Virus record (IMG/VR): IMGVR_UViG_3300031687_000003
Span: 1 to 64,000 of that record
Length of the DNA: 64,000 nucleotides
Reading direction: 5' to 3' (one strand)
Source of the DNA: a virus
Shown piece by piece: positions 1-64,000 of this stretch (positions within the stretch are counted from its first letter, which is position 1; every line of letters begins with the position of its first letter). The position numbers were made by a program, and so were the translations under genes. The notes beneath the pieces were generated by a model, which was given only the letters and a program-made list of their open reading frames with translations, made no database searches and was not told the DNA's origin.

Positions 1-4
1 AAAA

Positions 5-1045
5 ATGACATTCGTAAATGAAGCTTCTGAAACAATGACTTTAAATGGTAATAAAGTCGGTATCGGAACAGTTACTCCAGATTTAACATTAGATGTTACT
101 CATGCAACAGCAGCTCAATATATTGCAACCTTTCAAAATACCGGCAGTAATCTTCAACTTAAACTTGGTTGCGAAGCGGTAGGTTATTTAAATATTCAAG
201 GAGCTAGAATAGATAATGGTAACCCTTATAACTTGTCACTTCAAGCTGATGGAAGCAACGTTGGTATAGGTATAACTGTTACAGATTCAAAACTTCATAT
301 TAAAGGAGCTGCTAGTAATGGTATTGCTGGCCTTGTAAAAATCCAGCAAACTCCAACACATTCGTATTCGCCTAGTTCGTTTATCGGGCCGGGTAGAAGT
401 TTAGATTTAATGACAGCCTCTAATTCTAATGCCGATAGTTCTGGCATAAGGTTTGCTAATCCAGGAGGTAGTAGAGAAACTTTTATTGGTGTAGTACAAA
501 CTGGAGGTCAAGGTGACCTTGTTATTCAAGGCTACAATGGTTCAGCATACGGTGAAAGGTTTAGAGTTAAAGCTGACGGATCTATTGGTATAAATAACAC
601 TGCTCCAGCCGCGTCCATTTCAATAGGAACAGATAATGCATATGTTCAAGAATGGGAGTATGCAAAAGGATTTAAGAGACATGATACAGGTGTAAGTGGA
701 GCAAATGGTAACTACAATATAAGCACTTATATTAATGTCCAGAGTTATAGAGGAACATGTGTTGACTACTTCGAATCAGGACATTATTTTAACAATGGGG
801 CAGCGTACTACTTTAGACACAGTAGAATTTATGTAATTTTGGAGGGCTCAACTTTGAGAGTAGGAGATGTTGTCTTAGTAAGAAGTACTGGAAATAGAAC
901 AGATGCTATAGTTAATGCTCCTTCAATAGCAGTATCCGCATCGGGCCAATTTACAATTACATCAACAATTTTAAGCGGATTCGCACACTATGTTTCAGTA
1001 GATGTTTCAGGTAGCGGGTTCATAAGCATAGGAGCTATAGGATAA
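5..1045 (+). CDS. Tail fibre / adhesin protein, probably the C-terminal part of a longer gene
   Basis: The reading frame is open to the left edge of the window, so the first in-frame ATG at 5 may be internal and the gene is probably truncated by the window. The 346 visible residues are rich in Gly, Ser, Thr and Asn and contain the fibre repeat signature 'GNKVGIGTVTP' that recurs in the next genes as 'GKVGIGTPAP'. A segment containing 'FANPGGSRET' and 'DLVIQGYNGSAYGERFR' has a clear relative near the C-terminus of the fibre at 3702. No S74 chaperone domain is present; the last ~130 residues look like a separate beta-rich tip. The likely role is host-receptor binding at the tail. The family call rests on composition and repeats, not on a recognised named protein. 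Confidence 0.7.
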   Translation: MTFVNEASETMTLNGNKVGIGTVTPDLTLDVTHATAAQYIATFQNTGSNLQLKLGCEAVGYLNIQGARIDNGNPYNLSLQADGSNVGIGITVTDSKLHIKGAASNGIAGLVKIQQTPTHSYSPSSFIGPGRSLDLMTASNSNADSSGIRFANPGGSRETFIGVVQTGGQGDLVIQGYNGSAYGERFRVKADGSIGINNTAPAASISIGTDNAYVQEWEYAKGFKRHDTGVSGANGNYNISTYINVQSYRGTCVDYFESGHYFNNGAAYYFRHSRIYVILEGSTLRVGDVVLVRSTGNRTDAIVNAPSIAVSASGQFTITSTILSGFAHYVSVDVSGSGFISIGAIG

Positions 1046-1049
1046 TTAA

Positions 1050-3686
1050 ATGGCATTTTCAAAAGCAAGAAGATTATCGGATTTTATATCAGGAGATGGT
1101 AGTATACCAGCTGGTAAATTTGCGTCAAGTACAATAACATCTGATCACATTGTTGACGCGTCTATTGTCCCTGGAGATATGCATGCAACATTAAATTTAA
1201 CTGGGAAAACAGTTACAGTTGCTACTGCTAGCGGCACTACTAATACTACAGCAGTTGCAAGTACAGCGTTTGTTCAACAAGAACTTACGACTCTTATTGG
1301 TGGCGCACCAAGTACACTCAACGACTTGAATGAATTAGCCGCGGCCATTAATGACGATGCAAATTATAACAGTACTCTTACTACGGCGTTAGGAACTAAA
1401 CTTCCTAAAGCTGGTGGAACAATGACCGGTGCACTTATTGTCGATGCTGGTAATTCTGGTCTTGATATTAGATTAGGAACAGATAAAAGAGTTACATGGT
1501 CAGGCGGCATTGGAGAGATAGGTAGTACAGCAGGATTCCAAGCTATTAATACAGCGGGATCAGCATTAGCTGCCTTCGGTATAAGAGCTTCCGAGTTAAA
1601 GTTTGCTACAGGCAGTGCGACAAGAATGACAATTAATAGTTCTGGCAAAGTTGGCATCGGAACACCTGCTCCAGTAGGTAAATTACATGTTTACTCTGGA
1701 GATGCTGGCACGGTTACCCCGTCATCACAAGCAGATGATTTAGTAGTTGAAGCTAGCACAGAAGGTGGCATCACTATTATGACACCAAATGACCAATCAG
1801 CTAGAATTCGATTTACAAGTCCAGCTACTGAGTCGGGTGATTTAGGTGGAGCAGATATTTTCTACCGTCAAAACATTAATAAGATGTCAATGGGTACGAC
1901 AGTTTCAGGTGGTAAATTAGCCTTTAAGTCTAATGCCGGTGTTGAAACTATGGTACTAAGTGGCGGCAATGTGGGTATCGGAACTGATAATCCAGGTGTT
2001 AAATTAGATATAATTGGTGGAATTAACGGAGCAAGCCTTCGTGTAAAAGGTGACCAACCTGCAGGTGCTTACTATTATGGTATTATGTATGATGGTACAA
2101 ATTTAAGAGGAACTACTCAAACAAATATATTATATTCTGGGTGTACTATAGCAGCAAATACAACAGTTGCAGAATATGCAGGTCTAAGAATTGATGCTCC
2201 TAGTACAGCAGCATCGGGGTCTTCGGTTACAAATAATTTTGGTATTTACCAAAGCGGCGCAGCGCAGAAAAACTACTTCAGAGGCAACACTGGTATTGCG
2301 ACATCTACTCCTTTCTCTCGATTACAAAGTGGATCTAATACCTTCTCTGGTGGTCATGGTATGTATACCGATAGCCGTGTAGGTATTAGTAATCATGGTA
2401 CTCTAACAGGAATGATGTTAGCGTCTACTTATAACGATGCAAATCACCCAGAATATGGTCTTGTTTTTGTACAAGGCCCAAGCACTTCTAGTTATAACGT
2501 ATGGAGTATATCACCGGACGGGCCGGCAAAAGGCGACGGGCTTAATTTTCACTATCAAGCTCAGTCAGCAAACATACACGCTCCTACAAATGCTAAAGTA
2601 ACTTTTAAAGGCGACGGTGACGTGCTGGTCGGTAGCACTACTAGCCTAAATGTTTTATCAGGAAGTCCCAAAATACAAGTAGGAGCGGGGAACGCCCACT
2701 CGTCAATACAATTCTATAGTGGGTCATCTCACGTCTCCGCTTTATACTTTGGTGATGGGGCTTCAGGGGCTGGAGCTGTAGGAACTAATGGAAGATATAC
2801 TGGTTATATAGAATATCGACACAGTAACGATGAAATGGCATTCAGAGCAGGCGCTACAACTGCACTGTCATTGAACGCGAGTCGTTTAAAAGCTTATGGT
2901 AATATAGAAGTAGGAACATTCACACAAAGCCAAACAAATGCTGGCGAAGCATGGATAGGTAGAGCTGCAGATAGACAGGATGGAACATTAACCGTCCAAC
3001 TTGGCGGCGATGCAGCCGCTGGAACATCTTTTGAAATTGTAGATAGAGCATGGAGTAAGGTCATATATCACTTCTCTGGTGAAGCGCCAGCTGACTCTCT
3101 TTGGACAGGTTCTAACGGAAACACTCAGTTCGGTTATCATGCTTATAATAGTACTAGTGGTATATCGATGATAGGGCCAACAGGCCGAACATTTTGGGAT
3201 ACGAATTATAATAGTACTGGTGCAGAAATTCTTCTTGTAAATAATCGTACGGCTAATGGCGCGGTCTCTTTACTACAGTATAGAACAAATAGTACTGTTG
3301 AAGGTTCTATATATGGCACTAGTACAGGCTTGGCAATTTCCAACGTATCAGATTATAGAAAGAAAGAGAATATCAGAGATTTAACAGGTTCATTGAATGT
3401 TATAAAGTCTTTACAGCCAAGACTATATGAGTATAGAGAAGGTTTCGGAGAAGCGGGAGATCATGTAGGATTTATAGCACATGAAATTCAAGATCATATA
3501 CCAAAAGCAGTTAGTGGAAATAAAGATGACCTATATACACAAACAGATATAGATGAAGGTGCTACTGAGATTACAATTGGATCACCTAAATATCAAGCAG
3601 TAGCATACACTCATAATGAAATTATTACAAGGTTAGTACAATCGATTCAAGAACTAGAAGCTCGCATAGCGATACTAGAGGGTTAA
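1050..3686 (+). CDS. Tail fibre protein with C-terminal S74 intramolecular chaperone/peptidase
   Basis: This 878-residue fibre starts 4 bp after the previous gene. It carries the 'APSTLNDLNELAAAINDD' helix-turn segment typical of marine phage fibres, repeated 'GKVGIGT' / 'GNVGIGT' beta motifs, and a C-terminal S74 domain from about residue 765. The S74 catalytic pair is visible as 'SDYRKK', Ser767 and Lys772, the usual five-residue Ser-Lys spacing, followed by 'VGFIAHEIQDHIP' and a terminal coiled coil 'LVQSIQELEARIAILEG'. In this family the domain trimerises the fibre and then cuts itself off, so the mature fibre should end near residue 766. It is the only fibre in the window with this domain, so the others must trimerise differently or with help. 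Confidence 0.88.
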   Translation: MAFSKARRLSDFISGDGSIPAGKFASSTITSDHIVDASIVPGDMHATLNLTGKTVTVATASGTTNTTAVASTAFVQQELTTLIGGAPSTLNDLNELAAAINDDANYNSTLTTALGTKLPKAGGTMTGALIVDAGNSGLDIRLGTDKRVTWSGGIGEIGSTAGFQAINTAGSALAAFGIRASELKFATGSATRMTINSSGKVGIGTPAPVGKLHVYSGDAGTVTPSSQADDLVVEASTEGGITIMTPNDQSARIRFTSPATESGDLGGADIFYRQNINKMSMGTTVSGGKLAFKSNAGVETMVLSGGNVGIGTDNPGVKLDIIGGINGASLRVKGDQPAGAYYYGIMYDGTNLRGTTQTNILYSGCTIAANTTVAEYAGLRIDAPSTAASGSSVTNNFGIYQSGAAQKNYFRGNTGIATSTPFSRLQSGSNTFSGGHGMYTDSRVGISNHGTLTGMMLASTYNDANHPEYGLVFVQGPSTSSYNVWSISPDGPAKGDGLNFHYQAQSANIHAPTNAKVTFKGDGDVLVGSTTSLNVLSGSPKIQVGAGNAHSSIQFYSGSSHVSALYFGDGASGAGAVGTNGRYTGYIEYRHSNDEMAFRAGATTALSLNASRLKAYGNIEVGTFTQSQTNAGEAWIGRAADRQDGTLTVQLGGDAAAGTSFEIVDRAWSKVIYHFSGEAPADSLWTGSNGNTQFGYHAYNSTSGISMIGPTGRTFWDTNYNSTGAEILLVNNRTANGAVSLLQYRTNSTVEGSIYGTSTGLAISNVSDYRKKENIRDLTGSLNVIKSLQPRLYEYREGFGEAGDHVGFIAHEIQDHIPKAVSGNKDDLYTQTDIDEGATEITIGSPKYQAVAYTHNEIITRLVQSIQELEARIAILEG
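1407..1571 (+). repeat. 165-bp direct repeat in fibre gene, copy 1
   Basis: This segment of the S74 fibre gene is about 97% identical at the nucleotide level to 3927-4091 in the next fibre gene, far more than the flanking sequence. It encodes the shared 'AGGTMTGALIVDAGNSGLDI' module. Confidence 0.9.
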
Positions 3687-3701
3687 CAGGACAATACAAC
3701 T

Positions 3702-5942
3702 ATGGCATTAACAAAAGTAAAAGCAGGAAACATTATATTAACTACTCCAGGTGCGAGTAGTAATGATGTCACTCCAGCAACAACACAATATGTAACTACT
3801 GCACTCGCTAATTTAGCGGACAGTGCACCTAGTACATTAAATACTCTCAACGAGTTAGCAGCAGCATTAGGTGATGACGCTAACTATGCAACCACAACGA
3901 CTAATGCGATCGCAGCTAAGTTAGCAAAAGCTGGTGGAACAATGACCGGTGCACTTATTGTCGATGCTGGTAATTCTGGTCTTGATATTAGATTAGGAAC
4001 AGATAAAAGAGTTACATGGTCAGGCGGTATTGGAGAGATAGGTAGTGTCGCCGGATTCCAAGCTATTAATACAGCGGGATCAGCATTAGCTTCTTTCGGT
4101 ATGAGAGGTACAGATTTAAGATTTGCTACTGGTTCTGCAGAACGTATGCGTATTACTGATGCTGGTATAAACGTAACAGGTACAGTTCAAGCAGACAACT
4201 TAACCATGCTAGATAGTGAGTACATTCGTCTAGGCGCCTCTAATGACTTGCAAATATTCCACGATGGTAATCATAGTATGATTCAAGACCTCGTTGGAAC
4301 GGGTGCATTAAAGATAAAAAGTAATGATACTCGGTTTGAAGATGCAGATGGTAATAATATTATTAAAGCTACTTCAACTGCCGCAGAATTATATTTCTCT
4401 GGTGGAAAAAAGTTATTTACAACTGCAGCTGGAGTTGAGGCAACAGCAATAACCACTACTGGTGTTGTAAATAATTTTACCACTACTTCGTCTTGGGGCA
4501 GAAATTTATTACTTACAAACACTAATAATGATGTTAGTCCTCCAATAATGACTTTCTTAAAAGCTCCAGCTGGTGGCCATACACAAATGGCTGATAATGA
4601 TTATGTAGGCTTCATAAACTTTAGAGGAGACAATACTGCTAATCAAGAACATAGTTGGGTAGAAATTGCAGTTAGAGCTACCGATGTATCTGATGGCTCC
4701 GAAGATAGTAAACTTACTATTGGCACTTGGGGAGATGGAACAGAATACGGAAATACACTAGTTGCATCGAGTGGTAAAGTTGGTATCGGAACAGCAACTC
4801 CTCCACACATGCTTAGTATATTTGGAGGAGGCACAAGTTCACCGCAAGCAACAAGTGCAGCTAATTCTTATACTCATGCATTATTTAGAGTAAATAATTT
4901 TACTAACTCAAGTGTTGGATTAAGTATAGGTTCTACAGGAGGTAATACTACTCACATACAAACGAGTTATAATGAAGGAACGACCTCACCTCTAGCATTG
5001 AATCCATTTGGCGGTAATGTTCTCATAGGTGCTGCATCTCCTTACCAGACGGCCAAATTGCAAATTCATGGTGCAGCAAATGCAGGTGGCAGCGCTCAGC
5101 TTGTAGGGATTAAAAGTACCGCAACTGCATCATACAGTTCAACTAGTTTTCTAGGCGTAGGAAGAGTAATAGATTGTATTACTAATTCAAACGATGCCCA
5201 AGATTATGCTGCTATAAGATTTACAAACCCAGGTGGTAGTAGAGAAACAGCGATTGCTTGTGTGTCAGATCAAGCTACTACTCGAGATGGAACACTTCAA
5301 GGGGATGTAGTCATACAAGGTTATGACGGTGATGCCTATATAGAAACACAAAGATTTAGAGCAAATGGTGCTTCTTCCTCAACAGGTCAAAGAAGGACAG
5401 GTACTTATACCTCCTTTGCTCTTATGAATCATACATATACATTCGATCATGCTGGATATTCTGGTGCAGGAACGCCTGCAAACTCAAATGCTCATTGGTT
5501 AGAAATACCTTTATATTCAAGTTATTCTAGCTCTGCAGGTGGTGGTTGGTGTGAAATAGATATATGTTGGCACGCAACACACGCTCAAGCAGCGCATCTA
5601 CATAGTTATAAAATAGTATGGGGTTCAAATCATGCTAGAGTCTTAAATGTAGCAGTGGCTTCTAGTAACGCAACTGTGACTCCAACTCCATATGCTTCTT
5701 ATGCGTTTATCAGTTCATCGCGACTTTACAGACATCCAACTGCAGGTGAGGGAAATATGGCGGTAATGTATATAGAAATAAAAGGTTCTACGAATCATTC
5801 AGGCGCAAGGAGTATAACTGTAAGAGGAGTTGGACACCCAAGTGTTAAAAATATAGCACCTATTATAGACCATGCCGGAGATGCAACGCCAGATGGAATA
5901 ACTCCAACAGCTATAACAACTGCTATAACAGCAACAGGATAA
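3702..5942 (+). CDS. Tail fibre protein, paralogue of the upstream fibre
   Basis: The 746-residue product has the same N-terminal architecture as the upstream fibre: 'APSTLNTLNELAAALGDD', then an almost identical block beginning 'AKAGGTMTGALIVDAG', followed by different distal modules. 'LGASNDLQIFHDGNHS' is a very common phage-fibre beta module. The distal third shares 'RFTNPGGSRETAIA' and 'GDVVIQGYDGDAYIE' with the fibre at the left edge. The C-terminus has no S74 domain and resembles a globular receptor-binding tip. The start lies 15 bp after the previous stop behind 'aacaggac', a weak ribosome site. Expected location is the distal tail fibres or baseplate periphery. Confidence 0.82.
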   Translation: MALTKVKAGNIILTTPGASSNDVTPATTQYVTTALANLADSAPSTLNTLNELAAALGDDANYATTTTNAIAAKLAKAGGTMTGALIVDAGNSGLDIRLGTDKRVTWSGGIGEIGSVAGFQAINTAGSALASFGMRGTDLRFATGSAERMRITDAGINVTGTVQADNLTMLDSEYIRLGASNDLQIFHDGNHSMIQDLVGTGALKIKSNDTRFEDADGNNIIKATSTAAELYFSGGKKLFTTAAGVEATAITTTGVVNNFTTTSSWGRNLLLTNTNNDVSPPIMTFLKAPAGGHTQMADNDYVGFINFRGDNTANQEHSWVEIAVRATDVSDGSEDSKLTIGTWGDGTEYGNTLVASSGKVGIGTATPPHMLSIFGGGTSSPQATSAANSYTHALFRVNNFTNSSVGLSIGSTGGNTTHIQTSYNEGTTSPLALNPFGGNVLIGAASPYQTAKLQIHGAANAGGSAQLVGIKSTATASYSSTSFLGVGRVIDCITNSNDAQDYAAIRFTNPGGSRETAIACVSDQATTRDGTLQGDVVIQGYDGDAYIETQRFRANGASSSTGQRRTGTYTSFALMNHTYTFDHAGYSGAGTPANSNAHWLEIPLYSSYSSSAGGGWCEIDICWHATHAQAAHLHSYKIVWGSNHARVLNVAVASSNATVTPTPYASYAFISSSRLYRHPTAGEGNMAVMYIEIKGSTNHSGARSITVRGVGHPSVKNIAPIIDHAGDATPDGITPTAITTAITATG
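3927..4091 (+). repeat. 165-bp direct repeat in fibre gene, copy 2
   Basis: Second copy of the 1407-1571 segment. Differences are one C/T at 4028 and a small cluster at about 4047-4052. Confidence 0.9.
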
Positions 5943-5946
5943 TAAA

Positions 5947-6042
5947 ATGGAAGAAGAATTCGAAGCAATTAAAAATACAGAAGAACCTAAAGATGCTCCA
6001 GATAAAGATGGAATAATTTTAGGCGAACATGGCGAAATTTAG
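5947..6042 (+). CDS. Very small acidic ORF between fibre genes
   Basis: A 31-codon frame begins 4 bp after the upstream fibre stop and ends 20 bp before a late promoter. The product is very acidic (MEEEFEAIKNTEEPKDAPDK at its start) with no hydrophobic segment. It fits the compact spacing of the operon and would otherwise leave an unused gap, but it is short enough to be fortuitous. No function can be assigned. Confidence 0.4.
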   Translation: MEEEFEAIKNTEEPKDAPDKDGIILGEHGEI

Positions 6043-6061
6043 TTTTTCGCAAATAAAAAGA

Positions 6062-6069
6062 TATAAATA
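6062..6069 (+). promoter_or_regulatory. T4-type late promoter TATAAATA
   Basis: This is an exact match to the T4 late promoter -10 octamer, lying in an intergenic gap 33 bp before the next fibre start. The leader also contains ACGAT...ATCGT (about 6080-6099), which could fold around the GGAGAG ribosome site. Confidence 0.85.
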
Positions 6070-6102
6070 GATATATACAACGATGGAGAGTGAAATCGTA
6101 AA

Positions 6103-8184
6103 ATGGCTACAAATAAAAATTTCGAAGTAAAAAATGGTTTATCCGTTGCAGGTACAGAACGTATCTCTGCTGCTGGTGTATTTGCTGGTTCGTTAAGTGG
6201 TTCGTTAGCAAGCGCTACAACTGCAACAACACAATCAGTGGGAGATTCCTCTACCAAAATAGCAACAACAGCTTATACAGATGCTGCAATTACTGCTGTT
6301 ATAGGCGGAGCGCCTGGTACACTAAATACTCTTAATGAATTGGCAGCTGCGATTGGAGATGATGCTTCTTATGCATCAACACTTACCACGGCACTCGCTA
6401 CGAAACTACCTCTAGCAGGTGGAACGCTGACTGGAAATGTAACCGCCACTAGAGTATATATGAACGGCGGTACTGTATATGGATTAGGTGTCCAGCAACT
6501 TGCAAGTGCTAGATTTGATACCGTAGATTCAGGTAATAATTCTGACCCATTAGAGCTTGTTTATTATAGTGGTACTGGAGTTATAATTGGTGCACCAGGT
6601 AGTGCTAAATATTTAAGCGTACTTGGTGATATACGCATGGGTAGTACATCAGTTATTGACGCTAGTAGAAACCTAACGAACATCGGCCTAATCACATCAT
6701 CACACTTTAATACGTCTGCAAATGTAAATAGCAGTGGAGCGGGTGGCGCAGCCATTCCAAGCGGAAAGCGTCTTGGATTTGACCAATCAGGTACTCGTTC
6801 TTGGACTCAGTATGCAGCAGGTGGTAACTTATTATTTGCGTCAGGCGATGGTGCTGGTGCAGTACAAGCTAATAATTTTACAGGTGTAACTTTAACAGTA
6901 AGTGGAAAAATAGAACAAGGTACAGGACAGTCGCACTACTTTAGAGGAAATGATGCCAACTGGCGAATGGGTTCCGATATAGTCTCCGATTCAGGTGGTT
7001 TAATATCTGGTGCGTCAACACAAATGATTGTAGGAGGTTCTGGAGACTCATACGGATTCCAAATTTTCGGACATCAAACCAGCACATCACCGTGTTTTGA
7101 GGTTATACCTAACTCATCCGTTGCAGCTAGTAAAACTAATATTCGTGGCAATTTATATGTGGCTAATACTTTAGTAATAGACTCTAGTAGAAACGTAACA
7201 GCTGAAAATTTTACAACAACGGCTGGGGGTGTATTCACAACAGCTTCAGGAAACGATTTAAACATTGTATACCCTGATAGCCGTTCACTGTTTATTAAAG
7301 AAGGTTCTGCTACTCATTTGCATATTAATAACGTAGGCGACGTGAGTATTGGTGGTAGTGCTAGTAGTGGCGGTAGCGGAAGTCGTTGGTTAAGTTTAGA
7401 TGCAAACAGTGGCAATGGTTATACAGGCGGCCTTTTGTATAAAATTGGTGGAGCAATCAAAGCTTATCACTATGTAGAAAATAACTATATAATGCATCAA
7501 ACCACGGCCAGCGTTGGCCAAAAGTTTTATGCTGGAACAACAGTAGCAATGACGCTAGATGCAGGTACAGGTGCTTTAAATGCTAATCAAGCGGTTATTC
7601 AAGGTGGTTCGGCAACCCGCGCAGGTATAGCGAATCCTCCCGCCGGGTATCTTGGTGCAAATGGTGCTGACTATGGAACAACTGCAATATATAGAACTCC
7701 TACTGTTGAAAGTACGTCCTCGAGTACAACGACCTCTCAGTTTTTAACCATTTACTCTTCAGGTCATTGGGGAGAATATCCAGTATTTAGATTTAAAGTT
7801 TACGGCACCTATTATGTTGGTGGATATAGAGAGTATCTTGGATTTATGACCAGTACAGCTGCATCACTTGTAGAAGTTCAGACCAATGGTACTACATCAT
7901 TTTTCGGAGGGGGCGGCAATAATACTATTACTATGGGCGCTGCCGTCGGTAGTGGTCTTGCTAGTCATGGCGGCCAAGCTCGTTATAGAAGAGACTTTAG
8001 TGTTACTACCTTTGGAAACTATGGTAGATGTCATGTTGTTGTTGAAATTATGTTTGGTGGAAACAGATACTTCGGTTCAAATACTACAACTTCTAATCTA
8101 GACGCTGATGGAGCAACTGGCGGCTGTTATCACTTCAAAACAATGTCCGCGGCTCAAGGCCAGGGCACATTCAGTAGCACTTAA
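6103..8184 (+). CDS. Tail fibre protein, third full-length paralogue
   Basis: The 693-residue fibre begins with its own N-terminal segment (MATNKNFEVKNGLSVAGTER), probably the virion-attachment end. It then has the shared 'APGTLNTLNELAAAIGDD' module followed by 'LPLAGGTLTGN'. The middle holds repeated 'VIDSSRNVT' / 'VIDASRNLT' beta repeats. The C-terminal ~150 residues are Gly/Thr/aromatic-rich, with 'FFGGGGNNTITMG' and 'YRRDFSVTTFGNYGR', resembling a receptor-binding tip. It has its own late promoter, so it can be expressed separately from the upstream fibres. No S74 domain is seen. Confidence 0.82.
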   Translation: MATNKNFEVKNGLSVAGTERISAAGVFAGSLSGSLASATTATTQSVGDSSTKIATTAYTDAAITAVIGGAPGTLNTLNELAAAIGDDASYASTLTTALATKLPLAGGTLTGNVTATRVYMNGGTVYGLGVQQLASARFDTVDSGNNSDPLELVYYSGTGVIIGAPGSAKYLSVLGDIRMGSTSVIDASRNLTNIGLITSSHFNTSANVNSSGAGGAAIPSGKRLGFDQSGTRSWTQYAAGGNLLFASGDGAGAVQANNFTGVTLTVSGKIEQGTGQSHYFRGNDANWRMGSDIVSDSGGLISGASTQMIVGGSGDSYGFQIFGHQTSTSPCFEVIPNSSVAASKTNIRGNLYVANTLVIDSSRNVTAENFTTTAGGVFTTASGNDLNIVYPDSRSLFIKEGSATHLHINNVGDVSIGGSASSGGSGSRWLSLDANSGNGYTGGLLYKIGGAIKAYHYVENNYIMHQTTASVGQKFYAGTTVAMTLDAGTGALNANQAVIQGGSATRAGIANPPAGYLGANGADYGTTAIYRTPTVESTSSSTTTSQFLTIYSSGHWGEYPVFRFKVYGTYYVGGYREYLGFMTSTAASLVEVQTNGTTSFFGGGGNNTITMGAAVGSGLASHGGQARYRRDFSVTTFGNYGRCHVVVEIMFGGNRYFGSNTTTSNLDADGATGGCYHFKTMSAAQGQGTFSST

Positions 8185-8195
8185 AGGAGAAAATT

Positions 8196-8435
8196 ATGGA
8201 ATATGCACATGTACACGTGAAAGATGGAGAAGTTTATTGTACCTATTACTCCGAAGAAAACACAGATCATACTTCGCAATCGGTTCCCGACGGTTGTGAT
8301 TTAACTATAATCGAACATTTAGCTACTACTGTGTTATATGAAATAGTAGCCGGTGATATAACACCAGTAACTCAACAGGACATTATGGATAGAATGAATG
8401 ATCCTGATAATACCGACGTAGTAGTACCGGGATAA
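8196..8435 (+). CDS. Hypothetical small acidic protein
   Basis: The 79-residue protein follows the fibre by 11 bp behind a strong ribosome site (aaaggagaaaatt). It contains 'YAHVHVKDGEVYCTYYSEEN' and an acidic tail and has no membrane segment. Position between the distal fibre and the neck genes suggests a small structural or chaperone role, comparable to small fibre-assembly proteins, but nothing in the sequence identifies it. Confidence 0.65.
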   Translation: MEYAHVHVKDGEVYCTYYSEENTDHTSQSVPDGCDLTIIEHLATTVLYEIVAGDITPVTQQDIMDRMNDPDNTDVVVPG

Positions 8436-8469
8436 ACAATGATAACGCTTAGACTGAAACATTAAAAGG

Positions 8470-8477
8470 TATAAATA
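8470..8477 (+). promoter_or_regulatory. T4-type late promoter TATAAATA
   Basis: An exact TATAAATA ends only 5 bp before the gp13 ATG at 8483. With a start site about 6 bp downstream, the transcript would begin at or near the start codon, so this promoter may mainly serve gp14 onward or give a near-leaderless gp13 message. Confidence 0.75.
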
Positions 8478-8482
8478 GTAGT

Positions 8483-9454
8483 ATGGCTAAACCAAATAGT
8501 AGATCAACATTAATTCAGTATTGCAAAAGAGCTCTAGGCCATCCTGTAATTGAAATTAATATCGATGACGATCAATTAGATGATAGAGTCGATGAGGCAT
8601 TACAGTTTTATCAAGAGTATCATGCTGATGCAATCGAAAGAGTTTATTTAAAACATAAAGTTACTGGTAGTACATTACAGTTAACAGGATCGGTCGCTAG
8701 TAATTTCACAATAGGTGAGACAATTACTGGTGCAACTTCTGGTGCAACTGCATTAGTTCATAAAAACACTGCCACTAATAAGATTATATACACTGCTCTT
8801 ACTCACTTAGATAGAATACCTTTTGCTGCATCTGAAACATTAACGGGTTCTGCTTCAGGAGCCAGTGCGACTATTCAAACTATTACTAAAGGCGATATTG
8901 AAAACAAATTTGTACCAGTTAGTGATTTAGTAACTAATGTTGTTAGAATAATGCCAATCAATGATGTCAATATGTCACATAATATGTTTGATGTTAAATA
9001 CCAAATGCATTTGAATGACATGTATTCATTGGGATTCATGGGTAGCTTATTAGATTACACAATGAAAATGCAATGGTTATCTATGCTAGATATGTTAATC
9101 GATTCAGATGAAAAACATATTAGCTTCGACAGACATAAGAATCAATTACGAGTTGATATGAAATGGGAACTAGATGTTTCTGTTGATTCATATATTGCAA
9201 TTGAATGTTATAGAGTAATCGACCCAGCAACATATACTGATGTATATAACGATTACTTCTTAAAAAGATATGCAACAGCACTAATTAAATACCAATGGGG
9301 AACCAACCTAATTAAATTTGAAGGAATGGTTATGCCTGGCGGAGTAACTTTTAACGGTCGACAAATATTCGACGATGCCAAAGAAGAAATAATAAAATTA
9401 GAAGAAGAGGCGCGTTTAAATTGGGAAGAACCTGTCGATTTCTACATAGGATAA
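8483..9454 (+). CDS. 13: Neck protein gp13 (head completion)
   Basis: The N-terminus 'KPNSRSTLIQYCKRALG' followed by 'DDDQLDDRVDEALQFYQEYH' is the signature of T4 gp13-family neck proteins in marine myoviruses. In T4, gp13 forms a ring below the portal after DNA packaging and recruits gp14 so that the tail can dock. The 323-residue length is close to T4 gp13. An insertion at about residues 60-135 holds two 'GEx(I/L)TG(A/S)xSGA' repeats, also seen in the gp15 homologue, probably an Ig-like or beta-decoration segment. Synteny 13-14-15-16-17 supports the call. Confidence 0.88.
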   Translation: MAKPNSRSTLIQYCKRALGHPVIEINIDDDQLDDRVDEALQFYQEYHADAIERVYLKHKVTGSTLQLTGSVASNFTIGETITGATSGATALVHKNTATNKIIYTALTHLDRIPFAASETLTGSASGASATIQTITKGDIENKFVPVSDLVTNVVRIMPINDVNMSHNMFDVKYQMHLNDMYSLGFMGSLLDYTMKMQWLSMLDMLIDSDEKHISFDRHKNQLRVDMKWELDVSVDSYIAIECYRVIDPATYTDVYNDYFLKRYATALIKYQWGTNLIKFEGMVMPGGVTFNGRQIFDDAKEEIIKLEEEARLNWEEPVDFYIG

Positions 9455-9457
9455 AGT

Positions 9458-10405
9458 ATGCCTAGGAACGTATATTTTTCTCAGGCGGTAAGATCTGAAC
9501 AGAACCTTTATGAAGATTTAATTATCGAGTCATTAAAGATTTTTGGTCAAGATATATATTATTTACCAAGAGAAACATTAAGCAAAGATGTAATTTTAGG
9601 AGAAGATAGAGCTTCTAAGTTTGACGATGCGTATATGATTGAAGCGTATATCGAAGGTAGTGATGGTTTCGAAGGTCAAGGGGATTTATATTCTAAGTTT
9701 GGTTTAGAAATCAGAGATGAAGTTAACTTTGTAGTATCTCGTAAAATATGGGATAGGTATGTAGGTCTACAGGATGAGATTAATGATTCACCTAGACCAA
9801 GAGAAGGTGACTTAATATTCCTACCACTATCTAATAAATTCTTTGAAGTCATGTTTGTAGAGCATGAACAACCATTCTATCAGTTATCGAATCTTCCAGT
9901 TTATAGATTACAATGTTCTCTATATGAATATAATGATGAAGACTTTGATACAGGTGTTGTTGGTATAGATGCAGTCGAAGAAACTCAATCGTACCAAGTC
10001 ACATTGGATTATACCACAACATCAAGTAATCAATTCACTCAAGGTGAGCAAGTTAAACAAATACTTACAGTTGATGGTGATGGCAATGAATTAACCTCAG
10101 TATTTGCCACGGTTCAGAAAGTAGTCAATGTATCAGCCACGGCTGGACAAATACAGGTATCTCAAATTGGAGTAAATGGAGTAGCAGAAGCTAGAGATTT
10201 CCTAGTGTCATCTACGTTGCCATTAAAAGGGCAAACCTCTACTCTATCATGTAATATATCAAAGGTTTACGATATAGGAGATAATAGTATATTAGTAGAC
10301 CCAACAGATTCAGGAGGAGAGAATGTCGCATTCGAACTTGAAGGTGATTCATTCTTAGACTTTACTGAAAATAACCCTTTTGGAGATCCTTCGGATAATT
10401 TCTAA
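9458..10405 (+). CDS. 14: Neck protein gp14 (head completion)
   Basis: The 315-residue product contains 'EQNLYEDLIIESLKIFGQD', 'YYLPRE' and 'FGLEIRDEVNFVVSRKIWD', characteristic of T4 gp14-type neck proteins. In T4 gp14 binds the gp13 ring and provides the docking surface for the finished tail. It lies 3 bp after gp13 and its stop overlaps the gp15 start by one base (TAATG), so translation is probably coupled. A poorly conserved central stretch (about 180-260) looks like an inserted beta domain. Confidence 0.88.
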   Translation: MPRNVYFSQAVRSEQNLYEDLIIESLKIFGQDIYYLPRETLSKDVILGEDRASKFDDAYMIEAYIEGSDGFEGQGDLYSKFGLEIRDEVNFVVSRKIWDRYVGLQDEINDSPRPREGDLIFLPLSNKFFEVMFVEHEQPFYQLSNLPVYRLQCSLYEYNDEDFDTGVVGIDAVEETQSYQVTLDYTTTSSNQFTQGEQVKQILTVDGDGNELTSVFATVQKVVNVSATAGQIQVSQIGVNGVAEARDFLVSSTLPLKGQTSTLSCNISKVYDIGDNSILVDPTDSGGENVAFELEGDSFLDFTENNPFGDPSDNF

Positions 10406-11430
10406 TGTTTGGAAGCCACTTTTATCACTCAACAATAAGAAAGTCAGTAGCAGTATTTGGTACGCTTTTTAATAACATATCAGTCATTCGTAAGAATGGC
10501 TCTGGTGGAATACTAAATCAAATTAAAGTCCCATTAGCATACGGTCCTAAACAAAAGTTTCTAGCTAGGATGAAAGAAGATTTAGCTGATCAGTCAATGG
10601 CTCTTAAACTTCCTCGTATGGGATTTGAAATTACATCTTTAGATATAGATCTAAACCAAAAACAAAATAAAAGAAATAAGATAACAAACGCTAGTACGGA
10701 TGTTACTAAAAGAGATAAAGTTGATTTCCAAGTGCCATATAATATTGGTATGGAATTAACTATTATGGCTAAAAACCAAGATGATGGTTTACAAATTATG
10801 GAACAAATCATTCCGTTCTTTCAGCCTGACTACACAGTTACAATTAAACCTATAGATGGTTGGACTTCGTTTAAACAAGACGTGCCTATAGTATTAAATT
10901 CAGTTAGCATTAACGACGATTATGAAGCTGACTTTATGACAAGAAGAGTATTAACATATACTCTTGGATTTACTATGAAGATGTCATTTTATAGTAGTAA
11001 AGGTTCTCAAGCAATTATTAAAGAGATCGATATAGATTTCATGAACAAAGGAAATACCTCTCAGTTGTTTGAAGGTTTAAATATAGCCGTCACTCCTACA
11101 ACTGCAGTTGCATCAGATACATTGGTTACAACAAGTCCAAGTTCTGGTCAATATAAAATTACGACATCTTTTGATTATATTAACTTTCCAGAAACAGGTA
11201 CTCTTAATTTACCTTCATCTATTAGTGGAACATTCAGTGTTGGAGAGATAGTCACTGGTAGTTCTTCGGGCTCTACATTGAAAGTTGGAACGTTTAATGA
11301 TATTGTTGTAGATGGTGTATCACTTAGAAAAACTATTGGCTTTAACTCAGCTGATGGATACTTCCAACCTGGAGAAACAATGACAGGTGGAACTTCAGGA
11401 GCTACAGCCTCTCTTACCTCATACGCATAA
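10405..11430 (+). CDS. 15: Tail completion / proximal sheath stabiliser gp15
   Basis: Starts at the ATG overlapping the gp14 stop. 'FYHSTIRKSVAVFGTLFNN' and 'QIKVPLAYGPKQKFLARM' are typical of T4 gp15, the hexameric ring that caps the tail tube and sheath and joins the tail to the neck. At 341 residues it is longer than T4 gp15 (272). The extra C-terminal part carries 'FSVGEIVTGSSSGSTLKVG' and 'PGETMTGGTSGATASL' repeats like those in the gp13 homologue, which suggests a shared surface-decoration module. Confidence 0.88.
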   Translation: MFGSHFYHSTIRKSVAVFGTLFNNISVIRKNGSGGILNQIKVPLAYGPKQKFLARMKEDLADQSMALKLPRMGFEITSLDIDLNQKQNKRNKITNASTDVTKRDKVDFQVPYNIGMELTIMAKNQDDGLQIMEQIIPFFQPDYTVTIKPIDGWTSFKQDVPIVLNSVSINDDYEADFMTRRVLTYTLGFTMKMSFYSSKGSQAIIKEIDIDFMNKGNTSQLFEGLNIAVTPTTAVASDTLVTTSPSSGQYKITTSFDYINFPETGTLNLPSSISGTFSVGEIVTGSSSGSTLKVGTFNDIVVDGVSLRKTIGFNSADGYFQPGETMTGGTSGATASLTSYA

Positions 11431-11432
11431 CG

Positions 11433-11440
11433 TATAAATA
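11433..11440 (+). promoter_or_regulatory. T4-type late promoter TATAAATA
   Basis: An exact octamer lies in the 15-bp gap before the small terminase gene. It would drive packaging genes 16-17 late in infection. Confidence 0.78.
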
Positions 11441-11445
11441 ATATT

Positions 11446-11865
11446 ATGGATAAAAAACAAGAAATCTCAAGTAGGCTTGCCAAGAATCTTCCGAAGAAGC
11501 ATGTAGAAAATGCGTCGATAGCTATTAGCAAGAAAGATATTAAAGACGATTATGAGTTTTCTAGAGAAACTTATAAGGATTTAATACGCACTGGAACATT
11601 AAGCATGGATGCTATGTCAGAATTAGCAAGAGAATCCGAACACCCTAGAGCGTTTGAAGTACTATCAAATCATATTAGAAATATGAGTGATGTAACTGAT
11701 AAGCTTATGAAATTACAAAAAGCAAAGAAAGAACTTAACGCTGAAAGCGATAAAAGAGAAGTGACTAATAATAATGTTTTCGTTGGTAGTACTACTGACC
11801 TACAAAGAATGTTATTAAAGACTAAAGCAGATAATATTATAGATGTTGAACCAGATAAAGAATAG
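11446..11865 (+). CDS. 16: Small terminase subunit gp16
   Basis: The 139-residue, highly charged helical protein sits directly before the large terminase, the invariant T4 position. It contains 'YEFSRETYKDLIRTG' and 'LARESEHPRAFEVLSNHIRN', a pattern shared by gp16 homologues of marine T4-like phages. T4 gp16 oligomerises into rings that recognise DNA and stimulate the gp17 ATPase. Its 3' end overlaps the gp17 start by 23 bp, so the two subunits are probably made in coupled amounts. Confidence 0.85.
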   Translation: MDKKQEISSRLAKNLPKKHVENASIAISKKDIKDDYEFSRETYKDLIRTGTLSMDAMSELARESEHPRAFEVLSNHIRNMSDVTDKLMKLQKAKKELNAESDKREVTNNNVFVGSTTDLQRMLLKTKADNIIDVEPDKE

Positions 11866-13462
11866 CGAATTCGGATACTTAGGAAACCCTCAAGTAAAAC
11901 GAGATGGCGTTCAATCCCAATTTAGCGAAAATGAAGTAAAAGAATATATCAAATGCATGAACGATCCTGCATACTTTGCTCGTGAGTATATAAAAATTAT
12001 TTCTCTCGATGACGGATTGGTGCCTTTTAAATTATATCCTTATCAAGAAAAGATGTTTACGCATTTCAACGATAACAGATTTAGTATTGTTTTAGCTTGT
12101 CGTCAGTCAGGTAAATCTATATCTTCAGTGGTATATCTATTATGGTTTGCTGTATTCCATCCAGAAAAAACTATTGCTATATTAGCTAACAAAGGAGCTG
12201 TAGCTAGAGAGATGTTAGCACGTATAACATTAGCTTTAGAAAATCTACCATTCTTTTTACAGCCTGGATGCAAAGCTTTAAACAAAGGTTCTATAGAGTT
12301 TAGTAATAATTCTAAGATTATAGCATCGGCTACATCAGGTAGTTCTATCAGGGGTTTATCTATTAACTTATTGTTTTTAGATGAGTTTGCTTTCGTAGAA
12401 AATGATGCACAGTTTTATACTTCTACTTATCCAGTTGTTTCTGCTGGTAAAGACACACAAATAATTATATGTTCTACAGCAAATGGAGTGGGTAATGTAT
12501 ACCACAAGCTATGGGAAGGTGCATCCACAGGGACAAATGATTTTGGTCCGTTTAGAGTGGATTGGTGGGACGTACCTGGAAGAGATGATGAATGGAAACG
12601 AGTAACTGTAGCGAATACATCGGAATTACAGTTCGAGCAAGAGTTTGGTAATACTTTTCATGGAAGAGGTAATACATTAATATCTGCTAATCATTTGTTA
12701 GCGCAAATGGCTAGAGAACCAATAACAATAAAAGAAAATATATTAACGTACGAATCACCTATAATAAACCATGATTATATTATGACAGTAGATGTGGCCA
12801 GAGGTAGAGGGCAGGATTATAGTACTTTTACTATCATTGATATATCAGTTGAACCATTCAATCAAGTGTGTGTATTTAGAGATAATAATATATCACCAAT
12901 GCTATTACCAGATTTAGTATATAAATACGCAAATGCTTATAACGAAGCATACGTTATTGTAGAATCAAACGATCAAGGTGTTGTAGTGTGTAATGGTTTA
13001 TACTATGACTTAGAATATGAGAACATGTTTGTAGAATCAGCAGTTAAAAAGAATGCGATTGGTGCTACAATGACCAAAAGAGTAAAAAGAATTGGTTGTT
13101 CTACCATAAAAGATTTAATAGAACAAGGGAAACTATCAATACATGATGCTAATACCATAGTAGAAATGACTACCTTTGTTTCGAAAGGGACATCATTTGA
13201 AGCTTCGGCATCTAATCATGATGACCTTATGATGAATTTAGTACTGTTTGCATGGTTTACTAGTACTGATATATTTCAATCTATAACAGATATAGATATG
13301 AAGAACATGTTGTATAAAGAACAACTTCAAGCAATCCAAGATGATATGATACCACTTGGATTTCTTGGTAACGTGGCTGATAATAAGCCAAAATTTGAGC
13401 AAGATGAAGACGGAACGGTTTGGTTTGAAACCCCATTGGGTAGACATGACGGGCAGTTCTAG
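11843..13462 (+). CDS. 17: Large terminase subunit gp17 (packaging ATPase and nuclease)
   Basis: This is the motor that cuts concatemeric DNA and pumps it into the prohead. The Walker A motif 'CRQSGKS' is at residues 86-92, Walker B 'LLFLDE' at 176-181, a coupling motif 'CSTANG' near 210, and the nuclease domain begins with 'TVDVARGRGQDYS', whose D317 would be a metal ligand. The final nuclease Asp lies in 'NHDDLMMNLVLF'. Length 539 is somewhat shorter than T4 gp17 (610). The start overlaps gene 16; no clear ribosome site precedes it, so translational coupling is likely. Confidence 0.95.
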   Translation: MLNQIKNSEFGYLGNPQVKRDGVQSQFSENEVKEYIKCMNDPAYFAREYIKIISLDDGLVPFKLYPYQEKMFTHFNDNRFSIVLACRQSGKSISSVVYLLWFAVFHPEKTIAILANKGAVAREMLARITLALENLPFFLQPGCKALNKGSIEFSNNSKIIASATSGSSIRGLSINLLFLDEFAFVENDAQFYTSTYPVVSAGKDTQIIICSTANGVGNVYHKLWEGASTGTNDFGPFRVDWWDVPGRDDEWKRVTVANTSELQFEQEFGNTFHGRGNTLISANHLLAQMAREPITIKENILTYESPIINHDYIMTVDVARGRGQDYSTFTIIDISVEPFNQVCVFRDNNISPMLLPDLVYKYANAYNEAYVIVESNDQGVVVCNGLYYDLEYENMFVESAVKKNAIGATMTKRVKRIGCSTIKDLIEQGKLSIHDANTIVEMTTFVSKGTSFEASASNHDDLMMNLVLFAWFTSTDIFQSITDIDMKNMLYKEQLQAIQDDMIPLGFLGNVADNKPKFEQDEDGTVWFETPLGRHDGQF

Positions 13463-13475
13463 AGTTTATTTATAT

Positions 13476-13483
13476 TATAAATA
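13476..13483 (+). promoter_or_regulatory. T4-type late promoter TATAAATA
   Basis: An exact octamer begins the 101-bp gap before the sheath gene. The leader contains an A-rich hairpin AAAAGT/ACTTTT and the ribosome site 'gagagga'. It is expected to be one of the strongest late units (sheath and tube). Confidence 0.85.
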
Positions 13484-13563
13484 ACTATGATTGAATAAAA
13501 AAGTGTAAAAACTTTTCCGTATTATGTTAACTTATAAACAAACCTTTTTGAGAGGATAAAGCG

Positions 13564-15273
13564 ATGGCATTTCAAGTATCACCAGGAGTTCAAGTCAAGG
13601 AAATTGACGCGACATCCGTAGTACCTGCCGTATCAACCAGCATTGGTGGATTCGCAGGATCATTTAATTGGGGTCCGGTAGACCAAGTAATCACAGTAGG
13701 TTCTGAAAAGAGCTTAGCTGGAATATTCGGTACACCAGACGACAATACTTTCTCGTACTTTCTAACGGCAGCGTCATTTTTAAAATATGGCAATGCATTG
13801 AAAGTAGTCAGGGTAGCCTCAGGTCACAAGAATGCGACTTCAGACGGCGCTGGCCAGCTAATCAAAAATGATGATGATTATATTAATAATAACTATGCAA
13901 CTTCTGATGCTGATAACAAGGGACAATGGGCTGCAAAGTTTCCAGGTATCCTTGGCAACAGCTTAAAAGTTGAAACAGTTACTGCCGATATTAGCACGTC
14001 GAATTTTAACGCTTGGGCATCCCAAGGGCAATTCGATAGCAAACCCGGTACATCAGACTATGCAACTAACTTAGGCAAAAGTGCAAGTTTCAATGATGAA
14101 GTACATGTGATCGTAATAGATCAAGATGGACTTTTCACAGGTACTGCTAACACAGTATTAGAAACTTTCGCATTCATGTCTATCGGTTCAGATGCTAAGG
14201 CAAACGATGGTACAAGTAACTATTATGTAGATGTTATTAATCAAAGATCTAATTACATTAGATTTATGGATCATATCTCATCATTATCAAGTGCAGGAAG
14301 TGCACTTTCCGGACTATCGAGTCTGTCCGGTACATTAACTTCAGTAGATTCTGACAGTCTCGGAGGAGGCTTAGATGATAACGTACCAACCACTGGCGAA
14401 ATTGCATTAGGTTACGACCTATTGGAAGATGGCGAAACAGTAGATGTAAATTTACTTTTTGCAACTCCAGACGCAAATGGTTCGAATGTAATTGCAAACG
14501 ATCTTATTTCCATAGCAGCGGCTAGGAAAGATTGTATGGCATTTGTATCCCCACCAATCGCAGACACACAGGGGTCTTCAACACCTGCAGCAGATGTAAA
14601 AGTCTTTGCAGATACATTAACATCAAGCTCTTATGCTTCATGTGATTCAACAGCTCTTTATGTCTATGACAAATACAATGATAAATATCGTTGGATTGGA
14701 GCAGCTGGTCACGTAGCAGGACTTTGTGCTAATACAGATACTGTAGCTGATTCTTGGTTCTCACCAGCTGGTGTGAATCGTGGACAACTATTGGGTGTAG
14801 TCAAGTTGGCACATAATCCTAAACAGGCAGATAGAGATACCTTGTATAAAGCAAGAGTAAATCCGATTGTATCGTTGTCTGGTCAGGGAACTATTCTCTT
14901 CGGAGATAAAACATTGTTAAGTAAGCCTTCAGCATTTGATAGAATCAATGTAAGAAGATTATTTAACACATTAGAAAAAGCAATCTCAACTGCTGCTAAA
15001 GCACAGTTATTTGAATTCAACGATGAATTTACGCAAGCACAGTTCAAAAACTTAATTGAGCCATTCTTGAGAGATGTGAAGGGGCGTAGAGGACTAACAG
15101 ATTTCTTAGTTGTTTGCGATAGTACTAACAATACAAGTCAAGTAGTTGATGGTAATCAATTTGTAGCTGATATATTTATCAAGCCTTCAAGATCGATTAA
15201 CTTCATTACTTTAAACTTTGTAGCCACAAGATCAGGGGTCGAATTTACTGAGATCGCTGGTACTTCAGCATAA
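13564..15273 (+). CDS. 18: Tail sheath protein gp18
   Basis: The N-terminus 'FQVSPGVQVKEIDATSVVP' with 'GGFAGSFNWGPVDQV' is diagnostic for T4-type contractile sheath proteins. The C-terminal part has 'FNDEFTQAQFKNLIEPFLR' and 'VKGRRGLTDFLVVCD', the conserved sheath-core domain that forms the handshake strands. Length 569 compared with 659 in T4; the missing part lies in the variable surface domains. It is followed 12 bp later by the tail tube gene, the usual pair. Confidence 0.94.
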   Translation: MAFQVSPGVQVKEIDATSVVPAVSTSIGGFAGSFNWGPVDQVITVGSEKSLAGIFGTPDDNTFSYFLTAASFLKYGNALKVVRVASGHKNATSDGAGQLIKNDDDYINNNYATSDADNKGQWAAKFPGILGNSLKVETVTADISTSNFNAWASQGQFDSKPGTSDYATNLGKSASFNDEVHVIVIDQDGLFTGTANTVLETFAFMSIGSDAKANDGTSNYYVDVINQRSNYIRFMDHISSLSSAGSALSGLSSLSGTLTSVDSDSLGGGLDDNVPTTGEIALGYDLLEDGETVDVNLLFATPDANGSNVIANDLISIAAARKDCMAFVSPPIADTQGSSTPAADVKVFADTLTSSSYASCDSTALYVYDKYNDKYRWIGAAGHVAGLCANTDTVADSWFSPAGVNRGQLLGVVKLAHNPKQADRDTLYKARVNPIVSLSGQGTILFGDKTLLSKPSAFDRINVRRLFNTLEKAISTAAKAQLFEFNDEFTQAQFKNLIEPFLRDVKGRRGLTDFLVVCDSTNNTSQVVDGNQFVADIFIKPSRSINFITLNFVATRSGVEFTEIAGTSA

Positions 15274-15285
15274 TAGGAGAATAAC

Positions 15286-15813
15286 ATGGCAATTTTAGGA
15301 GTAGACGATTTTAAATCTAAACTAACTGGCGGCGGCGCTAGGTCAAATCTATTTAAAGCAACCGTTAATTTTCCAAGTTACGTAGCTGCTGATGTGGAAT
15401 TAACATCTTTCTTATGTAAGGGAGTACAGATTCCAGGGTCAACGATAGCACCTATTGCTATACCATTCAGAGGCAGACAGCTTCAGATGGCAGGTGATAG
15501 AACTTTCGAACCATTATCATTGACAATCATCAATGATGCTAACTTTAAAGTTAGAAATGCGTTTGAGTCTTGGGCTAATGGTATTAACAATTTCGCTACT
15601 AACACTGGTCTATCAAATATGAATGATTATATTTGTGACGTAGTAGTAGAGCAGCTTAATAAAGCTGGCGAAACTGTTAAGAAATATGACTTTAGAGGTT
15701 GTTGGCCTTCTTCAGTTTCAACTATCGATTTAAATTACGATAGTGAAAACACGATAGAAGAGTTCACAGTTGAACTACAGGTTCAATATTGGGAGTCAGA
15801 TACTACCTCTTAG
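15286..15813 (+). CDS. 19: Tail tube protein gp19
   Basis: The 175-residue protein carries 'VQIPGSTIAPIAIPFRGRQL' and 'AGDRTFEPLSLTIINDANF', the tube-subunit signature, and ends with 'EFTVELQVQYWES'. Tube subunits stack as hexamers inside the sheath and form the DNA channel. Length and position after gp18 match T4 (163 residues). A diverged paralogue is encoded at 21147. Confidence 0.94.
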   Translation: MAILGVDDFKSKLTGGGARSNLFKATVNFPSYVAADVELTSFLCKGVQIPGSTIAPIAIPFRGRQLQMAGDRTFEPLSLTIINDANFKVRNAFESWANGINNFATNTGLSNMNDYICDVVVEQLNKAGETVKKYDFRGCWPSSVSTIDLNYDSENTIEEFTVELQVQYWESDTTS

Positions 15814-15819
15814 AAGTAG

Positions 15820-15827
15820 TATAAATA
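15820..15827 (+). promoter_or_regulatory. T4-type late promoter TATAAATA
   Basis: An exact octamer lies 6 bp after the tail tube stop and drives the portal gene through a leader with a strong hairpin. Confidence 0.82.
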
Positions 15828-15836
15828 ATAATAGGA

Positions 15837-15857
15837 GAGGGGAACTGGTTTCCCCTC
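15837..15857 (+). promoter_or_regulatory. GC-rich hairpin in the portal-gene leader
   Basis: GAGGGGAA (15837-15844) pairs perfectly with TTCCCCTC (15850-15857) around a CTGGT loop. It lies between the late promoter and the portal ATG and has no U-run after it, so it is better read as an RNA stability or attenuation element for the portal message, or a leaky terminator for readthrough from gp19. Confidence 0.6.
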
Positions 15858-15878
15858 CGATATTATAGGAAATAAATT

Positions 15879-17366
15879 ATGGCAGAATTTTTCGGATTCG
15901 AGATAAACAGGAAAAAGGGTAACAAGGATAACCTTGTATCTATAGTTCCATCCACAGAAAACGACGGCGCGGGTGTAATAAACTCGGGAGGTCACTTTGG
16001 GCAATATCTAGATCAAGACGCAGATAAACAAAAGAACGAAGTAGAGCTTATTGTAAAATATAGGGATATTGCAGCACAGCCAGAATGTGATGCAGCTATT
16101 GAAGACATTGTTAACGAATCAATTGTAGGTGACCATGATGAGGCACCTGTTAATATTATATTAGATAAATTAGAAATATCAGATAAAATCAAAGATACCG
16201 TAAGAGACGAATTTGATGTTATCCTAAAGCTTATGGGCTTCAATCAGTATTCACATGATATATTCAGAAAGTGGTACATTGATGGAAGATTACCGTATCA
16301 CGTTATTATTAACGATGCTAATCCAAAAGCAGGTATTAAAGAATTAAGATATATCGATCCAACGCAATTACGTAAAGTAAAAGAGATCGAAGAACAACAA
16401 GACCCTAAAACTGGGGCAACACTGGTTGTTAAACAAGCAGAGTATTTCTTATTCCAAAACAATAAGATGACTCAAACAGATCAAGGTGTTAAAATACATC
16501 CTGATGCTATATTATATGCTACGTCCGGGATGATGGATCCAACTCGTTCTAGAATATTATCTTACTTGCAAAAAGCAATTAAGCCAGTCAACCAATTAAG
16601 AATGATGGAAGATTCCTTGGTTATCTACAGAATAAGTAGAGCACCTGAAAGAAGAATCTTTTATATTGACGTAGGTAACCTACCAAAAGGTAAAGCAGAA
16701 GAATACTTACGCAACATCATGAATCAGTATAGAAACAAATTAGTATACGATGCCGCGACAGGAGATGTTAAAGATGATAAGAAACATATGTCGATGCTCG
16801 AAGATTTCTTCTTACCGCGTAGAGAAGGTGGTAGAGGTACGGAAATTTCGACCCTCCCAGGAGGAGAAAATCTCGGACAGATTGATGATATCATATACTT
16901 CCAAAAGAAACTGTATAAAGCCCTTAACGTACCAATTAACAGATTGGAACAAGAGAATCAGTTTAGTTTAGGTAGAAGTACTGAAATATCTAGAGATGAA
17001 GTTAAGTTTAAAAAATTCATTGATAGATTAAGAAAAAGATTTTCCGATGTGTTTATGCAAGCACTTAAAACTCAATTACTATTAAAGGGTATTATAACCG
17101 TTAATGATTGGGAAAGCTGGAAAGAAAGTATTGTTTTTGACTTTATTGAAGATAACTATTTTAGTGAACTGAAAGAAAGTGAAATGATAAGGGAAAGATT
17201 CGAACTTATAAGTTCTGTTGATGAGTATGTAGGTAAATACGTATCAAATGAATGGGTAAGAAAGAATATACTCCGTCAAACTGATGACGACATAGAAGAG
17301 TTAACCAAACAAATCGAACAGGAAAAGGCTGATGCCCCTGACGATGAAGATGATTTGGACTTCTAG
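15879..17366 (+). CDS. 20: Portal vertex protein gp20
   Basis: The 495-residue protein has 'YRDIAAQPECDAAIEDIVNE' and 'YIDGRLPYHVIINDANPKAG', then 'VYRISRAPERRIFYIDVGN'-type core sequence and 'STLPGGENLGQIDDIIYFQ', all hallmarks of T4 gp20. Twelve copies form the DNA entry pore at one capsid vertex and nucleate prohead assembly. Length is close to T4 gp20 (524). The C-terminus is acidic, as usual. It opens the head-assembly run 20-67-21-22-23. Confidence 0.96.
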   Translation: MAEFFGFEINRKKGNKDNLVSIVPSTENDGAGVINSGGHFGQYLDQDADKQKNEVELIVKYRDIAAQPECDAAIEDIVNESIVGDHDEAPVNIILDKLEISDKIKDTVRDEFDVILKLMGFNQYSHDIFRKWYIDGRLPYHVIINDANPKAGIKELRYIDPTQLRKVKEIEEQQDPKTGATLVVKQAEYFLFQNNKMTQTDQGVKIHPDAILYATSGMMDPTRSRILSYLQKAIKPVNQLRMMEDSLVIYRISRAPERRIFYIDVGNLPKGKAEEYLRNIMNQYRNKLVYDAATGDVKDDKKHMSMLEDFFLPRREGGRGTEISTLPGGENLGQIDDIIYFQKKLYKALNVPINRLEQENQFSLGRSTEISRDEVKFKKFIDRLRKRFSDVFMQALKTQLLLKGIITVNDWESWKESIVFDFIEDNYFSELKESEMIRERFELISSVDEYVGKYVSNEWVRKNILRQTDDDIEELTKQIEQEKADAPDDEDDLDF

Positions 17367-17379
17367 AGATTTAAATAAC

Positions 17380-17387
17380 TATAAATA
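17380..17387 (+). promoter_or_regulatory. T4-type late promoter TATAAATA
   Basis: An exact octamer lies 13 bp after the portal stop and 20 bp before the gp67-like start. It would give extra late transcript for the prohead core genes. Confidence 0.8.
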
Positions 17388-17407
17388 TATACAGAACGAG
17401 GATAATT

Positions 17408-17575
17408 ATGACTACAGAGAATTTGATAACAAATTTAAAAGACGGTGACAATGTCGCTGCACAAAAAAGCTTTAATGATATAATGTCAGTAAAGCTCACT
17501 GCTGCTATAGATGCAAAGAAAATTGAAATAGCAGGCACAATAGGTAATAAACAACCAGAAGCCGAACAGGCTTAA
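17408..17575 (+). CDS. 67: Prohead core protein gp67-like
   Basis: This 55-residue ORF sits exactly where T4 gene 67 lies, between portal and protease. It matches the family pattern: short N-terminal helix 'LITNLKDGDNVAAQKSFND', then 'IMSVKLTAAIDAKKIEIAG', comparable to the start of T4 gp67. T4 gp67 continues with a long acidic tail that is almost absent here (the product ends PEAEQA). The protein is part of the internal scaffold and is degraded by gp21 during maturation. The ribosome site is 'acgaggataatt'. No separate gene 68 is visible. Confidence 0.8.
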   Translation: MTTENLITNLKDGDNVAAQKSFNDIMSVKLTAAIDAKKIEIAGTIGNKQPEAEQA

Positions 17576-17585
17576 AGAGGTATAA

Positions 17586-18233
17586 ATGAAACTAATATCA
17601 GAATACGTAGATAATAACCTACAAATTCTTTCTGAAAAGAATGAAAAAGGCGAAAAGTCTTTTGTGATAGAGGGTGTATTTATGCAGGCCAATAAGAAAA
17701 ATAGAAATGGCCGTGTTTATGATAAAAAGATTTTGGAAGCTGCAGTTGGCAAATACGTCGACGAGCAGGTTTCACAAGGTAGAGCAGTTGGAGAGTTAAA
17801 TCATCCGGAAGGACCAACTGTAAACCTTGACAAAGTTTCACATAAGATCACAAACTTGGAATTCCAAGGGAATGATGTTATGGGAAAAGCATCAATACTT
17901 AATACTCCTATGGGTAATATCGTTAGCGGTTTACTTGAAGGCGGAGTTAAGCTTGGTGTATCAAGTCGTGGTATGGGAACTCTTGAAAACAAGGGTGGCG
18001 TTATGTATGTGAAGAATGACTTTATGTTAGCTTCAGTAGATATCGTTCAAGACCCTTCTGCGCCGTCAGCATTTGTTAACGGTGTAATGGAAGGTGTTGA
18101 ATGGATATGGAATAACGGTATTCTTGCTCCTCAAGAAATTGAAAAAATTGAGACTGAAATAAAACGTACTCCCGCTAGGCACTTGCCAGCAATGGAAATT
18201 AGAGCGTTTAAACATTTCCTCTCTAAACTTTAA
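17586..18233 (+). CDS. 21: Prohead core protease gp21
   Basis: A T4-type herpesvirus-assemblin-like serine protease of 215 residues. 'GVFMQANKKNRNGRVYDKKI' and 'GRAVGELNHPEGPTVNLDKV' carry the His of the active site (H73), and 'KLGVSSRGMGTL' carries the nucleophile Ser (S126 or S127). It processes scaffold, capsid and internal proteins after Glu in L/I-x-E type sites, which matters for the proteins encoded at 55-64 kb. The start follows 'agaggtata'; TATAAATG overlapping it is not an exact late promoter. Confidence 0.94.
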   Translation: MKLISEYVDNNLQILSEKNEKGEKSFVIEGVFMQANKKNRNGRVYDKKILEAAVGKYVDEQVSQGRAVGELNHPEGPTVNLDKVSHKITNLEFQGNDVMGKASILNTPMGNIVSGLLEGGVKLGVSSRGMGTLENKGGVMYVKNDFMLASVDIVQDPSAPSAFVNGVMEGVEWIWNNGILAPQEIEKIETEIKRTPARHLPAMEIRAFKHFLSKL

Positions 18234-18258
18234 ACTTATAACTTAAGAGGACAAACAA

Positions 18259-19428
18259 ATGTCAATGACAGATGAAATAAAAAAAGTTGTCGCTGAAGGC
18301 GTAAATGCCGAAGTAACTGAAGATGAAATCTCTGAAGTTGCGGAAGTTGAAGCAGAGCAGGAAGTTGTAGAAGCTAAAGACGATAAAGAAGAAGACGATA
18401 AAGAAACTGAGAATGATTCTGACGAAGATGAAGAAGAGGATGTCAAAGAAAATGACGAATCTGATGAAGACGAAGAAGAAGAAGACGAAGTGACTGAAGT
18501 CCAAATTCCTAAGACTAAAGCTGCTGTAATTAACGCTGCTGTTCAAATGCTGAAGAAAGCGAAGAAAGACGAAGCGCAACAGTTATTTGCCAAGATGGTA
18601 AAAATGTCTGAGTCTGAAGACGAAGGTGGATTGGTTAAAAAGGGCGAAAAAGCAGGACCTGGAAAGGTTGCTACACCCAAAGCCAAAGCATCTAAAGTCG
18701 TAGAGGCGAACTGGGACGAAGATCTAGATCTTATTGTCGCAGAAGAGGCAACACTATCGGATGGATTCCGTGATAAAGCTAGTGCAATCTTTGAGGCTGC
18801 TTACAAATCAAAAGTAAGTGCTGAAATAGATAGACTAGAAGCAGAATATGCGCAAAACCTTGAAGAAGAAGTTAATGACGTTCAAAGCTCACTCGTAGAG
18901 AAAGTAGATTCTTACTTAAACTATGTTGTTGAAGGATGGATGGAGCAAAATGAAGTTGCAATAGAACAAGGTCTTAGGACTGAAGTTGCAGAGCAATTCA
19001 TGGAATCATTACAAACTGTATTCAAGGAACATTATATAGAAGTTCCCGAAGGGAAAGCAGACCTAGTCGACGATTTAGCCGACCAAGTAGCTGAACTAGA
19101 AGAACAACTAAATAAAACCACAGAAGAGAACATAGGATTATTTGAAAGCAATAACGCACACGTTAAAGCTAGAATTATATCTGAGCAATCTTCAGGCTTA
19201 GCAGCAACCGAAGCTGAGAAACTATCATCTTTAGTAGAAGATATAGATTTTGATAATGCAAGTACTTTCGAAATGAAAGTAAATACCATTAAAGAATCTT
19301 ACTTCATTAATGAAGTTAGTGGAACAGTTGATGAAGCTGATGCTCTAATTGGTAACGACGAAGCTCCAGTAGTTTCTGTTGGTGTCATGGATGCATACAC
19401 TAAAGCCATAACAAAAGCTAGTAAATAG
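18259..19428 (+). CDS. 22: Prohead scaffold protein gp22
   Basis: The 389-residue protein begins with a ~90-residue highly acidic stretch (runs of Glu/Asp) and continues as long predicted coiled coil ('DLADQVAELEEQLNKTTEEN'). This composition and the position between protease and major capsid protein define the T4 scaffold gp22, which fills the prohead core and is digested by gp21. It is longer than T4 gp22 (269), mainly because of the acidic N-terminal extension, which may replace the missing acidic tail of gp67. Confidence 0.88.
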   Translation: MSMTDEIKKVVAEGVNAEVTEDEISEVAEVEAEQEVVEAKDDKEEDDKETENDSDEDEEEDVKENDESDEDEEEEDEVTEVQIPKTKAAVINAAVQMLKKAKKDEAQQLFAKMVKMSESEDEGGLVKKGEKAGPGKVATPKAKASKVVEANWDEDLDLIVAEEATLSDGFRDKASAIFEAAYKSKVSAEIDRLEAEYAQNLEEEVNDVQSSLVEKVDSYLNYVVEGWMEQNEVAIEQGLRTEVAEQFMESLQTVFKEHYIEVPEGKADLVDDLADQVAELEEQLNKTTEENIGLFESNNAHVKARIISEQSSGLAATEAEKLSSLVEDIDFDNASTFEMKVNTIKESYFINEVSGTVDEADALIGNDEAPVVSVGVMDAYTKAITKASK

Positions 19429-19462
19429 TTAATATTAATAAAACATATAGGGGAAACTAAAA

Positions 19463-20785
19463 ATGTTTAACGCAGACGCACAATTAATGGAGAAATGGTC
19501 TCCAGTGTTGGAACACACAGATGTTCCAAGTATCGAAGATAGATACAAAAAAGCGGTAACTGCCCGTCTTCTTGAAAACCAAGAAGTAGCTTTACAAGAA
19601 GAAAGAGTACAACAATCATTTGGTAATGTAAATGAAGCCGCAGCTAACGCCGCTGGTGGAATTTCTAACTTTGATCCAGTACTTATCTCTTTAGTAAGAC
19701 GAGCAATGCCAAACCTTATTGCATATGATATCGCAGGCGTGCAGCCTATGAGTGGACCAACTGGTCTTATCTTTGCAATGAAATCAAAGTATACTGCACA
19801 GAATGGAACAGAGGCTTTATTCAATGAAGCTGATACTGACTTTTCTGGTACAGGTACTCATCAAGCCGAACCTACTGGTTTAGGCGGAGCAACGGATGCT
19901 GATACAGACGGAAGTATTGCAGATACAGCAGCAGCTGATATCACTAATACATTCGGTTCTGGTCTACCAACTGCTACTGCAGAACAACGTGGTATGTCAG
20001 GTGGAGCTGGTGCAGCTTTCGGTGAAATGGCTTTCTCAATCGAGAAATCTACTGTAACTGCTAAGTCAAGAGCTCTTAAAGCTGAATACACTATGGAACT
20101 TGCTCAAGATCTTAAAGCAATCCACGGTCTAGACGCTGAAGGCGAACTTGCTAATATCCTATCTGCTGAAATCCTTGCGGAAATCAACAGAGAAGTAGTT
20201 AGAACAGTTCTTACTAAAGCTAAAATCGGTGCTCTACAATCTTCAACTGCTATTTCTGGTGTCTTTGACGTCGGTACAGATAGTGATGGAAGATGGATGG
20301 CTGAGAAATTTAAAGGACTAGTAATGCAACTTGAAAGAGAAGCTAACGTAATTGCTAAAGAAACAAGACGTGGAAAAGGTAACTATGTTATCGTTTCTTC
20401 TGATGTTGCTTCAGCTTTAGCTGCTTCTGGAATGTTGGACTACTCACCTGCAATGTCAACTAACTTAAACGTCGATGATACTGGTAATACTTTTGCCGGT
20501 GTTCTTAATGGAAGAATGAAGGTCTATATTGATCCTTATGCTACTATTGACTTCGCATGTGTTGGTTACAGAGGTGCTAATCCTTATGACGCTGGTCTAT
20601 TCTATTGTCCTTACGTTCCTTTAACTATGGTTAAAGCGATTGGTGAGACAGACTTCCAGCCTAGAATTGGTTTTAAAACAAGATACGGTATGGTTGCAAA
20701 TCCATTCGTAGCTGCTGATGGAATTGGTACAGATCGTGCTAACCCATACTTTAGAATCTTCAGAATCGACGACATCATGGTGTAA
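19463..20785 (+). CDS. 23: Major capsid protein gp23
   Basis: The 440-residue protein has the T4 major-capsid landmarks 'AAANAAGGISNFDPVLISLV', 'RRAMPNLIAYDIAGVQPMSG' and 'PTGLIFAMKSKY', and ends with 'NPYFRIFRIDDIMV'. The N-terminal ~58 residues are a delta-domain removed by gp21; the likely cut is after E58 in 'GNVNEAAAN', matching the T4 cut site position. It lacks the insertion domain of the T4 protein, explaining its shorter length (440 versus 521), as in cyanophages. A strong intrinsic terminator follows. Confidence 0.97.
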   Translation: MFNADAQLMEKWSPVLEHTDVPSIEDRYKKAVTARLLENQEVALQEERVQQSFGNVNEAAANAAGGISNFDPVLISLVRRAMPNLIAYDIAGVQPMSGPTGLIFAMKSKYTAQNGTEALFNEADTDFSGTGTHQAEPTGLGGATDADTDGSIADTAAADITNTFGSGLPTATAEQRGMSGGAGAAFGEMAFSIEKSTVTAKSRALKAEYTMELAQDLKAIHGLDAEGELANILSAEILAEINREVVRTVLTKAKIGALQSSTAISGVFDVGTDSDGRWMAEKFKGLVMQLEREANVIAKETRRGKGNYVIVSSDVASALAASGMLDYSPAMSTNLNVDDTGNTFAGVLNGRMKVYIDPYATIDFACVGYRGANPYDAGLFYCPYVPLTMVKAIGETDFQPRIGFKTRYGMVANPFVAADGIGTDRANPYFRIFRIDDIMV

Positions 20786-20813
20786 ACCTGATTTAGTTAA
20801 TTCTAATTCTTTT

Positions 20814-20842
20814 AAAAGGGGCTCTTCGGAGTCCCTTTTTTT
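20814..20842 (+). terminator. Intrinsic terminator with UUCG tetraloop after the capsid gene
   Basis: AAAAGGGGCTC pairs with GAGTCCCTTT across a cUUCGg tetraloop (loop 20825-20828), one G-U wobble, followed by an uninterrupted T-run to 20842. This is a textbook Rho-independent terminator and ends the 13-23 late unit. Confidence 0.95.
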
Positions 20843-20845
20843 ATG

Positions 20846-20853
20846 TATAAATA
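20846..20853 (+). promoter_or_regulatory. T4-type late promoter TATAAATA
   Basis: An exact octamer immediately after the terminator T-run restarts late transcription. It ends 5 bp before the next ATG, so the transcript may be nearly leaderless. Confidence 0.75.
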
Positions 20854-20858
20854 GTAGT

Positions 20859-21071
20859 ATGAATATAATAAATAGCAGTTTTCAAAACCAACTATCATCC
20901 TACCGTAACAATAACCGTCAAGGTGTTGTATGGCTTACCACCGAAGGTGCATATGCATGTAGGTTTTACGAGAATCAAGTTTGGCAAAAGGACGAAGTAT
21001 ACGCTGGACGTTCAGAATCATATGCAGAAGAAGCTGCAGAAAATTATGTATTTAACATTGAGAACGTATAA
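20859..21071 (+). CDS. Small hypothetical late protein
   Basis: The open frame extends upstream into the capsid gene, but the sensible start is the ATG at 20859, after the terminator and late promoter. The 70-residue product contains 'GVVWLTTEGAYACRFYENQV' and an acidic helix 'SESYAEEAAENYVFN'. It is likely a minor virion or assembly protein because of its late promoter, but no family is recognised. Confidence 0.65.
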   Translation: MNIINSSFQNQLSSYRNNNRQGVVWLTTEGAYACRFYENQVWQKDEVYAGRSESYAEEAAENYVFNIENV

Positions 21072-21074
21072 ATA
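21067..21074 (+). promoter_or_regulatory. T4-type late promoter TATAAATA overlapping a stop codon
   Basis: An exact octamer overlaps the last codons of the preceding small gene and lies 73 bp before the second tail-tube gene. Confidence 0.72.
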
Positions 21075-21079
21075 GATAT

Positions 21080-21166
21080 ATGGATGAAAAAACTAACGAC
21101 GGTAGATGGAACTGGTATGGCGAAAGGCAACCAGTAGAGGAAGAAGATGGCACTAACACAAAATAA
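21080..21166 (+). CDS. Possible 28-residue leader peptide ORF
   Basis: An ATG starts a short frame (MDEKTNDGRWNWYGERQPVE at its start) just after the late promoter; it overlaps the start of the tail-tube paralogue by 20 bp. It could couple translation to the next gene or be chance. It is Trp-containing and acidic. Supported only by position. Confidence 0.3.
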   Translation: MDEKTNDGRWNWYGERQPVEEEDGTNTK

Positions 21167-21614
21167 AAACTTTATGAGTCCTGTTGGATTCGTATTCAAA
21201 CTAGATGCAACTAACTTTGCAAATACTGAATACTTCTGTACTCAAGTTACTATGCCAGGTATATCCTTATCTGAAGCGGTAGTACCATATAGAGGTGTGA
21301 ATCTTGCGATGACTGGTGACAGATTACAGTTCGATGATTTAGCTATCAGGTTTAACGTTACTGAGAATATGGAAAACTATATAGAGATATTCGATTGGAT
21401 GCATAATATTATACAAGCTAAAGACGCTGAATCGTATAAGTTTGATGCTTCTCTATTGATTATGTCTTCTCACAATAACCTATTAAAAACTATTAAATTC
21501 CAAGAGGTATTTCCTACTAGCTTAACATCAGTAGAATTTAACTCTCAAGCAGGTGATGTGGAATACTTGCAAGCTGACGTAACATTTAAATATACTTTAT
21601 TTGAATTTGCTTAA
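21147..21614 (+). CDS. Second tail-tube-like protein (gp19 paralogue)
   Basis: The 155-residue protein shares the tube signature with the gp19 at 15286: 'VTMPGISLSEAVVPYRGVNL', 'AMTGDRLQFDDLAIRFNVTE' and a terminal 'VEYLQADVTFKYTLFEF'. It lies outside the tail block under its own late promoter. In T4 the tube initiators gp48 and gp54 are distant gp19 relatives, so this may be a tube-initiator or a minor tube protein rather than the bulk subunit. The ribosome site is 'gaggaagaag'. Confidence 0.82.
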   Translation: MALTQNKNFMSPVGFVFKLDATNFANTEYFCTQVTMPGISLSEAVVPYRGVNLAMTGDRLQFDDLAIRFNVTENMENYIEIFDWMHNIIQAKDAESYKFDASLLIMSSHNNLLKTIKFQEVFPTSLTSVEFNSQAGDVEYLQADVTFKYTLFEFA

Positions 21615-21622
21615 AATATACC

Positions 21623-21651
21623 TGTACATTTGTACAAATTTATGGTATAAT
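21623..21651 (+). promoter_or_regulatory. Early-type promoter upstream of uvsY
   Basis: TGTACA (21623-21628), a 17-bp spacer, then TATAAT (21646-21651) preceded by TGG as an extended -10. The spacer contains a second palindromic TTTGTACAAA. In T4 the uvsY promoter region is replication origin oriF; an analogous use here is possible but unproven. Confidence 0.85.
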
Positions 21652-21682
21652 ATTATAAAATGTATTAAATTATGGAGACATT

Positions 21683-22129
21683 ATGAATAACTTAGAATCG
21701 ATTCTAGCACTGTGGAAGAAAGATTGTATTATAGATGAAATACAATTAGACGAAGCTTCCAGAGACTCAGCTAAATTGCACAGTAAATACTTAGATCTAT
21801 ATTCAGTCAATAGGCTGAAGCAAAAAGATCTAGACCTCAAATACAAAATCATACTCAGAGATAAATTCAAACATTACGGTGGTAAACTGTCACAGCAAGA
21901 AATGGACCATAAAGGTTGGGAATACGATCCCCTTGGTGGTCATACAGTATTGAAAGGTGACCTTGATAAATGGTATGATGCTGATGAGGTAATACAAGAA
22001 CATCAGAAAAGAATGGCTGTACAAGACGAGGTAGTTTCTACTCTAAAAGAGATAATGGAAAATATTAAATGGAGACATCAGACAATTAAAAATATGATTG
22101 AATGGAGAAAGTTCACTAGTGGAATATAA
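21683..22129 (+). CDS. uvsY: Recombination mediator UvsY
   Basis: The 148-residue protein resembles T4 UvsY (137 residues): 'WKKDCIIDEIQLDEASRDSA' then 'LHSKYLDLYS' at the N-terminus and 'WRHQTIKNMIEWRKFTSGI' at the C-terminus. UvsY hexamers load UvsX recombinase onto ssDNA coated with gp32. The ribosome site GGAG lies in 'atggagacatt'. It overlaps the following gene by 11 bp, and UvsW follows, matching the T4 uvsY-uvsW neighbourhood with one inserted gene. Confidence 0.9.
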   Translation: MNNLESILALWKKDCIIDEIQLDEASRDSAKLHSKYLDLYSVNRLKQKDLDLKYKIILRDKFKHYGGKLSQQEMDHKGWEYDPLGGHTVLKGDLDKWYDADEVIQEHQKRMAVQDEVVSTLKEIMENIKWRHQTIKNMIEWRKFTSGI

Positions 22130-22991
22130 AATCCATCAGTATCGTTTTGATAATTTTACAGGTCGAGAAGATATAATTCGTGAAGCTATGAATGAACTTG
22201 GCCACGAAGAAAGCGAAACTCCTGAATTGAATATATACAATCATTGTCATATATCAGAATTAGAAACTGAAAACAATATAATATTTAAACCCACTGGTCC
22301 TACTCATAAACATTTTGCATTAGATACTATTGGTTATGCTAATAGTTCTTCTATTGCATTTAAAGAACCAGATTGGTTTCAGGTTCCTACGAAAGAAAAT
22401 TTAGATTATATACAATCATTGATAAAAGCAAGATCTAATAAGTGGGATGATTCTATTCTACTAAAATGGAGAAAGGCAAAGAACGTAGCTAATGACCATA
22501 TCTTAATTATAGGACAAGTTCCAACCGACGAAACTGTAAATGGTTTTGGGTTTGGTGATCATTTTAAAAAGCTGCAGATGATTGTAAATAGTATTAAAGA
22601 TAAAAACATAATAGTTAAGTTACATCCTTCTATGAAAATACGAGGAAGAACAAAAGATATAATCGATAAATGGATTCAAGATGGTATCGATGTAAGAACT
22701 GCTTTTGAATCCATACATGATTTTCTACCTAAAACTAGAGTAGCTATATTAGAGAACAGCACAGCAGGTATAGAATGTATGATGCACGGAGTTCCTATTA
22801 TATCCTATGGCTGGCCAGAGTATCATTGGCTTACTAAACAATTGCAATCACTAACTCAATTAGATGAAATAGTGACCGACTTAAGTTGGCACAGTGGTGT
22901 TAGTCAATCTATGTATATTAATTGGTATATAAATAAATATCTATGCAGTGATATAGCATCAACTAAAAATAGATTACAACAGATTATATAA
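22119..22991 (+). CDS. Capsule-type glycosyltransferase (KpsC/KpsS-like)
   Basis: The 290-residue product has 'ILIIGQVPTDETVNGFGFGD', 'IIVKLHPSMKIRGR' and 'AILENSTAGIECMMHGVPII' followed by 'GWPEYHW', the C-terminal donor-binding pattern of capsule polysaccharide biosynthesis (Kdo-transferase-like GT-B) proteins. The start used is GTG at 22119, 12 bp after GGAG; a TTG at 22098 is an alternative. Sitting between uvsY and uvsW, it is a lateral insertion into a recombination operon. It could modify host surface glycans or phage DNA or virion; the acceptor is unknown. Confidence 0.75.
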   Translation: MEYKIHQYRFDNFTGREDIIREAMNELGHEESETPELNIYNHCHISELETENNIIFKPTGPTHKHFALDTIGYANSSSIAFKEPDWFQVPTKENLDYIQSLIKARSNKWDDSILLKWRKAKNVANDHILIIGQVPTDETVNGFGFGDHFKKLQMIVNSIKDKNIIVKLHPSMKIRGRTKDIIDKWIQDGIDVRTAFESIHDFLPKTRVAILENSTAGIECMMHGVPIISYGWPEYHWLTKQLQSLTQLDEIVTDLSWHSGVSQSMYINWYINKYLCSDIASTKNRLQQII

Positions 22992-24490
22992 TGGAAACAG
23001 TTACCTACACCAAACTTAACGAAACATTCATGCGAATAGAATGCGAGGCAAGTACTGCACAAGAGATCTCTGAGCAGTTTTGTTTCTTTGTTCCTGGATA
23101 TAAGTTCATGCCGGCCTATAAGAACAGAATGTGGGACGGAAAGATCAGATTATTCAATATAAGGGACAAAACATTGTATTGTGGGCTTTTGAGCTATTTA
23201 AAGTCATTCTGTGCCGAAAGAGGCTATACGATAAAAGCACACGATATCAATGGCTTAGAGCATTCGCATAAGTCCGATTTAAGGGCTTTAGAGGCCTATA
23301 TTGCGAATCTGGGGCTCTCCGTGAATGGAGTAGGTATAACACCCAGGGACTACCAAATCGATGCACTCTCGTGCGCGTTAACAAACGGTAAAAGGTTGCT
23401 CCTATCCCCTACGGCTTCTGGCAAATCTTTAATCATATATATGTTACTTAGATACTATATGGATTTAGATCCTAGTAAGAAGGTTTTGATTATAGTTCCA
23501 ACCACTTCATTAGTTGAACAGATGTATGCTGATTTCGATGATTACTCTAAGCTAGATAAAAATTGGCATGTCGATGAATGGTGTCATAGAATATATGCTG
23601 GTAAAGATAAAGACACTCATCATAGATGTATCATATCAACTTGGCAATCATTACATAAATTACCAGCTTCTAGTTTCGAACATATAGGTATGGTTATAGG
23701 AGATGAAGCTCACCAGTTTAAAGCTAAGTCATTAACATCAATATTAGAAAAATGCGTTAATGCTCCATTTAAGATTGGTACGACAGGAACACTAGATGGA
23801 ACTCAAACTCATCAGTTAGTATTAGAAGGATTATTCGGACCAGTTTATAAAGTAACTACATCAAAAGAATTAATGGATAAAGGTTCATTAGCTCAGATGG
23901 ATATCTCTATGTTGTTGTTAAAGTATAAAGAAGAATACTGTAAGCAAGTAACTAAAATGAAATATCAAGAAGAGATAGATTTTATTGTACGTTATGCTCC
24001 TAGGAATAACTTTATATCCAACCTAGCATTAGATCAAAAAGGTAATACTTTAGTGTTGTTTAATTACGTAGAGAAACATGGTAAACCATTATACGATCTA
24101 CTAAAGACTAAAATGGAAGGTGATCGTAAACTCTTCTATGTATCTGGTGAGACAAAAGTAGATGATAGAGAAAATATCAGAGCTCTTACTGAAACACAAA
24201 ATGACGCGATCATCGTAGCTTCACTAGGAACATTCTCTACAGGTATTAATATCAAACGATTACATAATTTGATCTTTGCTTCACCATCTAAATCTCAGAT
24301 AAGAGTATTACAGAGTATTGGTCGTGGATTACGTATCAGTGGTGATGGTATAAATACTAAGGTATACGACATTACGGATGACTTACAACATAAAGGAAAG
24401 AAAAACTATACCTTAAACCACGCGGCAGAGCGCGTAAAAATTTATTCTAAAGAAAGATTTAAGTTTAAAGTTTACGATATAAATATATAA
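22991..24490 (+). CDS. uvsW: ATP-dependent helicase UvsW
   Basis: A 499-residue superfamily 2 helicase, almost the T4 length (503). The N-terminal DNA-binding part has 'FVPGYKFMPAYKNRMWDGKI'. Walker A is 'LSPTASGKS', DEAH is 'GDEAHQFK', motif III 'GTTGTLDG', and motif VI 'LQSIGRGLR'. T4 UvsW unwinds R-loops and branched DNA and switches replication from origin- to recombination-dependent mode, so its timing is critical. The start overlaps the stop of the glycosyltransferase by one base. A perfect early promoter points antisense toward this gene from 24957. Confidence 0.94.
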   Translation: METVTYTKLNETFMRIECEASTAQEISEQFCFFVPGYKFMPAYKNRMWDGKIRLFNIRDKTLYCGLLSYLKSFCAERGYTIKAHDINGLEHSHKSDLRALEAYIANLGLSVNGVGITPRDYQIDALSCALTNGKRLLLSPTASGKSLIIYMLLRYYMDLDPSKKVLIIVPTTSLVEQMYADFDDYSKLDKNWHVDEWCHRIYAGKDKDTHHRCIISTWQSLHKLPASSFEHIGMVIGDEAHQFKAKSLTSILEKCVNAPFKIGTTGTLDGTQTHQLVLEGLFGPVYKVTTSKELMDKGSLAQMDISMLLLKYKEEYCKQVTKMKYQEEIDFIVRYAPRNNFISNLALDQKGNTLVLFNYVEKHGKPLYDLLKTKMEGDRKLFYVSGETKVDDRENIRALTETQNDAIIVASLGTFSTGINIKRLHNLIFASPSKSQIRVLQSIGRGLRISGDGINTKVYDITDDLQHKGKKNYTLNHAAERVKIYSKERFKFKVYDINI

Positions 24491-24491
24491 T

Positions 24492-24893
24492 ATGCTAACT
24501 ACAAATAATAAGATTAATATAAGACAATTCAAACTATCCAATGGTGAAGAAATCATTGCACTAGTTAATGAGAGAACCGATAACGGAGAGTATATTATAG
24601 AGAGACCGTTTAAGATTAGTAGTGGAATGGTTGGGGGATTTTATTTCCATCCATGGTTTGCTTTCTCTTCTCAGAAAATGTTTAAGTTATCGAAAGACAA
24701 AATCCTTTATCATGTTGAAATTGATGAAGAGATAAAAAGCGAATACATCAAGCTAGCCGCCGAAAGCTCTAGTCCACGATCTCACTCACCAAGATTAAGA
24801 TCCAAAGATGATATATTAGAAGAGTTACAGATGGAGTTTGAAGATGAACTTAAAGATGAATCCTTTAATATGGAAACTGAAACAATACATTAA
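24492..24893 (+). CDS. Sm-like beta-barrel protein, hypothetical
   Basis: The 133-residue protein begins with 'RQFKLSNGEEIIALVNERTD', a pattern matched by 'VRLTSGEELIANVDLNGIDT' in the protein encoded at 39686; both look like small LSm/SH3-type barrels common in marine T4-like phages. The C-terminal ~60 residues are charged and probably disordered or helical. It lies 1 bp after uvsW. An RNA-related role is suggested only by the fold resemblance. Confidence 0.6.
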   Translation: MLTTNNKINIRQFKLSNGEEIIALVNERTDNGEYIIERPFKISSGMVGGFYFHPWFAFSSQKMFKLSKDKILYHVEIDEEIKSEYIKLAAESSSPRSHSPRLRSKDDILEELQMEFEDELKDESFNMETETIH

Positions 24894-24928
24894 ATTAGTA
24901 TACCCCTTTCCCCCGAGTGGACTATAAT

Positions 24929-24957
24929 ATTATATCATACTTTCTAGCAAATGTACA
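24929..24957 (-). promoter_or_regulatory. Minus-strand early-type promoter, antisense to uvsW region
   Basis: Read on the minus strand, TGTACA (24957-24952), a 17-bp spacer and TATAAT (24934-24929) reproduce the window's early promoter consensus, including upstream AAAGG and TTTGCTA in the spacer and TGA before the -10. Transcription would run left into the Sm-like gene and uvsW, where there is no minus-strand gene. It is divergent from the gp55 promoter, whose -35 lies 34 bp away. Confidence 0.78.
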
Positions 24958-24991
24958 CCTTTATTTGCAATAAAATGAAATTAAATAACTA

Positions 24992-25020
24992 TGTACATTC
25001 ACGTGAAACTGTGTTATAAT
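24992..25020 (+). promoter_or_regulatory. Early-type promoter for gene 55
   Basis: TGTACA (24992-24997), 17-bp spacer, TGT-TATAAT (-10 at 25015-25020). The start site would fall about 15 bp before the gp55 initiation codon. Confidence 0.88.
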
Positions 25021-25042
25021 ATATTATTATATGGAGAAACCA

Positions 25043-25612
25043 ATGACTGAAAAAACAAAGAAGCCGCATTATATAAACAATAAAGACTTCTCTCAAGCTG
25101 TGATGGATTATGCCACATCAGTACACGAAGCTAGAGCAAAAGAAACCGAAATACCTAAAGTTACTAATTATATTGCGACATGCTTTATTAAGATATCCGA
25201 AGGATTGAGCCGAAGGCCCAATTTTATAAGGTATACCTATAGAGAAGAAATGGTAATGGATGGAGTAGAAAATTGTTTAAGAGCTATTAATAATTATAAC
25301 ATCGATAAAGCTACTCGTACTGGTAAGCCTAATGCATTCTCATACTTCACACAAATAGTATACTTTGCATTCTTAAGAAGGATTGCTAAAGAGAAAAGAC
25401 AGCAAGACATTAAGTTTAAATTCATTGAAAAAATGGGTATCGAAGACTTTGTTGCAATGGGAATGGACGGTGAAGGCGCTGAACAAACAATGCAATATGT
25501 AGATACACTAAGGCAAAGGATTAGTAGAGTACAAGATACTGATCAGAAGCTTAAAGAGTTTGCTAAAGAAGAAAAGAAGAAACTTAAAAAATTAGAGTTG
25601 TTCATGGCATGA
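25043..25612 (+). CDS. 55: Late sigma factor gp55
   Basis: The 189-residue protein has the T4 gp55 pattern: 'VTNYIATCFIKISEGLSRRP' and 'NAFSYFTQIVYFAFLRRIAK', a minimal sigma region 2 that recognises TATAAATA, and a C-terminal Lys-rich tail ending 'LKKLELFMA' that would bind the gp45 clamp. The ATG at 25043 is preferred to the one at 25031 because GGAG at 25033-25036 lies six bases before it. It is the driver for all the late promoters listed here and is itself under an early promoter. Confidence 0.92.
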   Translation: MTEKTKKPHYINNKDFSQAVMDYATSVHEARAKETEIPKVTNYIATCFIKISEGLSRRPNFIRYTYREEMVMDGVENCLRAINNYNIDKATRTGKPNAFSYFTQIVYFAFLRRIAKEKRQQDIKFKFIEKMGIEDFVAMGMDGEGAEQTMQYVDTLRQRISRVQDTDQKLKEFAKEEKKKLKKLELFMA

Positions 25613-26670
25613 AGATAGCGATTATTAATGACACACATTGTGGTACAAGAAATTCGAGTGATATCTTCTTAGAATACCAAGGCAGATTTTATGAAGAGAT
25701 ATTTTTTCCGTATTTAAAAGAACATAACATTACACAAATATTGCATCTAGGAGATTACTATGAGCACAGAAAATTCGTCAACTTTAAAGCACTCAATGCT
25801 AATCGTAAGCATTTTCTTGAGCCTATGCGCGATGCAGGTATTACCATGGATATTATACCCGGAAATCATGACGTCTATTTTAAAAACACAAACGAATTGT
25901 GTAGTCTCAAAGAACTGCTTGGCTATTTTACCTCTAATGTAAATATTATAATGAAGCCAACTGTCTTAGATTATGCTGGACTAAATGTTGCGCTTATACC
26001 ATGGATCAATAATGCTAACTATAAAGAGTATGTTGATTTTGCTTTGAATTGTAAAGCAGATATTCTTGGAGCTCATTTAGAATTAAAAGGATTTGATATG
26101 ATGGCTGGATTTCCTAATCCCCATGGTATGAGTGCTGATATATTCTCTAGGTTTGAACAAGTACTTTCAGGTCATTTTCATACTAGATCAAGCAGAGATA
26201 ATGTCAAATACTTAGGTTCACAATTTGAAATGACGTGGGCTGATGTAGATGATAATAAATTTTTTCATGTATTAGATACTGAAACAAGAGAAGTAACTCC
26301 TGTACGTAATCCTATTACTATATTTAAGAAGTTTATATATGACGATGTAACACACGATTATAGCAATATAGATGTAAAAGAGTTCGAACACAAGTTTGTA
26401 AAGGTCATTGTATTAAACAAAACTGATCTCTATATGTTTGATAGGTTCATTGATAAATTACAATCAATCGAAACTTATGAGCTCAAAATAGCTGAGAACT
26501 TTGAAGAATTTCTAGGTGAAAGCGTTGAAGATGATAAAGTCTCTTTAGAAGATACTACGGAGTTACTTGATTCCTATGTCGAAGCGGTCGATACAGATCT
26601 TGATAAAGAACATATAAAAGTGAAATTGAGAGGACTCTATACAGAGGCTCAAAACCTAGAGGTAGTATGA
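25609..26670 (+). CDS. 47: Recombination nuclease subunit gp47 (SbcD/Mre11-like)
   Basis: A 353-residue calcineurin-type phosphoesterase with motifs 'IINDTHCGTRN', 'LHLGDYYEH', 'PGNHDVYF', 'GAHLELKG' and 'LSGHFHTRS', giving the full set of metal-binding Asp, His and Asn residues. With gp46 it forms the nuclease that resects DNA ends for recombination-dependent replication. It overlaps gp55 by four bases (ATGA) and gp46 by four bases, so the three are coupled. Length is close to T4 gp47 (339). Confidence 0.95.
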   Translation: MKIAIINDTHCGTRNSSDIFLEYQGRFYEEIFFPYLKEHNITQILHLGDYYEHRKFVNFKALNANRKHFLEPMRDAGITMDIIPGNHDVYFKNTNELCSLKELLGYFTSNVNIIMKPTVLDYAGLNVALIPWINNANYKEYVDFALNCKADILGAHLELKGFDMMAGFPNPHGMSADIFSRFEQVLSGHFHTRSSRDNVKYLGSQFEMTWADVDDNKFFHVLDTETREVTPVRNPITIFKKFIYDDVTHDYSNIDVKEFEHKFVKVIVLNKTDLYMFDRFIDKLQSIETYELKIAENFEEFLGESVEDDKVSLEDTTELLDSYVEAVDTDLDKEHIKVKLRGLYTEAQNLEVV

Positions 26671-28382
26671 TACATTTTAAACTTGTTAGGTGGAAGAACT
26701 TTCTTTCCACCGGTAATGAATTCATTGAAGTAAAATTAGATAAATCACCTACTACTCTCATAGTAGGTCAAAACGGCGCAGGCAAATCCACACTATTAGA
26801 TGCCCTATCATTCGCGCTGTTTAATAAACCCCATAGAGACATTAAGAAAGACCAGTTAATTAACTCTATCAATAAGAAGCAATGCGTTGTCGAAGTTGAA
26901 TTCGATATCGGCGGAATAGAATTTAAAGTTATTAGGGCTATCAAGCCAGGAAGATTTGAGATCTGGCAGAATGGTAATCAAGTTAATCAGGCAGCAAATG
27001 CAAGGGACCATCAAAAGTTCCTTGAACAAAATATACTTAAGTTAAATCATAAGTCGTTTCACCAAATAGTTGTATTAGGGAGTAGTTCGTTTATTCCTTT
27101 TATGCAGTTACCGGTATGGTCTCGCAGGGAGGTGATTGAAGACCTACTAGACATAAACATATTCTCGAAAATGAATCAAATTCTAAAAGAGAGAAATGCA
27201 ACTATTCGAAACAATCTAATTGATATTAACCATAGCCTTGAGCTCATCAAAACAAAGATGGCATCTCAAGATAAGTATATTACAGATCTTAATGCTATTA
27301 ATAAGGATCAGATTGGACAGAAGAAAGATTCTATGGAAATACATTCCATTAGGATTAAAGATATCTTTAAGGAATCAAAAACCTTAGGAGAAAATCTTAC
27401 AGCTTCGTTGAGATCTGAAACTACAAATTATGAGAAGCAAATAGATCAGATATCTGATTTTAAATCTCATGATAATACATTAAATAATTCTATTAAAAAG
27501 CTAGTACAGGATGCGAAATTTTATGAAGAGAATGATGAATGCCCAACGTGTGACCAATCAATCGAGGAGTCGAAGAAGACAACAAAGATTGCAGCAATCA
27601 AAACTGAAGCCGGAAGTATTCAACAAGAAAAACAAGACCTTGACAGAAAATTAAGCGTATTAAATACTACCACTAAATCAATTAATCAGAGTATAGAGAA
27701 ACTAAGAGAACGTCAGAATAAAATCAATTCTAACAACGATCAGATTTCTTTATTACAACATGAGATTGATAAGATCCAAAAAGAGATCTCATCTCTATCG
27801 GGTCAAAGCGGTGATATTAAACAGGCTAAGAAAGATCGTATAATATTACAGAGTGATAAAGATTCTGAAACCGAACGTAAATTAACTATGGTCGAAGAAA
27901 GAACTTATAACGAAGTAATTGGAGAGATGTTAAAAGATACTGGAATCAAAACAAAAGTAGTAAAGCAATATTTACCTGTAATGAATAGGTTCATAAATCA
28001 ATACTTACAGATTCTAGATTTCTTTGTAGCATTTCACTTAGACGAAAACTTTAATGAAACTATTAGGTCAAGACACAGAGATACATTTAACTATGCATCT
28101 TTCTCAGAAGGAGAGAAACAAAGAATCGATTTGTCTCTTCTATTCACTTGGCGCCAAATCGCTAAGATGAAAAATTCAGCAGCTACTAATCTATTAATCT
28201 TGGATGAAACATTCGATTCAAGCTTAGATGTAGATGGCATTGAAAACTTAACAAAGATCTTAAGTACACTTGATGATGATACAAATGTATTCATTATATC
28301 TCATAAGGGTGATGTTCTGGAAAACAAATTCAGATCAAAGATTGAGTTCTATAAGGAAAAAGACTTTAGTAAAATAAAGTAA
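26667..28382 (+). CDS. 46: Recombination nuclease subunit gp46 (SbcC/Rad50-like)
   Basis: A 571-residue SMC-type ATPase. Walker A 'VGQNGAGKSTLLDAL' is near residue 32, a zinc hook 'CPTC' sits in the middle of a long coiled coil, and the ABC signature 'FSEGEKQRIDLSLLF' and Walker B 'LLILDETFDSSLD' lie in the C-terminal lobe. It partners gp47; T4 gp46 is 560 residues. Gene order 55-47-46 follows T4. Confidence 0.96.
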   Translation: MIHFKLVRWKNFLSTGNEFIEVKLDKSPTTLIVGQNGAGKSTLLDALSFALFNKPHRDIKKDQLINSINKKQCVVEVEFDIGGIEFKVIRAIKPGRFEIWQNGNQVNQAANARDHQKFLEQNILKLNHKSFHQIVVLGSSSFIPFMQLPVWSRREVIEDLLDINIFSKMNQILKERNATIRNNLIDINHSLELIKTKMASQDKYITDLNAINKDQIGQKKDSMEIHSIRIKDIFKESKTLGENLTASLRSETTNYEKQIDQISDFKSHDNTLNNSIKKLVQDAKFYEENDECPTCDQSIEESKKTTKIAAIKTEAGSIQQEKQDLDRKLSVLNTTTKSINQSIEKLRERQNKINSNNDQISLLQHEIDKIQKEISSLSGQSGDIKQAKKDRIILQSDKDSETERKLTMVEERTYNEVIGEMLKDTGIKTKVVKQYLPVMNRFINQYLQILDFFVAFHLDENFNETIRSRHRDTFNYASFSEGEKQRIDLSLLFTWRQIAKMKNSAATNLLILDETFDSSLDVDGIENLTKILSTLDDDTNVFIISHKGDVLENKFRSKIEFYKEKDFSKIK

Positions 28383-28390
28383 ATCTTGCA

Positions 28391-28467
28391 GTGCTCATAG
28401 CTCAATTGGATAGAGCAACAGCCTTCTAAGCTGTAGGTTCCAGGTTCAAGTCCTGGTGGGCACACCA
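28391..28467 (+). tRNA. tRNA-Arg (anticodon UCU)
   Basis: A complete cloverleaf can be drawn: acceptor GTGCTCA/TGGGCAC with one T-G wobble, D-arm with AGCTC...GAGC, anticodon stem ACAGC/GCTGT with loop CTTCTAA (anticodon TCT at 28425-28427), T-arm CCAGG TTCAAGT CCTGG, and an encoded CCA end. It would read AGA and AGG, by eye the dominant Arg codons in these genes. It lies between gene 46 and a small ORF. Confidence 0.97.
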
Positions 28468-28486
28468 ATTAATAAAGGAAACACAA

Positions 28487-28693
28487 ATGGAAATGACGTA
28501 CCTTGAGTATAAACTTAAGATGGACAGTCATGGTATACAGTTCTCTGATGATAAAGATCGAATTACTATGGCTACACTCACAGAAAGACACGGATTTGAA
28601 GAAGGTGATATGTTCAGATTCTCTACTGATTCAGAAGGAAAGTTGATGTTACAGAAGGTAAAAATGCCAACAATTGCTGATATCTTGCAATAA
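28487..28693 (+). CDS. Small hypothetical protein, possibly AbrB-like fold
   Basis: The 68-residue protein follows the tRNA by 19 bp with ribosome site 'aaaggaaac'. 'DRITMATLTERHGFEEGDMF' followed by 'FSTDSEGKLMLQKV' has the alternating pattern of swapped-hairpin (AbrB/SpoVT-type) DNA-binding proteins, but the match is weak and the N-terminus is different. No firm function. Confidence 0.55.
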   Translation: MEMTYLEYKLKMDSHGIQFSDDKDRITMATLTERHGFEEGDMFRFSTDSEGKLMLQKVKMPTIADILQ

Positions 28694-28696
28694 ATG

Positions 28697-28757
28697 TGAA
28701 ATTAACGAAAATAAAGGTGTACATTTGCTAAGAACTATGGTATAATATACTTATATT
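28697..28757 (+). repeat. 61-bp promoter repeat, copy 1
   Basis: Contains the whole promoter of the VWA gene and differs from 31089-31149 at only two of 61 positions. Confidence 0.9.
28718..28746 (+). promoter_or_regulatory. Early-type promoter for the VWA-metallopeptidase gene
   Basis: TGTACA (28718-28723), 17-bp spacer, TGG-TATAAT (28741-28746). It lies in a 61-bp block (28697-28757) repeated almost identically before the AAA+ gene at 31089-31149. Confidence 0.9.
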
Positions 28758-28783
28758 GAGAATAAAGTAATGGGAGTTAATTT

Positions 28784-31009
28784 ATGTATAATACCACAGT
28801 AGCCAAACTACTAGCCAAAGAGAACATAGAAGTTCAATACGGCAACTATCAAACAGCATGGTTCGACATCGAATCTAGAACTCTAGGCTTGCCTTTATGG
28901 AAAGACATGGGTAAAGATGTGCACGATCTATTTGTAGGTCATGAAGTTGGTCATGCTCTCTATACACCATACGAAGGTTGGCACGATTCTCCAACGAATG
29001 TAGAAAAACTACATGGTTGCCCTAGGTCATATATTAATGTATGTGAAGATGCTAGGATCGAAAGAATGATTAGATCTGAATATCCAGGACTTGTAGGTCC
29101 AATGGCTAGAGGATACAAAGTCTTAGCTAACCAAGAATTCTTTGGTGATATTAATAATGTTGATTTTGATTCAGTAAAGCTAATCGATAAAATCAACTTA
29201 AAAGCAAAATTACAAACTCTTATTGAAGTTCCGTTTAATAACGAAGAAGCTACTTTATATAGAAAAACAATGACAACCGAAACCTTCGATGAAGTGATCG
29301 ATATAGTAAAAGAGATATTAGCTTATACAAAAGAAAATACTCCTGAGTTAATTGCTAAGCCAGAACCACAACCTGAGGAAGAGAATAAGAGTGAAGAAGA
29401 ACAACAAGAACCACAATCCCAAGCAGACGCAGATCCAACCTCAGATGGACACGACGATGGCGAAAGCACCGAGTCAAACAATACTGACACTACAGAAAAC
29501 AAGGAAGAAGAAGGAGACTGTAGTTCTACGGAATCTGAAGAGCAAGAAGAAAGTGACGATGACACTCCGCAGAAAGAAAAGGCTGCAAGTAAAAACCCTG
29601 AAGCAGGTGTAGAAGAGGAAGATCATTCTATTACTGATATGATTTATAGAAACTCTGAAGAAAGATTACTTGAGCAAGATTCACATGGTCAGCAAACTCT
29701 CCTTGGAAGAGATAGAGGTAAAGATACTATTAAGTCATCTGTTATACCTTACCCTCTACTTAAAGAATCTAGAGCTCAGAAAATAAAAGATAACAGATAT
29801 GGATCTGATGATTCTGACATCATGGATGATTACCCAACGTATATGAAAGCTGTTAAGAAAGCTACTAACGTTGCAGTAAAAGAATTCGAAATGAAGAAGG
29901 CTGCTTTTCAATGGCAGAGAGCTGCTACTGCAAAGACTGGATTATTAGATACTGATTCTATTCACGCATACAAAACATCTGATGATATCTTTAAGAGAGT
30001 TACCAATTTGGCTGATGCTAAAAATCATGGTATGATTATGATAATCGATTACTCAGGTTCTATGATGTCGACAATGCATCACGTACTTGATCAGTTAATT
30101 CACCTATCAACCTTTTGTAAAGCAATCAATATACCATTCGATGTATATGCTTTCACAACTTCAGGCTGGAGAAATGATGACATCGATGAATGGAAAATGA
30201 AAGATGGAGAAGTTGATTTCGATAATCTTAAAATGCCTCATCTACTATCTTCTACATTTAAGAAAGCAGATTACAACGATGCTATTCAAAGTCTATACAA
30301 AAAAATGCTAGCGAACAAAACATCAAGTCAAAGATGGGATTCAGAAAGCTGGAAGAATTACGATGAAGATATGTATACATCTAAGTATGAGCAATATGGT
30401 TCAACACCACTTGATGCAGCATTGATTGTAACTCATCACTTAGTTAACTCGTTTAGAAAGAAGCATGCTGTCGATAAGATGAACTTATGTGTTATCTCAG
30501 ATGGAGATTCAAATCATCTAAACGTTGCTAGAGATGCAAAGTTATCAAAGAAGCTATACGCTGAAACAAGAAGCAATTACAGTAATGGTATGAAACTAGT
30601 AGTTGATAGAAAACTGATTAACCTTGAAGGATACAGAACTCAAGCTACCAAATGCTTACTAGATAACCTATCAAAAAGATATGGTGTAACCACCCTTGGA
30701 TTCTTTATTGCTCAAGACAGGCATGACTGGAACAACAAGATAGCTCAAGTATCTGGCTATGGTTCAACTAATAAGTGCAACAAAGAATATACAAAGAATA
30801 AAGTTGTTGTAATGAATAATACTATAGGATACGACAAGTTCTTTCTACTAAAAGGTGGCAAAGATCTGGCAGTTAATTCACCTGAAATGGATGATATGAT
30901 TACAGGTGATATGAGTACAGCTCAGATCAGAGCAGGGTTCAAAAAGTATACCAAAGGCAAAAGGAATTCGAAAGTATTAATGAAGCAACTAGGTGGGATA
31001 ATCGCCTAG
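28784..31009 (+). CDS. VWA-domain protein with N-terminal HEXXH metallopeptidase-like domain (CobT-like)
   Basis: The 741-residue protein has three parts. The N-terminal domain contains 'FVGHEVGHALYTP' (HEVGH at 53-57) and 'VCEDARIERM' (E88-D89), a zincin-like zinc site. Residues ~195-285 are a Glu/Ser-rich acidic linker. The C-terminal part is a von Willebrand A domain whose metal-ion site is 'DYSGSM' (D422, S424, S426) with 'QYGSTPLDAALI' and 'CVISDGDSN' as later ligands. Partner is the MoxR-type AAA+ at 31181; such pairs remodel or metallate target proteins. Cobalt-chelatase annotation (CobT) is by similarity of the pair only; no CobN or cobalamin gene is nearby. Confidence 0.82.
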   Translation: MYNTTVAKLLAKENIEVQYGNYQTAWFDIESRTLGLPLWKDMGKDVHDLFVGHEVGHALYTPYEGWHDSPTNVEKLHGCPRSYINVCEDARIERMIRSEYPGLVGPMARGYKVLANQEFFGDINNVDFDSVKLIDKINLKAKLQTLIEVPFNNEEATLYRKTMTTETFDEVIDIVKEILAYTKENTPELIAKPEPQPEEENKSEEEQQEPQSQADADPTSDGHDDGESTESNNTDTTENKEEEGDCSSTESEEQEESDDDTPQKEKAASKNPEAGVEEEDHSITDMIYRNSEERLLEQDSHGQQTLLGRDRGKDTIKSSVIPYPLLKESRAQKIKDNRYGSDDSDIMDDYPTYMKAVKKATNVAVKEFEMKKAAFQWQRAATAKTGLLDTDSIHAYKTSDDIFKRVTNLADAKNHGMIMIIDYSGSMMSTMHHVLDQLIHLSTFCKAINIPFDVYAFTTSGWRNDDIDEWKMKDGEVDFDNLKMPHLLSSTFKKADYNDAIQSLYKKMLANKTSSQRWDSESWKNYDEDMYTSKYEQYGSTPLDAALIVTHHLVNSFRKKHAVDKMNLCVISDGDSNHLNVARDAKLSKKLYAETRSNYSNGMKLVVDRKLINLEGYRTQATKCLLDNLSKRYGVTTLGFFIAQDRHDWNNKIAQVSGYGSTNKCNKEYTKNKVVVMNNTIGYDKFFLLKGGKDLAVNSPEMDDMITGDMSTAQIRAGFKKYTKGKRNSKVLMKQLGGIIA

Positions 31010-31063
31010 TGCACCAGCGTGAATCTAAGTGGGTAACCCCCTTGCTTCTCTGTTTAGATGCAC
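31009..31063 (+). other. Intergenic segment with nested inverted repeats
   Basis: After the VWA gene stop, GTGCA (31009-31013) can pair with TGCAC (31059-31063), TCTAA with TTAGA (31024-31028/31054-31058), and GGG with CCC around TAA (31031-31039). It may be a structured 3' end or weak terminator before the next promoter. It is not a tRNA: no T-loop is present. The pairings are partly mutually exclusive. Confidence 0.35.
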
Positions 31064-31088
31064 ACACGATCACTCATCAGAAATAAAA

Positions 31089-31149
31089 TGAAATTAACGA
31101 AAATAAAGGTGTACATTTGCAAAGAACTATGGTATAATATACCTATATT
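31089..31149 (+). repeat. 61-bp promoter repeat, copy 2
   Basis: Contains the whole promoter of the AAA+ gene; see copy 1 at 28697-28757. Confidence 0.9.
31110..31138 (+). promoter_or_regulatory. Early-type promoter for the AAA+ ATPase gene
   Basis: TGTACA (31110-31115), 17-bp spacer, TGG-TATAAT (31133-31138); near-identical to the promoter of the partner VWA gene, so the two subunits should be co-regulated although separately transcribed. Confidence 0.9.
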
Positions 31150-31180
31150 AAAAAATAATAATAGATAAGGAGTCTACATT

Positions 31181-32332
31181 ATGAATAAAGTGAAAATAAG
31201 CACTCAAAAAATCCTCGAGGTATTAGCCTCAAGGTTTCCAGACAAAACGGAATTTAGAACTAGCGAAGTAGTTGATACTGGCAAGTCACTAGGTTACACT
31301 GGAAAAGATTGGAACCCGCTACTACAACCAGAGAATAGAATCAAGAGAGGCATGTTTTGTCTAGCTTCGTTCATTCAACCTGTAGAAGATGTGGTTACAA
31401 ATTCCGCCCCTCGCATGTTAAACAACGTGGTAGCTATGGCACCTCAATCAATAGTAAATAAGGAAAGGACCTATGCTAAAATAGATCCTACGTATATAGC
31501 ATGGGGAGCACATTCTGATGTAACAAAAGTTATTAAGTCTGATATGTTCTACCCAATTTATATCTCAGGTCTTTCTGGCAACGGAAAAACTTTCATGGTC
31601 GAACAAGCATGTGCTAAGCTCGGCAGAGAGTTCATAAGAGTTCAAATCAATCCTGAAACTGATGAAGATGATTTAATCGGTGGATTCAGGTTGATCAATG
31701 GAGAAACAGTTTTCTCTAAAGGACCAGTTCTGAAAGCAATGGAAAATGGAGCAATCCTTCTCTTAGATGAGATCGATAGAGCTACAAATAAAATCATGTG
31801 CTTACAAGGAATCCTTGAAGGCAAACCAGTCCTAGTAAAGAAAACTGGTGAAGTGGTTGAACCGGCAGCAGGATTCAATATTATAGCTACAGCTAATACC
31901 AAAGGCAAAGGCTCAGAAGATGGCAGATTTACTGCAGCTTCGATTATCGATGAAGCATTCCTTGAAAGGTTTACTATATCAATCGATCAGCAATATCCTT
32001 CAGCGGCAGTTGAAAAGAAAATTGTTATTAAGCACTTTGAAAAGTTTGGTGTAGATCTTAATGAAGACGTTAATGATTTTACAACACAGCTTATTAACTG
32101 GGCTGATATCATTAGAAAAACTTTCTATGATGATGGTGTAGATGAAGTAATTTCAACTAGAAGGCTTTGCCATATTGTTCAAACATACTCTATCTTTGAA
32201 GATAGAATGAAAGCAATCAATCTTTGTATTGCTAGGTTTGATGATGATACTAGGGAAGCATTCCTTGATCTTTACACTAAAGTAGATTCAGGAGTTTCAT
32301 TCGAAGATCCTGAAGAAGAGGCAGGTTACTAA
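31181..32332 (+). CDS. cobS: MoxR/CobS-type AAA+ ATPase
   Basis: The 383-residue protein is the marine-phage 'CobS' family. Walker A 'GLSGNGKT' is at 130-137, Walker B 'AILLLDEIDRA' near 190, sensor I 'IIATANTKGKG', and an arginine finger region 'ASIIDEAFLERF'. The N-terminal ~70 residues are a separate small helical domain. MoxR-family rings act with VWA proteins such as the one encoded just upstream. The symbol follows common usage; a role in cobalamin synthesis is doubtful here because the chelatase subunit CobN is absent from the window. Confidence 0.88.
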   Translation: MNKVKISTQKILEVLASRFPDKTEFRTSEVVDTGKSLGYTGKDWNPLLQPENRIKRGMFCLASFIQPVEDVVTNSAPRMLNNVVAMAPQSIVNKERTYAKIDPTYIAWGAHSDVTKVIKSDMFYPIYISGLSGNGKTFMVEQACAKLGREFIRVQINPETDEDDLIGGFRLINGETVFSKGPVLKAMENGAILLLDEIDRATNKIMCLQGILEGKPVLVKKTGEVVEPAAGFNIIATANTKGKGSEDGRFTAASIIDEAFLERFTISIDQQYPSAAVEKKIVIKHFEKFGVDLNEDVNDFTTQLINWADIIRKTFYDDGVDEVISTRRLCHIVQTYSIFEDRMKAINLCIARFDDDTREAFLDLYTKVDSGVSFEDPEEEAGY

Positions 32333-32341
32333 AATGAATCC

Positions 32342-32370
32342 TTTACTTTTACTAAAAACTGTGGTATAAT
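32342..32370 (+). promoter_or_regulatory. Early-type promoter giving a near-leaderless transcript
   Basis: TTTACT (32342-32347), 17-bp spacer, TGG-TATAAT (32365-32370). The next ATG is at 32378, only seven bases after the -10, so the RNA should start at or beside the initiation codon. Confidence 0.8.
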
Positions 32371-32377
32371 ATATCTA

Positions 32378-32686
32378 ATGAATAAAATATTATTAAAAAC
32401 AAACTATAAATTTAATGAAGGAGCTCTTATCAAAGAGTTCCAAAATTATGTAGACGGTACTTATGCAGGACATTATGGAGAAGGTGGATTTCAATCCTCT
32501 GAAGTCATAGTTGATCGTGGACATGGCCTAGGATTCTTCTTAGGAAATGTCGATAAGTACAACGCCAGGTACGGCAAAAAAGGTGGTCCTTCTGATCATC
32601 GCAAAGACTTAATGAAGGTGTTACATTATGGTCTCTTGGCTCTATACGAGCACGACAGAATAAACACACCAACAGAGAAAAAATAA
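32378..32686 (+). CDS. DUF3310-like protein
   Basis: The 102-residue protein contains 'GHGLGFFLGNVDKYNARYGK' followed by 'DHRKDLMKVLHYGLLALYE', which fits the DUF3310 family of phage proteins (nucleotide-kinase-associated in other phages, function unknown). No ribosome site can precede the ATG on the transcript from the promoter just upstream, so translation may be leaderless or depend on readthrough from the AAA+ gene. The stop overlaps the gene 45 start by one base. Confidence 0.7.
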   Translation: MNKILLKTNYKFNEGALIKEFQNYVDGTYAGHYGEGGFQSSEVIVDRGHGLGFFLGNVDKYNARYGKKGGPSDHRKDLMKVLHYGLLALYEHDRINTPTEKK

Positions 32687-33366
32687 TGAATATATCAAAT
32701 GACACACTTGACGTGCTAAAAAACTTTGCTAGTATTAATCCCAATATGGTAATTAAACCTGGCCAACAACTGAAAACAATATCTGAAGCTAAGAACATTC
32801 TTGCCACCGCTGATATTATTGAAGACTTTCCGCAGGAGTTTGGAGTCTATGACTTAAACGAATTCTTGTCAGTCAACAATCTAGTAGCACCAGCAGAATT
32901 CGAATTTCAAGATAAATATGTTGATATGAAAAGCGAATCAGGTTCTAAAGTTAAGTACTACTTTTCTGAACCAGAAATTCTAACAACTCCACAAAAGGAT
33001 ATTAGTATGCCTGACTGTGAGTTTGGAATTCAATTATCTGATGACCTACTCAATCAATTTAAAAAGGCAGCTGCAGTATTAGGTCATAGTGAACTAGTAT
33101 TAACGGGTGACGATGGAGTTATTACAGCTTCGGTACTAGATGAAAAAGATTCCACAGCGAATACTTTCTCTCTACAAATCGATAGTAATAACGAATGTAA
33201 AAACAAATTCAGCTTTGTTATTAACATCAATAATCTAAAGCTATTAGCCGGTGATTACTATGTTAGTATCTCTTCTAAGCTTATAAGTAATTGGTCTAAT
33301 ACTTCACGTAATGGATCTATAAATTATTTTATTGCTTTAGAAAAAACAAGCGAATTTAATGTATAA
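32686..33366 (+). CDS. 45: Sliding clamp gp45
   Basis: The 226-residue protein matches T4 gp45 (228): 'ISNDTLDVLKNFASINPNMV', 'YDLNEFLSVNN' and the terminal 'NYFIALEKTSEFNV'. Trimers encircle DNA, tether the gp43 polymerase and, in T4, activate late transcription by touching gp55. It is followed by the clamp-loader genes 44 and 62 with two small genes between, as in other marine T4-like phages. Confidence 0.95.
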   Translation: MNISNDTLDVLKNFASINPNMVIKPGQQLKTISEAKNILATADIIEDFPQEFGVYDLNEFLSVNNLVAPAEFEFQDKYVDMKSESGSKVKYYFSEPEILTTPQKDISMPDCEFGIQLSDDLLNQFKKAAAVLGHSELVLTGDDGVITASVLDEKDSTANTFSLQIDSNNECKNKFSFVININNLKLLAGDYYVSISSKLISNWSNTSRNGSINYFIALEKTSEFNV

Positions 33367-33375
33367 ATATAAATA
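33362..33375 (+). promoter_or_regulatory. Two overlapping late promoter octamers
   Basis: TATAAATA occurs at 33362-33369 and again at 33368-33375, overlapping the gene 45 stop codon. They are followed by a 97-bp leader with two hairpins. Confidence 0.78.
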
Positions 33376-33388
33376 CATAAAAGAATTT

Positions 33389-33438
33389 CTCATTAATAAT
33401 AATGAGGATATGGTGGAAGATGCGGATTACCGGTCTTC
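33389..33438 (+). promoter_or_regulatory. Two hairpins in a late leader, the second shared with the hsp20 leader
   Basis: CTCATTA/TAATGAG (33389-33406) forms a perfect 7-bp hairpin. GAAGA-TG-CGG-ATTA-CCG-G-TCTTC (33416-33438) forms a second with an internal bulge; the same architecture, TAGA-TG-CGG...CCG-G-TCTA, recurs at 36267-36290 in another late leader, with one compensatory A-T to T-A change. Confidence 0.55.
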
Positions 33439-33471
33439 TCAAATTAGTCTACTTTGCAAAGGAGAAATAAA

Positions 33472-33750
33472 ATGACTGAAGAAGTAAACGCGGCAGCAAT
33501 GCCGGCAGCTGAAGAAGCTGCACCTCAACTAACTCTTGGGGATATCGCGACATTGGTACAAATCATTGATTTGTGTTCAAAGCGTGGTGGATTCGAAGGA
33601 TCAGAACTGGAAGCAGTTGGAAGTCTTAGAACAAGAGTAGTAACATTCCTAGAAGCAAACCAACCTAAAGATGGCGCTCAGCCAGCTGAAGGTACTATGG
33701 TTCCTGCTGAATCGGAAGAAGTAACAGAAGCTGTAACAGCTGAAGGTTAA
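33472..33750 (+). CDS. Small conserved phage protein, function unknown
   Basis: Start chosen at the ATG 33472 behind 'aaaggagaaataaa'; the in-frame ATG at 33454 lies before that ribosome site. The 92-residue product has a conserved core 'LTLGDIATLVQIIDLCSKRG' then 'FEGSELEAVGSLRTRVVTFL', flanked by Ala/Glu-rich, probably disordered ends. This core is widespread in marine myoviruses. It has its own late promoter and terminator, which points to an abundant late product, perhaps virion-associated. Confidence 0.7.
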   Translation: MTEEVNAAAMPAAEEAAPQLTLGDIATLVQIIDLCSKRGGFEGSELEAVGSLRTRVVTFLEANQPKDGAQPAEGTMVPAESEEVTEAVTAEG

Positions 33751-33754
33751 AACT

Positions 33755-33783
33755 GAGGGGGACTTTCGGGTCCCCGCTCTTTT
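33755..33783 (+). terminator. Intrinsic terminator
   Basis: GGGGAC (33758-33763) pairs with GTCCCC (33770-33775) over a TTTCGG loop, extended by GAG/CTC with one bulged G, and followed by TTTT at 33780-33783. It ends the short late unit begun at 33362. Confidence 0.85.
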
Positions 33784-33808
33784 ATTATTATAAATTATTG
33801 GATATATT

Positions 33809-34066
33809 ATGAATACAAATGAATCAAAGTCGCTACTCAGCGCATTAAAACAAGGCACTGTAACAGTAACCTTTAATAAAATAGATACTGGCGAAGTAAG
33901 AGTTATGCCATGTACTCTCAACCCTGCAGTATTAGAAGCTAATAATGTTACTAGCAAATTTAACTATGAACCACAGAACATGGAAGCTTTCCCTGTATGG
34001 TCATTAGACAAGAACGCGTGGCGAGCTTTTAGACTTGATACAGTAACTGGTTGGGAGGTTCTTTAA
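33809..34066 (+). CDS. DUF2693 / SH3-fold small protein
   Basis: The 85-residue protein starts 'NTNESKSLLSALKQGTVTVT' and has 'NKIDTGEVRVMPCTLNPAVL', the pattern of DUF2693 (SH3 beta-barrel) proteins found in T4-like phages. It ends 'VTGWEVL'. Its stop overlaps the gene 44 start by one base (TAATG), and its GGGAGG segment near the 3' end serves as the gene 44 ribosome site. Confidence 0.7.
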   Translation: MNTNESKSLLSALKQGTVTVTFNKIDTGEVRVMPCTLNPAVLEANNVTSKFNYEPQNMEAFPVWSLDKNAWRAFRLDTVTGWEVL

Positions 34067-35001
34067 TGCAAGAATTCTTATGGGTAGAAAAGTATCGTCC
34101 TCGAATTATCGATGATGTTATATTACCAGACCATTTAAAGTCCACCTTCAAAAAGATTGTCGAAGGTGGCGAATTACATAACATGCTTCTAACTGGCTCT
34201 GCTGGTCTCGGTAAAACTACCGTAGCAAAAGCTATATGTAATGAACTCGGATTAGATTTTCTTTTGGTCAATGGATCTGAAGAAGGTGGTATCGATATAC
34301 TACGTAATAAGATTAAACAGTTTGCTAGCTCAGTTAGTTTGCAAGGTGGTTATAAGGTAGTTATATTAGATGAAGCTGATTACTTAAATCCACAATCTAC
34401 TCAGCCAGCTCTTCGTGGATTCATTGAAGAGTTTAGTGCTAACTGTAGGTTCATCCTAACATGTAACTTTAAAAATAGAATCATCGATCCGTTGCATTCT
34501 CGTTGTACAACAATTGAATTCAATGTATCTAAGAAAGATAGTATGGCATTATGTGCCCAGTTCTTAGAACGATGTGAAATGATTCTTAAAATGAACAATG
34601 TAAATTACGAGAAACAAATACTAGCAGAATTAATCATGAAGCATGCGCCTGATTGGCGTAAGGTTCTAAATGAATTGCAGAGATATTCTGTGAGTGGTAC
34701 TATTGATACTGGAATCTTAGTTGCTCTATCTGATACTAACGTTAATAACCTTATGACTTTCTTAAAAGAAAAGAACTTTAAGCAAATGCGTAAATGGGTT
34801 TCAGAAAACATGGACAGCGAACCAGTTGCTATTTATCGTAAGCTATATGATAATATGAGTGACCACGTAGATTCATCTTCTATTCCACAGTTAGTTCTTA
34901 TCTTAGCTGATTATCAGTATAAGAATGCATTCGTTGCAGATCACGAACTTAATACGGTTGCGTGTCTAACGGAAGTTATGGCAGGAGTTAAATTCAAATA
35001 A
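34066..35001 (+). CDS. 44: Clamp loader large subunit gp44
   Basis: A 311-residue AAA+ clamp loader: 'LWVEKYRPRIIDDVILP' at the N-terminus, Walker A 'GSAGLGKTT', Walker B 'VILDEADYL', and the 'SRC' arginine-finger motif in 'LHSRCTTIEF'. Four copies with one gp62 open and close the gp45 ring on DNA. The start at 34066 sits eight bases after GGGAGG; an upstream TTG at 34051 is inside that ribosome site and is rejected. Length is near T4 gp44 (319). Confidence 0.96.
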   Translation: MQEFLWVEKYRPRIIDDVILPDHLKSTFKKIVEGGELHNMLLTGSAGLGKTTVAKAICNELGLDFLLVNGSEEGGIDILRNKIKQFASSVSLQGGYKVVILDEADYLNPQSTQPALRGFIEEFSANCRFILTCNFKNRIIDPLHSRCTTIEFNVSKKDSMALCAQFLERCEMILKMNNVNYEKQILAELIMKHAPDWRKVLNELQRYSVSGTIDTGILVALSDTNVNNLMTFLKEKNFKQMRKWVSENMDSEPVAIYRKLYDNMSDHVDSSSIPQLVLILADYQYKNAFVADHELNTVACLTEVMAGVKFK

Positions 35002-35105
35002 TGGGTAAATTTAGACAGTGGTTACGAAACTGGTTTGATCATCAGCTCGAAAAATCATTACAAAGAACTGCAGATAGATTATCGTATAAAGGTAAAAATA
35101 AATGA
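35001..35105 (+). CDS. 34-residue basic protein between clamp-loader genes
   Basis: ATG overlaps the gene 44 stop by one base and its own TGA overlaps the next ATG (ATGA), so it is precisely tiled between two genes. The product starts 'MGKFRQWLRNWFDHQLEKSL' and is basic and amphipathic. Such exact tiling argues for a real gene. Function unknown; a small modulator of the loader or membrane-peripheral peptide is possible. Confidence 0.6.
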   Translation: MGKFRQWLRNWFDHQLEKSLQRTADRLSYKGKNK

Positions 35106-35305
35106 GATACTTTATAAACCCAGTCCATTACGGAATTCAAACTCGATATAGAGTAAGTGCCATAATGCACGACAACACAATTATTAGTGAGTGGGTATTT
35201 GATTCAAAAGCGGAAGCTGATGATATGCTTACCAAGTTGGACGAAAAAGAACTTACAGCAGATTACAGACAAATGCAAAATGAAATTTATAGGAAGGAAC
35301 TGTAA
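35102..35305 (+). CDS. Small hypothetical protein
   Basis: The 67-residue protein has a beta-rich N-terminal half ('YGIQTRYRVSAIMHDNTIIS') and a charged helical C-terminal half ('KAEADDMLTKLDEKELTADY'). It overlaps its upstream neighbour by four bases and precedes gene 62 by one base. It has no clear family. Confidence 0.65.
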   Translation: MRYFINPVHYGIQTRYRVSAIMHDNTIISEWVFDSKAEADDMLTKLDEKELTADYRQMQNEIYRKEL

Positions 35306-35306
35306 G

Positions 35307-35696
35307 ATGAATCCGTTTGAATACCTAAATGCGATCAACTATTCTAAGAAAGATATTATGATTGATGATCTTGCTGAAAAAGGATACAATTCCTTTATGG
35401 TAAATCGAGGATTATCGTATTTTCCTGATACAGTTCTATACGCTAATGAAATGAATAGGTGCCACCACATAGATAGCCGCCTTCAATTTGATTTTCTTAT
35501 AAATATAACTAGGAAGAAGAAAAGGTTCTCTAAATGGTTTAAACCAAACGAGGATGAGAACATTAGTATTCTAAAGGAATATTATGGGTATAGCAATGAA
35601 AAGGCTAAATCTGTTTTATCATTATTACATATTAATCAAATTGAAGATTTGAAAAACAGGATTTATAAAGGTGGAAGAACAAAAAACAATAAGTAA
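35307..35696 (+). CDS. 62: Clamp loader small subunit gp62
   Basis: The start at 35307 follows 'aggaaggaactgtaag'; upstream in-frame ATGs lie inside the previous gene. The 129-residue product keeps the gp62 core 'FMVNRGLSYFPDTVLYANEM' and 'QFDFLINITRKKKRFSKWFK', which aligns with T4 'MVENALSQFP...' and 'KRYGKW'. It is shorter than T4 gp62 (187). Order 45-44-62-regA is that of T4. Confidence 0.85.
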   Translation: MNPFEYLNAINYSKKDIMIDDLAEKGYNSFMVNRGLSYFPDTVLYANEMNRCHHIDSRLQFDFLINITRKKKRFSKWFKPNEDENISILKEYYGYSNEKAKSVLSLLHINQIEDLKNRIYKGGRTKNNK

Positions 35697-36096
35697 TTGG
35701 CATCCTGACATGATGCTCGAAATTACGCTCAACGAACCAGATGACTTTCTTAAAGTAAGAGAGACATTAACCCGTATAGGAGTAGCATCAAGGAAAGATA
35801 ATAAACTTTTCCAGTCATGCCACATCCTTCACAAACAAGGTCGGTATTTCATAGTTCATTTTAAAGAACTATTTTTACTCGACGGAAAGCCAAGCAATTT
35901 ACTCGAGAACGATGTACAGCGTAGAAACACTATAGCCGTACTACTCGCTGATTGGGGACTAATAAGTATTATTACTCCTGATCAAGCTAAGGACGTAGCG
36001 CCATTAAGACAAATTAAGATTATTCCTTTTAAAGATAAAAGCGAATGGGAACTATGTCCTAAGTACAATATTGGTAATTCTAATAAAGATACTTAA
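35671..36096 (+). CDS. regA: Translational repressor RegA
   Basis: The core 'MLEITLNEPDDFLKVRETLT' and 'SCHILHKQGRYFIVHFKELF' closely follows T4 RegA (122 residues), which binds start regions of early mRNAs including gene 44 and represses their translation. A GTG at 35671 gives 141 residues and overlaps gene 62 by 26 bp; the ATGs at 35710 and 35713 match the T4 N-terminus better but have no clear ribosome site, so the true start is uncertain. The C-terminus 'WELCPKYNIGN' matches T4. Confidence 0.9.
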   Translation: MEEQKTISNWHPDMMLEITLNEPDDFLKVRETLTRIGVASRKDNKLFQSCHILHKQGRYFIVHFKELFLLDGKPSNLLENDVQRRNTIAVLLADWGLISIITPDQAKDVAPLRQIKIIPFKDKSEWELCPKYNIGNSNKDT

Positions 36097-36102
36097 GAAC
36101 AT

Positions 36103-36234
36103 ATGACAGAAGAATTAAAACAATTAGGTTTGATTCCAGGAAAAAGCAAAGTTAAACAACAGATCATCGTAGGAAAATATATGATGATCTTTTATGTTGG
36201 CGTAATACTTGGACAAATCACACAAATTATTTAA
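36103..36234 (+). CDS. 43-residue single-pass membrane peptide
   Basis: An ORF six bases after regA encodes a soluble N-terminal half with Lys residues and a C-terminal hydrophobic segment 'YMMIFYVGVILGQITQII'. Spacing fits the operon. Function unknown; small membrane proteins in this T4 region include immunity and lysis modulators, but no specific match is seen. Confidence 0.5.
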   Translation: MTEELKQLGLIPGKSKVKQQIIVGKYMMIFYVGVILGQITQII

Positions 36235-36251
36235 AAGGGCCTGACAGCTAC

Positions 36252-36259
36252 TATAAATA
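36252..36259 (+). promoter_or_regulatory. T4-type late promoter TATAAATA
   Basis: An exact octamer in the 90-bp gap before the small heat-shock gene, followed by a structured leader. Confidence 0.85.
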
Positions 36260-36266
36260 TAACTGA

Positions 36267-36290
36267 TAGATGCGGTATAGGACCGGTCTA
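36267..36290 (+). promoter_or_regulatory. Leader hairpin shared with the unit at 33362
   Basis: TAGA (36267-36270) pairs with TCTA (36287-36290) and CGG (36273-36275) with CCG (36283-36285), leaving a TG/G internal bulge and a 7-base loop. The same arrangement occurs at 33416-33438. Both sit between a late promoter and a downstream ribosome site. Confidence 0.5.
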
Positions 36291-36324
36291 CACTTAACCT
36301 TGCTATTTAATAGGAGGAACTAAA

Positions 36325-36777
36325 ATGGTAAGAAATACTATGAACGTGCCGCGTTCTCTATTCATTGGGTTTGACCCAATACTTAACGAGCTTGAAAGAA
36401 TCCACTCAGCTGGAAGATCTCAAGACAACTATCCACCTCATAACGTTGTAAAGGTCGATGATGAACATTTCATTATTGAACTTGCAGTTGCGGGATTCTC
36501 GGAAGAGAACATTTCCGTTGAGGTAAAAGATGGTATTCTGATAGTAAAAGGCGATCAGCCTGATGAGCCACGAGAATACGCACATAAGGGAATTTCATCC
36601 CGCAAATTTGAGAAGAGCTTCCGACTCTCTGAATTTGTTGTTATAGACGGTGCCAATCTTGTGAATGGAATACTTGTGGTGAATGCCAGAGTAGAAGTTC
36701 CAGAAGAGAGGCGTCCTAGGAAGATCGATATAGGGTCTGCTGGGGCATCAAAAAAGAAAGAGTTTATTCAAGAATAG
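36325..36777 (+). CDS. hsp20: Small heat-shock protein Hsp20
   Basis: The 150-residue protein has an alpha-crystallin domain: 'NVVKVDDEHFIIELAVAGFS', 'ISVEVKDGILIVKGD', 'RKFEKSFRLSEFVV' and 'GANLVNGILVVNARVEVPEE'. It closely resembles bacterial IbpA-type holdases. Hsp20 is a core gene of marine T4-like phages, thought to aid virion protein folding or assembly. Here it has its own late promoter, consistent with a structural-assembly chaperone. The ribosome site is 'aggaggaac'. Confidence 0.95.
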   Translation: MVRNTMNVPRSLFIGFDPILNELERIHSAGRSQDNYPPHNVVKVDDEHFIIELAVAGFSEENISVEVKDGILIVKGDQPDEPREYAHKGISSRKFEKSFRLSEFVVIDGANLVNGILVVNARVEVPEERRPRKIDIGSAGASKKKEFIQE

Positions 36778-36832
36778 ACTCTCAATTAGCGAACACTCAG
36801 TAGATTGTTTTTTAACCTTTTACTGGAGATAA

Positions 36833-36991
36833 ATGATAATGACAAGATTAATTAATATGTTAATTACTGACAAAAATCATGATATCGCTAAGGCCTTATA
36901 TGAAATGATGGAAGTTTTCCTCATTGGTACGTTCTGCTTAGGTGCAGCGCCGTTGCTAATGTGGTTGGCAGCCACTTCATGGAGTATCTAG
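36833..36991 (+). CDS. 52-residue membrane protein
   Basis: An ORF behind 'actggagataa' encodes a short amphipathic N-terminus and one transmembrane helix 'FLIGTFCLGAAPLLMWLAA'. A second ATG at 36839 is also usable. It is followed by a stable hairpin, so it closes the Hsp20 late unit. A holin-like or spanin-like role cannot be assigned from one short helix. Confidence 0.5.
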   Translation: MIMTRLINMLITDKNHDIAKALYEMMEVFLIGTFCLGAAPLLMWLAATSWSI

Positions 36992-37012
36992 GTCCAGCCT
37001 TTACATCATATC

Positions 37013-37032
37013 GGGGGGATTCACGTCCCCCC
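37013..37032 (+). terminator. Very stable GC hairpin, likely terminator
   Basis: GGGGGGA (37013-37019) pairs with TCCCCCC (37026-37032) over TTCACG. The following sequence AACTTATTATT is only moderately T-rich, so termination may be partial. It separates the late Hsp20 unit from the polymerase promoter. Confidence 0.7.
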
Positions 37033-37052
37033 AACTTATTATTAAATAACAG

Positions 37053-37081
37053 TGTACATTTAGCGTAAACTGTGTTATAAT
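37053..37081 (+). promoter_or_regulatory. Early-type promoter for DNA polymerase
   Basis: TGTACA (37053-37058), 17-bp spacer, TGT-TATAAT (37076-37081), 27 bp before the polymerase ATG. Confidence 0.9.
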
Positions 37082-37108
37082 ATATATCTACATTATGGAA
37101 AAAGCTAT

Positions 37109-39631
37109 ATGAATTTTTACACCAGCGTTACTCGCTACGGCAATATGATCCTCTATCGTGGATATGAAAACGGTAAGAAAGTTAGTCACAAAATCAAATA
37201 CGCTCCTACGTTATTTGTCTCTTCACCAAAAGGTGATTGGTCATCTCTCGACGGAGTTAAATGCGCACCCCTTAAATTCGACACCATGCGTGATGCGAAA
37301 AACTGGGTCGGCGAAAACAAAGAGGTTGCAGGTCGTAAGATCTTTGGCAACACTCGATACATATCAACATTCATTAACGAATACTTTCCAGGCACAATCA
37401 AATTCGATCGTAATCTTATTAACGTAACTACTATCGATATTGAGGTTGCTTCTGATGATGGATTTCCAGAGCCAATAGATGCGGCAAAGGAAGTAACTGC
37501 AATTTGTGTTAAGAACAATATAGACAATACTTACTACGTATTTGGCGTTGGTGATTATGACGTTGAGAATTCTTTAATGAAAACTCATAGAGTTGTATAT
37601 ACCAAGTGCTTAAACGAAGTACATCTACTTCAAATGTTCTTATCCCATTGGTCTACACCATCTCATACACCTGATGTTATAACTGGTTGGAATAGTAGAT
37701 TCTTCGATATACCTTATCTTGTAAATAGAATTAATCGTTTACTTCCAGGAGAACAACGTAAGTTATCTCCATGGGGAATGGTTGACGAAAGAATAATTAA
37801 TGTCATGCAACGTAAACAGCAAACATACGAAATTGGTGGCATCGAACATCTTGATTACCTTGAACTATTTAAAAAGTTTGGTTACTCTTATGGTCCACAA
37901 GAAACATATCGTCTCGATCACATTGCTAATGTTGTCCTAGGCGAAAAGAAACTATCGTATGAAGAACATGGAGATCTATTTAGTTTATACAAATTTGATT
38001 ATCAAAAGTTTATTGATTATAATATCAAAGACGTTGAGCTAGTTGATCGTATAGAAGACAAGACAGGTCTTATTACTCTTGCTATGACTATGGGTTATAA
38101 GGGTGGCGTTAACTACGGTGATACATTTGGCACAACTGCTATATGGGATACAATCATCTATAGAGATCTATACGCAAATAAAATTGCTATACCATTCGCT
38201 GAAGAAAAGTTTAAAACACCATATCCTGGTGGCTATGTTAAAGAACCTCAAGTTGGATTACATCGTAATGTAGTTTCTTTTGATTTAAACTCTCTTTATC
38301 CATCACTTATTATGCAATATAATATGTCTCCAGAAACTATTATCAGTGGTAAAGTATCATCACACGTTACGGTAGACAATGTCTTATCTGGCTCTAGGCC
38401 AATGATTGAACCTAATGAATGTATCTCAGTTGGTGGCCAGCATTTTAATACAAGTAACAAAGGTGTGTTACCTAAAATAATAAACGACTTATACGAAGAA
38501 CGTACAATCATAAAGCAAAGCATGCTTAAAGCACAAAAAGAATTACAGAAGGTAAACAAAAATGATAAACAAGAATTATACAGAATCGAAAGAGATATTG
38601 CGATTAACGAAAACCAGCAAATGTCGATTAAAATTCTCCTTAATTCTCTTTATGGTGCTCTCGGTAATAAGTACTTCAGATTCTTCGACCAACGAATTGC
38701 AGAAGGAATCACTCTTACAGGACAGCTTACAATTCGATGGGCTGAACAAGCAGTCAATGGTTATATCAATAAACTGCTTAACTCGCCAAATGGAAATAGT
38801 CCCAAGGATTACGTTATTGCAATTGACACCGACAGTGTGTATGTTAGCTTAGACGAATTAGTTAAAAAGTTTAATCCAACAAACGTTACTGATTTCTTAG
38901 ATTCAGTTTGCCAAGACAAGATCGTACCAATGCTTGCTAAGTCATATGAAAATCTATATGCTACCTTAGGTGGTATCGAAAACAAAATGGTTATGGATCG
39001 TGAAGTAATTGCTGATGTAGGAATATGGACTGCTAAGAAACGTTACATTCTAAATGTACAAGACAATGAAGGTGTACGTTACGCTGAACCTAAACTTAAG
39101 ATCATGGGAATCGAAGCTATTAAATCTTCTACTCCTATGCCATGTCGAGATGCTCTTAAAGCTATCTTCAAAGAAATAGTATCAGGCAGTGAAGCTCAAG
39201 TCCAAGCATCGATCGATCAATTTAAAACATATTTCAAATCACTAGCACCACACGAAATTGCATTCCCACGTGGCATTACTAAAATTGCAGCCTTTAAAGA
39301 TCTACAAACGATCTATAAGAAGGGCACACCAATTCATGCAAGAGGTGGGTTACTATATAATAAGCTATTGCTTGACTTATCTCTACAAAAGAAACATCAA
39401 CCAATTGGCAACGGAGAAAAGATTAAGTTCGTATATCTTCGTACACCAAATAGTCTTCATGAAAATGTTATATCATTTCCTGAATACTTACCAGAAGAAT
39501 TCGGATTGCATAAGTACGTTGATTATGACATGCAATTCCAAAAGACTTTCTTAGATGCTATCGAACCAGTGCTCAATGCAATTGGTTGGTCATCCAAGGA
39601 GATAGCTACTTTAAATGATTTTTTTGAATAA
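37109..39631 (+). CDS. 43: Replicative DNA polymerase gp43 (family B)
   Basis: The 840-residue enzyme has both activities. The proofreading exonuclease shows 'TTIDIEVASDDGFP' (Exo I) and 'TGWNSRFFDIPYL' (Exo II). The polymerase shows 'SFDLNSLYPSLIMQYN' (motif A), 'KILLNSLYGALGN' (motif B) and 'IAIDTDSVYV' (motif C, DTDS). It is slightly shorter than T4 gp43 (898). Its partners gp45, gp44 and gp62 lie upstream, and RegA immediately before Hsp20. The gene is complete and not split, unlike in some T4-like phages. Confidence 0.98.
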   Translation: MNFYTSVTRYGNMILYRGYENGKKVSHKIKYAPTLFVSSPKGDWSSLDGVKCAPLKFDTMRDAKNWVGENKEVAGRKIFGNTRYISTFINEYFPGTIKFDRNLINVTTIDIEVASDDGFPEPIDAAKEVTAICVKNNIDNTYYVFGVGDYDVENSLMKTHRVVYTKCLNEVHLLQMFLSHWSTPSHTPDVITGWNSRFFDIPYLVNRINRLLPGEQRKLSPWGMVDERIINVMQRKQQTYEIGGIEHLDYLELFKKFGYSYGPQETYRLDHIANVVLGEKKLSYEEHGDLFSLYKFDYQKFIDYNIKDVELVDRIEDKTGLITLAMTMGYKGGVNYGDTFGTTAIWDTIIYRDLYANKIAIPFAEEKFKTPYPGGYVKEPQVGLHRNVVSFDLNSLYPSLIMQYNMSPETIISGKVSSHVTVDNVLSGSRPMIEPNECISVGGQHFNTSNKGVLPKIINDLYEERTIIKQSMLKAQKELQKVNKNDKQELYRIERDIAINENQQMSIKILLNSLYGALGNKYFRFFDQRIAEGITLTGQLTIRWAEQAVNGYINKLLNSPNGNSPKDYVIAIDTDSVYVSLDELVKKFNPTNVTDFLDSVCQDKIVPMLAKSYENLYATLGGIENKMVMDREVIADVGIWTAKKRYILNVQDNEGVRYAEPKLKIMGIEAIKSSTPMPCRDALKAIFKEIVSGSEAQVQASIDQFKTYFKSLAPHEIAFPRGITKIAAFKDLQTIYKKGTPIHARGGLLYNKLLLDLSLQKKHQPIGNGEKIKFVYLRTPNSLHENVISFPEYLPEEFGLHKYVDYDMQFQKTFLDAIEPVLNAIGWSSKEIATLNDFFE

Positions 39632-39636
39632 AGTAG

Positions 39637-39665
39637 TGTACATACACTTAAAACTGTGTTATAAT
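39637..39665 (+). promoter_or_regulatory. Early-type promoter
   Basis: TGTACA (39637-39642), 17-bp spacer, TGT-TATAAT (39660-39665), immediately after the polymerase stop. It drives the operon from 39686 to about 42291. Confidence 0.9.
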
Positions 39666-39685
39666 ATACCATATATGGAGAAAAT

Positions 39686-39988
39686 ATGAAAAATATAAAA
39701 TTAGTCAGATTAACATCAGGTGAAGAACTCATCGCAAACGTTGATCTAAACGGTATCGATACTGATACAATTATACTTAAGGATGCAATCGTTCTTATTC
39801 CAGCTGGAGAAGGTAAACTAGGCTTTATGCCATTTATGCCTTATACAAAAGCCAGGGAAGGATTTGAAGTTGATTTGAAATTCGTTATGTTTATGGTTGA
39901 CCCAGTAGAAGATCTAGTTAAACAACATGCTGGCGCAACAAGTCCTATCGACTTATCTGCTTCTGCACCTTCTGGGATTATTACATAA
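39686..39988 (+). CDS. Sm-like small protein, conserved in marine T4-like phages
   Basis: The 100-residue protein begins 'KNIKLVRLTSGEELIANVDL', the same beta-strand pattern as the protein at 24492, and continues 'AIVLIPAGEGKLGFMPFMPY'. The predicted fold is a small beta barrel (LSm/SH3-like). Its C-terminus is Ala/Ser-rich. Ribosome site 'atggagaaaat'. It overlaps the next start by one base. Confidence 0.65.
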   Translation: MKNIKLVRLTSGEELIANVDLNGIDTDTIILKDAIVLIPAGEGKLGFMPFMPYTKAREGFEVDLKFVMFMVDPVEDLVKQHAGATSPIDLSASAPSGIIT

Positions 39989-40392
39989 TGAGTAAGGATT
40001 GGGTAAAAGATATTCACGTTATGCAAGCTAAATATCTTACGCGACAATGGGTTGAAACTAATCCAGATAAACTCAAAGAATTCTTAGAATTTAGAGTTGA
40101 TTTTCTTAAAGAAGAATTGATGGAAACTAAAAAAGCTACTACTGAAAACGATCCTGAAGAAATCGTTGATGGTCTTATCGACTTATGTGTAGTAGCAATT
40201 GGTACTCTTGATGCTTTTGGAGTAGATCCTTATAAAGCATGGGATGCAGTACTCGAAGCTAATATGAATAAAGAAGTTGGTAAAAAACCCTCAAGGCCTA
40301 ACCCTTTGGGAGTGCCAGATTTAATTAAGCCAGAAGGCTGGGAAGCACCGTCACACAATGGAAACCATGGTAAGTTTAACAATATTCGATAA
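39988..40392 (+). CDS. MazG-like all-alpha NTP pyrophosphohydrolase
   Basis: The 134-residue protein has the metal-binding pattern of the MazG/PRA-PH superfamily: 'DFLKEELMET' (ExxE-like) followed by 'DPEEIVDGLIDLCVVAIGTL' (ExxD). Members hydrolyse nucleoside triphosphates to monophosphates. T4 gp56 (dCTPase/dUTPase) does the same chemistry and no gp56 is seen in this window, so this enzyme could supply dCMP and dUMP to the hydroxymethylase and thymidylate pathways encoded downstream. Substrate is inferred, not shown. Confidence 0.75.
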   Translation: MSKDWVKDIHVMQAKYLTRQWVETNPDKLKEFLEFRVDFLKEELMETKKATTENDPEEIVDGLIDLCVVAIGTLDAFGVDPYKAWDAVLEANMNKEVGKKPSRPNPLGVPDLIKPEGWEAPSHNGNHGKFNNIR

Positions 40393-41263
40393 CATATACG
40401 ATAACAAAACGTTAAAGAGAATGGATTATGATTCTTTTGATGAGTTTGCTGCCGTGTTATTCAAGCTTGCAAAAAGTACAAAGTATCCTACTAAGAAGGA
40501 TGCTCCGCTCATAAGTCCCGCAATCTATACTAAAGATTCGACAAGATCGAATGCTTCAGTTATTTCGTGGGCTGGTTGGTGCGCAGTTGATGTCGATACT
40601 GCAGTTGAAGGTGAGCCATGGAAGGCCTACAGCCATATTCAATATAGTACTGCATCTTCTACGAAAGAGTTACCAAAGTTTAGATTAGTGTTTCCACTAT
40701 CACGTTGGGTTGACAATACAGAGATCAAGCATTTCTGGTATGCCTTAAACAAAGAAATGGGAGAGATTGGTGATATACAAACTAAAGATTTATCTCGTAT
40801 GTATTATATACCAGCAACATATGATGGCGCTAACAACTTTATAAACAAGTTTAATGAAGGCCTCATGATGGATCCGGATAAAATAATGGCTAAGCATAAG
40901 TTTGTTTCAAACGATCCTATGTCAAAATGGCCTGAAGCTATTCGTAAAGGAATCATTGAACACACTAAGAAAAGTTTAAACAATACTAGTTATACATGGA
41001 CAGGATATAAAGATTGTCCATTCGTTAATCAAAGAAAAGTAGATGAGTATAAAGCTCAGTCAGATGGTTGGTACTATTCAATGTATCAACTTATGGTATC
41101 GATTGCAGGTAATGCAATTAGTAAAGGTTATCCAATAACTTCGAAAGAAGTAGAATATCTCATAAGAGATCTGGATAGTGAAACCGGTAATTGGTATGTC
41201 AAAAGACCAATCACTAAAGAAGCTGAAAGAGCAATTGAGTTCGTATTCAGTAAAAACATATAG
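40367..41263 (+). CDS. Primase-polymerase-like protein (putative AEP)
   Basis: The 298-residue product has 'GWCAVDVDTAVEG' (a DxD metal motif), 'LPKFRLVFPLSRWV' and 'KDLSRMYYIPATYDGANNF', which resemble the catalytic core of archaeo-eukaryotic primase (PrimPol) domains in phage and plasmid replication proteins. The C-terminal third may be a PriCT-like helical domain. T4 uses gp61 for priming, and no gp61 follows gp41 here. Start at 40367 is chosen; ATG 40358 is equally possible. It overlaps the MazG-like gene by 26 bp. Confidence 0.5.
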   Translation: MVSLTIFDNIYDNKTLKRMDYDSFDEFAAVLFKLAKSTKYPTKKDAPLISPAIYTKDSTRSNASVISWAGWCAVDVDTAVEGEPWKAYSHIQYSTASSTKELPKFRLVFPLSRWVDNTEIKHFWYALNKEMGEIGDIQTKDLSRMYYIPATYDGANNFINKFNEGLMMDPDKIMAKHKFVSNDPMSKWPEAIRKGIIEHTKKSLNNTSYTWTGYKDCPFVNQRKVDEYKAQSDGWYYSMYQLMVSIAGNAISKGYPITSKEVEYLIRDLDSETGNWYVKRPITKEAERAIEFVFSKNI

Positions 41264-41275
41264 GAAAATATTGTG

Positions 41276-41806
41276 ATGTTTGATAAATTTGAAGAAATAA
41301 CTATGAAGATTTTAATTTGGGTTTGCGTCTTAGCATGGCCAGTATTGGTATTGTTTTTAATGTTTGCTCCAATGGCAAATGCATCAGATGAAAATGGCGA
41401 CAGATATTGTTTAGCTCAGAATATATACTTCGAAGCAGCCAATCAACCTTTAGCAGGAAGACTCGCAGTAGCACAAGTAGTATTGAATAGAGCTGCTGAT
41501 AATCAGTTTCCCGATTCAATCTGTGATGTTGTATACCAAGCTAAGATAGGAACAAACTGGAAAGGTAATGAATATCCAATCAGAAACATGTGTCAGTTCA
41601 GTTGGTTCTGTGATGGCAAATCTGATGAGCCAACCGATTCAGTCACATGGATGGATTCTCTACGAGTAGCTGATATGGTCATATACGAACAAGCCATTGA
41701 TTTGACTGAAGGGGCTTTATGGTATCACAACGATCAAGTAGATCCGTATTGGAATGATTACCTTACACAAACTATAACTATTAATAACCACATATTCTAC
41801 AAATGA
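41276..41806 (+). CDS. Secreted SleB/CwlJ-type cell-wall hydrolase (endolysin candidate)
   Basis: The 176-residue protein has an N-terminal hydrophobic segment 'ILIWVCVLAWPVLVLFLMF' ending in 'MANAS', a good signal-peptidase site, and a mature Hydrolase_2 domain: 'LAQNIYFEAANQPLAGRLAV', 'AQVVLNRAADNQFP' and 'CQFSWFCDG'. This family cuts peptidoglycan. Export by signal sequence would let it act without a classical holin. The ATG at 41303 (MKILIW) would give a cleaner signal peptide. Overlaps the next gene by four bases. Confidence 0.88.
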   Translation: MFDKFEEITMKILIWVCVLAWPVLVLFLMFAPMANASDENGDRYCLAQNIYFEAANQPLAGRLAVAQVVLNRAADNQFPDSICDVVYQAKIGTNWKGNEYPIRNMCQFSWFCDGKSDEPTDSVTWMDSLRVADMVIYEQAIDLTEGALWYHNDQVDPYWNDYLTQTITINNHIFYK

Positions 41807-42291
41807 GAAATTTTAACTTAACAGAAATCGACTACGATGCTTGGCATAGCCGTTCTATAGAAGAAGCCAATTTAACTAGAACCAATAAAAGCTTTAAAGA
41901 GTCAAAGCAATTTACAAATGGTATGTGGATTAAAAGAACGTATGACCATTTAGTATGGCAAACTAAAAGAGGCCAAGCTGCAGAGCAATTCTTAATGACT
42001 CACTGCGGTTATTCAGACGACGACGGAAAATGCAGAGATGTACGTAATCCTCTTGGAGAGTCTGTTGAAGTCAAAGTTATAGGTGATATGAATTATCTAG
42101 AAAGTAACCTTATTAAATGGGGAGAACTTGTAAAGCTAGCTTGGACCGGCTGGCCAACAATTCTAGAAGTATGGCATAGTCCATCAAAGACACAAGGCGT
42201 ATATAACCCAGAGTATAAGTACGTTGGTAGATACCATTGGAACACTACAGTTGGTAGTAAGTTCTATCAATCATGGGTCAAACAAAATTAA
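41803..42291 (+). CDS. Hypothetical protein with PD-(D/E)XK-like motif
   Basis: The 162-residue protein contains 'TKRGQAAEQFLMTHCGY' followed by 'CRDVRNPLGESVEVKVIGDM'. The pattern of an early helix with Glu, then Asp and E-V-K on a strand, is that of small PD-(D/E)XK nucleases. The C-terminal half has many Trp/Tyr ('LEVWHSPSKTQGVYNPEYKY'). This is a motif-level suggestion only. It closes the operon started at 39637. Confidence 0.4.
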   Translation: MRNFNLTEIDYDAWHSRSIEEANLTRTNKSFKESKQFTNGMWIKRTYDHLVWQTKRGQAAEQFLMTHCGYSDDDGKCRDVRNPLGESVEVKVIGDMNYLESNLIKWGELVKLAWTGWPTILEVWHSPSKTQGVYNPEYKYVGRYHWNTTVGSKFYQSWVKQN

Positions 42292-42299
42292 AAAAAGAG

Positions 42300-42328
42300 T
42301 GTACATTTGCTGTATACTATGATATAAT
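42300..42328 (+). promoter_or_regulatory. Early-type promoter for the DNA-modification operon
   Basis: TGTACA (42300-42305), 17-bp spacer, TGA-TATAAT (42323-42328). Nine overlapping genes follow without another promoter until 48643. Confidence 0.9.
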
Positions 42329-42352
42329 AGATATATTATTTAAGGAATTGAT

Positions 42353-42721
42353 ATGAAAGAAAGTTTAAAAGTTTTACAAGAGTGTGCTGAATTACAAGCT
42401 AGAAAATCTGATGATTACCAGAATCAGGAATCTAACGTTACTCAAGCAATGCATTATCGCAGAGGTGTAGATAGTATACACGATATTATAAACGGTAAAA
42501 TGTTACGAGCACAATCGCTGCTCGAAGCAGGCCAACATGGTGACCCAAATTTTGAGTCCCTAGAAGATACCTACAAGGATATGATTAATTACGCATCCTT
42601 TGCAGTATCATTTATGCGTGGCAAAATGGAAGGTCAAGATCCTAACCGTGATTGCTTTAATAGACAAGCTAGACCTTTAGCAAGACCAAGTCACGAAACT
42701 GACGAGTGGGAAAGAACATGA
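42353..42721 (+). CDS. Nmad1/DUF1599-like nucleotide-modification-associated protein
   Basis: The 122-residue protein has 'ARKSDDYQNQESNVTQAMHY', 'SIHDIINGKMLRAQSLLEAG' and 'FESLEDTYKDMINYASFAVS', the layout of DUF1599 (nucleotide modification associated domain 1). It is fused in operon context to a dCMP hydroxymethylase (ATGA overlap), which supports a role in modified-nucleotide metabolism. The exact reaction is not known for the family. Length fits the single-domain family. Confidence 0.68.
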   Translation: MKESLKVLQECAELQARKSDDYQNQESNVTQAMHYRRGVDSIHDIINGKMLRAQSLLEAGQHGDPNFESLEDTYKDMINYASFAVSFMRGKMEGQDPNRDCFNRQARPLARPSHETDEWERT

Positions 42722-43377
42722 TGGAAATACCTGCAGTAAGACAATACTTTAAAACGCAATTAGCAATGGAACGATTTACTACTGATAGAAATGGTAGTAA
42801 AACAATTGAAATGATTGGTGCTTCATTTATAGCAGATGAACCAGCTATATTTGGTAAACCTAATCAAGAATATATAGATGCTGAATTAGAATGGTACGAA
42901 AGCGAATCAACTAATATCACTGATATCTATCCTGAAGGAGATAAAGAACCACCAAAGGCTTGGCAAGAAACAGCAAATGTTCATGGTGAAATTAATTCCA
43001 ACTATGGTCATCTAATATACTCTGAAAAATATTATAATCAATATGCTCAAGTAGTAGAAGAACTAGATCAAAATCCTGATAGCCGTAGAGCTGCTATGAT
43101 TTATACACGTCCTAGCATTTGGCTAGAATACAATGATCAGTTTAAAAACGATTTCATATGTACCAATGCAGTAACATATTATATTAGAGACGAGAAGCTA
43201 CACAGTGTAGTTCAAATGAGATCTAATGATGTTATCTTTGGTTATAGAAATGATTACGCTTGGCAAAAATATGTTCTAGACAAATTATCATATGATCTAT
43301 ATGTTCAATCTGGTGACATCCATTGGCAAGTACAGAACTTACATGTATACGAGAGGCATTTCGATTTAGTAAAATGA
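42718..43377 (+). CDS. 42: dCMP hydroxymethylase gp42
   Basis: The 219-residue protein aligns along its length with T4 gp42 (246): 'KTIEMIGASFIADEPAIFG', 'EINSNYGHLIYSE', 'NPDSRRAAMIYTRPS' and 'VQMRSNDVIFGYRNDYAWQK'. The catalytic Cys falls at C148 ('FICTNAV') and the residue that selects cytosine over uracil is D179 ('GYRND'), the same numbers as in T4. It adds a hydroxymethyl group from methylene-THF to dCMP, making the precursor of 5-hydroxymethylcytosine DNA. The ATG at 42718 overlaps the upstream stop; a GTG at 42706 is less likely. The C-terminus is ~27 residues shorter than T4. Confidence 0.93.
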   Translation: MMEIPAVRQYFKTQLAMERFTTDRNGSKTIEMIGASFIADEPAIFGKPNQEYIDAELEWYESESTNITDIYPEGDKEPPKAWQETANVHGEINSNYGHLIYSEKYYNQYAQVVEELDQNPDSRRAAMIYTRPSIWLEYNDQFKNDFICTNAVTYYIRDEKLHSVVQMRSNDVIFGYRNDYAWQKYVLDKLSYDLYVQSGDIHWQVQNLHVYERHFDLVK

Positions 43378-43826
43378 ATAATAATAAATGGTATCCAAGA
43401 TATTTAGAACTAGCCAAGCTTGTAGCTACATGGAGTAAAGATCCAAGTACTCAAGTTGGAGCTGTTGCAGTAGGAAATAAAGGTCAAATATTAGCTCAAG
43501 GTTATAACGGATATCCTCGAGGATTTGACGATACTAACTATGAAAATAAAGAACATAAGTATGCACGTATAGTCCATGCTGAAATGAATTGTATATACAA
43601 CGCTTCATGGAATGGAGTATCTCTAAATGAAGCTACATTGTTTGTTTGGGGATTACCAGTTTGTCATGAATGCGCTAAAGCTATTATCCAAGTTGGAATA
43701 AAGACCGTTGTAATACCACTAACCACGCAAGAGATTCCGCAAAAATGGGATGACTCTTTTAGATTAACTACTAAATTTTTCGTTGATGCAGGCGTAAAAG
43801 TAGAGATACACGATATAAAATTATGA
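43374..43826 (+). CDS. cd: dCMP deaminase
   Basis: The start overlaps the gene 42 stop (ATGA). The 150-residue zinc enzyme has 'VHAEMN' (H68, E70) and 'PVCHEC' (C97, C100), the cytidine-deaminase zinc site, plus 'SKDPSTQVGAVAV' and 'GYNGYPRGFDD' typical of deoxycytidylate deaminases. It converts dCMP to dUMP, feeding the ThyX at 53024, and so competes with the hydroxymethylase for dCMP. Shorter than T4 Cd (193), which has an extra zinc site. Confidence 0.94.
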   Translation: MNNNKWYPRYLELAKLVATWSKDPSTQVGAVAVGNKGQILAQGYNGYPRGFDDTNYENKEHKYARIVHAEMNCIYNASWNGVSLNEATLFVWGLPVCHECAKAIIQVGIKTVVIPLTTQEIPQKWDDSFRLTTKFFVDAGVKVEIHDIKL

Positions 43827-44116
43827 AAAAATTTGATGTAAAAGAAATAGAACACAGCAAAAGAATATTTAAATCTGCTACTCCAAAATACACACTTGAT
43901 TGGTATGTAAAATGGGTGGCATCGGTATTCGTATTAGCTGCAATGTCAATACGAGGTATTGATGGTTGGCAACTATATGATTTACTCCTGTCAGCTACGG
44001 GTGTAGGTCTATGGACAGTAGTTGCACTGCTTTGGAAAGATAGAGCATTGATTCTATTAAACTCGGTAGGATTTATACTACTAATAAGAAACTTAATAAC
44101 GTATATATCCTCATGA
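43823..44116 (+). CDS. Small multi-pass membrane protein
   Basis: The 97-residue protein has a soluble charged N-terminus then three hydrophobic segments around 'WVASVFVLAAMSIRG', 'LLLSATGVGLWTVVALLW' and 'ALILLNSVGFILLIRNLI'. Similar small proteins with 'WKDRALI' occur in marine phages near nucleotide or host-takeover genes. Function unknown. Four-base overlaps on both sides place it within the operon. Confidence 0.65.
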   Translation: MKKFDVKEIEHSKRIFKSATPKYTLDWYVKWVASVFVLAAMSIRGIDGWQLYDLLLSATGVGLWTVVALLWKDRALILLNSVGFILLIRNLITYISS

Positions 44117-44559
44117 GATTAGATTATAAGAACGTCGGAAAGATAGGAATAACATTCTCATGTTTCGATTTATTGCATGCTGGTCATGTCACAATGCTCG
44201 AAGAAGCAAAAAGACACTGTGACTATTTAATAGTAGGATTACAGACAGATCCAAGCATAGACCGACCAGAAAAAAATAAGCCAATCCAATCTATTGTAGA
44301 AAGACAAATACAATTAGCTGGACTTAAATACGTAGATGAGATAGTAACATACCAAACAGAAAATGATATTATGGATTTACTATTAACATTACCTATAAGT
44401 GTCAGAGTAGTTGGCGAAGATTACAAGGGAAAAGAATTCACTGGTAAAGAGCTCTGTATCCAACAGAAAATTAAAATCATATATAATAGTAGGAAGCACA
44501 GTTTTAGTACTTCAACATTGAGAGAAAGGTTACATGAGAATAGCAATAACAGGAAGTAA
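44113..44559 (+). CDS. Cytidylyltransferase-like nucleotidyltransferase (TagD-type)
   Basis: The 148-residue protein has 'GITFSCFDLLHAGHVTMLEE' with the HxGH motif at H22-H25, 'RQIQLAGLKYVDEIVTYQTE', and a C-terminal 'STSTLRER', the paired motifs of glycerol-3-phosphate/ethanolamine cytidylyltransferases. It would make a CDP-activated small alcohol or sugar. Its location between dCMP and nucleotide-sugar genes suggests a DNA- or glycan-modification role. Overlaps the epimerase gene by 26 bp. Confidence 0.82.
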   Translation: MRLDYKNVGKIGITFSCFDLLHAGHVTMLEEAKRHCDYLIVGLQTDPSIDRPEKNKPIQSIVERQIQLAGLKYVDEIVTYQTENDIMDLLLTLPISVRVVGEDYKGKEFTGKELCIQQKIKIIYNSRKHSFSTSTLRERLHENSNNRK

Positions 44560-45379
44560 CGGTTACATAGGCAAACGCTTAATAGAAAAATTAAAAGGTA
44601 GCGGTCACGATATCTTAGAAATAGATCTTATTAGGCAGCAAGATTATTACAATCGTGAAGTTAATATTAAAGGTCCAAAGGTATCTTGGAATATCACTAC
44701 TACACCTTATCATGGTGGATTGCCATGGTGTTGGATACAATACGATTGTGTAGTCCATTTAGCAGCTTTAGTTAAAGTTGGTGAAAGCGTTGAAAAGCCA
44801 TGGGAATACTATAATACTAATATCAATGGTACTCGAAACGTTATCGAAGCATTTCCAGGAGCTAAATTTATTTTTGCTTCAACAGGTGCAGCTTTTGATC
44901 CAACGTCTCCTTATGCAAAATCAAAAGTAGTTGCAGAAGATATAGTAAGAAGTCTATGTGATGACTATACAGTATTTAGATTCTTTAATGTCGGGGGTGG
45001 AAAACCAAATAACCCTGAAGGATTATATGCCGCTACGCAAAACGCAATTAAATCTGGTGAGTTTACTATTTGGGGAGATGATTATAATACAAGCGATGGA
45101 ACATGTGTAAGAGATTACGTACACGTCGATGATATATGTAATGCAATTATCCGTGCAATCGATAAGCCTGGAAGCTGGGCTGATTACGAACCATTAGGAT
45201 CAGGACAATCATACACAGTTAAACAATACATGGAAACGTTTCTAAAAGTAAACGGTCCATTGTTCGAGCTCAAATACGGACCTCGTAGACCTGGAGATAA
45301 CGAGTATTCTGCAGTTCCATTTAAGTCAAAATTTATAACACCAGAAAAAACATTAGAAGATATAGTGAGGATAACATAA
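44534..45379 (+). CDS. NAD-dependent nucleotide-sugar epimerase (GalE-like)
   Basis: The 281-residue short-chain dehydrogenase has 'ITGSNGYIGKRLIEKLK' (NAD-binding GxxGxxG), 'STGAAF' and 'SPYAKSK' (catalytic Thr/Ser and YxxxK), and the GalE-type substrate segment 'GDDYNTSDGTCVRDYVHVDD'. 'RRPGDN' near the C-terminus is also typical. The best prediction is UDP-glucose 4-epimerase, giving UDP-galactose for the mutase encoded two genes downstream. It is shorter than bacterial GalE (~338). One-base overlap with the next gene. Confidence 0.85.
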   Translation: MRIAITGSNGYIGKRLIEKLKGSGHDILEIDLIRQQDYYNREVNIKGPKVSWNITTTPYHGGLPWCWIQYDCVVHLAALVKVGESVEKPWEYYNTNINGTRNVIEAFPGAKFIFASTGAAFDPTSPYAKSKVVAEDIVRSLCDDYTVFRFFNVGGGKPNNPEGLYAATQNAIKSGEFTIWGDDYNTSDGTCVRDYVHVDDICNAIIRAIDKPGSWADYEPLGSGQSYTVKQYMETFLKVNGPLFELKYGPRRPGDNEYSAVPFKSKFITPEKTLEDIVRIT

Positions 45380-46488
45380 TGAAAATATTAATAACCGGAA
45401 TGAATAAAAATCAAACAACAAAAGATTTCTATTTAAGACAACAGCTAAAGGTAGTACCATCACACTATTCATTGATTCGATGTTTAGAAGATATGGGACA
45501 CGAGGTAGAGCAAAGATTAGTAAAGATCGGAGAAGATCTAGGAGATTATGACAAAGTAATCTGTTTCCTAGCATCACCTAGACAAGCTTTACAATTAGCG
45601 TTCTATAATGGACTATGGGCTATTCACGCTACCGCAAAGCATAACCTTATTCTTGCAATGGATGATTGGCAGACAGAAGATATCTTTAAAGGTATTCAAT
45701 CATGTACAGATAAGGAATCACTCTTAAAAGAATTTACCATCGGACAAAACAAGATGTGTGACCCTGATATGTCATATGAACTATTAGAACCACATGCTGA
45801 AACTTTGTTAGATGCTGTTAAATTCATTGGAGAGAAAAGAAGGCCAATGTTGTTATCAGTGTTTATGGGTGGTGACATGTCTAAGCTCATTAATTATCCT
45901 GAAGATTTATTAGTAGGATATGATCCTAATCCATATCATAGGAATCGAACTCCTGGAAATAGAGGCGATATCGAAATAGAAGATATGGAATTCATGGAGC
46001 AATCTCTGATGCCAAGTATAGAAGAAGATACTATTGGACCCGATGAGAAAGCTATGGTCTTTAACTTCGCTTCACTTGTACAAGGTAAAACAAAACGCTG
46101 GTTAAAGCAGCAAAACGTTAGTGAGTGGGATATCGAATTCTTTGGATCTAGAAAAGAAAAACAAAGACGATTACTCGAAAGTGATATGTGTAAAGTATAT
46201 GCAGAACAATGGGGAAGTTTAATGCCAGGTTACCCTCATGCAGGTTCAGGTTGGTGGAGAGCTAGACCTTATCAAGTAGCTGATGGTGGTTCTATTCTAA
46301 TTGGTGAATACGACGAAATGTATTTGCTATATGGAGACGAATACCTTGCAGGCTTAACTGCTCAAAACCTAGAAGAAATGAATATAGAAGAACTAACTTC
46401 TGTAGCAGAACGCCAAAAAGATGCGCTATATAGTAGGCATCCATTGGATAAAAGAAAGCAACAGAAAGAACTAGGTGTTATTCTGTGA
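45379..46488 (+). CDS. T4 beta-glucosyltransferase-like DNA glycosyltransferase
   Basis: The 369-residue protein resembles T4 BGT (351): N-terminal 'MKILITGMN' with 'VVPSHYSLIRCLEDMGHEVE' matching 'TVPSSETIYLFKVISEMG', 'DYDKVICF' matching 'DYDRLIVV', a 'LAMDD' segment where BGT has catalytic Asp100, and 'WDIEFFGSRKEKQ' matching 'LNIEFFGNAREKQ'. It lies between gene 42 and uvsX, exactly where beta-gt lies in T4. It should transfer a sugar to hydroxymethylcytosine in DNA. The neighbouring epimerase and mutase suggest that the sugar may be galactofuranose rather than glucose. Confidence 0.7.
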   Translation: MKILITGMNKNQTTKDFYLRQQLKVVPSHYSLIRCLEDMGHEVEQRLVKIGEDLGDYDKVICFLASPRQALQLAFYNGLWAIHATAKHNLILAMDDWQTEDIFKGIQSCTDKESLLKEFTIGQNKMCDPDMSYELLEPHAETLLDAVKFIGEKRRPMLLSVFMGGDMSKLINYPEDLLVGYDPNPYHRNRTPGNRGDIEIEDMEFMEQSLMPSIEEDTIGPDEKAMVFNFASLVQGKTKRWLKQQNVSEWDIEFFGSRKEKQRRLLESDMCKVYAEQWGSLMPGYPHAGSGWWRARPYQVADGGSILIGEYDEMYLLYGDEYLAGLTAQNLEEMNIEELTSVAERQKDALYSRHPLDKRKQQKELGVIL

Positions 46489-47489
46489 AGATATTAGTAG
46501 TTGGCGCTGGATTTGCTGGTGCAGTTATAGCAAGGGAATGCGCAGAACAAGGACACACGATAGATGTAATAGATCAAAGAGATCACATTGGTGGTAATGC
46601 TTATGACTACACTGATGAAAATGGAATACGAATTCATAAATATGGTCCACATCTCTTTCATACAAACAACGTTGATGTAGTGAAGTGGCTATCTAGATTT
46701 ACTGAATGGACTCAGTATCAGCATAAAGTTAAAGCTCAATTGGATGATGGACGTTATGTTACTCTACCAGTTAATAAAGAAACAAAAGAAATAGTGGGTG
46801 AAGAGAATGTACTAGATATTTTCTTTAGACCTTACACTTATAAGATGTGGGGTAAAACATTAGATGAATTAAATCCTGCAATAATAAACAGAGTTCCAAT
46901 ACGAGATGATGATAATGAGTTGTATTTTCCTAATGACAAGTATCAGCAAATGCCGAAAGAAGGTTATACTAAGTTGTTTGAGAATATCTTTAGTCATACT
47001 AATATTAACGTATGTACTTCAGTAGCTTTCAATAAATTAATGGAAGAGGATTATGATTATATCTTTAACTCGATGCCTATAGATGAGTACTTTGATAATT
47101 GCCATGGTGAATTGCCATATAGATCTATCAAGTTTCATAACGTAACACTAAATCAAACTAAAGTTTTACCAACAGGAACAGTTAATTTTACACATGATGG
47201 TCCATTTACAAGAGTAACCGAATGGAAGAATATAGCAAATCACGGAGTAAACGACTATAAAACAGTGCTTACTTACGAAGAGCCATGTGATTATAAGGAT
47301 AATAATATGGAAAGATACTATCCAGTTCAAGACGTAGAAGGAACTAATAGAGATACGTATAAGAAATACAAAGATATGGTAGACGAATCTAAAATGAAAT
47401 TTATCGGAAGGTGCGGTCAATATGTTTATATCGATATGCACATGGCAGTTGGCGGAGCATTAGCAGTAGCAAGGAAATTTTTAAAATGA
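46485..47489 (+). CDS. glf: UDP-galactopyranose mutase
   Basis: The 334-residue flavoenzyme has 'VVGAGFAGAVIARECAEQGH' (FAD-binding), 'IGGNAYDY', 'KYGPHLFHTNN' and the C-terminal 'GQYVYIDMHMAVGGALAVAR', all diagnostic of Glf. It isomerises UDP-galactopyranose to UDP-galactofuranose. It starts at a GTG overlapping the glycosyltransferase stop by four bases, a tight pairing of donor synthesis with transfer. T4 has no counterpart. Confidence 0.94.
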   Translation: MKILVVGAGFAGAVIARECAEQGHTIDVIDQRDHIGGNAYDYTDENGIRIHKYGPHLFHTNNVDVVKWLSRFTEWTQYQHKVKAQLDDGRYVTLPVNKETKEIVGEENVLDIFFRPYTYKMWGKTLDELNPAIINRVPIRDDDNELYFPNDKYQQMPKEGYTKLFENIFSHTNINVCTSVAFNKLMEEDYDYIFNSMPIDEYFDNCHGELPYRSIKFHNVTLNQTKVLPTGTVNFTHDGPFTRVTEWKNIANHGVNDYKTVLTYEEPCDYKDNNMERYYPVQDVEGTNRDTYKKYKDMVDESKMKFIGRCGQYVYIDMHMAVGGALAVARKFLK

Positions 47490-48670
47490 ATTACGCATCA
47501 ATAGTACCCTTAATTGGCGGGTCAACAATAGCCATGCAAAACGTATTTGGTAAAAGACCAGAATATATGATGACATACGATGGGTTTCAAGATAATGAAA
47601 AGCATCTTATTAATTATTATAATAATGAAGTACCATATTATAATCTATCAGAAGGACCTAAACCAACTCATAACGTTGATGTAGTAAATACAGTATGTCC
47701 TTGCGCAGGATTAAGTTCTCTATCGGTTGCATCTAGTTCTACTAATGAAGCTAATGACTGGATGGTCACTTCTGCAGAATACGTACTAAGTACAGTTAAA
47801 CCTAAAGTATTCTGGGGAGAGAATGCACCGAGGCTAGCATCTAAAATGGGTGAGCCCGTAGTAGAAAAATTAAGAAGGATTGCTTATAGACATGGATATA
47901 CATTTTCATTGCTACAAACTAAGTCAATACTCCATGGGCTAAGCCAAACTAGAGATCGATCATTCTATTTCTTTTGGAAAGATAGTAAAGTTCCTCTCTT
48001 TGATTATATTCATGAAGCACCAGGAAACATAGCAGAAGATATTAGATCAATATCCTTAGATAGTAGTGATCCAATGTCAGCTTTAACTAATGAAAAAACA
48101 CCCTCAGAAAATCCATTTTATCGATATGTATTAGAAGCAATCGAAGGTGGTATTACTCATAAAGAATTCAGTTCCAAGCTTACTAAATCATGTAACGTTA
48201 TGGACTATATAGAAGAACATACGAATTATAAAGAAGTTTCAGTTTGGATGGAAGAGCATGGATTTGAAAAAGAATCTAAGAGATGCTTGACAATGTATCA
48301 CAAATTAAAATCAGGTGGCAATATTATGAGAAAGAATATTGAAGTACCATGTGATAAAATTGGTGCATTTGTTGGTCATCTACCAACTATGTTAACTCAT
48401 CCAGATGAAGACAGATTCTTGACTGTAAGGGAAGCCTTATACATTATGAGAATGCCAAGTGATTTTGAATTGCTTGACCCTAAAAGAACACTAAACCATA
48501 TATGTCAAAACGTTCCGGTTACAACTGCAGAGTTTGCAGCTAAACAGATCTATAAATATTTAAATGGACAGATTGATTTAGTAGACACAGATTTTCTTAT
48601 TCAAGATAATCGAAAAAAAGCCATAAAATATCAAAAAAACAGTGTACAACTCGACAGTTTTATGGTATAA
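47486..48670 (+). CDS. C5-cytosine methyltransferase homologue
   Basis: The 394-residue protein has the ordered Dcm-type motifs: motif I 'SIVPLIGGSTIAMQNVFG', motif IV with the catalytic Cys 'VCPCAGLSSLS', motif VI 'WGENAPRL', motif VIII 'SQTRDRSFYF', and IX/X 'RFLTVREALYIMRMPSDFEL' with 'NVPVTTAEFAAKQIYKYL'. It could methylate or otherwise modify cytosine C5. If the genome is fully hydroxymethylated the C5 position is already blocked, so its substrate is an open question. Start overlaps the mutase stop; the upstream in-frame ATG at 47411 is inside the mutase gene. Confidence 0.85.
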   Translation: MNYASIVPLIGGSTIAMQNVFGKRPEYMMTYDGFQDNEKHLINYYNNEVPYYNLSEGPKPTHNVDVVNTVCPCAGLSSLSVASSSTNEANDWMVTSAEYVLSTVKPKVFWGENAPRLASKMGEPVVEKLRRIAYRHGYTFSLLQTKSILHGLSQTRDRSFYFFWKDSKVPLFDYIHEAPGNIAEDIRSISLDSSDPMSALTNEKTPSENPFYRYVLEAIEGGITHKEFSSKLTKSCNVMDYIEEHTNYKEVSVWMEEHGFEKESKRCLTMYHKLKSGGNIMRKNIEVPCDKIGAFVGHLPTMLTHPDEDRFLTVREALYIMRMPSDFELLDPKRTLNHICQNVPVTTAEFAAKQIYKYLNGQIDLVDTDFLIQDNRKKAIKYQKNSVQLDSFMV

Positions 48671-48671
48671 T
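48643..48671 (+). promoter_or_regulatory. Early-type promoter inside the methyltransferase 3' end
   Basis: TGTACA (48643-48648), 17-bp spacer, TGG-TATAAT (48666-48671). It lies within the last codons of the preceding gene and drives peroxiredoxin, bS21, uvsX and helicase. Confidence 0.88.
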
Positions 48672-48694
48672 ATACTAATATTGAGGAAAAAAAT

Positions 48695-49204
48695 ATGTTA
48701 AATACAAACGAAAAATTTCCAGGATTTATGCTTAACGGCGTAAACTCGGAAAATCAAATTGTTCAAGTTAAATCAGAAGATCTTTCTGGTTCTTGGGCAG
48801 TCATTTACTTCTACCCAAAAGACTTTACGTTCATTTGTCCAACTGAAATTTCAGGTATGGATAAACTTTGCGAAGAGGCTATTGTAATGGGAGTATCTGG
48901 TGATAATGAATATTGTAAGCAAGCTTGGAAAAAATCCAATCCGCTTATAAAAGACATTACACATACACTGGCAGCCGATCCCGGTTTGTCATTAGCAGGA
49001 AGATGTGATATCATTAATATGATTGATCTTGTAGCAAATAGAGCAACGTTCATTATCGACCCTGAAGGTATAATCCAACATTCATCAATGAATGCAATGG
49101 ATACTGGAAGGAACGTAGATGTACTATTACAAACTCTCGAGGCACTTAAAGCAGGCGGTTTAACCGGATGTGATTGGGTTGCAGGAGAGCAGTTCGTTGC
49201 CTAG
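48695..49204 (+). CDS. 2-Cys peroxiredoxin (AhpC/TSA family)
   Basis: The 169-residue protein has '[17 protein letters not shown]' with peroxidatic Cys48 and a C-terminal 'GLTGCDW' with resolving Cys159, so both catalytic cysteines of a typical 2-Cys peroxiredoxin are present. It reduces hydrogen or organic peroxides. No peroxiredoxin reductase is next to it, so host thioredoxin or glutaredoxin would recycle it. Under an early promoter at the head of an operon with uvsX and helicase, it may protect early replication. It is an auxiliary metabolic gene of host origin. Confidence 0.93.
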
Positions 49205-49448
49205 TGTAGATCTAAGACCGCGTAAACCAAATCCTAAGGATAAAAGACCTCAGAAGGAAATGCCCTTTGATGTTGGTTTACGCAAATTTAAGAAAGCTTG
49301 TGAGAGAGCTGGAATCGTGCAGGAGGTTCGTAGGAAAGAATTCTATGAAAAGCCAACTGCTAAAAGAAAGAGAAAAAAGGCTGAAGCAATTGCTCGTACT
49401 CGCAAGCAAGAAAGAGCAGCAAAATTAAGACCGAACAGGTGGAGATAA
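49197..49448 (+). CDS. rpsU: Ribosomal protein bS21 homologue
   Basis: The core '[20 protein letters not shown]' followed by '[20 protein letters not shown]' is unmistakably bS21, with the usual Arg/Lys-rich tail. The probable start is TTG at 49197, nine bases after GGAG, giving 83 residues; a GTG at 49170 is possible. bS21 sits near the mRNA exit and helps initiation, so a phage copy could swap into host ribosomes and favour phage messages. bS21 genes are known from some marine phages. It overlaps the peroxiredoxin gene by eight bases. Confidence 0.92.
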
Positions 49449-49452
49449 TATT

Positions 49453-50517
49453 ATGGGTATAATGGATAAACTTAAAAAGAATTCCAAAATTAAAACAACA
49501 GCTATATTGCAAGAGAGTATATTCTTTCAAAAGCAAGATACAGTTAAAACTGAGGTGCCAATGATTAACGTTGCGCTATCAGGAGATGTTGATGGTGGAA
49601 TGACAAGTGGATTGACAGTATTAGCTGGTCCTTCCAAACATTTTAAAACATCATTTGCATTACTTATGGCAAGTGCTTATTTAAAAGAACATGAGGATGC
49701 AGTATTGTTATTCTATGATTCAGAATTTGGTTCACCGCAATCATACTTCGAATCATTCGGTATCGATACTAGTAGAGTATTACATACTCCTATTACAGAT
49801 GTCGAGCAATTGAAATTTGATCTTGTAGGTCAATTGGATAATATCGATCGTGGTGATAAAGTATGTATTGTTATTGATTCAATTGGTAACTTAGCTTCTA
49901 AGAAAGAATTAGAAGATGCACTGAATGAAAAAGGTGTAGCTGATATGTCAAGAGCAAAAGCTTTAAAAGGATTATTTAGAATGGTAACACCATATCTAAC
50001 AATGAAAAACGTTCCTCTTTTAGCAGTTAACCATACCTACCAAGAAATTGGTCTGTTTCCTAAAGCAGTAGTTTCAGGTGGCACAGGTATATATTACTCA
50101 GCAGATAATATTTGGATTATTGGTAGAAGGCAAGAGAAAGTTGGAACTGAAATCAAAGGTTATCATTTTGTAATTAATGTAGAGAAATCTAGGTTTGTTA
50201 GAGAGAAATCAAAGATACCTATCTCAGTTACATGGGAAGGTGGAATTGAAACTTATTCTGGTTTGCTAGATGTCGCTCTTATTGGTAACTATGTTGCTAA
50301 GCCTTCCGTCGGTTGGTATTGTAGAGTTGATAAAGAAACTGGAGAGTTACTCGATCCTAAAGTAAGACAAAAAGGTACTCTTGAAAAAGAATTCTGGGAC
50401 CCAATCTTTGAAGGTACCGACTTTAAGAAGTTCCTCAAAGGTCATTACCAAATAGGTCATAAGCCTTTACTAGAAGTTGCAACTGACTTATCATTGGATT
50501 CTGAAGATGCCGAATAG
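49453..50517 (+). CDS. uvsX: Recombinase UvsX (RecA-like)
   Basis: The 354-residue protein has the UvsX Walker A 'GPSKHFKTS' (T4 has GPSKHFKS), 'LLFYDSEFGSP', Walker B 'VCIVIDSIGNL' and 'PLLAVNHTYQEIGLFPKAVV'. It drives strand invasion for recombination-dependent replication, with UvsY (21683) as loader and UvsW and 46/47 as partners. Position next to helicase gene 41 follows T4. Confidence 0.96.
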   Translation: MGIMDKLKKNSKIKTTAILQESIFFQKQDTVKTEVPMINVALSGDVDGGMTSGLTVLAGPSKHFKTSFALLMASAYLKEHEDAVLLFYDSEFGSPQSYFESFGIDTSRVLHTPITDVEQLKFDLVGQLDNIDRGDKVCIVIDSIGNLASKKELEDALNEKGVADMSRAKALKGLFRMVTPYLTMKNVPLLAVNHTYQEIGLFPKAVVSGGTGIYYSADNIWIIGRRQEKVGTEIKGYHFVINVEKSRFVREKSKIPISVTWEGGIETYSGLLDVALIGNYVAKPSVGWYCRVDKETGELLDPKVRQKGTLEKEFWDPIFEGTDFKKFLKGHYQIGHKPLLEVATDLSLDSEDAE

Positions 50518-50857
50518 TGTTGTCGATAATAATGACTTTAAATATATAGAATCAGAAGTCGAAGACTTTTATGGTATAGAACTTCTTACTCATTCGAAGT
50601 GGAAAGGAATCCAATACATATATGGCAAGGTGAATATAAATGAATCACCTGAACTTGGAACAGCCACGTTAGGATTTACCTATCAAGTTGTAGATTCTAA
50701 ACAATTCGAAGAGGATGATTTAATAAATGATATTAAATTTAAAAATTATCTGGGTGGTATATTACAACATATCATTACAGATTCACTAGATAATGGAGCA
50801 AAGATTGGAAATAACAAATCAAATACAAACACACATACTCAATCATCTGATAAATGA
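50507..50857 (+). CDS. Small conserved protein in the gene-40 position
   Basis: The ATG at 50507 overlaps uvsX by 11 bp; the 116-residue acidic product contains 'FYGIELLTHSKWKGIQYIYG' and 'NYLGGILQHIITDSLDNGAK', a pattern shared with proteins located between uvsX and 41 in marine phages. T4 gene 40 lies at the same place (prohead initiation chaperone) but sequence similarity is not evident. Function unknown. Confidence 0.65.
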   Translation: MPNSVVDNNDFKYIESEVEDFYGIELLTHSKWKGIQYIYGKVNINESPELGTATLGFTYQVVDSKQFEEDDLINDIKFKNYLGGILQHIITDSLDNGAKIGNNKSNTNTHTQSSDK

Positions 50858-52196
50858 TGAGGAGTATTGCCGTAGAGTAATACCTTTCCTAAAGAAAGAA
50901 TATTTTGAACATGAACACAGGGTCGCATTCGATCTTGTGGTTCAATTTGTTACTAAACATAACAAAATACCATCAGGCAAAATTCTAGAGTTAGAGCTTA
51001 AGAAAGTTCAAGCTCCTGATGATGTTCTAACAAGAACTCAAGAATTGATTGATGAAATGAAAGTAAGATCTGATCTTGATATAGATTATATTATAGCAGA
51101 ATCTGAAAAGTGGTGTAAAGATAGAGCAGTATATAATGCTATAATGGAATCTATTAAAATCATTGATGGCAAAGATCCAGAGAAAGATGATGGTGCAATC
51201 CCTGAAATTCTTTCTAATGCATTGGGTGTTTCTTTCGATCCTAATATTGGCCATGATTATATCGATAACTCGGATGATCGTTTCCATTTTTATAATACGA
51301 AAGAAGAACGTATACCGTTTGATTTAGATTACATGAATAAAATTACAAAGGGTGGCTTACCGAATAAGACCTTGAATATTGCAATGGCCGGCACAGGCGT
51401 AGGTAAGTCACTCTTCATGTGTCATTGTGCAGCAGCTAATCTTGAGCTAGGAAAGAATGTATTGTACATTACTATGGAAATGGCTGAAGAAAGAATTGCT
51501 GAACGTATTGATGCTAACCTTATGGATTTACCAATCCAACAATTAGAGACTCTTCCTAAGAATGTATTTGATTCTAAGATAGAAAAGATTGGTAAAGGCT
51601 CAATAGGTAAACTTATCATAAAGGAATATCCTACAGGTGCAGCTCATACTGGACACTTTAGGGCATTACTTAATGAATTAAAACTTAAAAAGAATTTCAA
51701 ACCGGATATCATATATCTAGATTATTTGAATATTTGTGCATCTTCTAGGGTGAAAGGCCTTGGTGGATCTATAAATACTTATTCCTACATTAAATCTATA
51801 GCAGAAGAGCTAAGAGGTTTAGCGGTGGAATTTAATCTTCCAATCATGAGCGCAACTCAAACAACGCGTGGTGGTTATGGTAATACTGATGTCGGACTGG
51901 AAGATACTTCGGAATCGTTCGGTTTACCCGCAACGGCTGATCTTATGTTTGCTCTCATATCAACTGAGGAACTAGAAGAATTAGGCCAAATGCTGGTAAA
52001 ACAATTGAAGAATCGTTATAACGATCCAACCAAATACAAAAGATTTGTAGTAGGTATTGATCGAGCAAGAATGAAACTTTACGATGTAGAAGAGTCGGCT
52101 CAAACTGATATTATGTCAGATATGGCTCCCGACAAACCAATCGCAACGTGGGGCGATAGAGAAAACAAAGACACGTTCGCGGAATTCAAAACATAA
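50805..52196 (+). CDS. 41: Replicative DNA helicase gp41 (DnaB-like)
   Basis: The TTG at 50805 follows GGAG by six bases and gives an N-terminus 'ITNQIQTHILNHLINDEEYC' that aligns with T4 gp41; an ATG at 50793 has no ribosome site. The 463-residue enzyme has 'SFDPNIGHDYID', Walker A 'AGTGVGKSLFM', 'LYITMEMAEERIAERID', and Walker B 'DIIYLDYLNIC' and 'ESFGLPATADLMFALI'. Hexamers unwind DNA ahead of the fork. No gp61 primase follows it, unlike T4. Confidence 0.95.
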   Translation: MEITNQIQTHILNHLINDEEYCRRVIPFLKKEYFEHEHRVAFDLVVQFVTKHNKIPSGKILELELKKVQAPDDVLTRTQELIDEMKVRSDLDIDYIIAESEKWCKDRAVYNAIMESIKIIDGKDPEKDDGAIPEILSNALGVSFDPNIGHDYIDNSDDRFHFYNTKEERIPFDLDYMNKITKGGLPNKTLNIAMAGTGVGKSLFMCHCAAANLELGKNVLYITMEMAEERIAERIDANLMDLPIQQLETLPKNVFDSKIEKIGKGSIGKLIIKEYPTGAAHTGHFRALLNELKLKKNFKPDIIYLDYLNICASSRVKGLGGSINTYSYIKSIAEELRGLAVEFNLPIMSATQTTRGGYGNTDVGLEDTSESFGLPATADLMFALISTEELEELGQMLVKQLKNRYNDPTKYKRFVVGIDRARMKLYDVEESAQTDIMSDMAPDKPIATWGDRENKDTFAEFKT

Positions 52197-52211
52197 ATGG
52201 AGAAAATATAT

Positions 52212-52388
52212 ATGTTAAATTCGATAAAAAACTGGGTAAAAAATAGATTGCCTGAAAGAACTTCACATGACGGAGTATTGCTTATTGTGATATGCGGTAG
52301 TGTGTTGCTTTTTGGTGGTGTAGCTAAACTACTCGCATGGGTAGGAATAGGTTACGGTATCTATACTTTAGTCAGAGAGGAAGCGTAA
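52212..52388 (+). CDS. 58-residue membrane protein
   Basis: The start ATG at 52212 follows GGAG within 'aaatggagaaaat'; the ATG at 52197 lies upstream of that site. The product is basic at the N-terminus ('SIKNWVKNRLPERT') with a hydrophobic C-terminal half 'VLLIVICGSVLLFGGVAKLL'. Its stop overlaps the next start. It may help insert or anchor the outer-membrane protein that follows, but this is conjecture. Confidence 0.6.
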   Translation: MLNSIKNWVKNRLPERTSHDGVLLIVICGSVLLFGGVAKLLAWVGIGYGIYTLVREEA

Positions 52389-53005
52389 TGAGTTATTTAA
52401 AATCATTAGGAATGGCAACATTATTAATTCCATCATTTTCATTTGCAGACGTAAGTGGTAGTGTAGGATATAGTAGTGATTACATGTGGAGAGGGGCAAC
52501 TCAATCCAATGGCCAATCTAGCTTTAACGCCAATCTTGAAGTAGAATCCAACGGTTTCTTTGCAGGTGCATGGACTGGACAAGTTGACTTCGGAGACGAT
52601 GCATCTTGGGAAAGGAATCTATATTTAGGATATGGCTTTAGCGTTAGTGATAACTTAAGCGTCAAAGCGGGTATTAATCAAATACGTTATGACGGTGGTG
52701 GAAGAGGCGTGAAAGAAGAAGGATTTGTTAAAGTAAATTACAAAAACTTAAACGTCATGTATTTTCTAGACACCGAAAATGAAGATGATTACGCGCATAT
52801 CAGCTATGACATATCGGACTTTGTTCCAGTAGTAGATGTAGCTCTTGGTTATGGTTACCATGACGAAGAAAATGATTTCTCGACAATGACCGTATCATAT
52901 GATCTAAACGATGAATTCGAACTTAGCATGATGGTAATGCTTGACATGGCTTTCGAAAATCAGTTTAGTGATTCTGTATCTCTCGGTTTACATTATAATT
53001 TTTAA
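52388..53005 (+). CDS. Exported outer-membrane beta-barrel protein (TorF / Gcw_chp-like)
   Basis: The 205-residue protein has a clear signal peptide ('LGMATLLIPSFSFA' before DVSG) and then 'VSGSVGYSSDYMWRGATQSN', the diagnostic start of the Gcw_chp/TorF family of putative porins. Alternating amphipathic strands and a terminal aromatic residue ('LHYNF') fit an outer-membrane barrel recognised by the BAM complex. A phage-made outer-membrane protein could change nutrient uptake or block superinfection. It was probably acquired from a Gram-negative host. Confidence 0.85.
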   Translation: MSYLKSLGMATLLIPSFSFADVSGSVGYSSDYMWRGATQSNGQSSFNANLEVESNGFFAGAWTGQVDFGDDASWERNLYLGYGFSVSDNLSVKAGINQIRYDGGGRGVKEEGFVKVNYKNLNVMYFLDTENEDDYAHISYDISDFVPVVDVALGYGYHDEENDFSTMTVSYDLNDEFELSMMVMLDMAFENQFSDSVSLGLHYNF

Positions 53006-53023
53006 GAAAAGGACTAATATATA

Positions 53024-53680
53024 ATGATGGATGTGAAACTCATATCATATTCACAACCAGCTGTAGACTTCGATATACCAAACGATGTTCTACAGTTGGT
53101 TGCCTATTGCGCTAGGGTATCAAACCCAGACAATCAGAATAATGAAAAAACAGCAGAAGGTCTAGTTAAGTATTTAATGAAGCACAAACATTGGTCACCA
53201 TTAGAAATGGTATCTGTTTGTATGGAGATTAATTGCCCTAGAGACATTGCTAGACAAATACTTCGGCATCGTTCATTCTCTTTTCAAGAGTTTAGTCAAC
53301 GATACGCCGACCCAACAAAAGACTTAAAGTTCACTACGAGAGCAGCAAGGATGCAAGATCCTAGTAACCGTCAGAATTCTATTGAATTACCAGAAGACGA
53401 TACTATTAACTACATCTGGGAATCATATCAAGAAACAATAATCGAAAGATGTAAGAAAGCATATGATTGGGCTATCGAAGCTGGCATAGCAAAAGAACAA
53501 GCCCGTGCAGTATTGCCTGAGGGTTTAACTATGTCACGTATGTATGTTAATGGAACGCTAAGAAGCTGGATTCATTACATAGAACTAAGAGGATCTCATG
53601 GTACTCAAGAAGAACACATAGAAATAGCCAAAGCCTGTGGCAAGGTAATTGACACTATATTCACTCCCTTATCTAAATAA
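53024..53680 (+). CDS. thyX: FAD-dependent thymidylate synthase ThyX
   Basis: The 218-residue protein has the ThyX signature 'RHRSFSFQEFSQRY' (R81 onward) and 'QARAVLPEGLTMSRMYVNGT' with 'LRSWIHYIELR'. It methylates dUMP to dTMP using methylene-THF and FAD. The dUMP can come from the dCMP deaminase at 43374. ThyX is common in marine T4-like phages, where it replaces the T4 ThyA-type td gene. Confidence 0.96.
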   Translation: MMDVKLISYSQPAVDFDIPNDVLQLVAYCARVSNPDNQNNEKTAEGLVKYLMKHKHWSPLEMVSVCMEINCPRDIARQILRHRSFSFQEFSQRYADPTKDLKFTTRAARMQDPSNRQNSIELPEDDTINYIWESYQETIIERCKKAYDWAIEAGIAKEQARAVLPEGLTMSRMYVNGTLRSWIHYIELRGSHGTQEEHIEIAKACGKVIDTIFTPLSK

Positions 53681-53703
53681 ACGAAAATAAACGTAAAAAA
53701 GGG

Positions 53704-53732
53704 TGTACATTACTAGTAAACTATGGTATAAT
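53704..53732 (+). promoter_or_regulatory. Early-type promoter
   Basis: TGTACA (53704-53709), 17-bp spacer, TGG-TATAAT (53727-53732), with an ACGAAAATAAA upstream segment also seen before the promoters at 28718 and 31110. Confidence 0.9.
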
Positions 53733-53762
53733 ATACCTATATTAGATAATAAAGGAGTTAAT

Positions 53763-54176
53763 ATGAAAAACGAAATAAATCAACTACTAGAAGCCATCGC
53801 CGATGACTATAGGACGTTTCAAACTAGATCGAAAGTTGCCAATGGGTATACATACGATGTAGAAGAAAACGTAGCTGAATTCAAAGAAGCACTTACCGTG
53901 AAGGAAGGTTCTAAATACATTAGAATCGATACTAAAGGTTCAGTGTGGGGATTCATAAACAAAGGTAACGACAAATTTAAAGTTGGCGATATCTTAAAAC
54001 CAGCTGGATATAGAGCTCCAGCGCTTAACAAGGCAAGAGGAAACATCCTTGATAAGTACACGGTATCTTGGACAGGACCACACTATCTTGCTGGTTACTC
54101 AGCAGGTGGAACGAGAGATATGGATCTCTTAAGTGGCAACTCTAAAGTTATCACAGTTGAAGGAGTATCAGTATAA
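53763..54176 (+). CDS. Hypothetical protein conserved in marine phages
   Basis: Start at 53763 behind 'aaaggagttaat'. The 137-residue product has a helical N-terminus and a C-terminal beta domain with 'KYIRIDTKGSVWGFINKGND' and 'KVGDILKPAGYRAPALNKAR', a pattern I associate with uncharacterised proteins of marine myoviruses. No enzymatic motif is seen. One-base overlap with the next gene. Confidence 0.65.
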   Translation: MKNEINQLLEAIADDYRTFQTRSKVANGYTYDVEENVAEFKEALTVKEGSKYIRIDTKGSVWGFINKGNDKFKVGDILKPAGYRAPALNKARGNILDKYTVSWTGPHYLAGYSAGGTRDMDLLSGNSKVITVEGVSV

Positions 54177-54463
54177 TGAATACTCCCGGAATCCAATACG
54201 ATATGTTTAGTGATACGTTTACTGCAAGGTTCGAGCACATAGCAACAACCTACCCAGTATACTTATATCTAAATGAAAATGAGTTTAAGCTCATGACAGT
54301 CAAAGAGAACATGGATGCTAAGTTCGACCAAGCATTACAGTCACTTTGGTTAAGAGGCATTATCCCTCAAACTGGCGGTTCAGTTAATGAAGATATTGCC
54401 GACTTTCAAGAGAATCACTTCCTTGAAGGTGTATACAAAAATGAACAATTAAGGAGTCACTAA
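54176..54463 (+). CDS. Hypothetical protein
   Basis: The 95-residue acidic protein has no recognised domain. 'VYLYLNENEFKLMTVKENMD' and 'QALQSLWLRGIIPQTGG' look helical. It is tiled between neighbours with one-base overlaps on both sides. Confidence 0.6.
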   Translation: MNTPGIQYDMFSDTFTARFEHIATTYPVYLYLNENEFKLMTVKENMDAKFDQALQSLWLRGIIPQTGGSVNEDIADFQENHFLEGVYKNEQLRSH

Positions 54464-54903
54464 TGACACAAGCACAATTAAAGCAAACGCAATCAGCTAT
54501 CCTAGTTGACATGGATGGAACGTTGTGCCATAGAGAAGGATTCACCGATAGAGATCCGTATGATTACACTAGATCTGGTGAAGATGGATTAGACCCAACG
54601 GTTGCAGATATCGTTCAAAGATTTTCTGCTGACCATACTATTATCATCTTTACAGCAAGACCTGCTGCAGCTGAATTCATTTGCAGAACATGGTTGAAAG
54701 AACATGGTGTTACATTCGACGCTATCTTCCTCAGGAAAGACAAAGACTTTAGAGAAGATTCAATCGTTAAATGGGAAATGTTTCAAGAACATGTTGAGCC
54801 ATTCTACAAAGTTGCATTCGTCTTAGATGACAGGCAACAAGTTGTAGACATGTGGAGAGCAAACGGATTAAAGACATTACAGGTTGCGTCCGGTGATTTT
54901 TAA
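54463..54903 (+). CDS. HAD-family phosphatase related to the 3'-phosphatase domain of T4 polynucleotide kinase
   Basis: The 146-residue protein has 'ILVDMDGTLCHREG' (nucleophile Asp), 'RDPYDYT', 'IIIFTARP' (motif II), 'FLRKDKDFREDSIVKWEMF' (motif III Lys) and 'FVLDDRQQVVDMWRANGLKT' (motif IV). The arrangement and the end 'QVASGDF' match the phosphatase half of T4 PseT. It has no kinase domain. T4 PseT repairs cut tRNA and DNA 3' ends, so this may act in nucleic-acid repair, perhaps with the ligase-like protein at 58129. Confidence 0.85.
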   Translation: MTQAQLKQTQSAILVDMDGTLCHREGFTDRDPYDYTRSGEDGLDPTVADIVQRFSADHTIIIFTARPAAAEFICRTWLKEHGVTFDAIFLRKDKDFREDSIVKWEMFQEHVEPFYKVAFVLDDRQQVVDMWRANGLKTLQVASGDF

Positions 54904-55039
54904 AGTCACAGCAATAAAGGAAGGCAATATCGTATCAGAATATCTATATGAATTAGAAGAAACTGCTACGGTATTTGCCGTTCGTATGAGAGAAAAAGGT
55001 TATCAAATCAAGATTGAAAAGATAGCATCTCATGATTGA
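54893..55039 (+). CDS. 48-residue hypothetical protein with GTG start
   Basis: A GTG inside the end of the phosphatase gene opens a frame ending at 55039, encoding 'VTAIKEGNIVSEYLYELEET' and a basic C-terminus. It overlaps both neighbours in the compact style of this operon. The start is not backed by a strong ribosome site, so confidence is moderate. Confidence 0.5.
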   Translation: MIFKVTAIKEGNIVSEYLYELEETATVFAVRMREKGYQIKIEKIASHD

Positions 55040-55211
55040 AACTATAATTGGAATTATATGTGTCATAGGCGTAGGCTGGACTTCTTATAAAATAGGAAGG
55101 CGTGAAGGCGCTCAGCATTGCTTAGACATACTACATGACAAACGGATTATCAGCTATGATAGTGATGGACAAATAGTTCCTAACCCATTCTTCATCCCAG
55201 AAGAGAATTAA
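55032..55211 (+). CDS. 59-residue membrane-anchored protein
   Basis: The ORF begins with a hydrophobic segment 'ETIIGIICVIGVGWTSYKIG', likely a single N-terminal membrane anchor, followed by a soluble tail with 'GRREGAQHCLDILHDKRIIS' and ending PFFIPEEN. It overlaps the previous ORF by eight bases. Function unknown. Confidence 0.55.
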   Translation: MIETIIGIICVIGVGWTSYKIGRREGAQHCLDILHDKRIISYDSDGQIVPNPFFIPEEN

Positions 55212-55216
55212 AATTG

Positions 55217-55224
55217 TATAAATA
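55217..55224 (+). promoter_or_regulatory. T4-type late promoter TATAAATA
   Basis: An exact octamer six bases after the preceding stop; it is the natural late promoter for the putative virion-internal gene cluster that follows. Confidence 0.85.
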
Positions 55225-55249
55225 GATATACAGTAAACTAAGAAAAGCC

Positions 55250-55278
55250 TTTACATTGGCTAAAAAGTATGGTATAAT
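55250..55278 (+). promoter_or_regulatory. Early-type promoter giving a leaderless transcript
   Basis: TTTACA (55250-55255), 17-bp spacer, TGG-TATAAT (55273-55278). The ATG of the next gene begins at 55285, six bases after the -10, so an RNA from this promoter would start at about the initiation codon. The late promoter 26 bp upstream would give a normal leader. Confidence 0.8.
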
Positions 55279-55284
55279 CTATTT

Positions 55285-56736
55285 ATGTTAAAATTTTCTA
55301 CATTCAAAAAATTAAACGAAGACATTAGTGCATTAAAGTATGCAGGTGACGACGCTGAATTTGCGATAAAACTAATCTCAGAGATTGATGATCAAATAGG
55401 AAGTATTGATAGCGAGATTGAATTAGATGGAAGGTCTGGAAAAAATAGCGGTGCTAAGCTTGGTATATCTCAATTAATGATTGACAACCAACGTGGTAAG
55501 TTCTCTTCACTAGCAAACTCAATCATCGACAAAAGCCCAGAATTAGAAAGAAAAAATACAGCTCCTGGAAGAGAAGAAAAAGATTACGCATTTAAACATG
55601 TGGATATGACCAAATATATCTATGTTAATCTTAGACCAACAGGAAAACGATCTGCGGCTGGCGATGATCCTAACGAACTAATGACAGCAGCGTTATGTTT
55701 ACTACCTAAACTTAAAGTACCTACTAACTCAGATGATATGGATATTCTTATCGATATTGTATCAGGTAGTTTAAAGAAAGTAAAAGGTTATAAACAAGGT
55801 CAAGTCGATTCTTTAAAAGAAGATTATCCGAATCTTTGTATGGCAGTTTCAGCTGCAATATCAATACACGAAGCTGGTTATGGTAATGCTGATATGGTAT
55901 ATCTTACAGGCCAAGCATGGGACGACGATGTTAAACAGTTCCAAATATCTAAATATGGAATGGCTGATTTTAACTCTTCAGATTTCATAATTAAAAAAGG
56001 TAAGAACTACCTTGGTGTATCTCTTAAGAAGAAAACACGATTAAGTTCATCTGACCCAACTCTAATTAATAAATCATTCGCTACATTATTCCAAGATAAG
56101 AAATTTGATTCAATGATTAAAGCTTTAGAATTAAAAGCTGGTATGTTTTACTTAAGAGTTATTGCTAAGGCCAAAAAAGACGGCGGGTTATCTGCAGATA
56201 TGTTGACCATGATGGCAAAGAAAAGACCTAGCACAACCAATTGGAAAATGTATGTACAAAGAATTGATAACAAATTTATTAATTCAGAGTTAAAAGGATC
56301 TAAGTCTTTATTCAAAGCAATGTCTGATATCATTATTACGAATAAAATGCAGATTGCTAATCAATTAGTACAACTAATATTTAAAGCAGATCTAAAAGAA
56401 TTAAAGAAAGTCAACTTTGATTTTACGCTTGTTACTGGCATAGGAGATTATGGACCAAAAAAAGGTGTAGTAGTTGAGAAGGGTGAATACAAAGACATCG
56501 ATACTGTAACAACTAAACTAGATGAACTATTTAGTACAGGCAAAGTCGATATAAGATTAACACCAGGAAAGAAACAAGCATTCGAAGTTGGTGCTGGAGC
56601 AGCAATGTTATTCTTTGACTTAATGATTGGTGACATACCAGTATGTAATATTACATTAAGATACAAAGGAAACTTCAGATCAGCGCCATCGTTTATGGCA
56701 CAAATGACACCAGAATTTAAAAAATTATACAAATAG
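55285..56736 (+). CDS. Putative virion-internal protein with capsid-targeting-like N-terminus
   Basis: The 483-residue protein starts 'MLKFSTFKKLNEDISALKYA', which resembles the T4 internal-protein targeting sequence (M-K-T-[YF]-x-x-F-x-x-E) with a possible gp21 cut after E12. The middle holds 'ADFNSSDFIIKKGKNYLGVS' followed by LKKKTR, which could be a D...SxK variant of a PD-(D/E)XK nuclease core. The rest is an alpha/beta protein I do not recognise. It leads a cluster of similar N-termini and is under both a late and an early promoter. Confidence 0.6.
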   Translation: MLKFSTFKKLNEDISALKYAGDDAEFAIKLISEIDDQIGSIDSEIELDGRSGKNSGAKLGISQLMIDNQRGKFSSLANSIIDKSPELERKNTAPGREEKDYAFKHVDMTKYIYVNLRPTGKRSAAGDDPNELMTAALCLLPKLKVPTNSDDMDILIDIVSGSLKKVKGYKQGQVDSLKEDYPNLCMAVSAAISIHEAGYGNADMVYLTGQAWDDDVKQFQISKYGMADFNSSDFIIKKGKNYLGVSLKKKTRLSSSDPTLINKSFATLFQDKKFDSMIKALELKAGMFYLRVIAKAKKDGGLSADMLTMMAKKRPSTTNWKMYVQRIDNKFINSELKGSKSLFKAMSDIIITNKMQIANQLVQLIFKADLKELKKVNFDFTLVTGIGDYGPKKGVVVEKGEYKDIDTVTTKLDELFSTGKVDIRLTPGKKQAFEVGAGAAMLFFDLMIGDIPVCNITLRYKGNFRSAPSFMAQMTPEFKKLYK

Positions 56737-56744
56737 GAACTAAC

Positions 56745-57011
56745 ATGGTATATGCAGAATATAAAACATTAGAAGAAGCCTCAAGAGAACTAGGCACTAC
56801 GGAACTGGAAGAAGCTCCATTAGTAATGGCTGAAAGAGATATTATGGATACTGTATTAAACGCAATTAAAAAAGAGTTTGATAAACAGGCTAACAAAAGT
56901 CCAGAAAAAGCTTTAGCAATGCTTCAGCAATTAGGCAAAATCGTTGGGTATGGTATTACTAAGTCGAATCAATCTAAAGGTAAAGCTTTTAGATATGATC
57001 TTAAAAAATAA
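56745..57011 (+). CDS. Small helical hypothetical protein
   Basis: The 88-residue protein begins 'YAEYKTLEEASRELGTTELE' with EAPLV next, so an L-E-E/A site could be cut by gp21, and continues as helix 'IMDTVLNAIKKEFDKQANK' ending basic. One-base overlap with the next gene. Likely co-assembled with its neighbours; no specific function. Confidence 0.55.
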   Translation: MVYAEYKTLEEASRELGTTELEEAPLVMAERDIMDTVLNAIKKEFDKQANKSPEKALAMLQQLGKIVGYGITKSNQSKGKAFRYDLKK

Positions 57012-57364
57012 TGAAAACATTTAAGAATTTTATCTTAGAAGCAGGCCCAGGATTATGGGCCAACATCCGTGCTAAGAAAGCGCGTGGTGAGAAGATGAGA
57101 AAGAAGGGAGCGAAAGGTGCTCCTACTAAAGCTGCTATGAAGTCAGCTCAAGAAGATAAAGGAAGTAGCGAATCTTGGGAAGCAGGATTTCAAAGACGTG
57201 TAATAAAAACTACTAAGCCAGAACATTTAGAAAAAGGTTATAAGTATAGAATTAAGGGTAAAGAAAAAGCTGAAATAACTATTAAGCTTTATAAAACAAA
57301 ACCAGACTTTGCTGAATTTAAGAAGCAAATGAAAAGAGTAGCTGGTCACGAATTCGGAGGATAA
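57011..57364 (+). CDS. Putative virion-internal basic protein
   Basis: The N-terminus 'MKTFKNFILEAGPG' is almost identical in pattern to the T4 internal-protein signal MKTYQEFIAEA; a cut after I-L-E would leave a mature protein starting AGPGLWANIRAKKARG. That segment, with 'RKKGAKGAPTKAAMKSAQ', is a Lys/Arg/Gly-rich motif recurrent in phage virion proteins. The 117-residue product is very basic and could bind packaged DNA. Overlaps the previous gene by one base. Confidence 0.68.
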   Translation: MKTFKNFILEAGPGLWANIRAKKARGEKMRKKGAKGAPTKAAMKSAQEDKGSSESWEAGFQRRVIKTTKPEHLEKGYKYRIKGKEKAEITIKLYKTKPDFAEFKKQMKRVAGHEFGG

Positions 57365-57365
57365 C

Positions 57366-57800
57366 GTGGATATTAAACAAAGAAATAAAATTGTACGTTC
57401 ATTTAACAGTAAATGGAAATATAGAAAAGACAAAGATCAATATGGTATGGCAGATGCTTGGAAAATTATTTACTCAGCTAATGCCGAAGGTAAATTCGTA
57501 GGTGACTGCGAGGACTACTCATTATCAATCTTATATAGATTGTGTGGCGAAAGTCATATAAAAATGTGGTGGATGTTAATCACTCATCAAGCTGGTATAT
57601 GTTTAGTTGGTCCTTCTAAATGGAAATCATCACACGCAGTATTAAGATATAAAGGTGAATACGTAGACAACTGGACTAAGAAGTTTGGTCCTAAATCTGA
57701 AATTGAAAAGAACCATACCTTTCATTTTATATTTGGCCACGGTTTAGCTTATCAAGCTGCTCTTAAAATGATTATAAGCAAAGTATGGAGAAGCTTATAA
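57366..57800 (+). CDS. Transglutaminase-like cysteine peptidase (BTLCP-type)
   Basis: The 144-residue protein starts at GTG 57366 behind 'ggaggataac'. It carries 'FVGDCEDYSLSILYRLCG' (catalytic C48) and 'KSSHAVLRYKGEYVDNW' (H90 and D101/N102), the Cys-His-Asp layout of bacterial transglutaminase-like cysteine proteinases. It has no targeting-like N-terminus, so it may be a cytoplasmic or co-packaged enzyme acting on neighbours or host proteins. It overlaps the next start by one base. Confidence 0.78.
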   Translation: MDIKQRNKIVRSFNSKWKYRKDKDQYGMADAWKIIYSANAEGKFVGDCEDYSLSILYRLCGESHIKMWWMLITHQAGICLVGPSKWKSSHAVLRYKGEYVDNWTKKFGPKSEIEKNHTFHFIFGHGLAYQAALKMIISKVWRSL

Positions 57801-58129
57801 TGAAATCACTAGTGCAGTACTGCTGTGAATCATGCCACGATGTTGTGATAGAAGCTTCCGAGTATCAAGGGAAAAAGGTTAAGCTTAATGATCCTATTAG
57901 AACATCAGAAAATAAGAATAAGAAATTCAAAGTGTATGTTAAAAATGACAAAGGAACTGTAGTAGTGGTCAGATTTGGCGATCCTAAGATGGGAATTAAT
58001 CGTGATGACCCAAAAGCAAGAGCTTCGTTTCGTGCAAGACATGGATGCGATAAAGATCCTGGACCGAAATGGAAAGCTAAATATTGGAGCTGTTTTCAAT
58101 GGCGCGCTGGCGCTAAGGTAGATAATTAA
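57800..58129 (+). CDS. DUF6321-like phage protein
   Basis: The start used is ATG 57800, overlapping the peptidase stop. The 109-residue protein contains 'CCESCHDVVIEASEYQGKKV' then 'VRFGDPKMGINRDDPKARAS' and 'FRARHGCDKDPGPKWKAKYW', a Cys/His-rich conserved block common in phages and thought to be a processed virion or protease-linked domain. The Cys residues could bind zinc. Ends one base into the ligase-like gene. Confidence 0.68.
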   Translation: MKSLVQYCCESCHDVVIEASEYQGKKVKLNDPIRTSENKNKKFKVYVKNDKGTVVVVRFGDPKMGINRDDPKARASFRARHGCDKDPGPKWKAKYWSCFQWRAGAKVDN

Positions 58130-59373
58130 TGTTAAGTTTTAAAAGACAGCTGATAGCAGAAGCCGCATCTAAGAATACTCATATGACACATATTGAGGAC
58201 TTAGTTTTGGACGGTGGAGTTAAGGGGGCACGCCAAGCAATCCTAGCATTACGAGCGCTTAGGGATATGTTATCTGGTAACGCGAAGGCGCCAGTCGACG
58301 TTACGGTCAAGTGGGACGGTGCCCCCGCCATATTCGCTGGTATGGATCCAAGTGATGGCAAATTCTTTGTAGCGAAAAAGGGAATCTTTAATGCTAATCC
58401 AAAGGTATATAAATCTCATGAAGATATTGACGCTGACACATCAGGCGATTTATCTAAGAAATTAAAAATAGCATTCGATAACTTAAAAGGCTTGGGCATC
58501 ACTGATGTTATCCAAGGCGATTTTATGTTTGATAAGAGTGACATCAAAACAGAAACTATCAATGGTATTAAGCATATTACATTTCACCCTAATACAATTG
58601 TTTACGCTGTTCCTGTAGGGACTTCACTGGCCAAGGATATCACAAAGGCTGAGTTCGGAGTTGTATGGCATACATCATATAGTGGTTCAACATTCGAATC
58701 AATGTCAGCTACGTTTGGACAACCTATTACACCTAAAATTAAATCTACATCTAAGGTTTGGCAGGTCGATGCTATGTTACCAGATATTTCTGGTTCTGCA
58801 ACAATGACTGCAAAGGAAACTGAAGAAGTAACTAAACACTTATCAATTGCTGGCAAGATATTCAAGACAGTAGCTGGTTCAACGCTTAAAGAAATCGAAT
58901 CTAATAAAGAACTTAACCTATTACTTAACACATATAACAATACTAAAGTTCGTAAAGGTGAACGAATCACTAATACTACCACTCATGTAAAGGGATTAAT
59001 AGATTGGGTTAACGATAGATATATGAAACAGATTGATAAGCTATCATCTGAAAAAGGTAAAGCAAATAAAAACAAACAAAGAGAGGCTATATTATCCTTT
59101 TTTAGTACGTCTAATCAAAAAAAGTTAATAAATGTGTTCGATTTGCAAAATTCTATAGTAGATAGCAAATTAATTATTATAAATAAACTAAACAGTCTTA
59201 ACAAAATAGGTACATTTGTTAAAACGAAGTCCGGATTTAAAGTGACCAACCCTGAGGGTTTTGTTGCTATAGATCGTATGGAAGGTGGAGCGGTTAAACT
59301 TGTTGACAGATTAGAATTCTCTGCCAATAACTTTAGCAAGGATATAATAAAAGGTTGGGAAAATCCTAACTAA
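58129..59373 (+). CDS. Nucleotidyltransferase/ligase-like protein with capsid-targeting-like N-terminus
   Basis: The 414-residue protein starts 'MLSFKRQLIAEAAS', with an I-A-E site after residue 11. Downstream is 'VDVTVKWDGAPAIFAGM' with K61 in a KxDG motif, 'VIQGDFMFDKSD' as a motif III-like strand, and a C-terminal 'EGFVAIDRMEGGAVKLVDRL' as motif IV/V, the layout of DNA/RNA ligase and capping nucleotidyltransferases. It is likely to form a covalent Lys-AMP. Packaging in the head and delivery with DNA is inferred from the N-terminus. Confidence 0.72.
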   Translation: MLSFKRQLIAEAASKNTHMTHIEDLVLDGGVKGARQAILALRALRDMLSGNAKAPVDVTVKWDGAPAIFAGMDPSDGKFFVAKKGIFNANPKVYKSHEDIDADTSGDLSKKLKIAFDNLKGLGITDVIQGDFMFDKSDIKTETINGIKHITFHPNTIVYAVPVGTSLAKDITKAEFGVVWHTSYSGSTFESMSATFGQPITPKIKSTSKVWQVDAMLPDISGSATMTAKETEEVTKHLSIAGKIFKTVAGSTLKEIESNKELNLLLNTYNNTKVRKGERITNTTTHVKGLIDWVNDRYMKQIDKLSSEKGKANKNKQREAILSFFSTSNQKKLINVFDLQNSIVDSKLIIINKLNSLNKIGTFVKTKSGFKVTNPEGFVAIDRMEGGAVKLVDRLEFSANNFSKDIIKGWENPN

Positions 59374-59391
59374 TATGGGTGACCGAGGATA

Positions 59392-59754
59392 ATGAAGACA
59401 TTTAAACAGTTCAATGAAGCGATGACTACTTCTCAGCGAATGAAGGCTAAGGCTACGTTCCGAAAGAATAAAGGGAAGATCGCATTAGGCAGAAAGAAAG
59501 CTGCTAAAAAACTAGCCTCCCCAGAAAAATTAAAAGCTCGTGCAACTAAACAAGCACGTAATATCCTTATCAAAAAAATCCTAAAAGACAAAAACAAAGC
59601 TGACCTAGGTTTTGCTGCACGTGGTGAATTAGAAAAGAAATTAGACAAGAAAAAAGCAGCCATACAGAGAATAGCAAAGAAGCTATTACCGGCCGTTAAA
59701 AAAGCAGATAAATTAAAGTTGAAGAAAGTAAAAGAACCCAAAGGTGAAAAGTAA
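59392..59754 (+). CDS. Histone-like Lys/Ala-rich putative internal protein
   Basis: 'MKTFKQFNEAMTTSQRMKA' is a clear targeting-like N-terminus with a potential cut after E9. The remainder of 120 residues is extremely basic and Ala/Leu-rich ('KIALGRKKAAKKLASPEKLK', 'KKLLPAVKKADKLKLKK'), the composition of histone H1-like and DNA-condensing proteins. It would neutralise packaged DNA, as T4 internal proteins do. Ribosome site 'gaggata'. Confidence 0.72.
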   Translation: MKTFKQFNEAMTTSQRMKAKATFRKNKGKIALGRKKAAKKLASPEKLKARATKQARNILIKKILKDKNKADLGFAARGELEKKLDKKKAAIQRIAKKLLPAVKKADKLKLKKVKEPKGEK

Positions 59755-59760
59755 TATATT

Positions 59761-60999
59761 ATGATAAACTCGTTTAAGTCGTATCTTAAGGAAGATAAAT
59801 CGGAAGTCACCTTTGCTTTTGGCAGGTTCAATCCGCCAACAATAGGACATGAAAAGTTAATGGATGCTGTTAAGAAAGTATCTATGGGTGGAACATATAG
59901 AGTATATCCATCTCAGTCACAGGATGCTAAAAAGAATCCTCTTAATTTTAATGATAAAGTTAAGTTTATGAGAAAGATGTTTCCTAAGCATGCCAGAAAT
60001 ATTATGGCAGATAAAGGAATAAGACAACCAATGGATATTGTTGTTGCACTATATAAGCAAGGGTTTACTAAAGTAACTATGGTTGCTGGTAGTGATAGAG
60101 TACTAGAGTTTGAAAAGTTACTGAACAAATATAATGGCGAAAAAGGTAGGCATGGGTTCTACCAATTTGAAGGTGGCATAACTGTTAAAAGCGCAGGTGA
60201 AAGAGATCCTGATGCTGAAGGTGCTACTGGAATGTCAGCTTCTAAATTAAGAGCTGCAGCAAAAGAAAACGATTTAGCTGCATTTTCAAAAGGTATGCCT
60301 AAAGGATTTAAGGCTGCAGAAGAAGTTATGAATGCCGTAAGAGCTGGAATGGGTTTAGCTGAATCAAAGAATTTCAGAAAGCATGTTCAATTAGAAAAAG
60401 TATCTGATAGAAGAGAAGAATATATTAATGGCCAACTCTTTAAAGAGGGTGATGAAGTAATCATTAAAGCCACTAATGAAGTTGGTAGTATTAAAGTATG
60501 TGCTTCTAACTATGTCATAGTACAACTAGGTGAAGAAAAGAAAAGAGTTTGGTTGGACGGAGTAGAGTTAATCGAATATGTCAATGAAGTTGGCACAGAT
60601 AAAACTACTAAAGATTATAAGAAAGTCACTCCTGGCGAAGCTAAAGACTATGATACTATGGACTCTAAAGAAAAGGCAAAGCATGATAAGCCTAGAGATG
60701 ATGCTCCAGAGAGTAAACATACAAAGAATTTTAAAAAGAAATTTGGAGAAATGAAAAGCTTCAAGGATTCTTTAAAAGAAGATGGTACAAAAGTATCATT
60801 GCAGAAAAAGGCGGATAAAACCGGTATGCCGTATGGTATATTAAAGAAAGTATTTGATAGGGGATACGCAGCCTGGAAGACCAGTCATAGACCAGGGACT
60901 AATCCAACACAATGGGGTATGGCAAGAGTTAACTCTTTTGCTACTAAAAGCAAAGGAACATGGGGCGGAGCTGATAAAGATCTAGCCGCTAAAGTATAG
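59761..60999 (+). CDS. NMN-adenylyltransferase-like protein fused to DUF5872, with targeting-like N-terminus
   Basis: 'MINSFKSYLKEDKSE' contains a possible L-K-E cut at residue 11. Residues 17-190 are a HIGH-type nucleotidyltransferase: 'FGRFNPPTIGHEKLMD' (H30) and 'GMSASKLRAAA' (ISxTxxR-like), as in NadM/NadR. A linker with 'ESKNFRKHVQLEKV' (S202) and a second signal-like 'MKSFKDSLKEDG' (M331) precede a C-terminal DUF5872-like block 'WKTSHRPGTNPTQWGMARV'. The protein may be cut into pieces in the prohead. NAD synthesis is inferred from motif only. Confidence 0.7.
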   Translation: MINSFKSYLKEDKSEVTFAFGRFNPPTIGHEKLMDAVKKVSMGGTYRVYPSQSQDAKKNPLNFNDKVKFMRKMFPKHARNIMADKGIRQPMDIVVALYKQGFTKVTMVAGSDRVLEFEKLLNKYNGEKGRHGFYQFEGGITVKSAGERDPDAEGATGMSASKLRAAAKENDLAAFSKGMPKGFKAAEEVMNAVRAGMGLAESKNFRKHVQLEKVSDRREEYINGQLFKEGDEVIIKATNEVGSIKVCASNYVIVQLGEEKKRVWLDGVELIEYVNEVGTDKTTKDYKKVTPGEAKDYDTMDSKEKAKHDKPRDDAPESKHTKNFKKKFGEMKSFKDSLKEDGTKVSLQKKADKTGMPYGILKKVFDRGYAAWKTSHRPGTNPTQWGMARVNSFATKSKGTWGGADKDLAAKV

Positions 61000-61008
61000 G
61001 AAAAAAAA

Positions 61009-61569
61009 ATGAAATTAAAAGACTTAAGAGAAAAATTTACCGCTATTGACGAAGCTAAGCAGGAGTTCTGGACAGTCACTGTTCTGAAGTCTATAAATAA
61101 GTTAAAGAAGGGACAAAAGGTTGTTGTTAAAGCCCGTGGATCTAGTGAAGCACTGAAAAAAGGTGCTAAGAACCTTGGAGACCCACAAGCTAATATGCCA
61201 GGTTACCTAGAAGTAGCGAAGGATAAGAAAGAAGGTGTTGAAGAAGCTTTATCTGATAAAGATAAAAAGAAACGTTTAGCTATGATCAAAAAGGCAGTAG
61301 AAAAAATCTCTAAGAGTAATGCTGATATGGCTAAGAAAGATGCTCTTAGAATGATGAAAGATTCTGGTATGTTTGATGAACAGGTTAATGAAGATAGAAA
61401 AAAAGATTTAAAAGATTTAGAAACTTTATCCCTAGCTTATACAGATCAAAAGAGTAAAGGTAAAGACGTTAAGGTATTACTAAAGCAAATTTCAAGTTTA
61501 AAGAAGAAACTTGGTGAGAGTACAACTATTAAAACATTTAAACAAATGAGAGTTGAGGGGAAAAAATAA
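61009..61569 (+). CDS. Lys-rich helical putative internal protein
   Basis: The 186-residue protein starts 'MKLKDLREKFTAIDEAKQEF', with an I-D-E cut site at residue 15. Repeated Glu-bounded segments follow ('KEGVEEALSDKDKKKRLAMI', 'DEQVNEDRKKDLKDLETLSL'), and the C-terminus 'TIKTFKQMRVEG' (K175) is another signal-like copy. It is basic and helical throughout. Likely processed and packaged; no enzyme motif. Confidence 0.62.
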   Translation: MKLKDLREKFTAIDEAKQEFWTVTVLKSINKLKKGQKVVVKARGSSEALKKGAKNLGDPQANMPGYLEVAKDKKEGVEEALSDKDKKKRLAMIKKAVEKISKSNADMAKKDALRMMKDSGMFDEQVNEDRKKDLKDLETLSLAYTDQKSKGKDVKVLLKQISSLKKKLGESTTIKTFKQMRVEGKK

Positions 61570-62348
61570 TGTCGATAACAGAAGCAAAATTTAAACCGGC
61601 ATTAATAAAAAAAGCAATTGGCATTGCTAATAAGATGGCCGGTAATTATTCAGGCGCAGTTAGAGCAATTGAAAAATTACAAAAAGGTCTTTCTAAATAC
61701 AAAGAAGTTAATGATGTATTGTATAAAGTTAATAACGAATCAGTTAGCTATCTGAAAGCTATTATCAAAGAAGCTTGGGGTAAGAACCTTGATGAACTAT
61801 GTGCTTCAATGAAGTTAAACAAAGTTCAAAAAGATATCCTTAAAGATTATATGGACCATGGTCAAATCAAATCTCAATATGTAGGACGTGCTGCTGGTGA
61901 TGTAAAAGCTAGTAGAATTTATGCTGCTAAGAAACCTTATAGAGGTCAATTAACAGATAAGAAAGAAGCCTTATATAATGCTATGAAGATTAATCCAAAG
62001 CAAAAGAAAATCCTAGCATCTTATATGACATCAGGAAATATTGTAGGTAAGTATGCTGGTTCAATGGCTGGTAGTCATAAAGAAACTAAAAAATATCAAG
62101 GCATGAAAAACTTTAAAGAACATTATAATATAATTAATGAAAGAAACTTTAAAGCTACTTTAGATTATGATATGGGTGATCCGAGAGATAATCAAGATGA
62201 CTGGCAAGACGATGGAGTCTTTATCGATACTTGGGATAAAAGAGAAGGCCAATTAGTGGTCACAAGTACAGATAAAAGAGGTTTAGAAAAATGGTTGGTA
62301 GATGTTTACGGTTTAGATAAAAAGACTGTAAAAGGATTAGTTAAATAA
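61569..62348 (+). CDS. Helical putative internal protein
   Basis: 'MSITEAKFKPALIKKAIGIA' has an I-T-E cut after residue 5. Two helical repeats share 'KAIIKEAWGKN'-like and 'QKDILKDYMDHGQIKSQYVG' / 'QKKILASYMTSGNIVGKYAG' segments, an internal duplication. A third part begins with a signal-like 'MKNFKEHYNIINE' (M179) and ends in a small alpha/beta domain 'DTWDKREGQLVVTSTDKRGL'. The modular build suggests polyprotein-like processing. Overlaps both neighbours by one base. Confidence 0.65.
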   Translation: MSITEAKFKPALIKKAIGIANKMAGNYSGAVRAIEKLQKGLSKYKEVNDVLYKVNNESVSYLKAIIKEAWGKNLDELCASMKLNKVQKDILKDYMDHGQIKSQYVGRAAGDVKASRIYAAKKPYRGQLTDKKEALYNAMKINPKQKKILASYMTSGNIVGKYAGSMAGSHKETKKYQGMKNFKEHYNIINERNFKATLDYDMGDPRDNQDDWQDDGVFIDTWDKREGQLVVTSTDKRGLEKWLVDVYGLDKKTVKGLVK

Positions 62349-62632
62349 TGGCAAGAGTGACTCAAACAGATAGATTAGATAGAATTGAAGATAAACTCGA
62401 TCGACTATCTGATGCTATTATATCACTCGCACGAGCTGAAGAAAAGCTCATGGGATTAGAAAAATTCGTTCATCAACAAATGGAAATGTTGGTTGATGGG
62501 CAAAGGCGATTAGAACTGGTAGAAAAGAAAGTTTCAGAAAATGGAACTACTATTAATATAATCAATAAAATATTCTGGATAGTTATGGCTGCAGCCGCAA
62601 CCGCTGTCACTGGAATGATAATACTGCAATAA
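62348..62632 (+). CDS. Coiled-coil protein with C-terminal membrane anchor
   Basis: The 94-residue protein has a long coiled coil ('LDRIEDKLDRLSDAIISLAR', 'RRLELVEKKVSENGTTINII') and a C-terminal transmembrane helix 'IFWIVMAAAATAVTGMIIL'. This tail-anchored layout resembles XhlA-like or holin-associated phage proteins, but an inner-membrane DNA-entry role is equally possible given its neighbours. Function unassigned. Confidence 0.65.
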   Translation: MARVTQTDRLDRIEDKLDRLSDAIISLARAEEKLMGLEKFVHQQMEMLVDGQRRLELVEKKVSENGTTINIINKIFWIVMAAAATAVTGMIILQ

Positions 62633-62643
62633 AGGAGAAAACT

Positions 62644-63885
62644 ATGAAATTGCAAGATAAAGAAACTCTAAGTGTTGCTGACGCTGTCAAGAATGTCTTA
62701 GAGAACAAGAAAGCCGTTAACGAAATGGATCCAAAAGATCACGTTACGAAAGACGGTGACTCATATGTAGTCAAAAAGAATGATGGTACGGTAATGAAAT
62801 CGTTTGATTCAGAAGAGGAAGCATCAGCTTGGGCAACTAAGAATCATGATGCCATAATGAAAGAATCAGAAGAGCCTAATAAACCTAGTAAGAAGAATGG
62901 CCCAGCAACTGGAGAAGATGACTTTGATAAGAAGCATAAGATCAAGAAAACTGGTGCTAACGACAAAGGCGAAGTTAGTGCTGAAGGTACTTTACCACCA
63001 GCTCTTCAAAAGGCTATTGATAAAAAGAACGGTAAGAAAACTGACGACGAAGACGAAGTAGAAGAAGGCATTGAAAAAGAAGGTAATAAATTTACTGGTG
63101 CTTTAAATGCTGCTCGTAAGAATGGCGATAAAACATTCGTAGTCTCTGGTAAGAAGTATACTGTTTCTGAGTATGACGATAAAGAAGATGAAGACGAAGA
63201 TGAACTAGACGAAGCTAAGAAAGCTGGCAAAGGAAAAGTTACTATTGATGTAGATTACAGTGGTGATACAACTGATGCTAAGAATGCTGAGAAAAAGTTC
63301 AAGCTTAAAATTAAAATGCGTGGTAGAGGAACTGCTGACGTAACTGGTGATAAAGCTAATATCGTTAAATGGCTAAAAAGCGACATGTATGGTATGGACC
63401 AAGATGATATCGAAGATATCTTCGCGAATCTATTTGAAGATACTGTCAATGAAGATCAAAAAGCGTATCAAGCTTTCTTCGCAAAAGCTCTTAAGAAGTT
63501 TGGTGTTAGTAACCCAGCTGAATTAAAAGGCGACAAGAAGAAAGAATTCTTTGATTACGTAGATGCTAACTATAACTCTAAAGCTGAAAAAGGCACTGAC
63601 GGAGTTAAAGAAGGTATTAGTGATGTAATTGGTAAAGTCAAAGATAAAGTCAAAGGTGTTGATAGAGATAAAATCAAGAAAATTAATCTAAAAATTAATG
63701 CTCTTGTTGATAAAGATAGAGAAGCTCAAGCTAAACTTAAAGCTGCAGAACAAAATGACTCTTTATCTGATGAAGAATTTGATAAAAAGGAATCTTTCTA
63801 CAACGAAGTAATGGCCAATATTGGAAAAGAAATCAGTCAGCTAAAAGATTCACTTAAAAAGGCTAGAGCCGGTAGGAGAGGATAA
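62644..63885 (+). CDS. Acidic, modular putative internal or scaffold-like protein
   Basis: The 413-residue protein is strongly charged with Asp/Glu runs. It starts 'MKLQDKETLSVADAVKNVLE', with later Glu sites 'AVNEMD', 'VEEGIE' and 'DTVNEDQ', several of which could be gp21 sites. Modules include 'YVVKKNDGTVMKSFDSEEEA', a beta-domain around 'GKVTIDVDYSGDT', and 'AYQAFFAKALKKFGVSNPAE' followed by 'FFDYVDANY', a motif seen in marine phage structural proteins. Ribosome site 'aaaggagaaaact'. Confidence 0.62.
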   Translation: MKLQDKETLSVADAVKNVLENKKAVNEMDPKDHVTKDGDSYVVKKNDGTVMKSFDSEEEASAWATKNHDAIMKESEEPNKPSKKNGPATGEDDFDKKHKIKKTGANDKGEVSAEGTLPPALQKAIDKKNGKKTDDEDEVEEGIEKEGNKFTGALNAARKNGDKTFVVSGKKYTVSEYDDKEDEDEDELDEAKKAGKGKVTIDVDYSGDTTDAKNAEKKFKLKIKMRGRGTADVTGDKANIVKWLKSDMYGMDQDDIEDIFANLFEDTVNEDQKAYQAFFAKALKKFGVSNPAELKGDKKKEFFDYVDANYNSKAEKGTDGVKEGISDVIGKVKDKVKGVDRDKIKKINLKINALVDKDREAQAKLKAAEQNDSLSDEEFDKKESFYNEVMANIGKEISQLKDSLKKARAGRRG

Positions 63886-63886
63886 G

Positions 63887-64000
63887 ATGAAAACATTTGC
63901 AGAAATTAGAAATCATGTTACTGAAGGTGTAAAAGATCTTAAAAACTTTAAGAATAAAAACCGTAAAGCTGAAGCTTCAATGACCATTGAGATAGTTAAA
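63887..64000 (+). CDS. Putative internal protein, 3' end beyond the window
   Basis: The first 38 codons begin 'MKTFAEIRNHVTEGVKDLKN', another targeting-like N-terminus with a possible cut after E13. The gene runs off the right edge, so length and identity are unknown. It shows that the cluster continues. Confidence 0.6.
   Translation, partial: MKTFAEIRNHVTEGVKDLKNFKNKNRKAEASMTIEIVK

Follow-up and report, generated by a model that had tools for sequence, protein, structure and literature searches.

The closest described counterparts of the gene cluster analyzed here are the internal proteins of phage T4, of which IPII and IPIII begin with MKTYQEFIAEA, the start that the original prediction had ascribed to T4 internal proteins, and IPI begins with MKTFKEFTSTTTPVSTITEA. 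Genetic analysis of this capsid-targeting sequence (CTS) has assigned residues 4 and 7 to targeting and residues 8 and 10 to processing (PMC9026906). Another T4 protein, the ADP-ribosyltransferase Alt, is ejected and is processed at each terminus (ITE-6 and LTE-619), and provides a precedent for an ejected enzyme and for gp21 sites at both termini. SPN3US and phiKZ pack many ejection proteins with cleaved N-terminal propeptides into their heads, and virions of the cyanophages S-CREM2, S-SZBM1, S-SCSM1, and S-SM1 contain a cytidylyltransferase or NMNAT-like protein.

Here we analyze a stretch of 64,000 nucleotides (positions 1 to 64,000 of the IMG/VR virus record IMGVR_UViG_3300031687_000003; hereafter the window), in which the cluster begins at position 55285. 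With high probability it is an enlarged internal-head-protein locus of the T4 type, with enzymes and basic proteins as cargo that would be packaged, cleaved, and injected, and the phage, a marine T4 relative, probably delivers enzymes and DNA-binding proteins along with its genome to the cell that it infects next. The cluster resembles IPI, IPII, and IPIII in leader length, in residues 4, 7, 8, and 10, in the E/A cleavage site (a slash marks the predicted cut), in having short- and long-leader types, in basic cargo, and in the gp21/gp22/gp67 machinery. It differs from them in its conserved enzymes, in far more tagged genes, and in CTS-like copies within one cargo protein, and our searches gave no match between any of its cargo families and an internal protein. 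Unlike the cluster, Alt is devoid of an IP-type leader, and family searches gave no similarity to it; the propeptides of SPN3US and phiKZ also differ, being mostly much longer, with another cleavage motif and no confirmed gp22 counterpart.

Gene cluster, leaders, and head machinery

The prohead protease gp21, which had been placed at 17586, is encoded there (Peptidase_S77, 17586..18233; Pfam E 5e-40; this and all following features lie on the + strand). It is surrounded by a gp22-type scaffold (T4_CASP family match, 18259..19428), the gp23 capsid protein, and a 55-aa ORF in the portal-gp21 interval (17408..17575) that is putatively a gp67-like prohead core protein, judging from its position and its resemblance to T4 gp67; the genome carrying the cluster encodes gp21 and, with this qualification for gp67, the gp22/gp67 core. 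The late promoter expected ahead of the cluster is also present, as an exact, intergenic match to the T4-type TATAAATA at 55217..55224, about 60 bp upstream of the first ORF; this pattern occurs 23 times in the window, where 11.9 matches would be expected, and a single one of these lies on the minus strand. A sigma70-like promoter (TTTACA-17-TATAAT with an extended -10 TG, 11 of 12 consensus bases) lies at 55250..55278 and is one of the two best among 33 regional matches, whose number is not above chance.

All five N-termini quoted in the original prediction were found at ORF starts (57011, 58129, 59392, 59761, and 63887), but "at least nine" T4-type starts was an overcount, as the window holds six convincing ones (the former and 55285) and three or four weaker ones (61009, 61569, and an alternative start in 57785). 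A further clear start, MKLKTFKMWEMAAN, lies beyond the window end at genome position 65285, and the genes at 57366, 62348, 62644, 64278, and 64646 are without a CTS start. The leaders carry aromatic or hydrophobic residues at about positions 4 and 7, clearly in six window proteins and weakly in three or four, and a predicted gp21 site, [LIF]-x-E usually followed by a small residue, can be read at about position 10 or 20. MKTFKNFILEA and MLSFKRQLIAEA are leaders of the cluster type.

The first product, a 483-aa protein (PHROG 3060, 55285..56736), has the leader MLKFSTFKKLNE/DI, and its relatives begin MxxFxxFxxLxE/DL. Its matches to terminal nucleotidyltransferases (E 6e-3, TM 0.17-0.25) are too poor to establish such an identity, and none of the searches supported a reading as PD-(D/E)xK nuclease. 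It is followed by a 117-aa basic protein (pI 10.2, PHROG 11180/16028, 57011..57364) beginning MKTFKNFILE/AGPG, and by a small basic protein (PHROG 7595, 57785..58129) with a weak CTS at the alternative start MKSLVQYCCE and a second possible site, VIE/ASEYQGKK, ahead of its domain; the homologue of the latter in phage C48C1 begins MKKFKQYIDEG. The DUF6267 protein (PF19782, 58129..59373; Pfam E 4e-103), a conserved protein of 414 aa, starts MLSFKRQLIAE/AAS (58129-58164), and the next gene (59392..59754) encodes a 120-aa lysine-rich protein (pI 10.8, 35% K+R) starting MKTFKQFNE/AMTT. Weaker members are a 186-aa protein (61009..61569), with the N-terminal site MKLKDLREKFTAIDE/AK, relatives beginning MKTFKEIRNE or MKRFNELREA, and a C-terminal CTS-like copy, TFKQMRVE (61534-61557), reminiscent of the C-terminal processing of Alt, and a 259-aa protein (61569..62348), whose start MSITE/AK is similar to the ITE-6 site of Alt and whose relatives begin MKFKELREKYR. 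The last leader in the window, MKTFAEIRNHVTE/G, belongs to a 120-aa protein (63887..64000 in the window) that continues to genome position 64249. A search against defence-system families gave no match. The same cluster is carried by Methylophilales phage Melnitz, a culturable relative.

The product of 59761..60999 combines an NMNAT-like cytidylyltransferase, a KOW-like middle, and DUF5824 (PF19141), behind the leader MINSFKSYLKE/DK (PHROG 3041/395, E 6e-78; DUF5824, E 4e-14; Pfam CTP_transf_like below cut-off). FGRxNPPxxGH and SAS..R are invariant columns of its family, and the GRxNPPxxGH motif of the nucleotidyltransferase fold is intact. CTS-like motifs recur at its domain boundaries, namely NFRKHVQLE (60370..60396) behind the nucleotidyltransferase domain, and FKKKFGE and MKSFKDSLKED (60730..60783) immediately ahead of DUF5824. 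Phage C48C1 encodes DUF5824 in a gene of its own, with the start MITFKKYLEEKRYS, the only split copy seen, and no stand-alone DUF5824 ORF was found among 80 related contigs.

It could be argued that such leaders merely bring scaffold or DNA-condensing components to the prohead core for assembly and packing, with no functional injection. T4 internal proteins are basic, as are 10 of the 12 cluster proteins complete in the window (pI 7.9-10.8), and gp22 and gp67 are core proteins that are cut to peptides. However, a conserved nucleotidyltransferase with an intact GRxNPPxxGH motif and a conserved DUF6267 protein are hard to see as filler, and IPI of T4 is injected and blocks a host restriction enzyme; we therefore regard this explanation as unlikely, though it is the strongest competitor of an injected arsenal.

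Virion proteomes of related cyanophages

In S-CREM2 (OR473000), a fixed-spacing CTS motif, composed after the N-termini of this phage had been seen, is found on 5 of 28 non-structural or unassigned proteins detected in virions vs. 1 of 165 undetected proteins (p = 2.5e-4). In the non-structural subset the strict pattern gave p = 0.007, and the loosest of three patterns was not significant (p = 0.075). A rank test over the whole proteome with a position-weight matrix also failed to reach significance (p = 0.15), as the virion proteins are dominated by tail and shell components, which lack a CTS, and the motif tests were informative only when confined to proteins not known as structural parts. 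Virion proteins of S-CREM2 with CTS-like starts are the SAM hydrolase gp6 (MKDFDSFLEE), gp13 (MKDLHSFLTE), the kinase-like gp14 (KRFDAFLTE, from a GTG start), gp136 (MQTFSMFFSE), and the cytidylyltransferase gp154 (MKNFSSFLTEA).

Applied unchanged to S-SZBM1, the fixed-spacing motif gave three matches, the cytidylyltransferase, detected in virions, and two small proteins that were undetected. The orthologue of the 59761 product is present in three published virion proteomes and tagged in all three, beginning MKKFSAFLNEA in S-SM1 and MRFRQFIIEA in S-SZBM1 in addition to S-CREM2; virions of S-SCSM1 also contain an NMNAT-like protein. The DUF6267 protein next to the cytidylyltransferase in S-SZBM1 has a leaderless start, MAKNTHLEHLED, and was undetected in virions; DUF6267 is without a leader in S-SM1 as well, and therefore packaging of this family is not universal.

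These proteomes might instead reflect proteins that work in the producing cell, the virion signals being co-purified abundant proteins, a possibility raised by the S-CREM2 authors themselves, who identified no targeting signal; the sigma70-like promoter could allow early expression. Yet detection in S-CREM2 tracks the tag, replication proteins are missing from the virion list, and the cytidylyltransferase recurs across three independent proteomes, which makes this account quite improbable. To our knowledge, a new N-terminus after Glu has not been reported for the tagged proteins considered here. The route had also been described as scarcely known in marine T4-like phages, which may hold for the targeting, since among the papers searched we found none tying such proteins to a CTS, but not for the cargo, as NMNAT-like, kinase, and SAM-hydrolase proteins have been reported in association with the virions of T4-like cyanophages (PMC10665884, PMC9602691, PMC9146016).

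Enrichment and conservation of the leaders

Within its own genome the tag is modestly enriched in the cluster, with the loose pattern on 8 of 16 cluster genes vs. 9 of 88 others (Fisher p = 6e-4; shuffled N-termini gave a mean of 1.0 and a maximum of 5) and the strict pattern on 4 of 16 vs. 4 of 88 (p = 0.02). In a motif search over 80 related contigs, where N-termini are not phylogenetically independent, the cluster families yielded 284 distinct N-termini, of which 90 carry the strict pattern, vs. 2 of 249 from other families of the same contigs; the loose pattern occurs on 133 of 284 vs. 8 of 249.

All 46 distinct DUF6267 leaders from 75 related marine contigs match the pattern. Among those of 11 residues, the codons of Y7 and E10 differ synonymously 20 and 36 times, respectively, and never nonsynonymously. 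Leucine occupies position 8 in 11 of 12, either L or F stands at position 4, and positions 3, 5, 6, and 9 are variable. Constraint thus appears to fall mainly on residues 4, 7, 8, and 10, the same positions as the targeting and processing residues of T4. In the lysine-rich family, MK[TS]FKE[FHY] and E/A[ML][TS] are fixed and separated by a spacer of 0 to about 13 residues, the same contrast as between IPI and IPII/IPIII. That the shared start merely reflects a preference for AT-rich codons at the beginning of genes, or chance in lysine-rich proteins, is very improbable and already disfavoured by this codon-level conservation, for although starts rich in AAA, ACA, and TTT would be plausible in phages of high AT content and the enrichment inside the genome is modest, the tag is nearly absent from other families of the same contigs, Glu10 and Tyr7 are retained, and in S-CREM2 the motif marks virion proteins.

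In an alignment of the DUF6267 protein, 28 relatives share the motifs KWDG, EG[FY]V, and KLVDR with little or no variation. Membership in the ATP-dependent nucleic-acid ligase superfamily is an idea drawn from motifs, since a Foldseek search with the model of this protein returned no usable match (best E 0.33); comparison with PDB sequences and folds gave no match.

From prohead core to the next host

We propose that late in infection the N-terminal leader would draw each tagged protein into the prohead core, with an aromatic residue or leucine at positions 4 and 7 binding the core, and that gp21 would then remove the leader by cutting behind a glutamate near residue 10, or near residue 20 where the leader is of the long type. 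The mature proteins would remain beside the DNA in the head and pass with it into the next host, the predicted cargo being the NMNAT-like cytidylyltransferase, the DUF6267 protein with its nucleotidyltransferase/ligase-like motifs, the 483-aa protein, and lysine-rich proteins of DNA-binding type. For the claim that enzymes and DNA-binding proteins are packaged and injected, the capsid-targeting part stands, packaging being well supported by comparative data and the published virion proteomes of relatives, but the set is smaller than claimed, and some cluster genes are untagged. Cleavage by gp21 is likely from the leader sequences, and we infer injection into the next host and a function of the tagged proteins there. 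More tentatively, and less likely than not, CTS tagging may be a general cargo code in Kyanoviridae-like marine phages, in which some multi-domain precursors would be cut by gp21 at boundary CTS-like motifs into separate injected enzymes within the prohead; in the cytidylyltransferase protein, FRKHVxLE, FKxMFGE, and FEDFxxE would be the candidate sites.

A simple sequence rule of this kind would explain why certain enzymes are found in the virions of abundant marine T4-like phages, and injected proteins may become predictable from genome sequence. In the laboratory, the leaders could also be used to bring proteins of choice into phage heads for study. The rule would further make testable which proteins reach the host ahead of any phage gene expression, as exemplified in T4 by IPI, which counters a host restriction enzyme.

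Tagged genes of the cluster

The record is a T4-like phage of 77,106 bases, the first 64,000 being covered by the window, with a co-directional gene run extending from 55285 to genome position 65437. As originally predicted, a T4-type late promoter, TATAAATA (55217-55224), precedes the first cluster gene, and the gp21 prohead protease is encoded. A good sigma70-like promoter (55250-55278) also lies ahead of that gene, and the genome further encodes a gp67-like ORF, the gp22 scaffold and gp23. The five N-termini quoted in that prediction are all real ORF starts, but its count of "at least nine" tagged products was generous, since T4-type capsid-targeting sequences (CTS) are convincing on six ORFs of the window (55285, 57011, 58129, 59392, 59761, and 63887) and weak on three or four, with one more at genome position 65285, beyond the window, while five genes of the run have no leader. 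An untagged 144-aa protein (57366-57800) weakly resembles BTLCP transglutaminase-like cysteine proteases (Peptidase_C93, below cut-off).

Among the cargo, ORF 59761 encodes an NMNAT-like cytidylyltransferase that has DUF5824 at its C-terminus and a middle part that we read as KOW-like, 55285 belongs to PHROG 3060, and two proteins are rich in lysine, 57011 (pI 10.2) and 59392 (pI 10.8). ORF 58129 encodes a DUF6267 protein in which KWDG is invariant and EG[FY]V and KLVDR are conserved. These motifs hint at membership of the covalent nucleotidyltransferase (ligase) superfamily, for which fold and sequence searches gave no supporting match. Elsewhere, a HAD acid-phosphatase-type protein at genome 76197-76808, far from the cluster, has the CTS-like start MKRQLLNYILEAQKG. 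A Gcw_chp (PF09694) protein at 52337-53005, in which a signal-peptide-like start (MSYLKSLGMATLLIPSFSFA) occurs internally, looks like a phage-carried outer-membrane protein. The stretch 44113-48670 holds a sugar-nucleotide cassette of CTP_transf_like, NAD epimerase and UDP-galactopyranose mutase, and then a C5-cytosine DNA methylase. At genome 65687-67263, a spanin-type gene and a lipoprotein-like ORF directly precede a gene for a class 3 lipase (PF01764), which may belong to the lysis cassette.

Enrichment and evolution of the leader

Enrichment within the phage's own genome alone is modest: a loose CTS pattern matches 8/16 cluster genes vs. 9/88 others (p = 6e-4; shuffles, mean 1.0, maximum 5), and a strict one 4/16 vs. 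4/88 (p = 0.02). That the predicted leaders exceed chance is settled by the proposed motif search across relatives: in 80 related marine contigs, the strict pattern occurs on 90/284 distinct N-termini of cluster families and 2/249 of other families from these contigs, counts that are related by descent and not independent, so that the pattern of leader change outweighs the totals.

Work on T4 IPIII, whose CTS is ten residues long, showed that packaging is directed by its residues 4 and 7 and processing by 8 and 10 (summarised in PMC9026906). All 46 distinct DUF6267 leaders match the CTS pattern. In their 11-residue class, Tyr at position 7 is retained throughout, with 20 synonymous and 0 nonsynonymous codon differences, as is Glu at position 10 (36 and 0); position 8 is Leu in 11/12 and position 4 Leu or Phe, with 3, 5, 6, and 9 variable; the 13-residue class follows a similar but looser trend (Y, Q, H, F or N at position 7). 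The lysine-rich family of 59392 conserves, with minor variants, the leader MK[TS]FKE[FHY] and the junction E/A[ML][TS] (slash, predicted gp21 cut), separated by a spacer of 0 to about 13 residues. T4 likewise has two leader designs, MKTYQEFIAE/A in IPII/IPIII and MKTFKEFTSTTTPVSTITE/A in IPI. A modular leader that evolves separately is thus common to families whose bodies are unrelated.

Members of the cytidylyltransferase family also carry CTS-like motifs within the protein, as FRKHVxLE following the nucleotidyltransferase domain and as FKxMFGE and FEDFxxE directly before DUF5824 (the latter being MKSFKDSLKED in 59761), with a mean of 1.74 internal copies per protein vs. 0.48 when shuffled (47 sequences, related by descent). 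Phage C48C1 encodes DUF5824 in a gene of its own, starting MITFKKYLEEKRYS, so that split and fused genes alike have a CTS-like motif at this junction. These copies fit a precursor that gp21 would cut between its domains, the nearest precedent being T4 Alt, which is processed at its two ends (PMC5694885); a fusion remnant that undergoes no cleavage is equally possible. TPGQ/TPGE segments are likewise repeated ahead of the internal CTS-like motifs in several relatives of 59761-60999.

Virion proteomes of relatives

Virion evidence was drawn from published proteomes of relatives in place of this phage's own. For the estuarine cyanophage S-CREM2 (PMC10665884 Table 3; genome OR473000), 215 CDS starts were read, leaving out 100,001-104,999, and the fixed-spacing motif M-x(1,3)-[FYL]-x2-[FYL]-[LIFVM]-x-E matched six. 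Five carriers (SAM hydrolase, kinase-like protein, cytidylyltransferase, gp13, and gp136) are virion-detected and not known structural parts, and one is undetected, giving 5/28 such detected proteins vs. 1/165 undetected (p = 2.5e-4); the test is not blind, since S-CREM2 had been seen when the motif was drawn up. In virion-detected gp12 (HNH/'Cas9-like') the motif lies about 17 residues from the N-terminus (LRFASFMAEA); the C-terminal end of this protein is KTFRDFLN. CTS-like starts are seen on the virion-detected, not known structural gp6, gp12, gp13, gp14, gp15, gp136, gp154, and gp155. No targeting signal is mentioned in that study (PMC10665884).

With the motif unchanged, 3/218 starts match in cyanophage S-SZBM1: the cytidylyltransferase, found in virions, and 105- and 165-aa proteins of the head-tail block, absent from the published 30-protein list. 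Its adjoining DUF6267 protein is leaderless and was not detected in virions. In the S-SZBM1 head-tail gene block (OL473597, 122311-123125), the small proteins SSZBM1_191 and _192 have textbook CTS starts (MKSFKSFLSES, MKTFKQYITEA) and are good candidates for internal proteins, though not in the proteome list. The orthologous cytidylyltransferase of cyanophage S-SM1, also in virions, starts MKKFSAFLNEA.

Proposed route and its novelty

A five-step route is considered most likely. By analogy with T4, and in line with the comparison of leaders, cluster proteins would be expressed late and would bind the core through leader residues 4 and 7; gp21 would cut after the leader Glu, as conserved sites suggest, and the mature proteins would be kept with the DNA in the head. 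They may then enter the next host as in T4, where IPI is injected and foreign proteins fused to the CTS are delivered. The underlying principle is that of T4, and the original view of the route as scarcely described holds only in part: NMNAT-like and kinase proteins had been reported in cyanophage virions, without a targeting signal. Three things are new within the literature searched (subscription journals and preprints being outside its scope): that conserved enzymes of marine T4-like phages carry the leader, that the leader is associated with the virion proteomes published for relatives, and that CTS-like copies occur internally.
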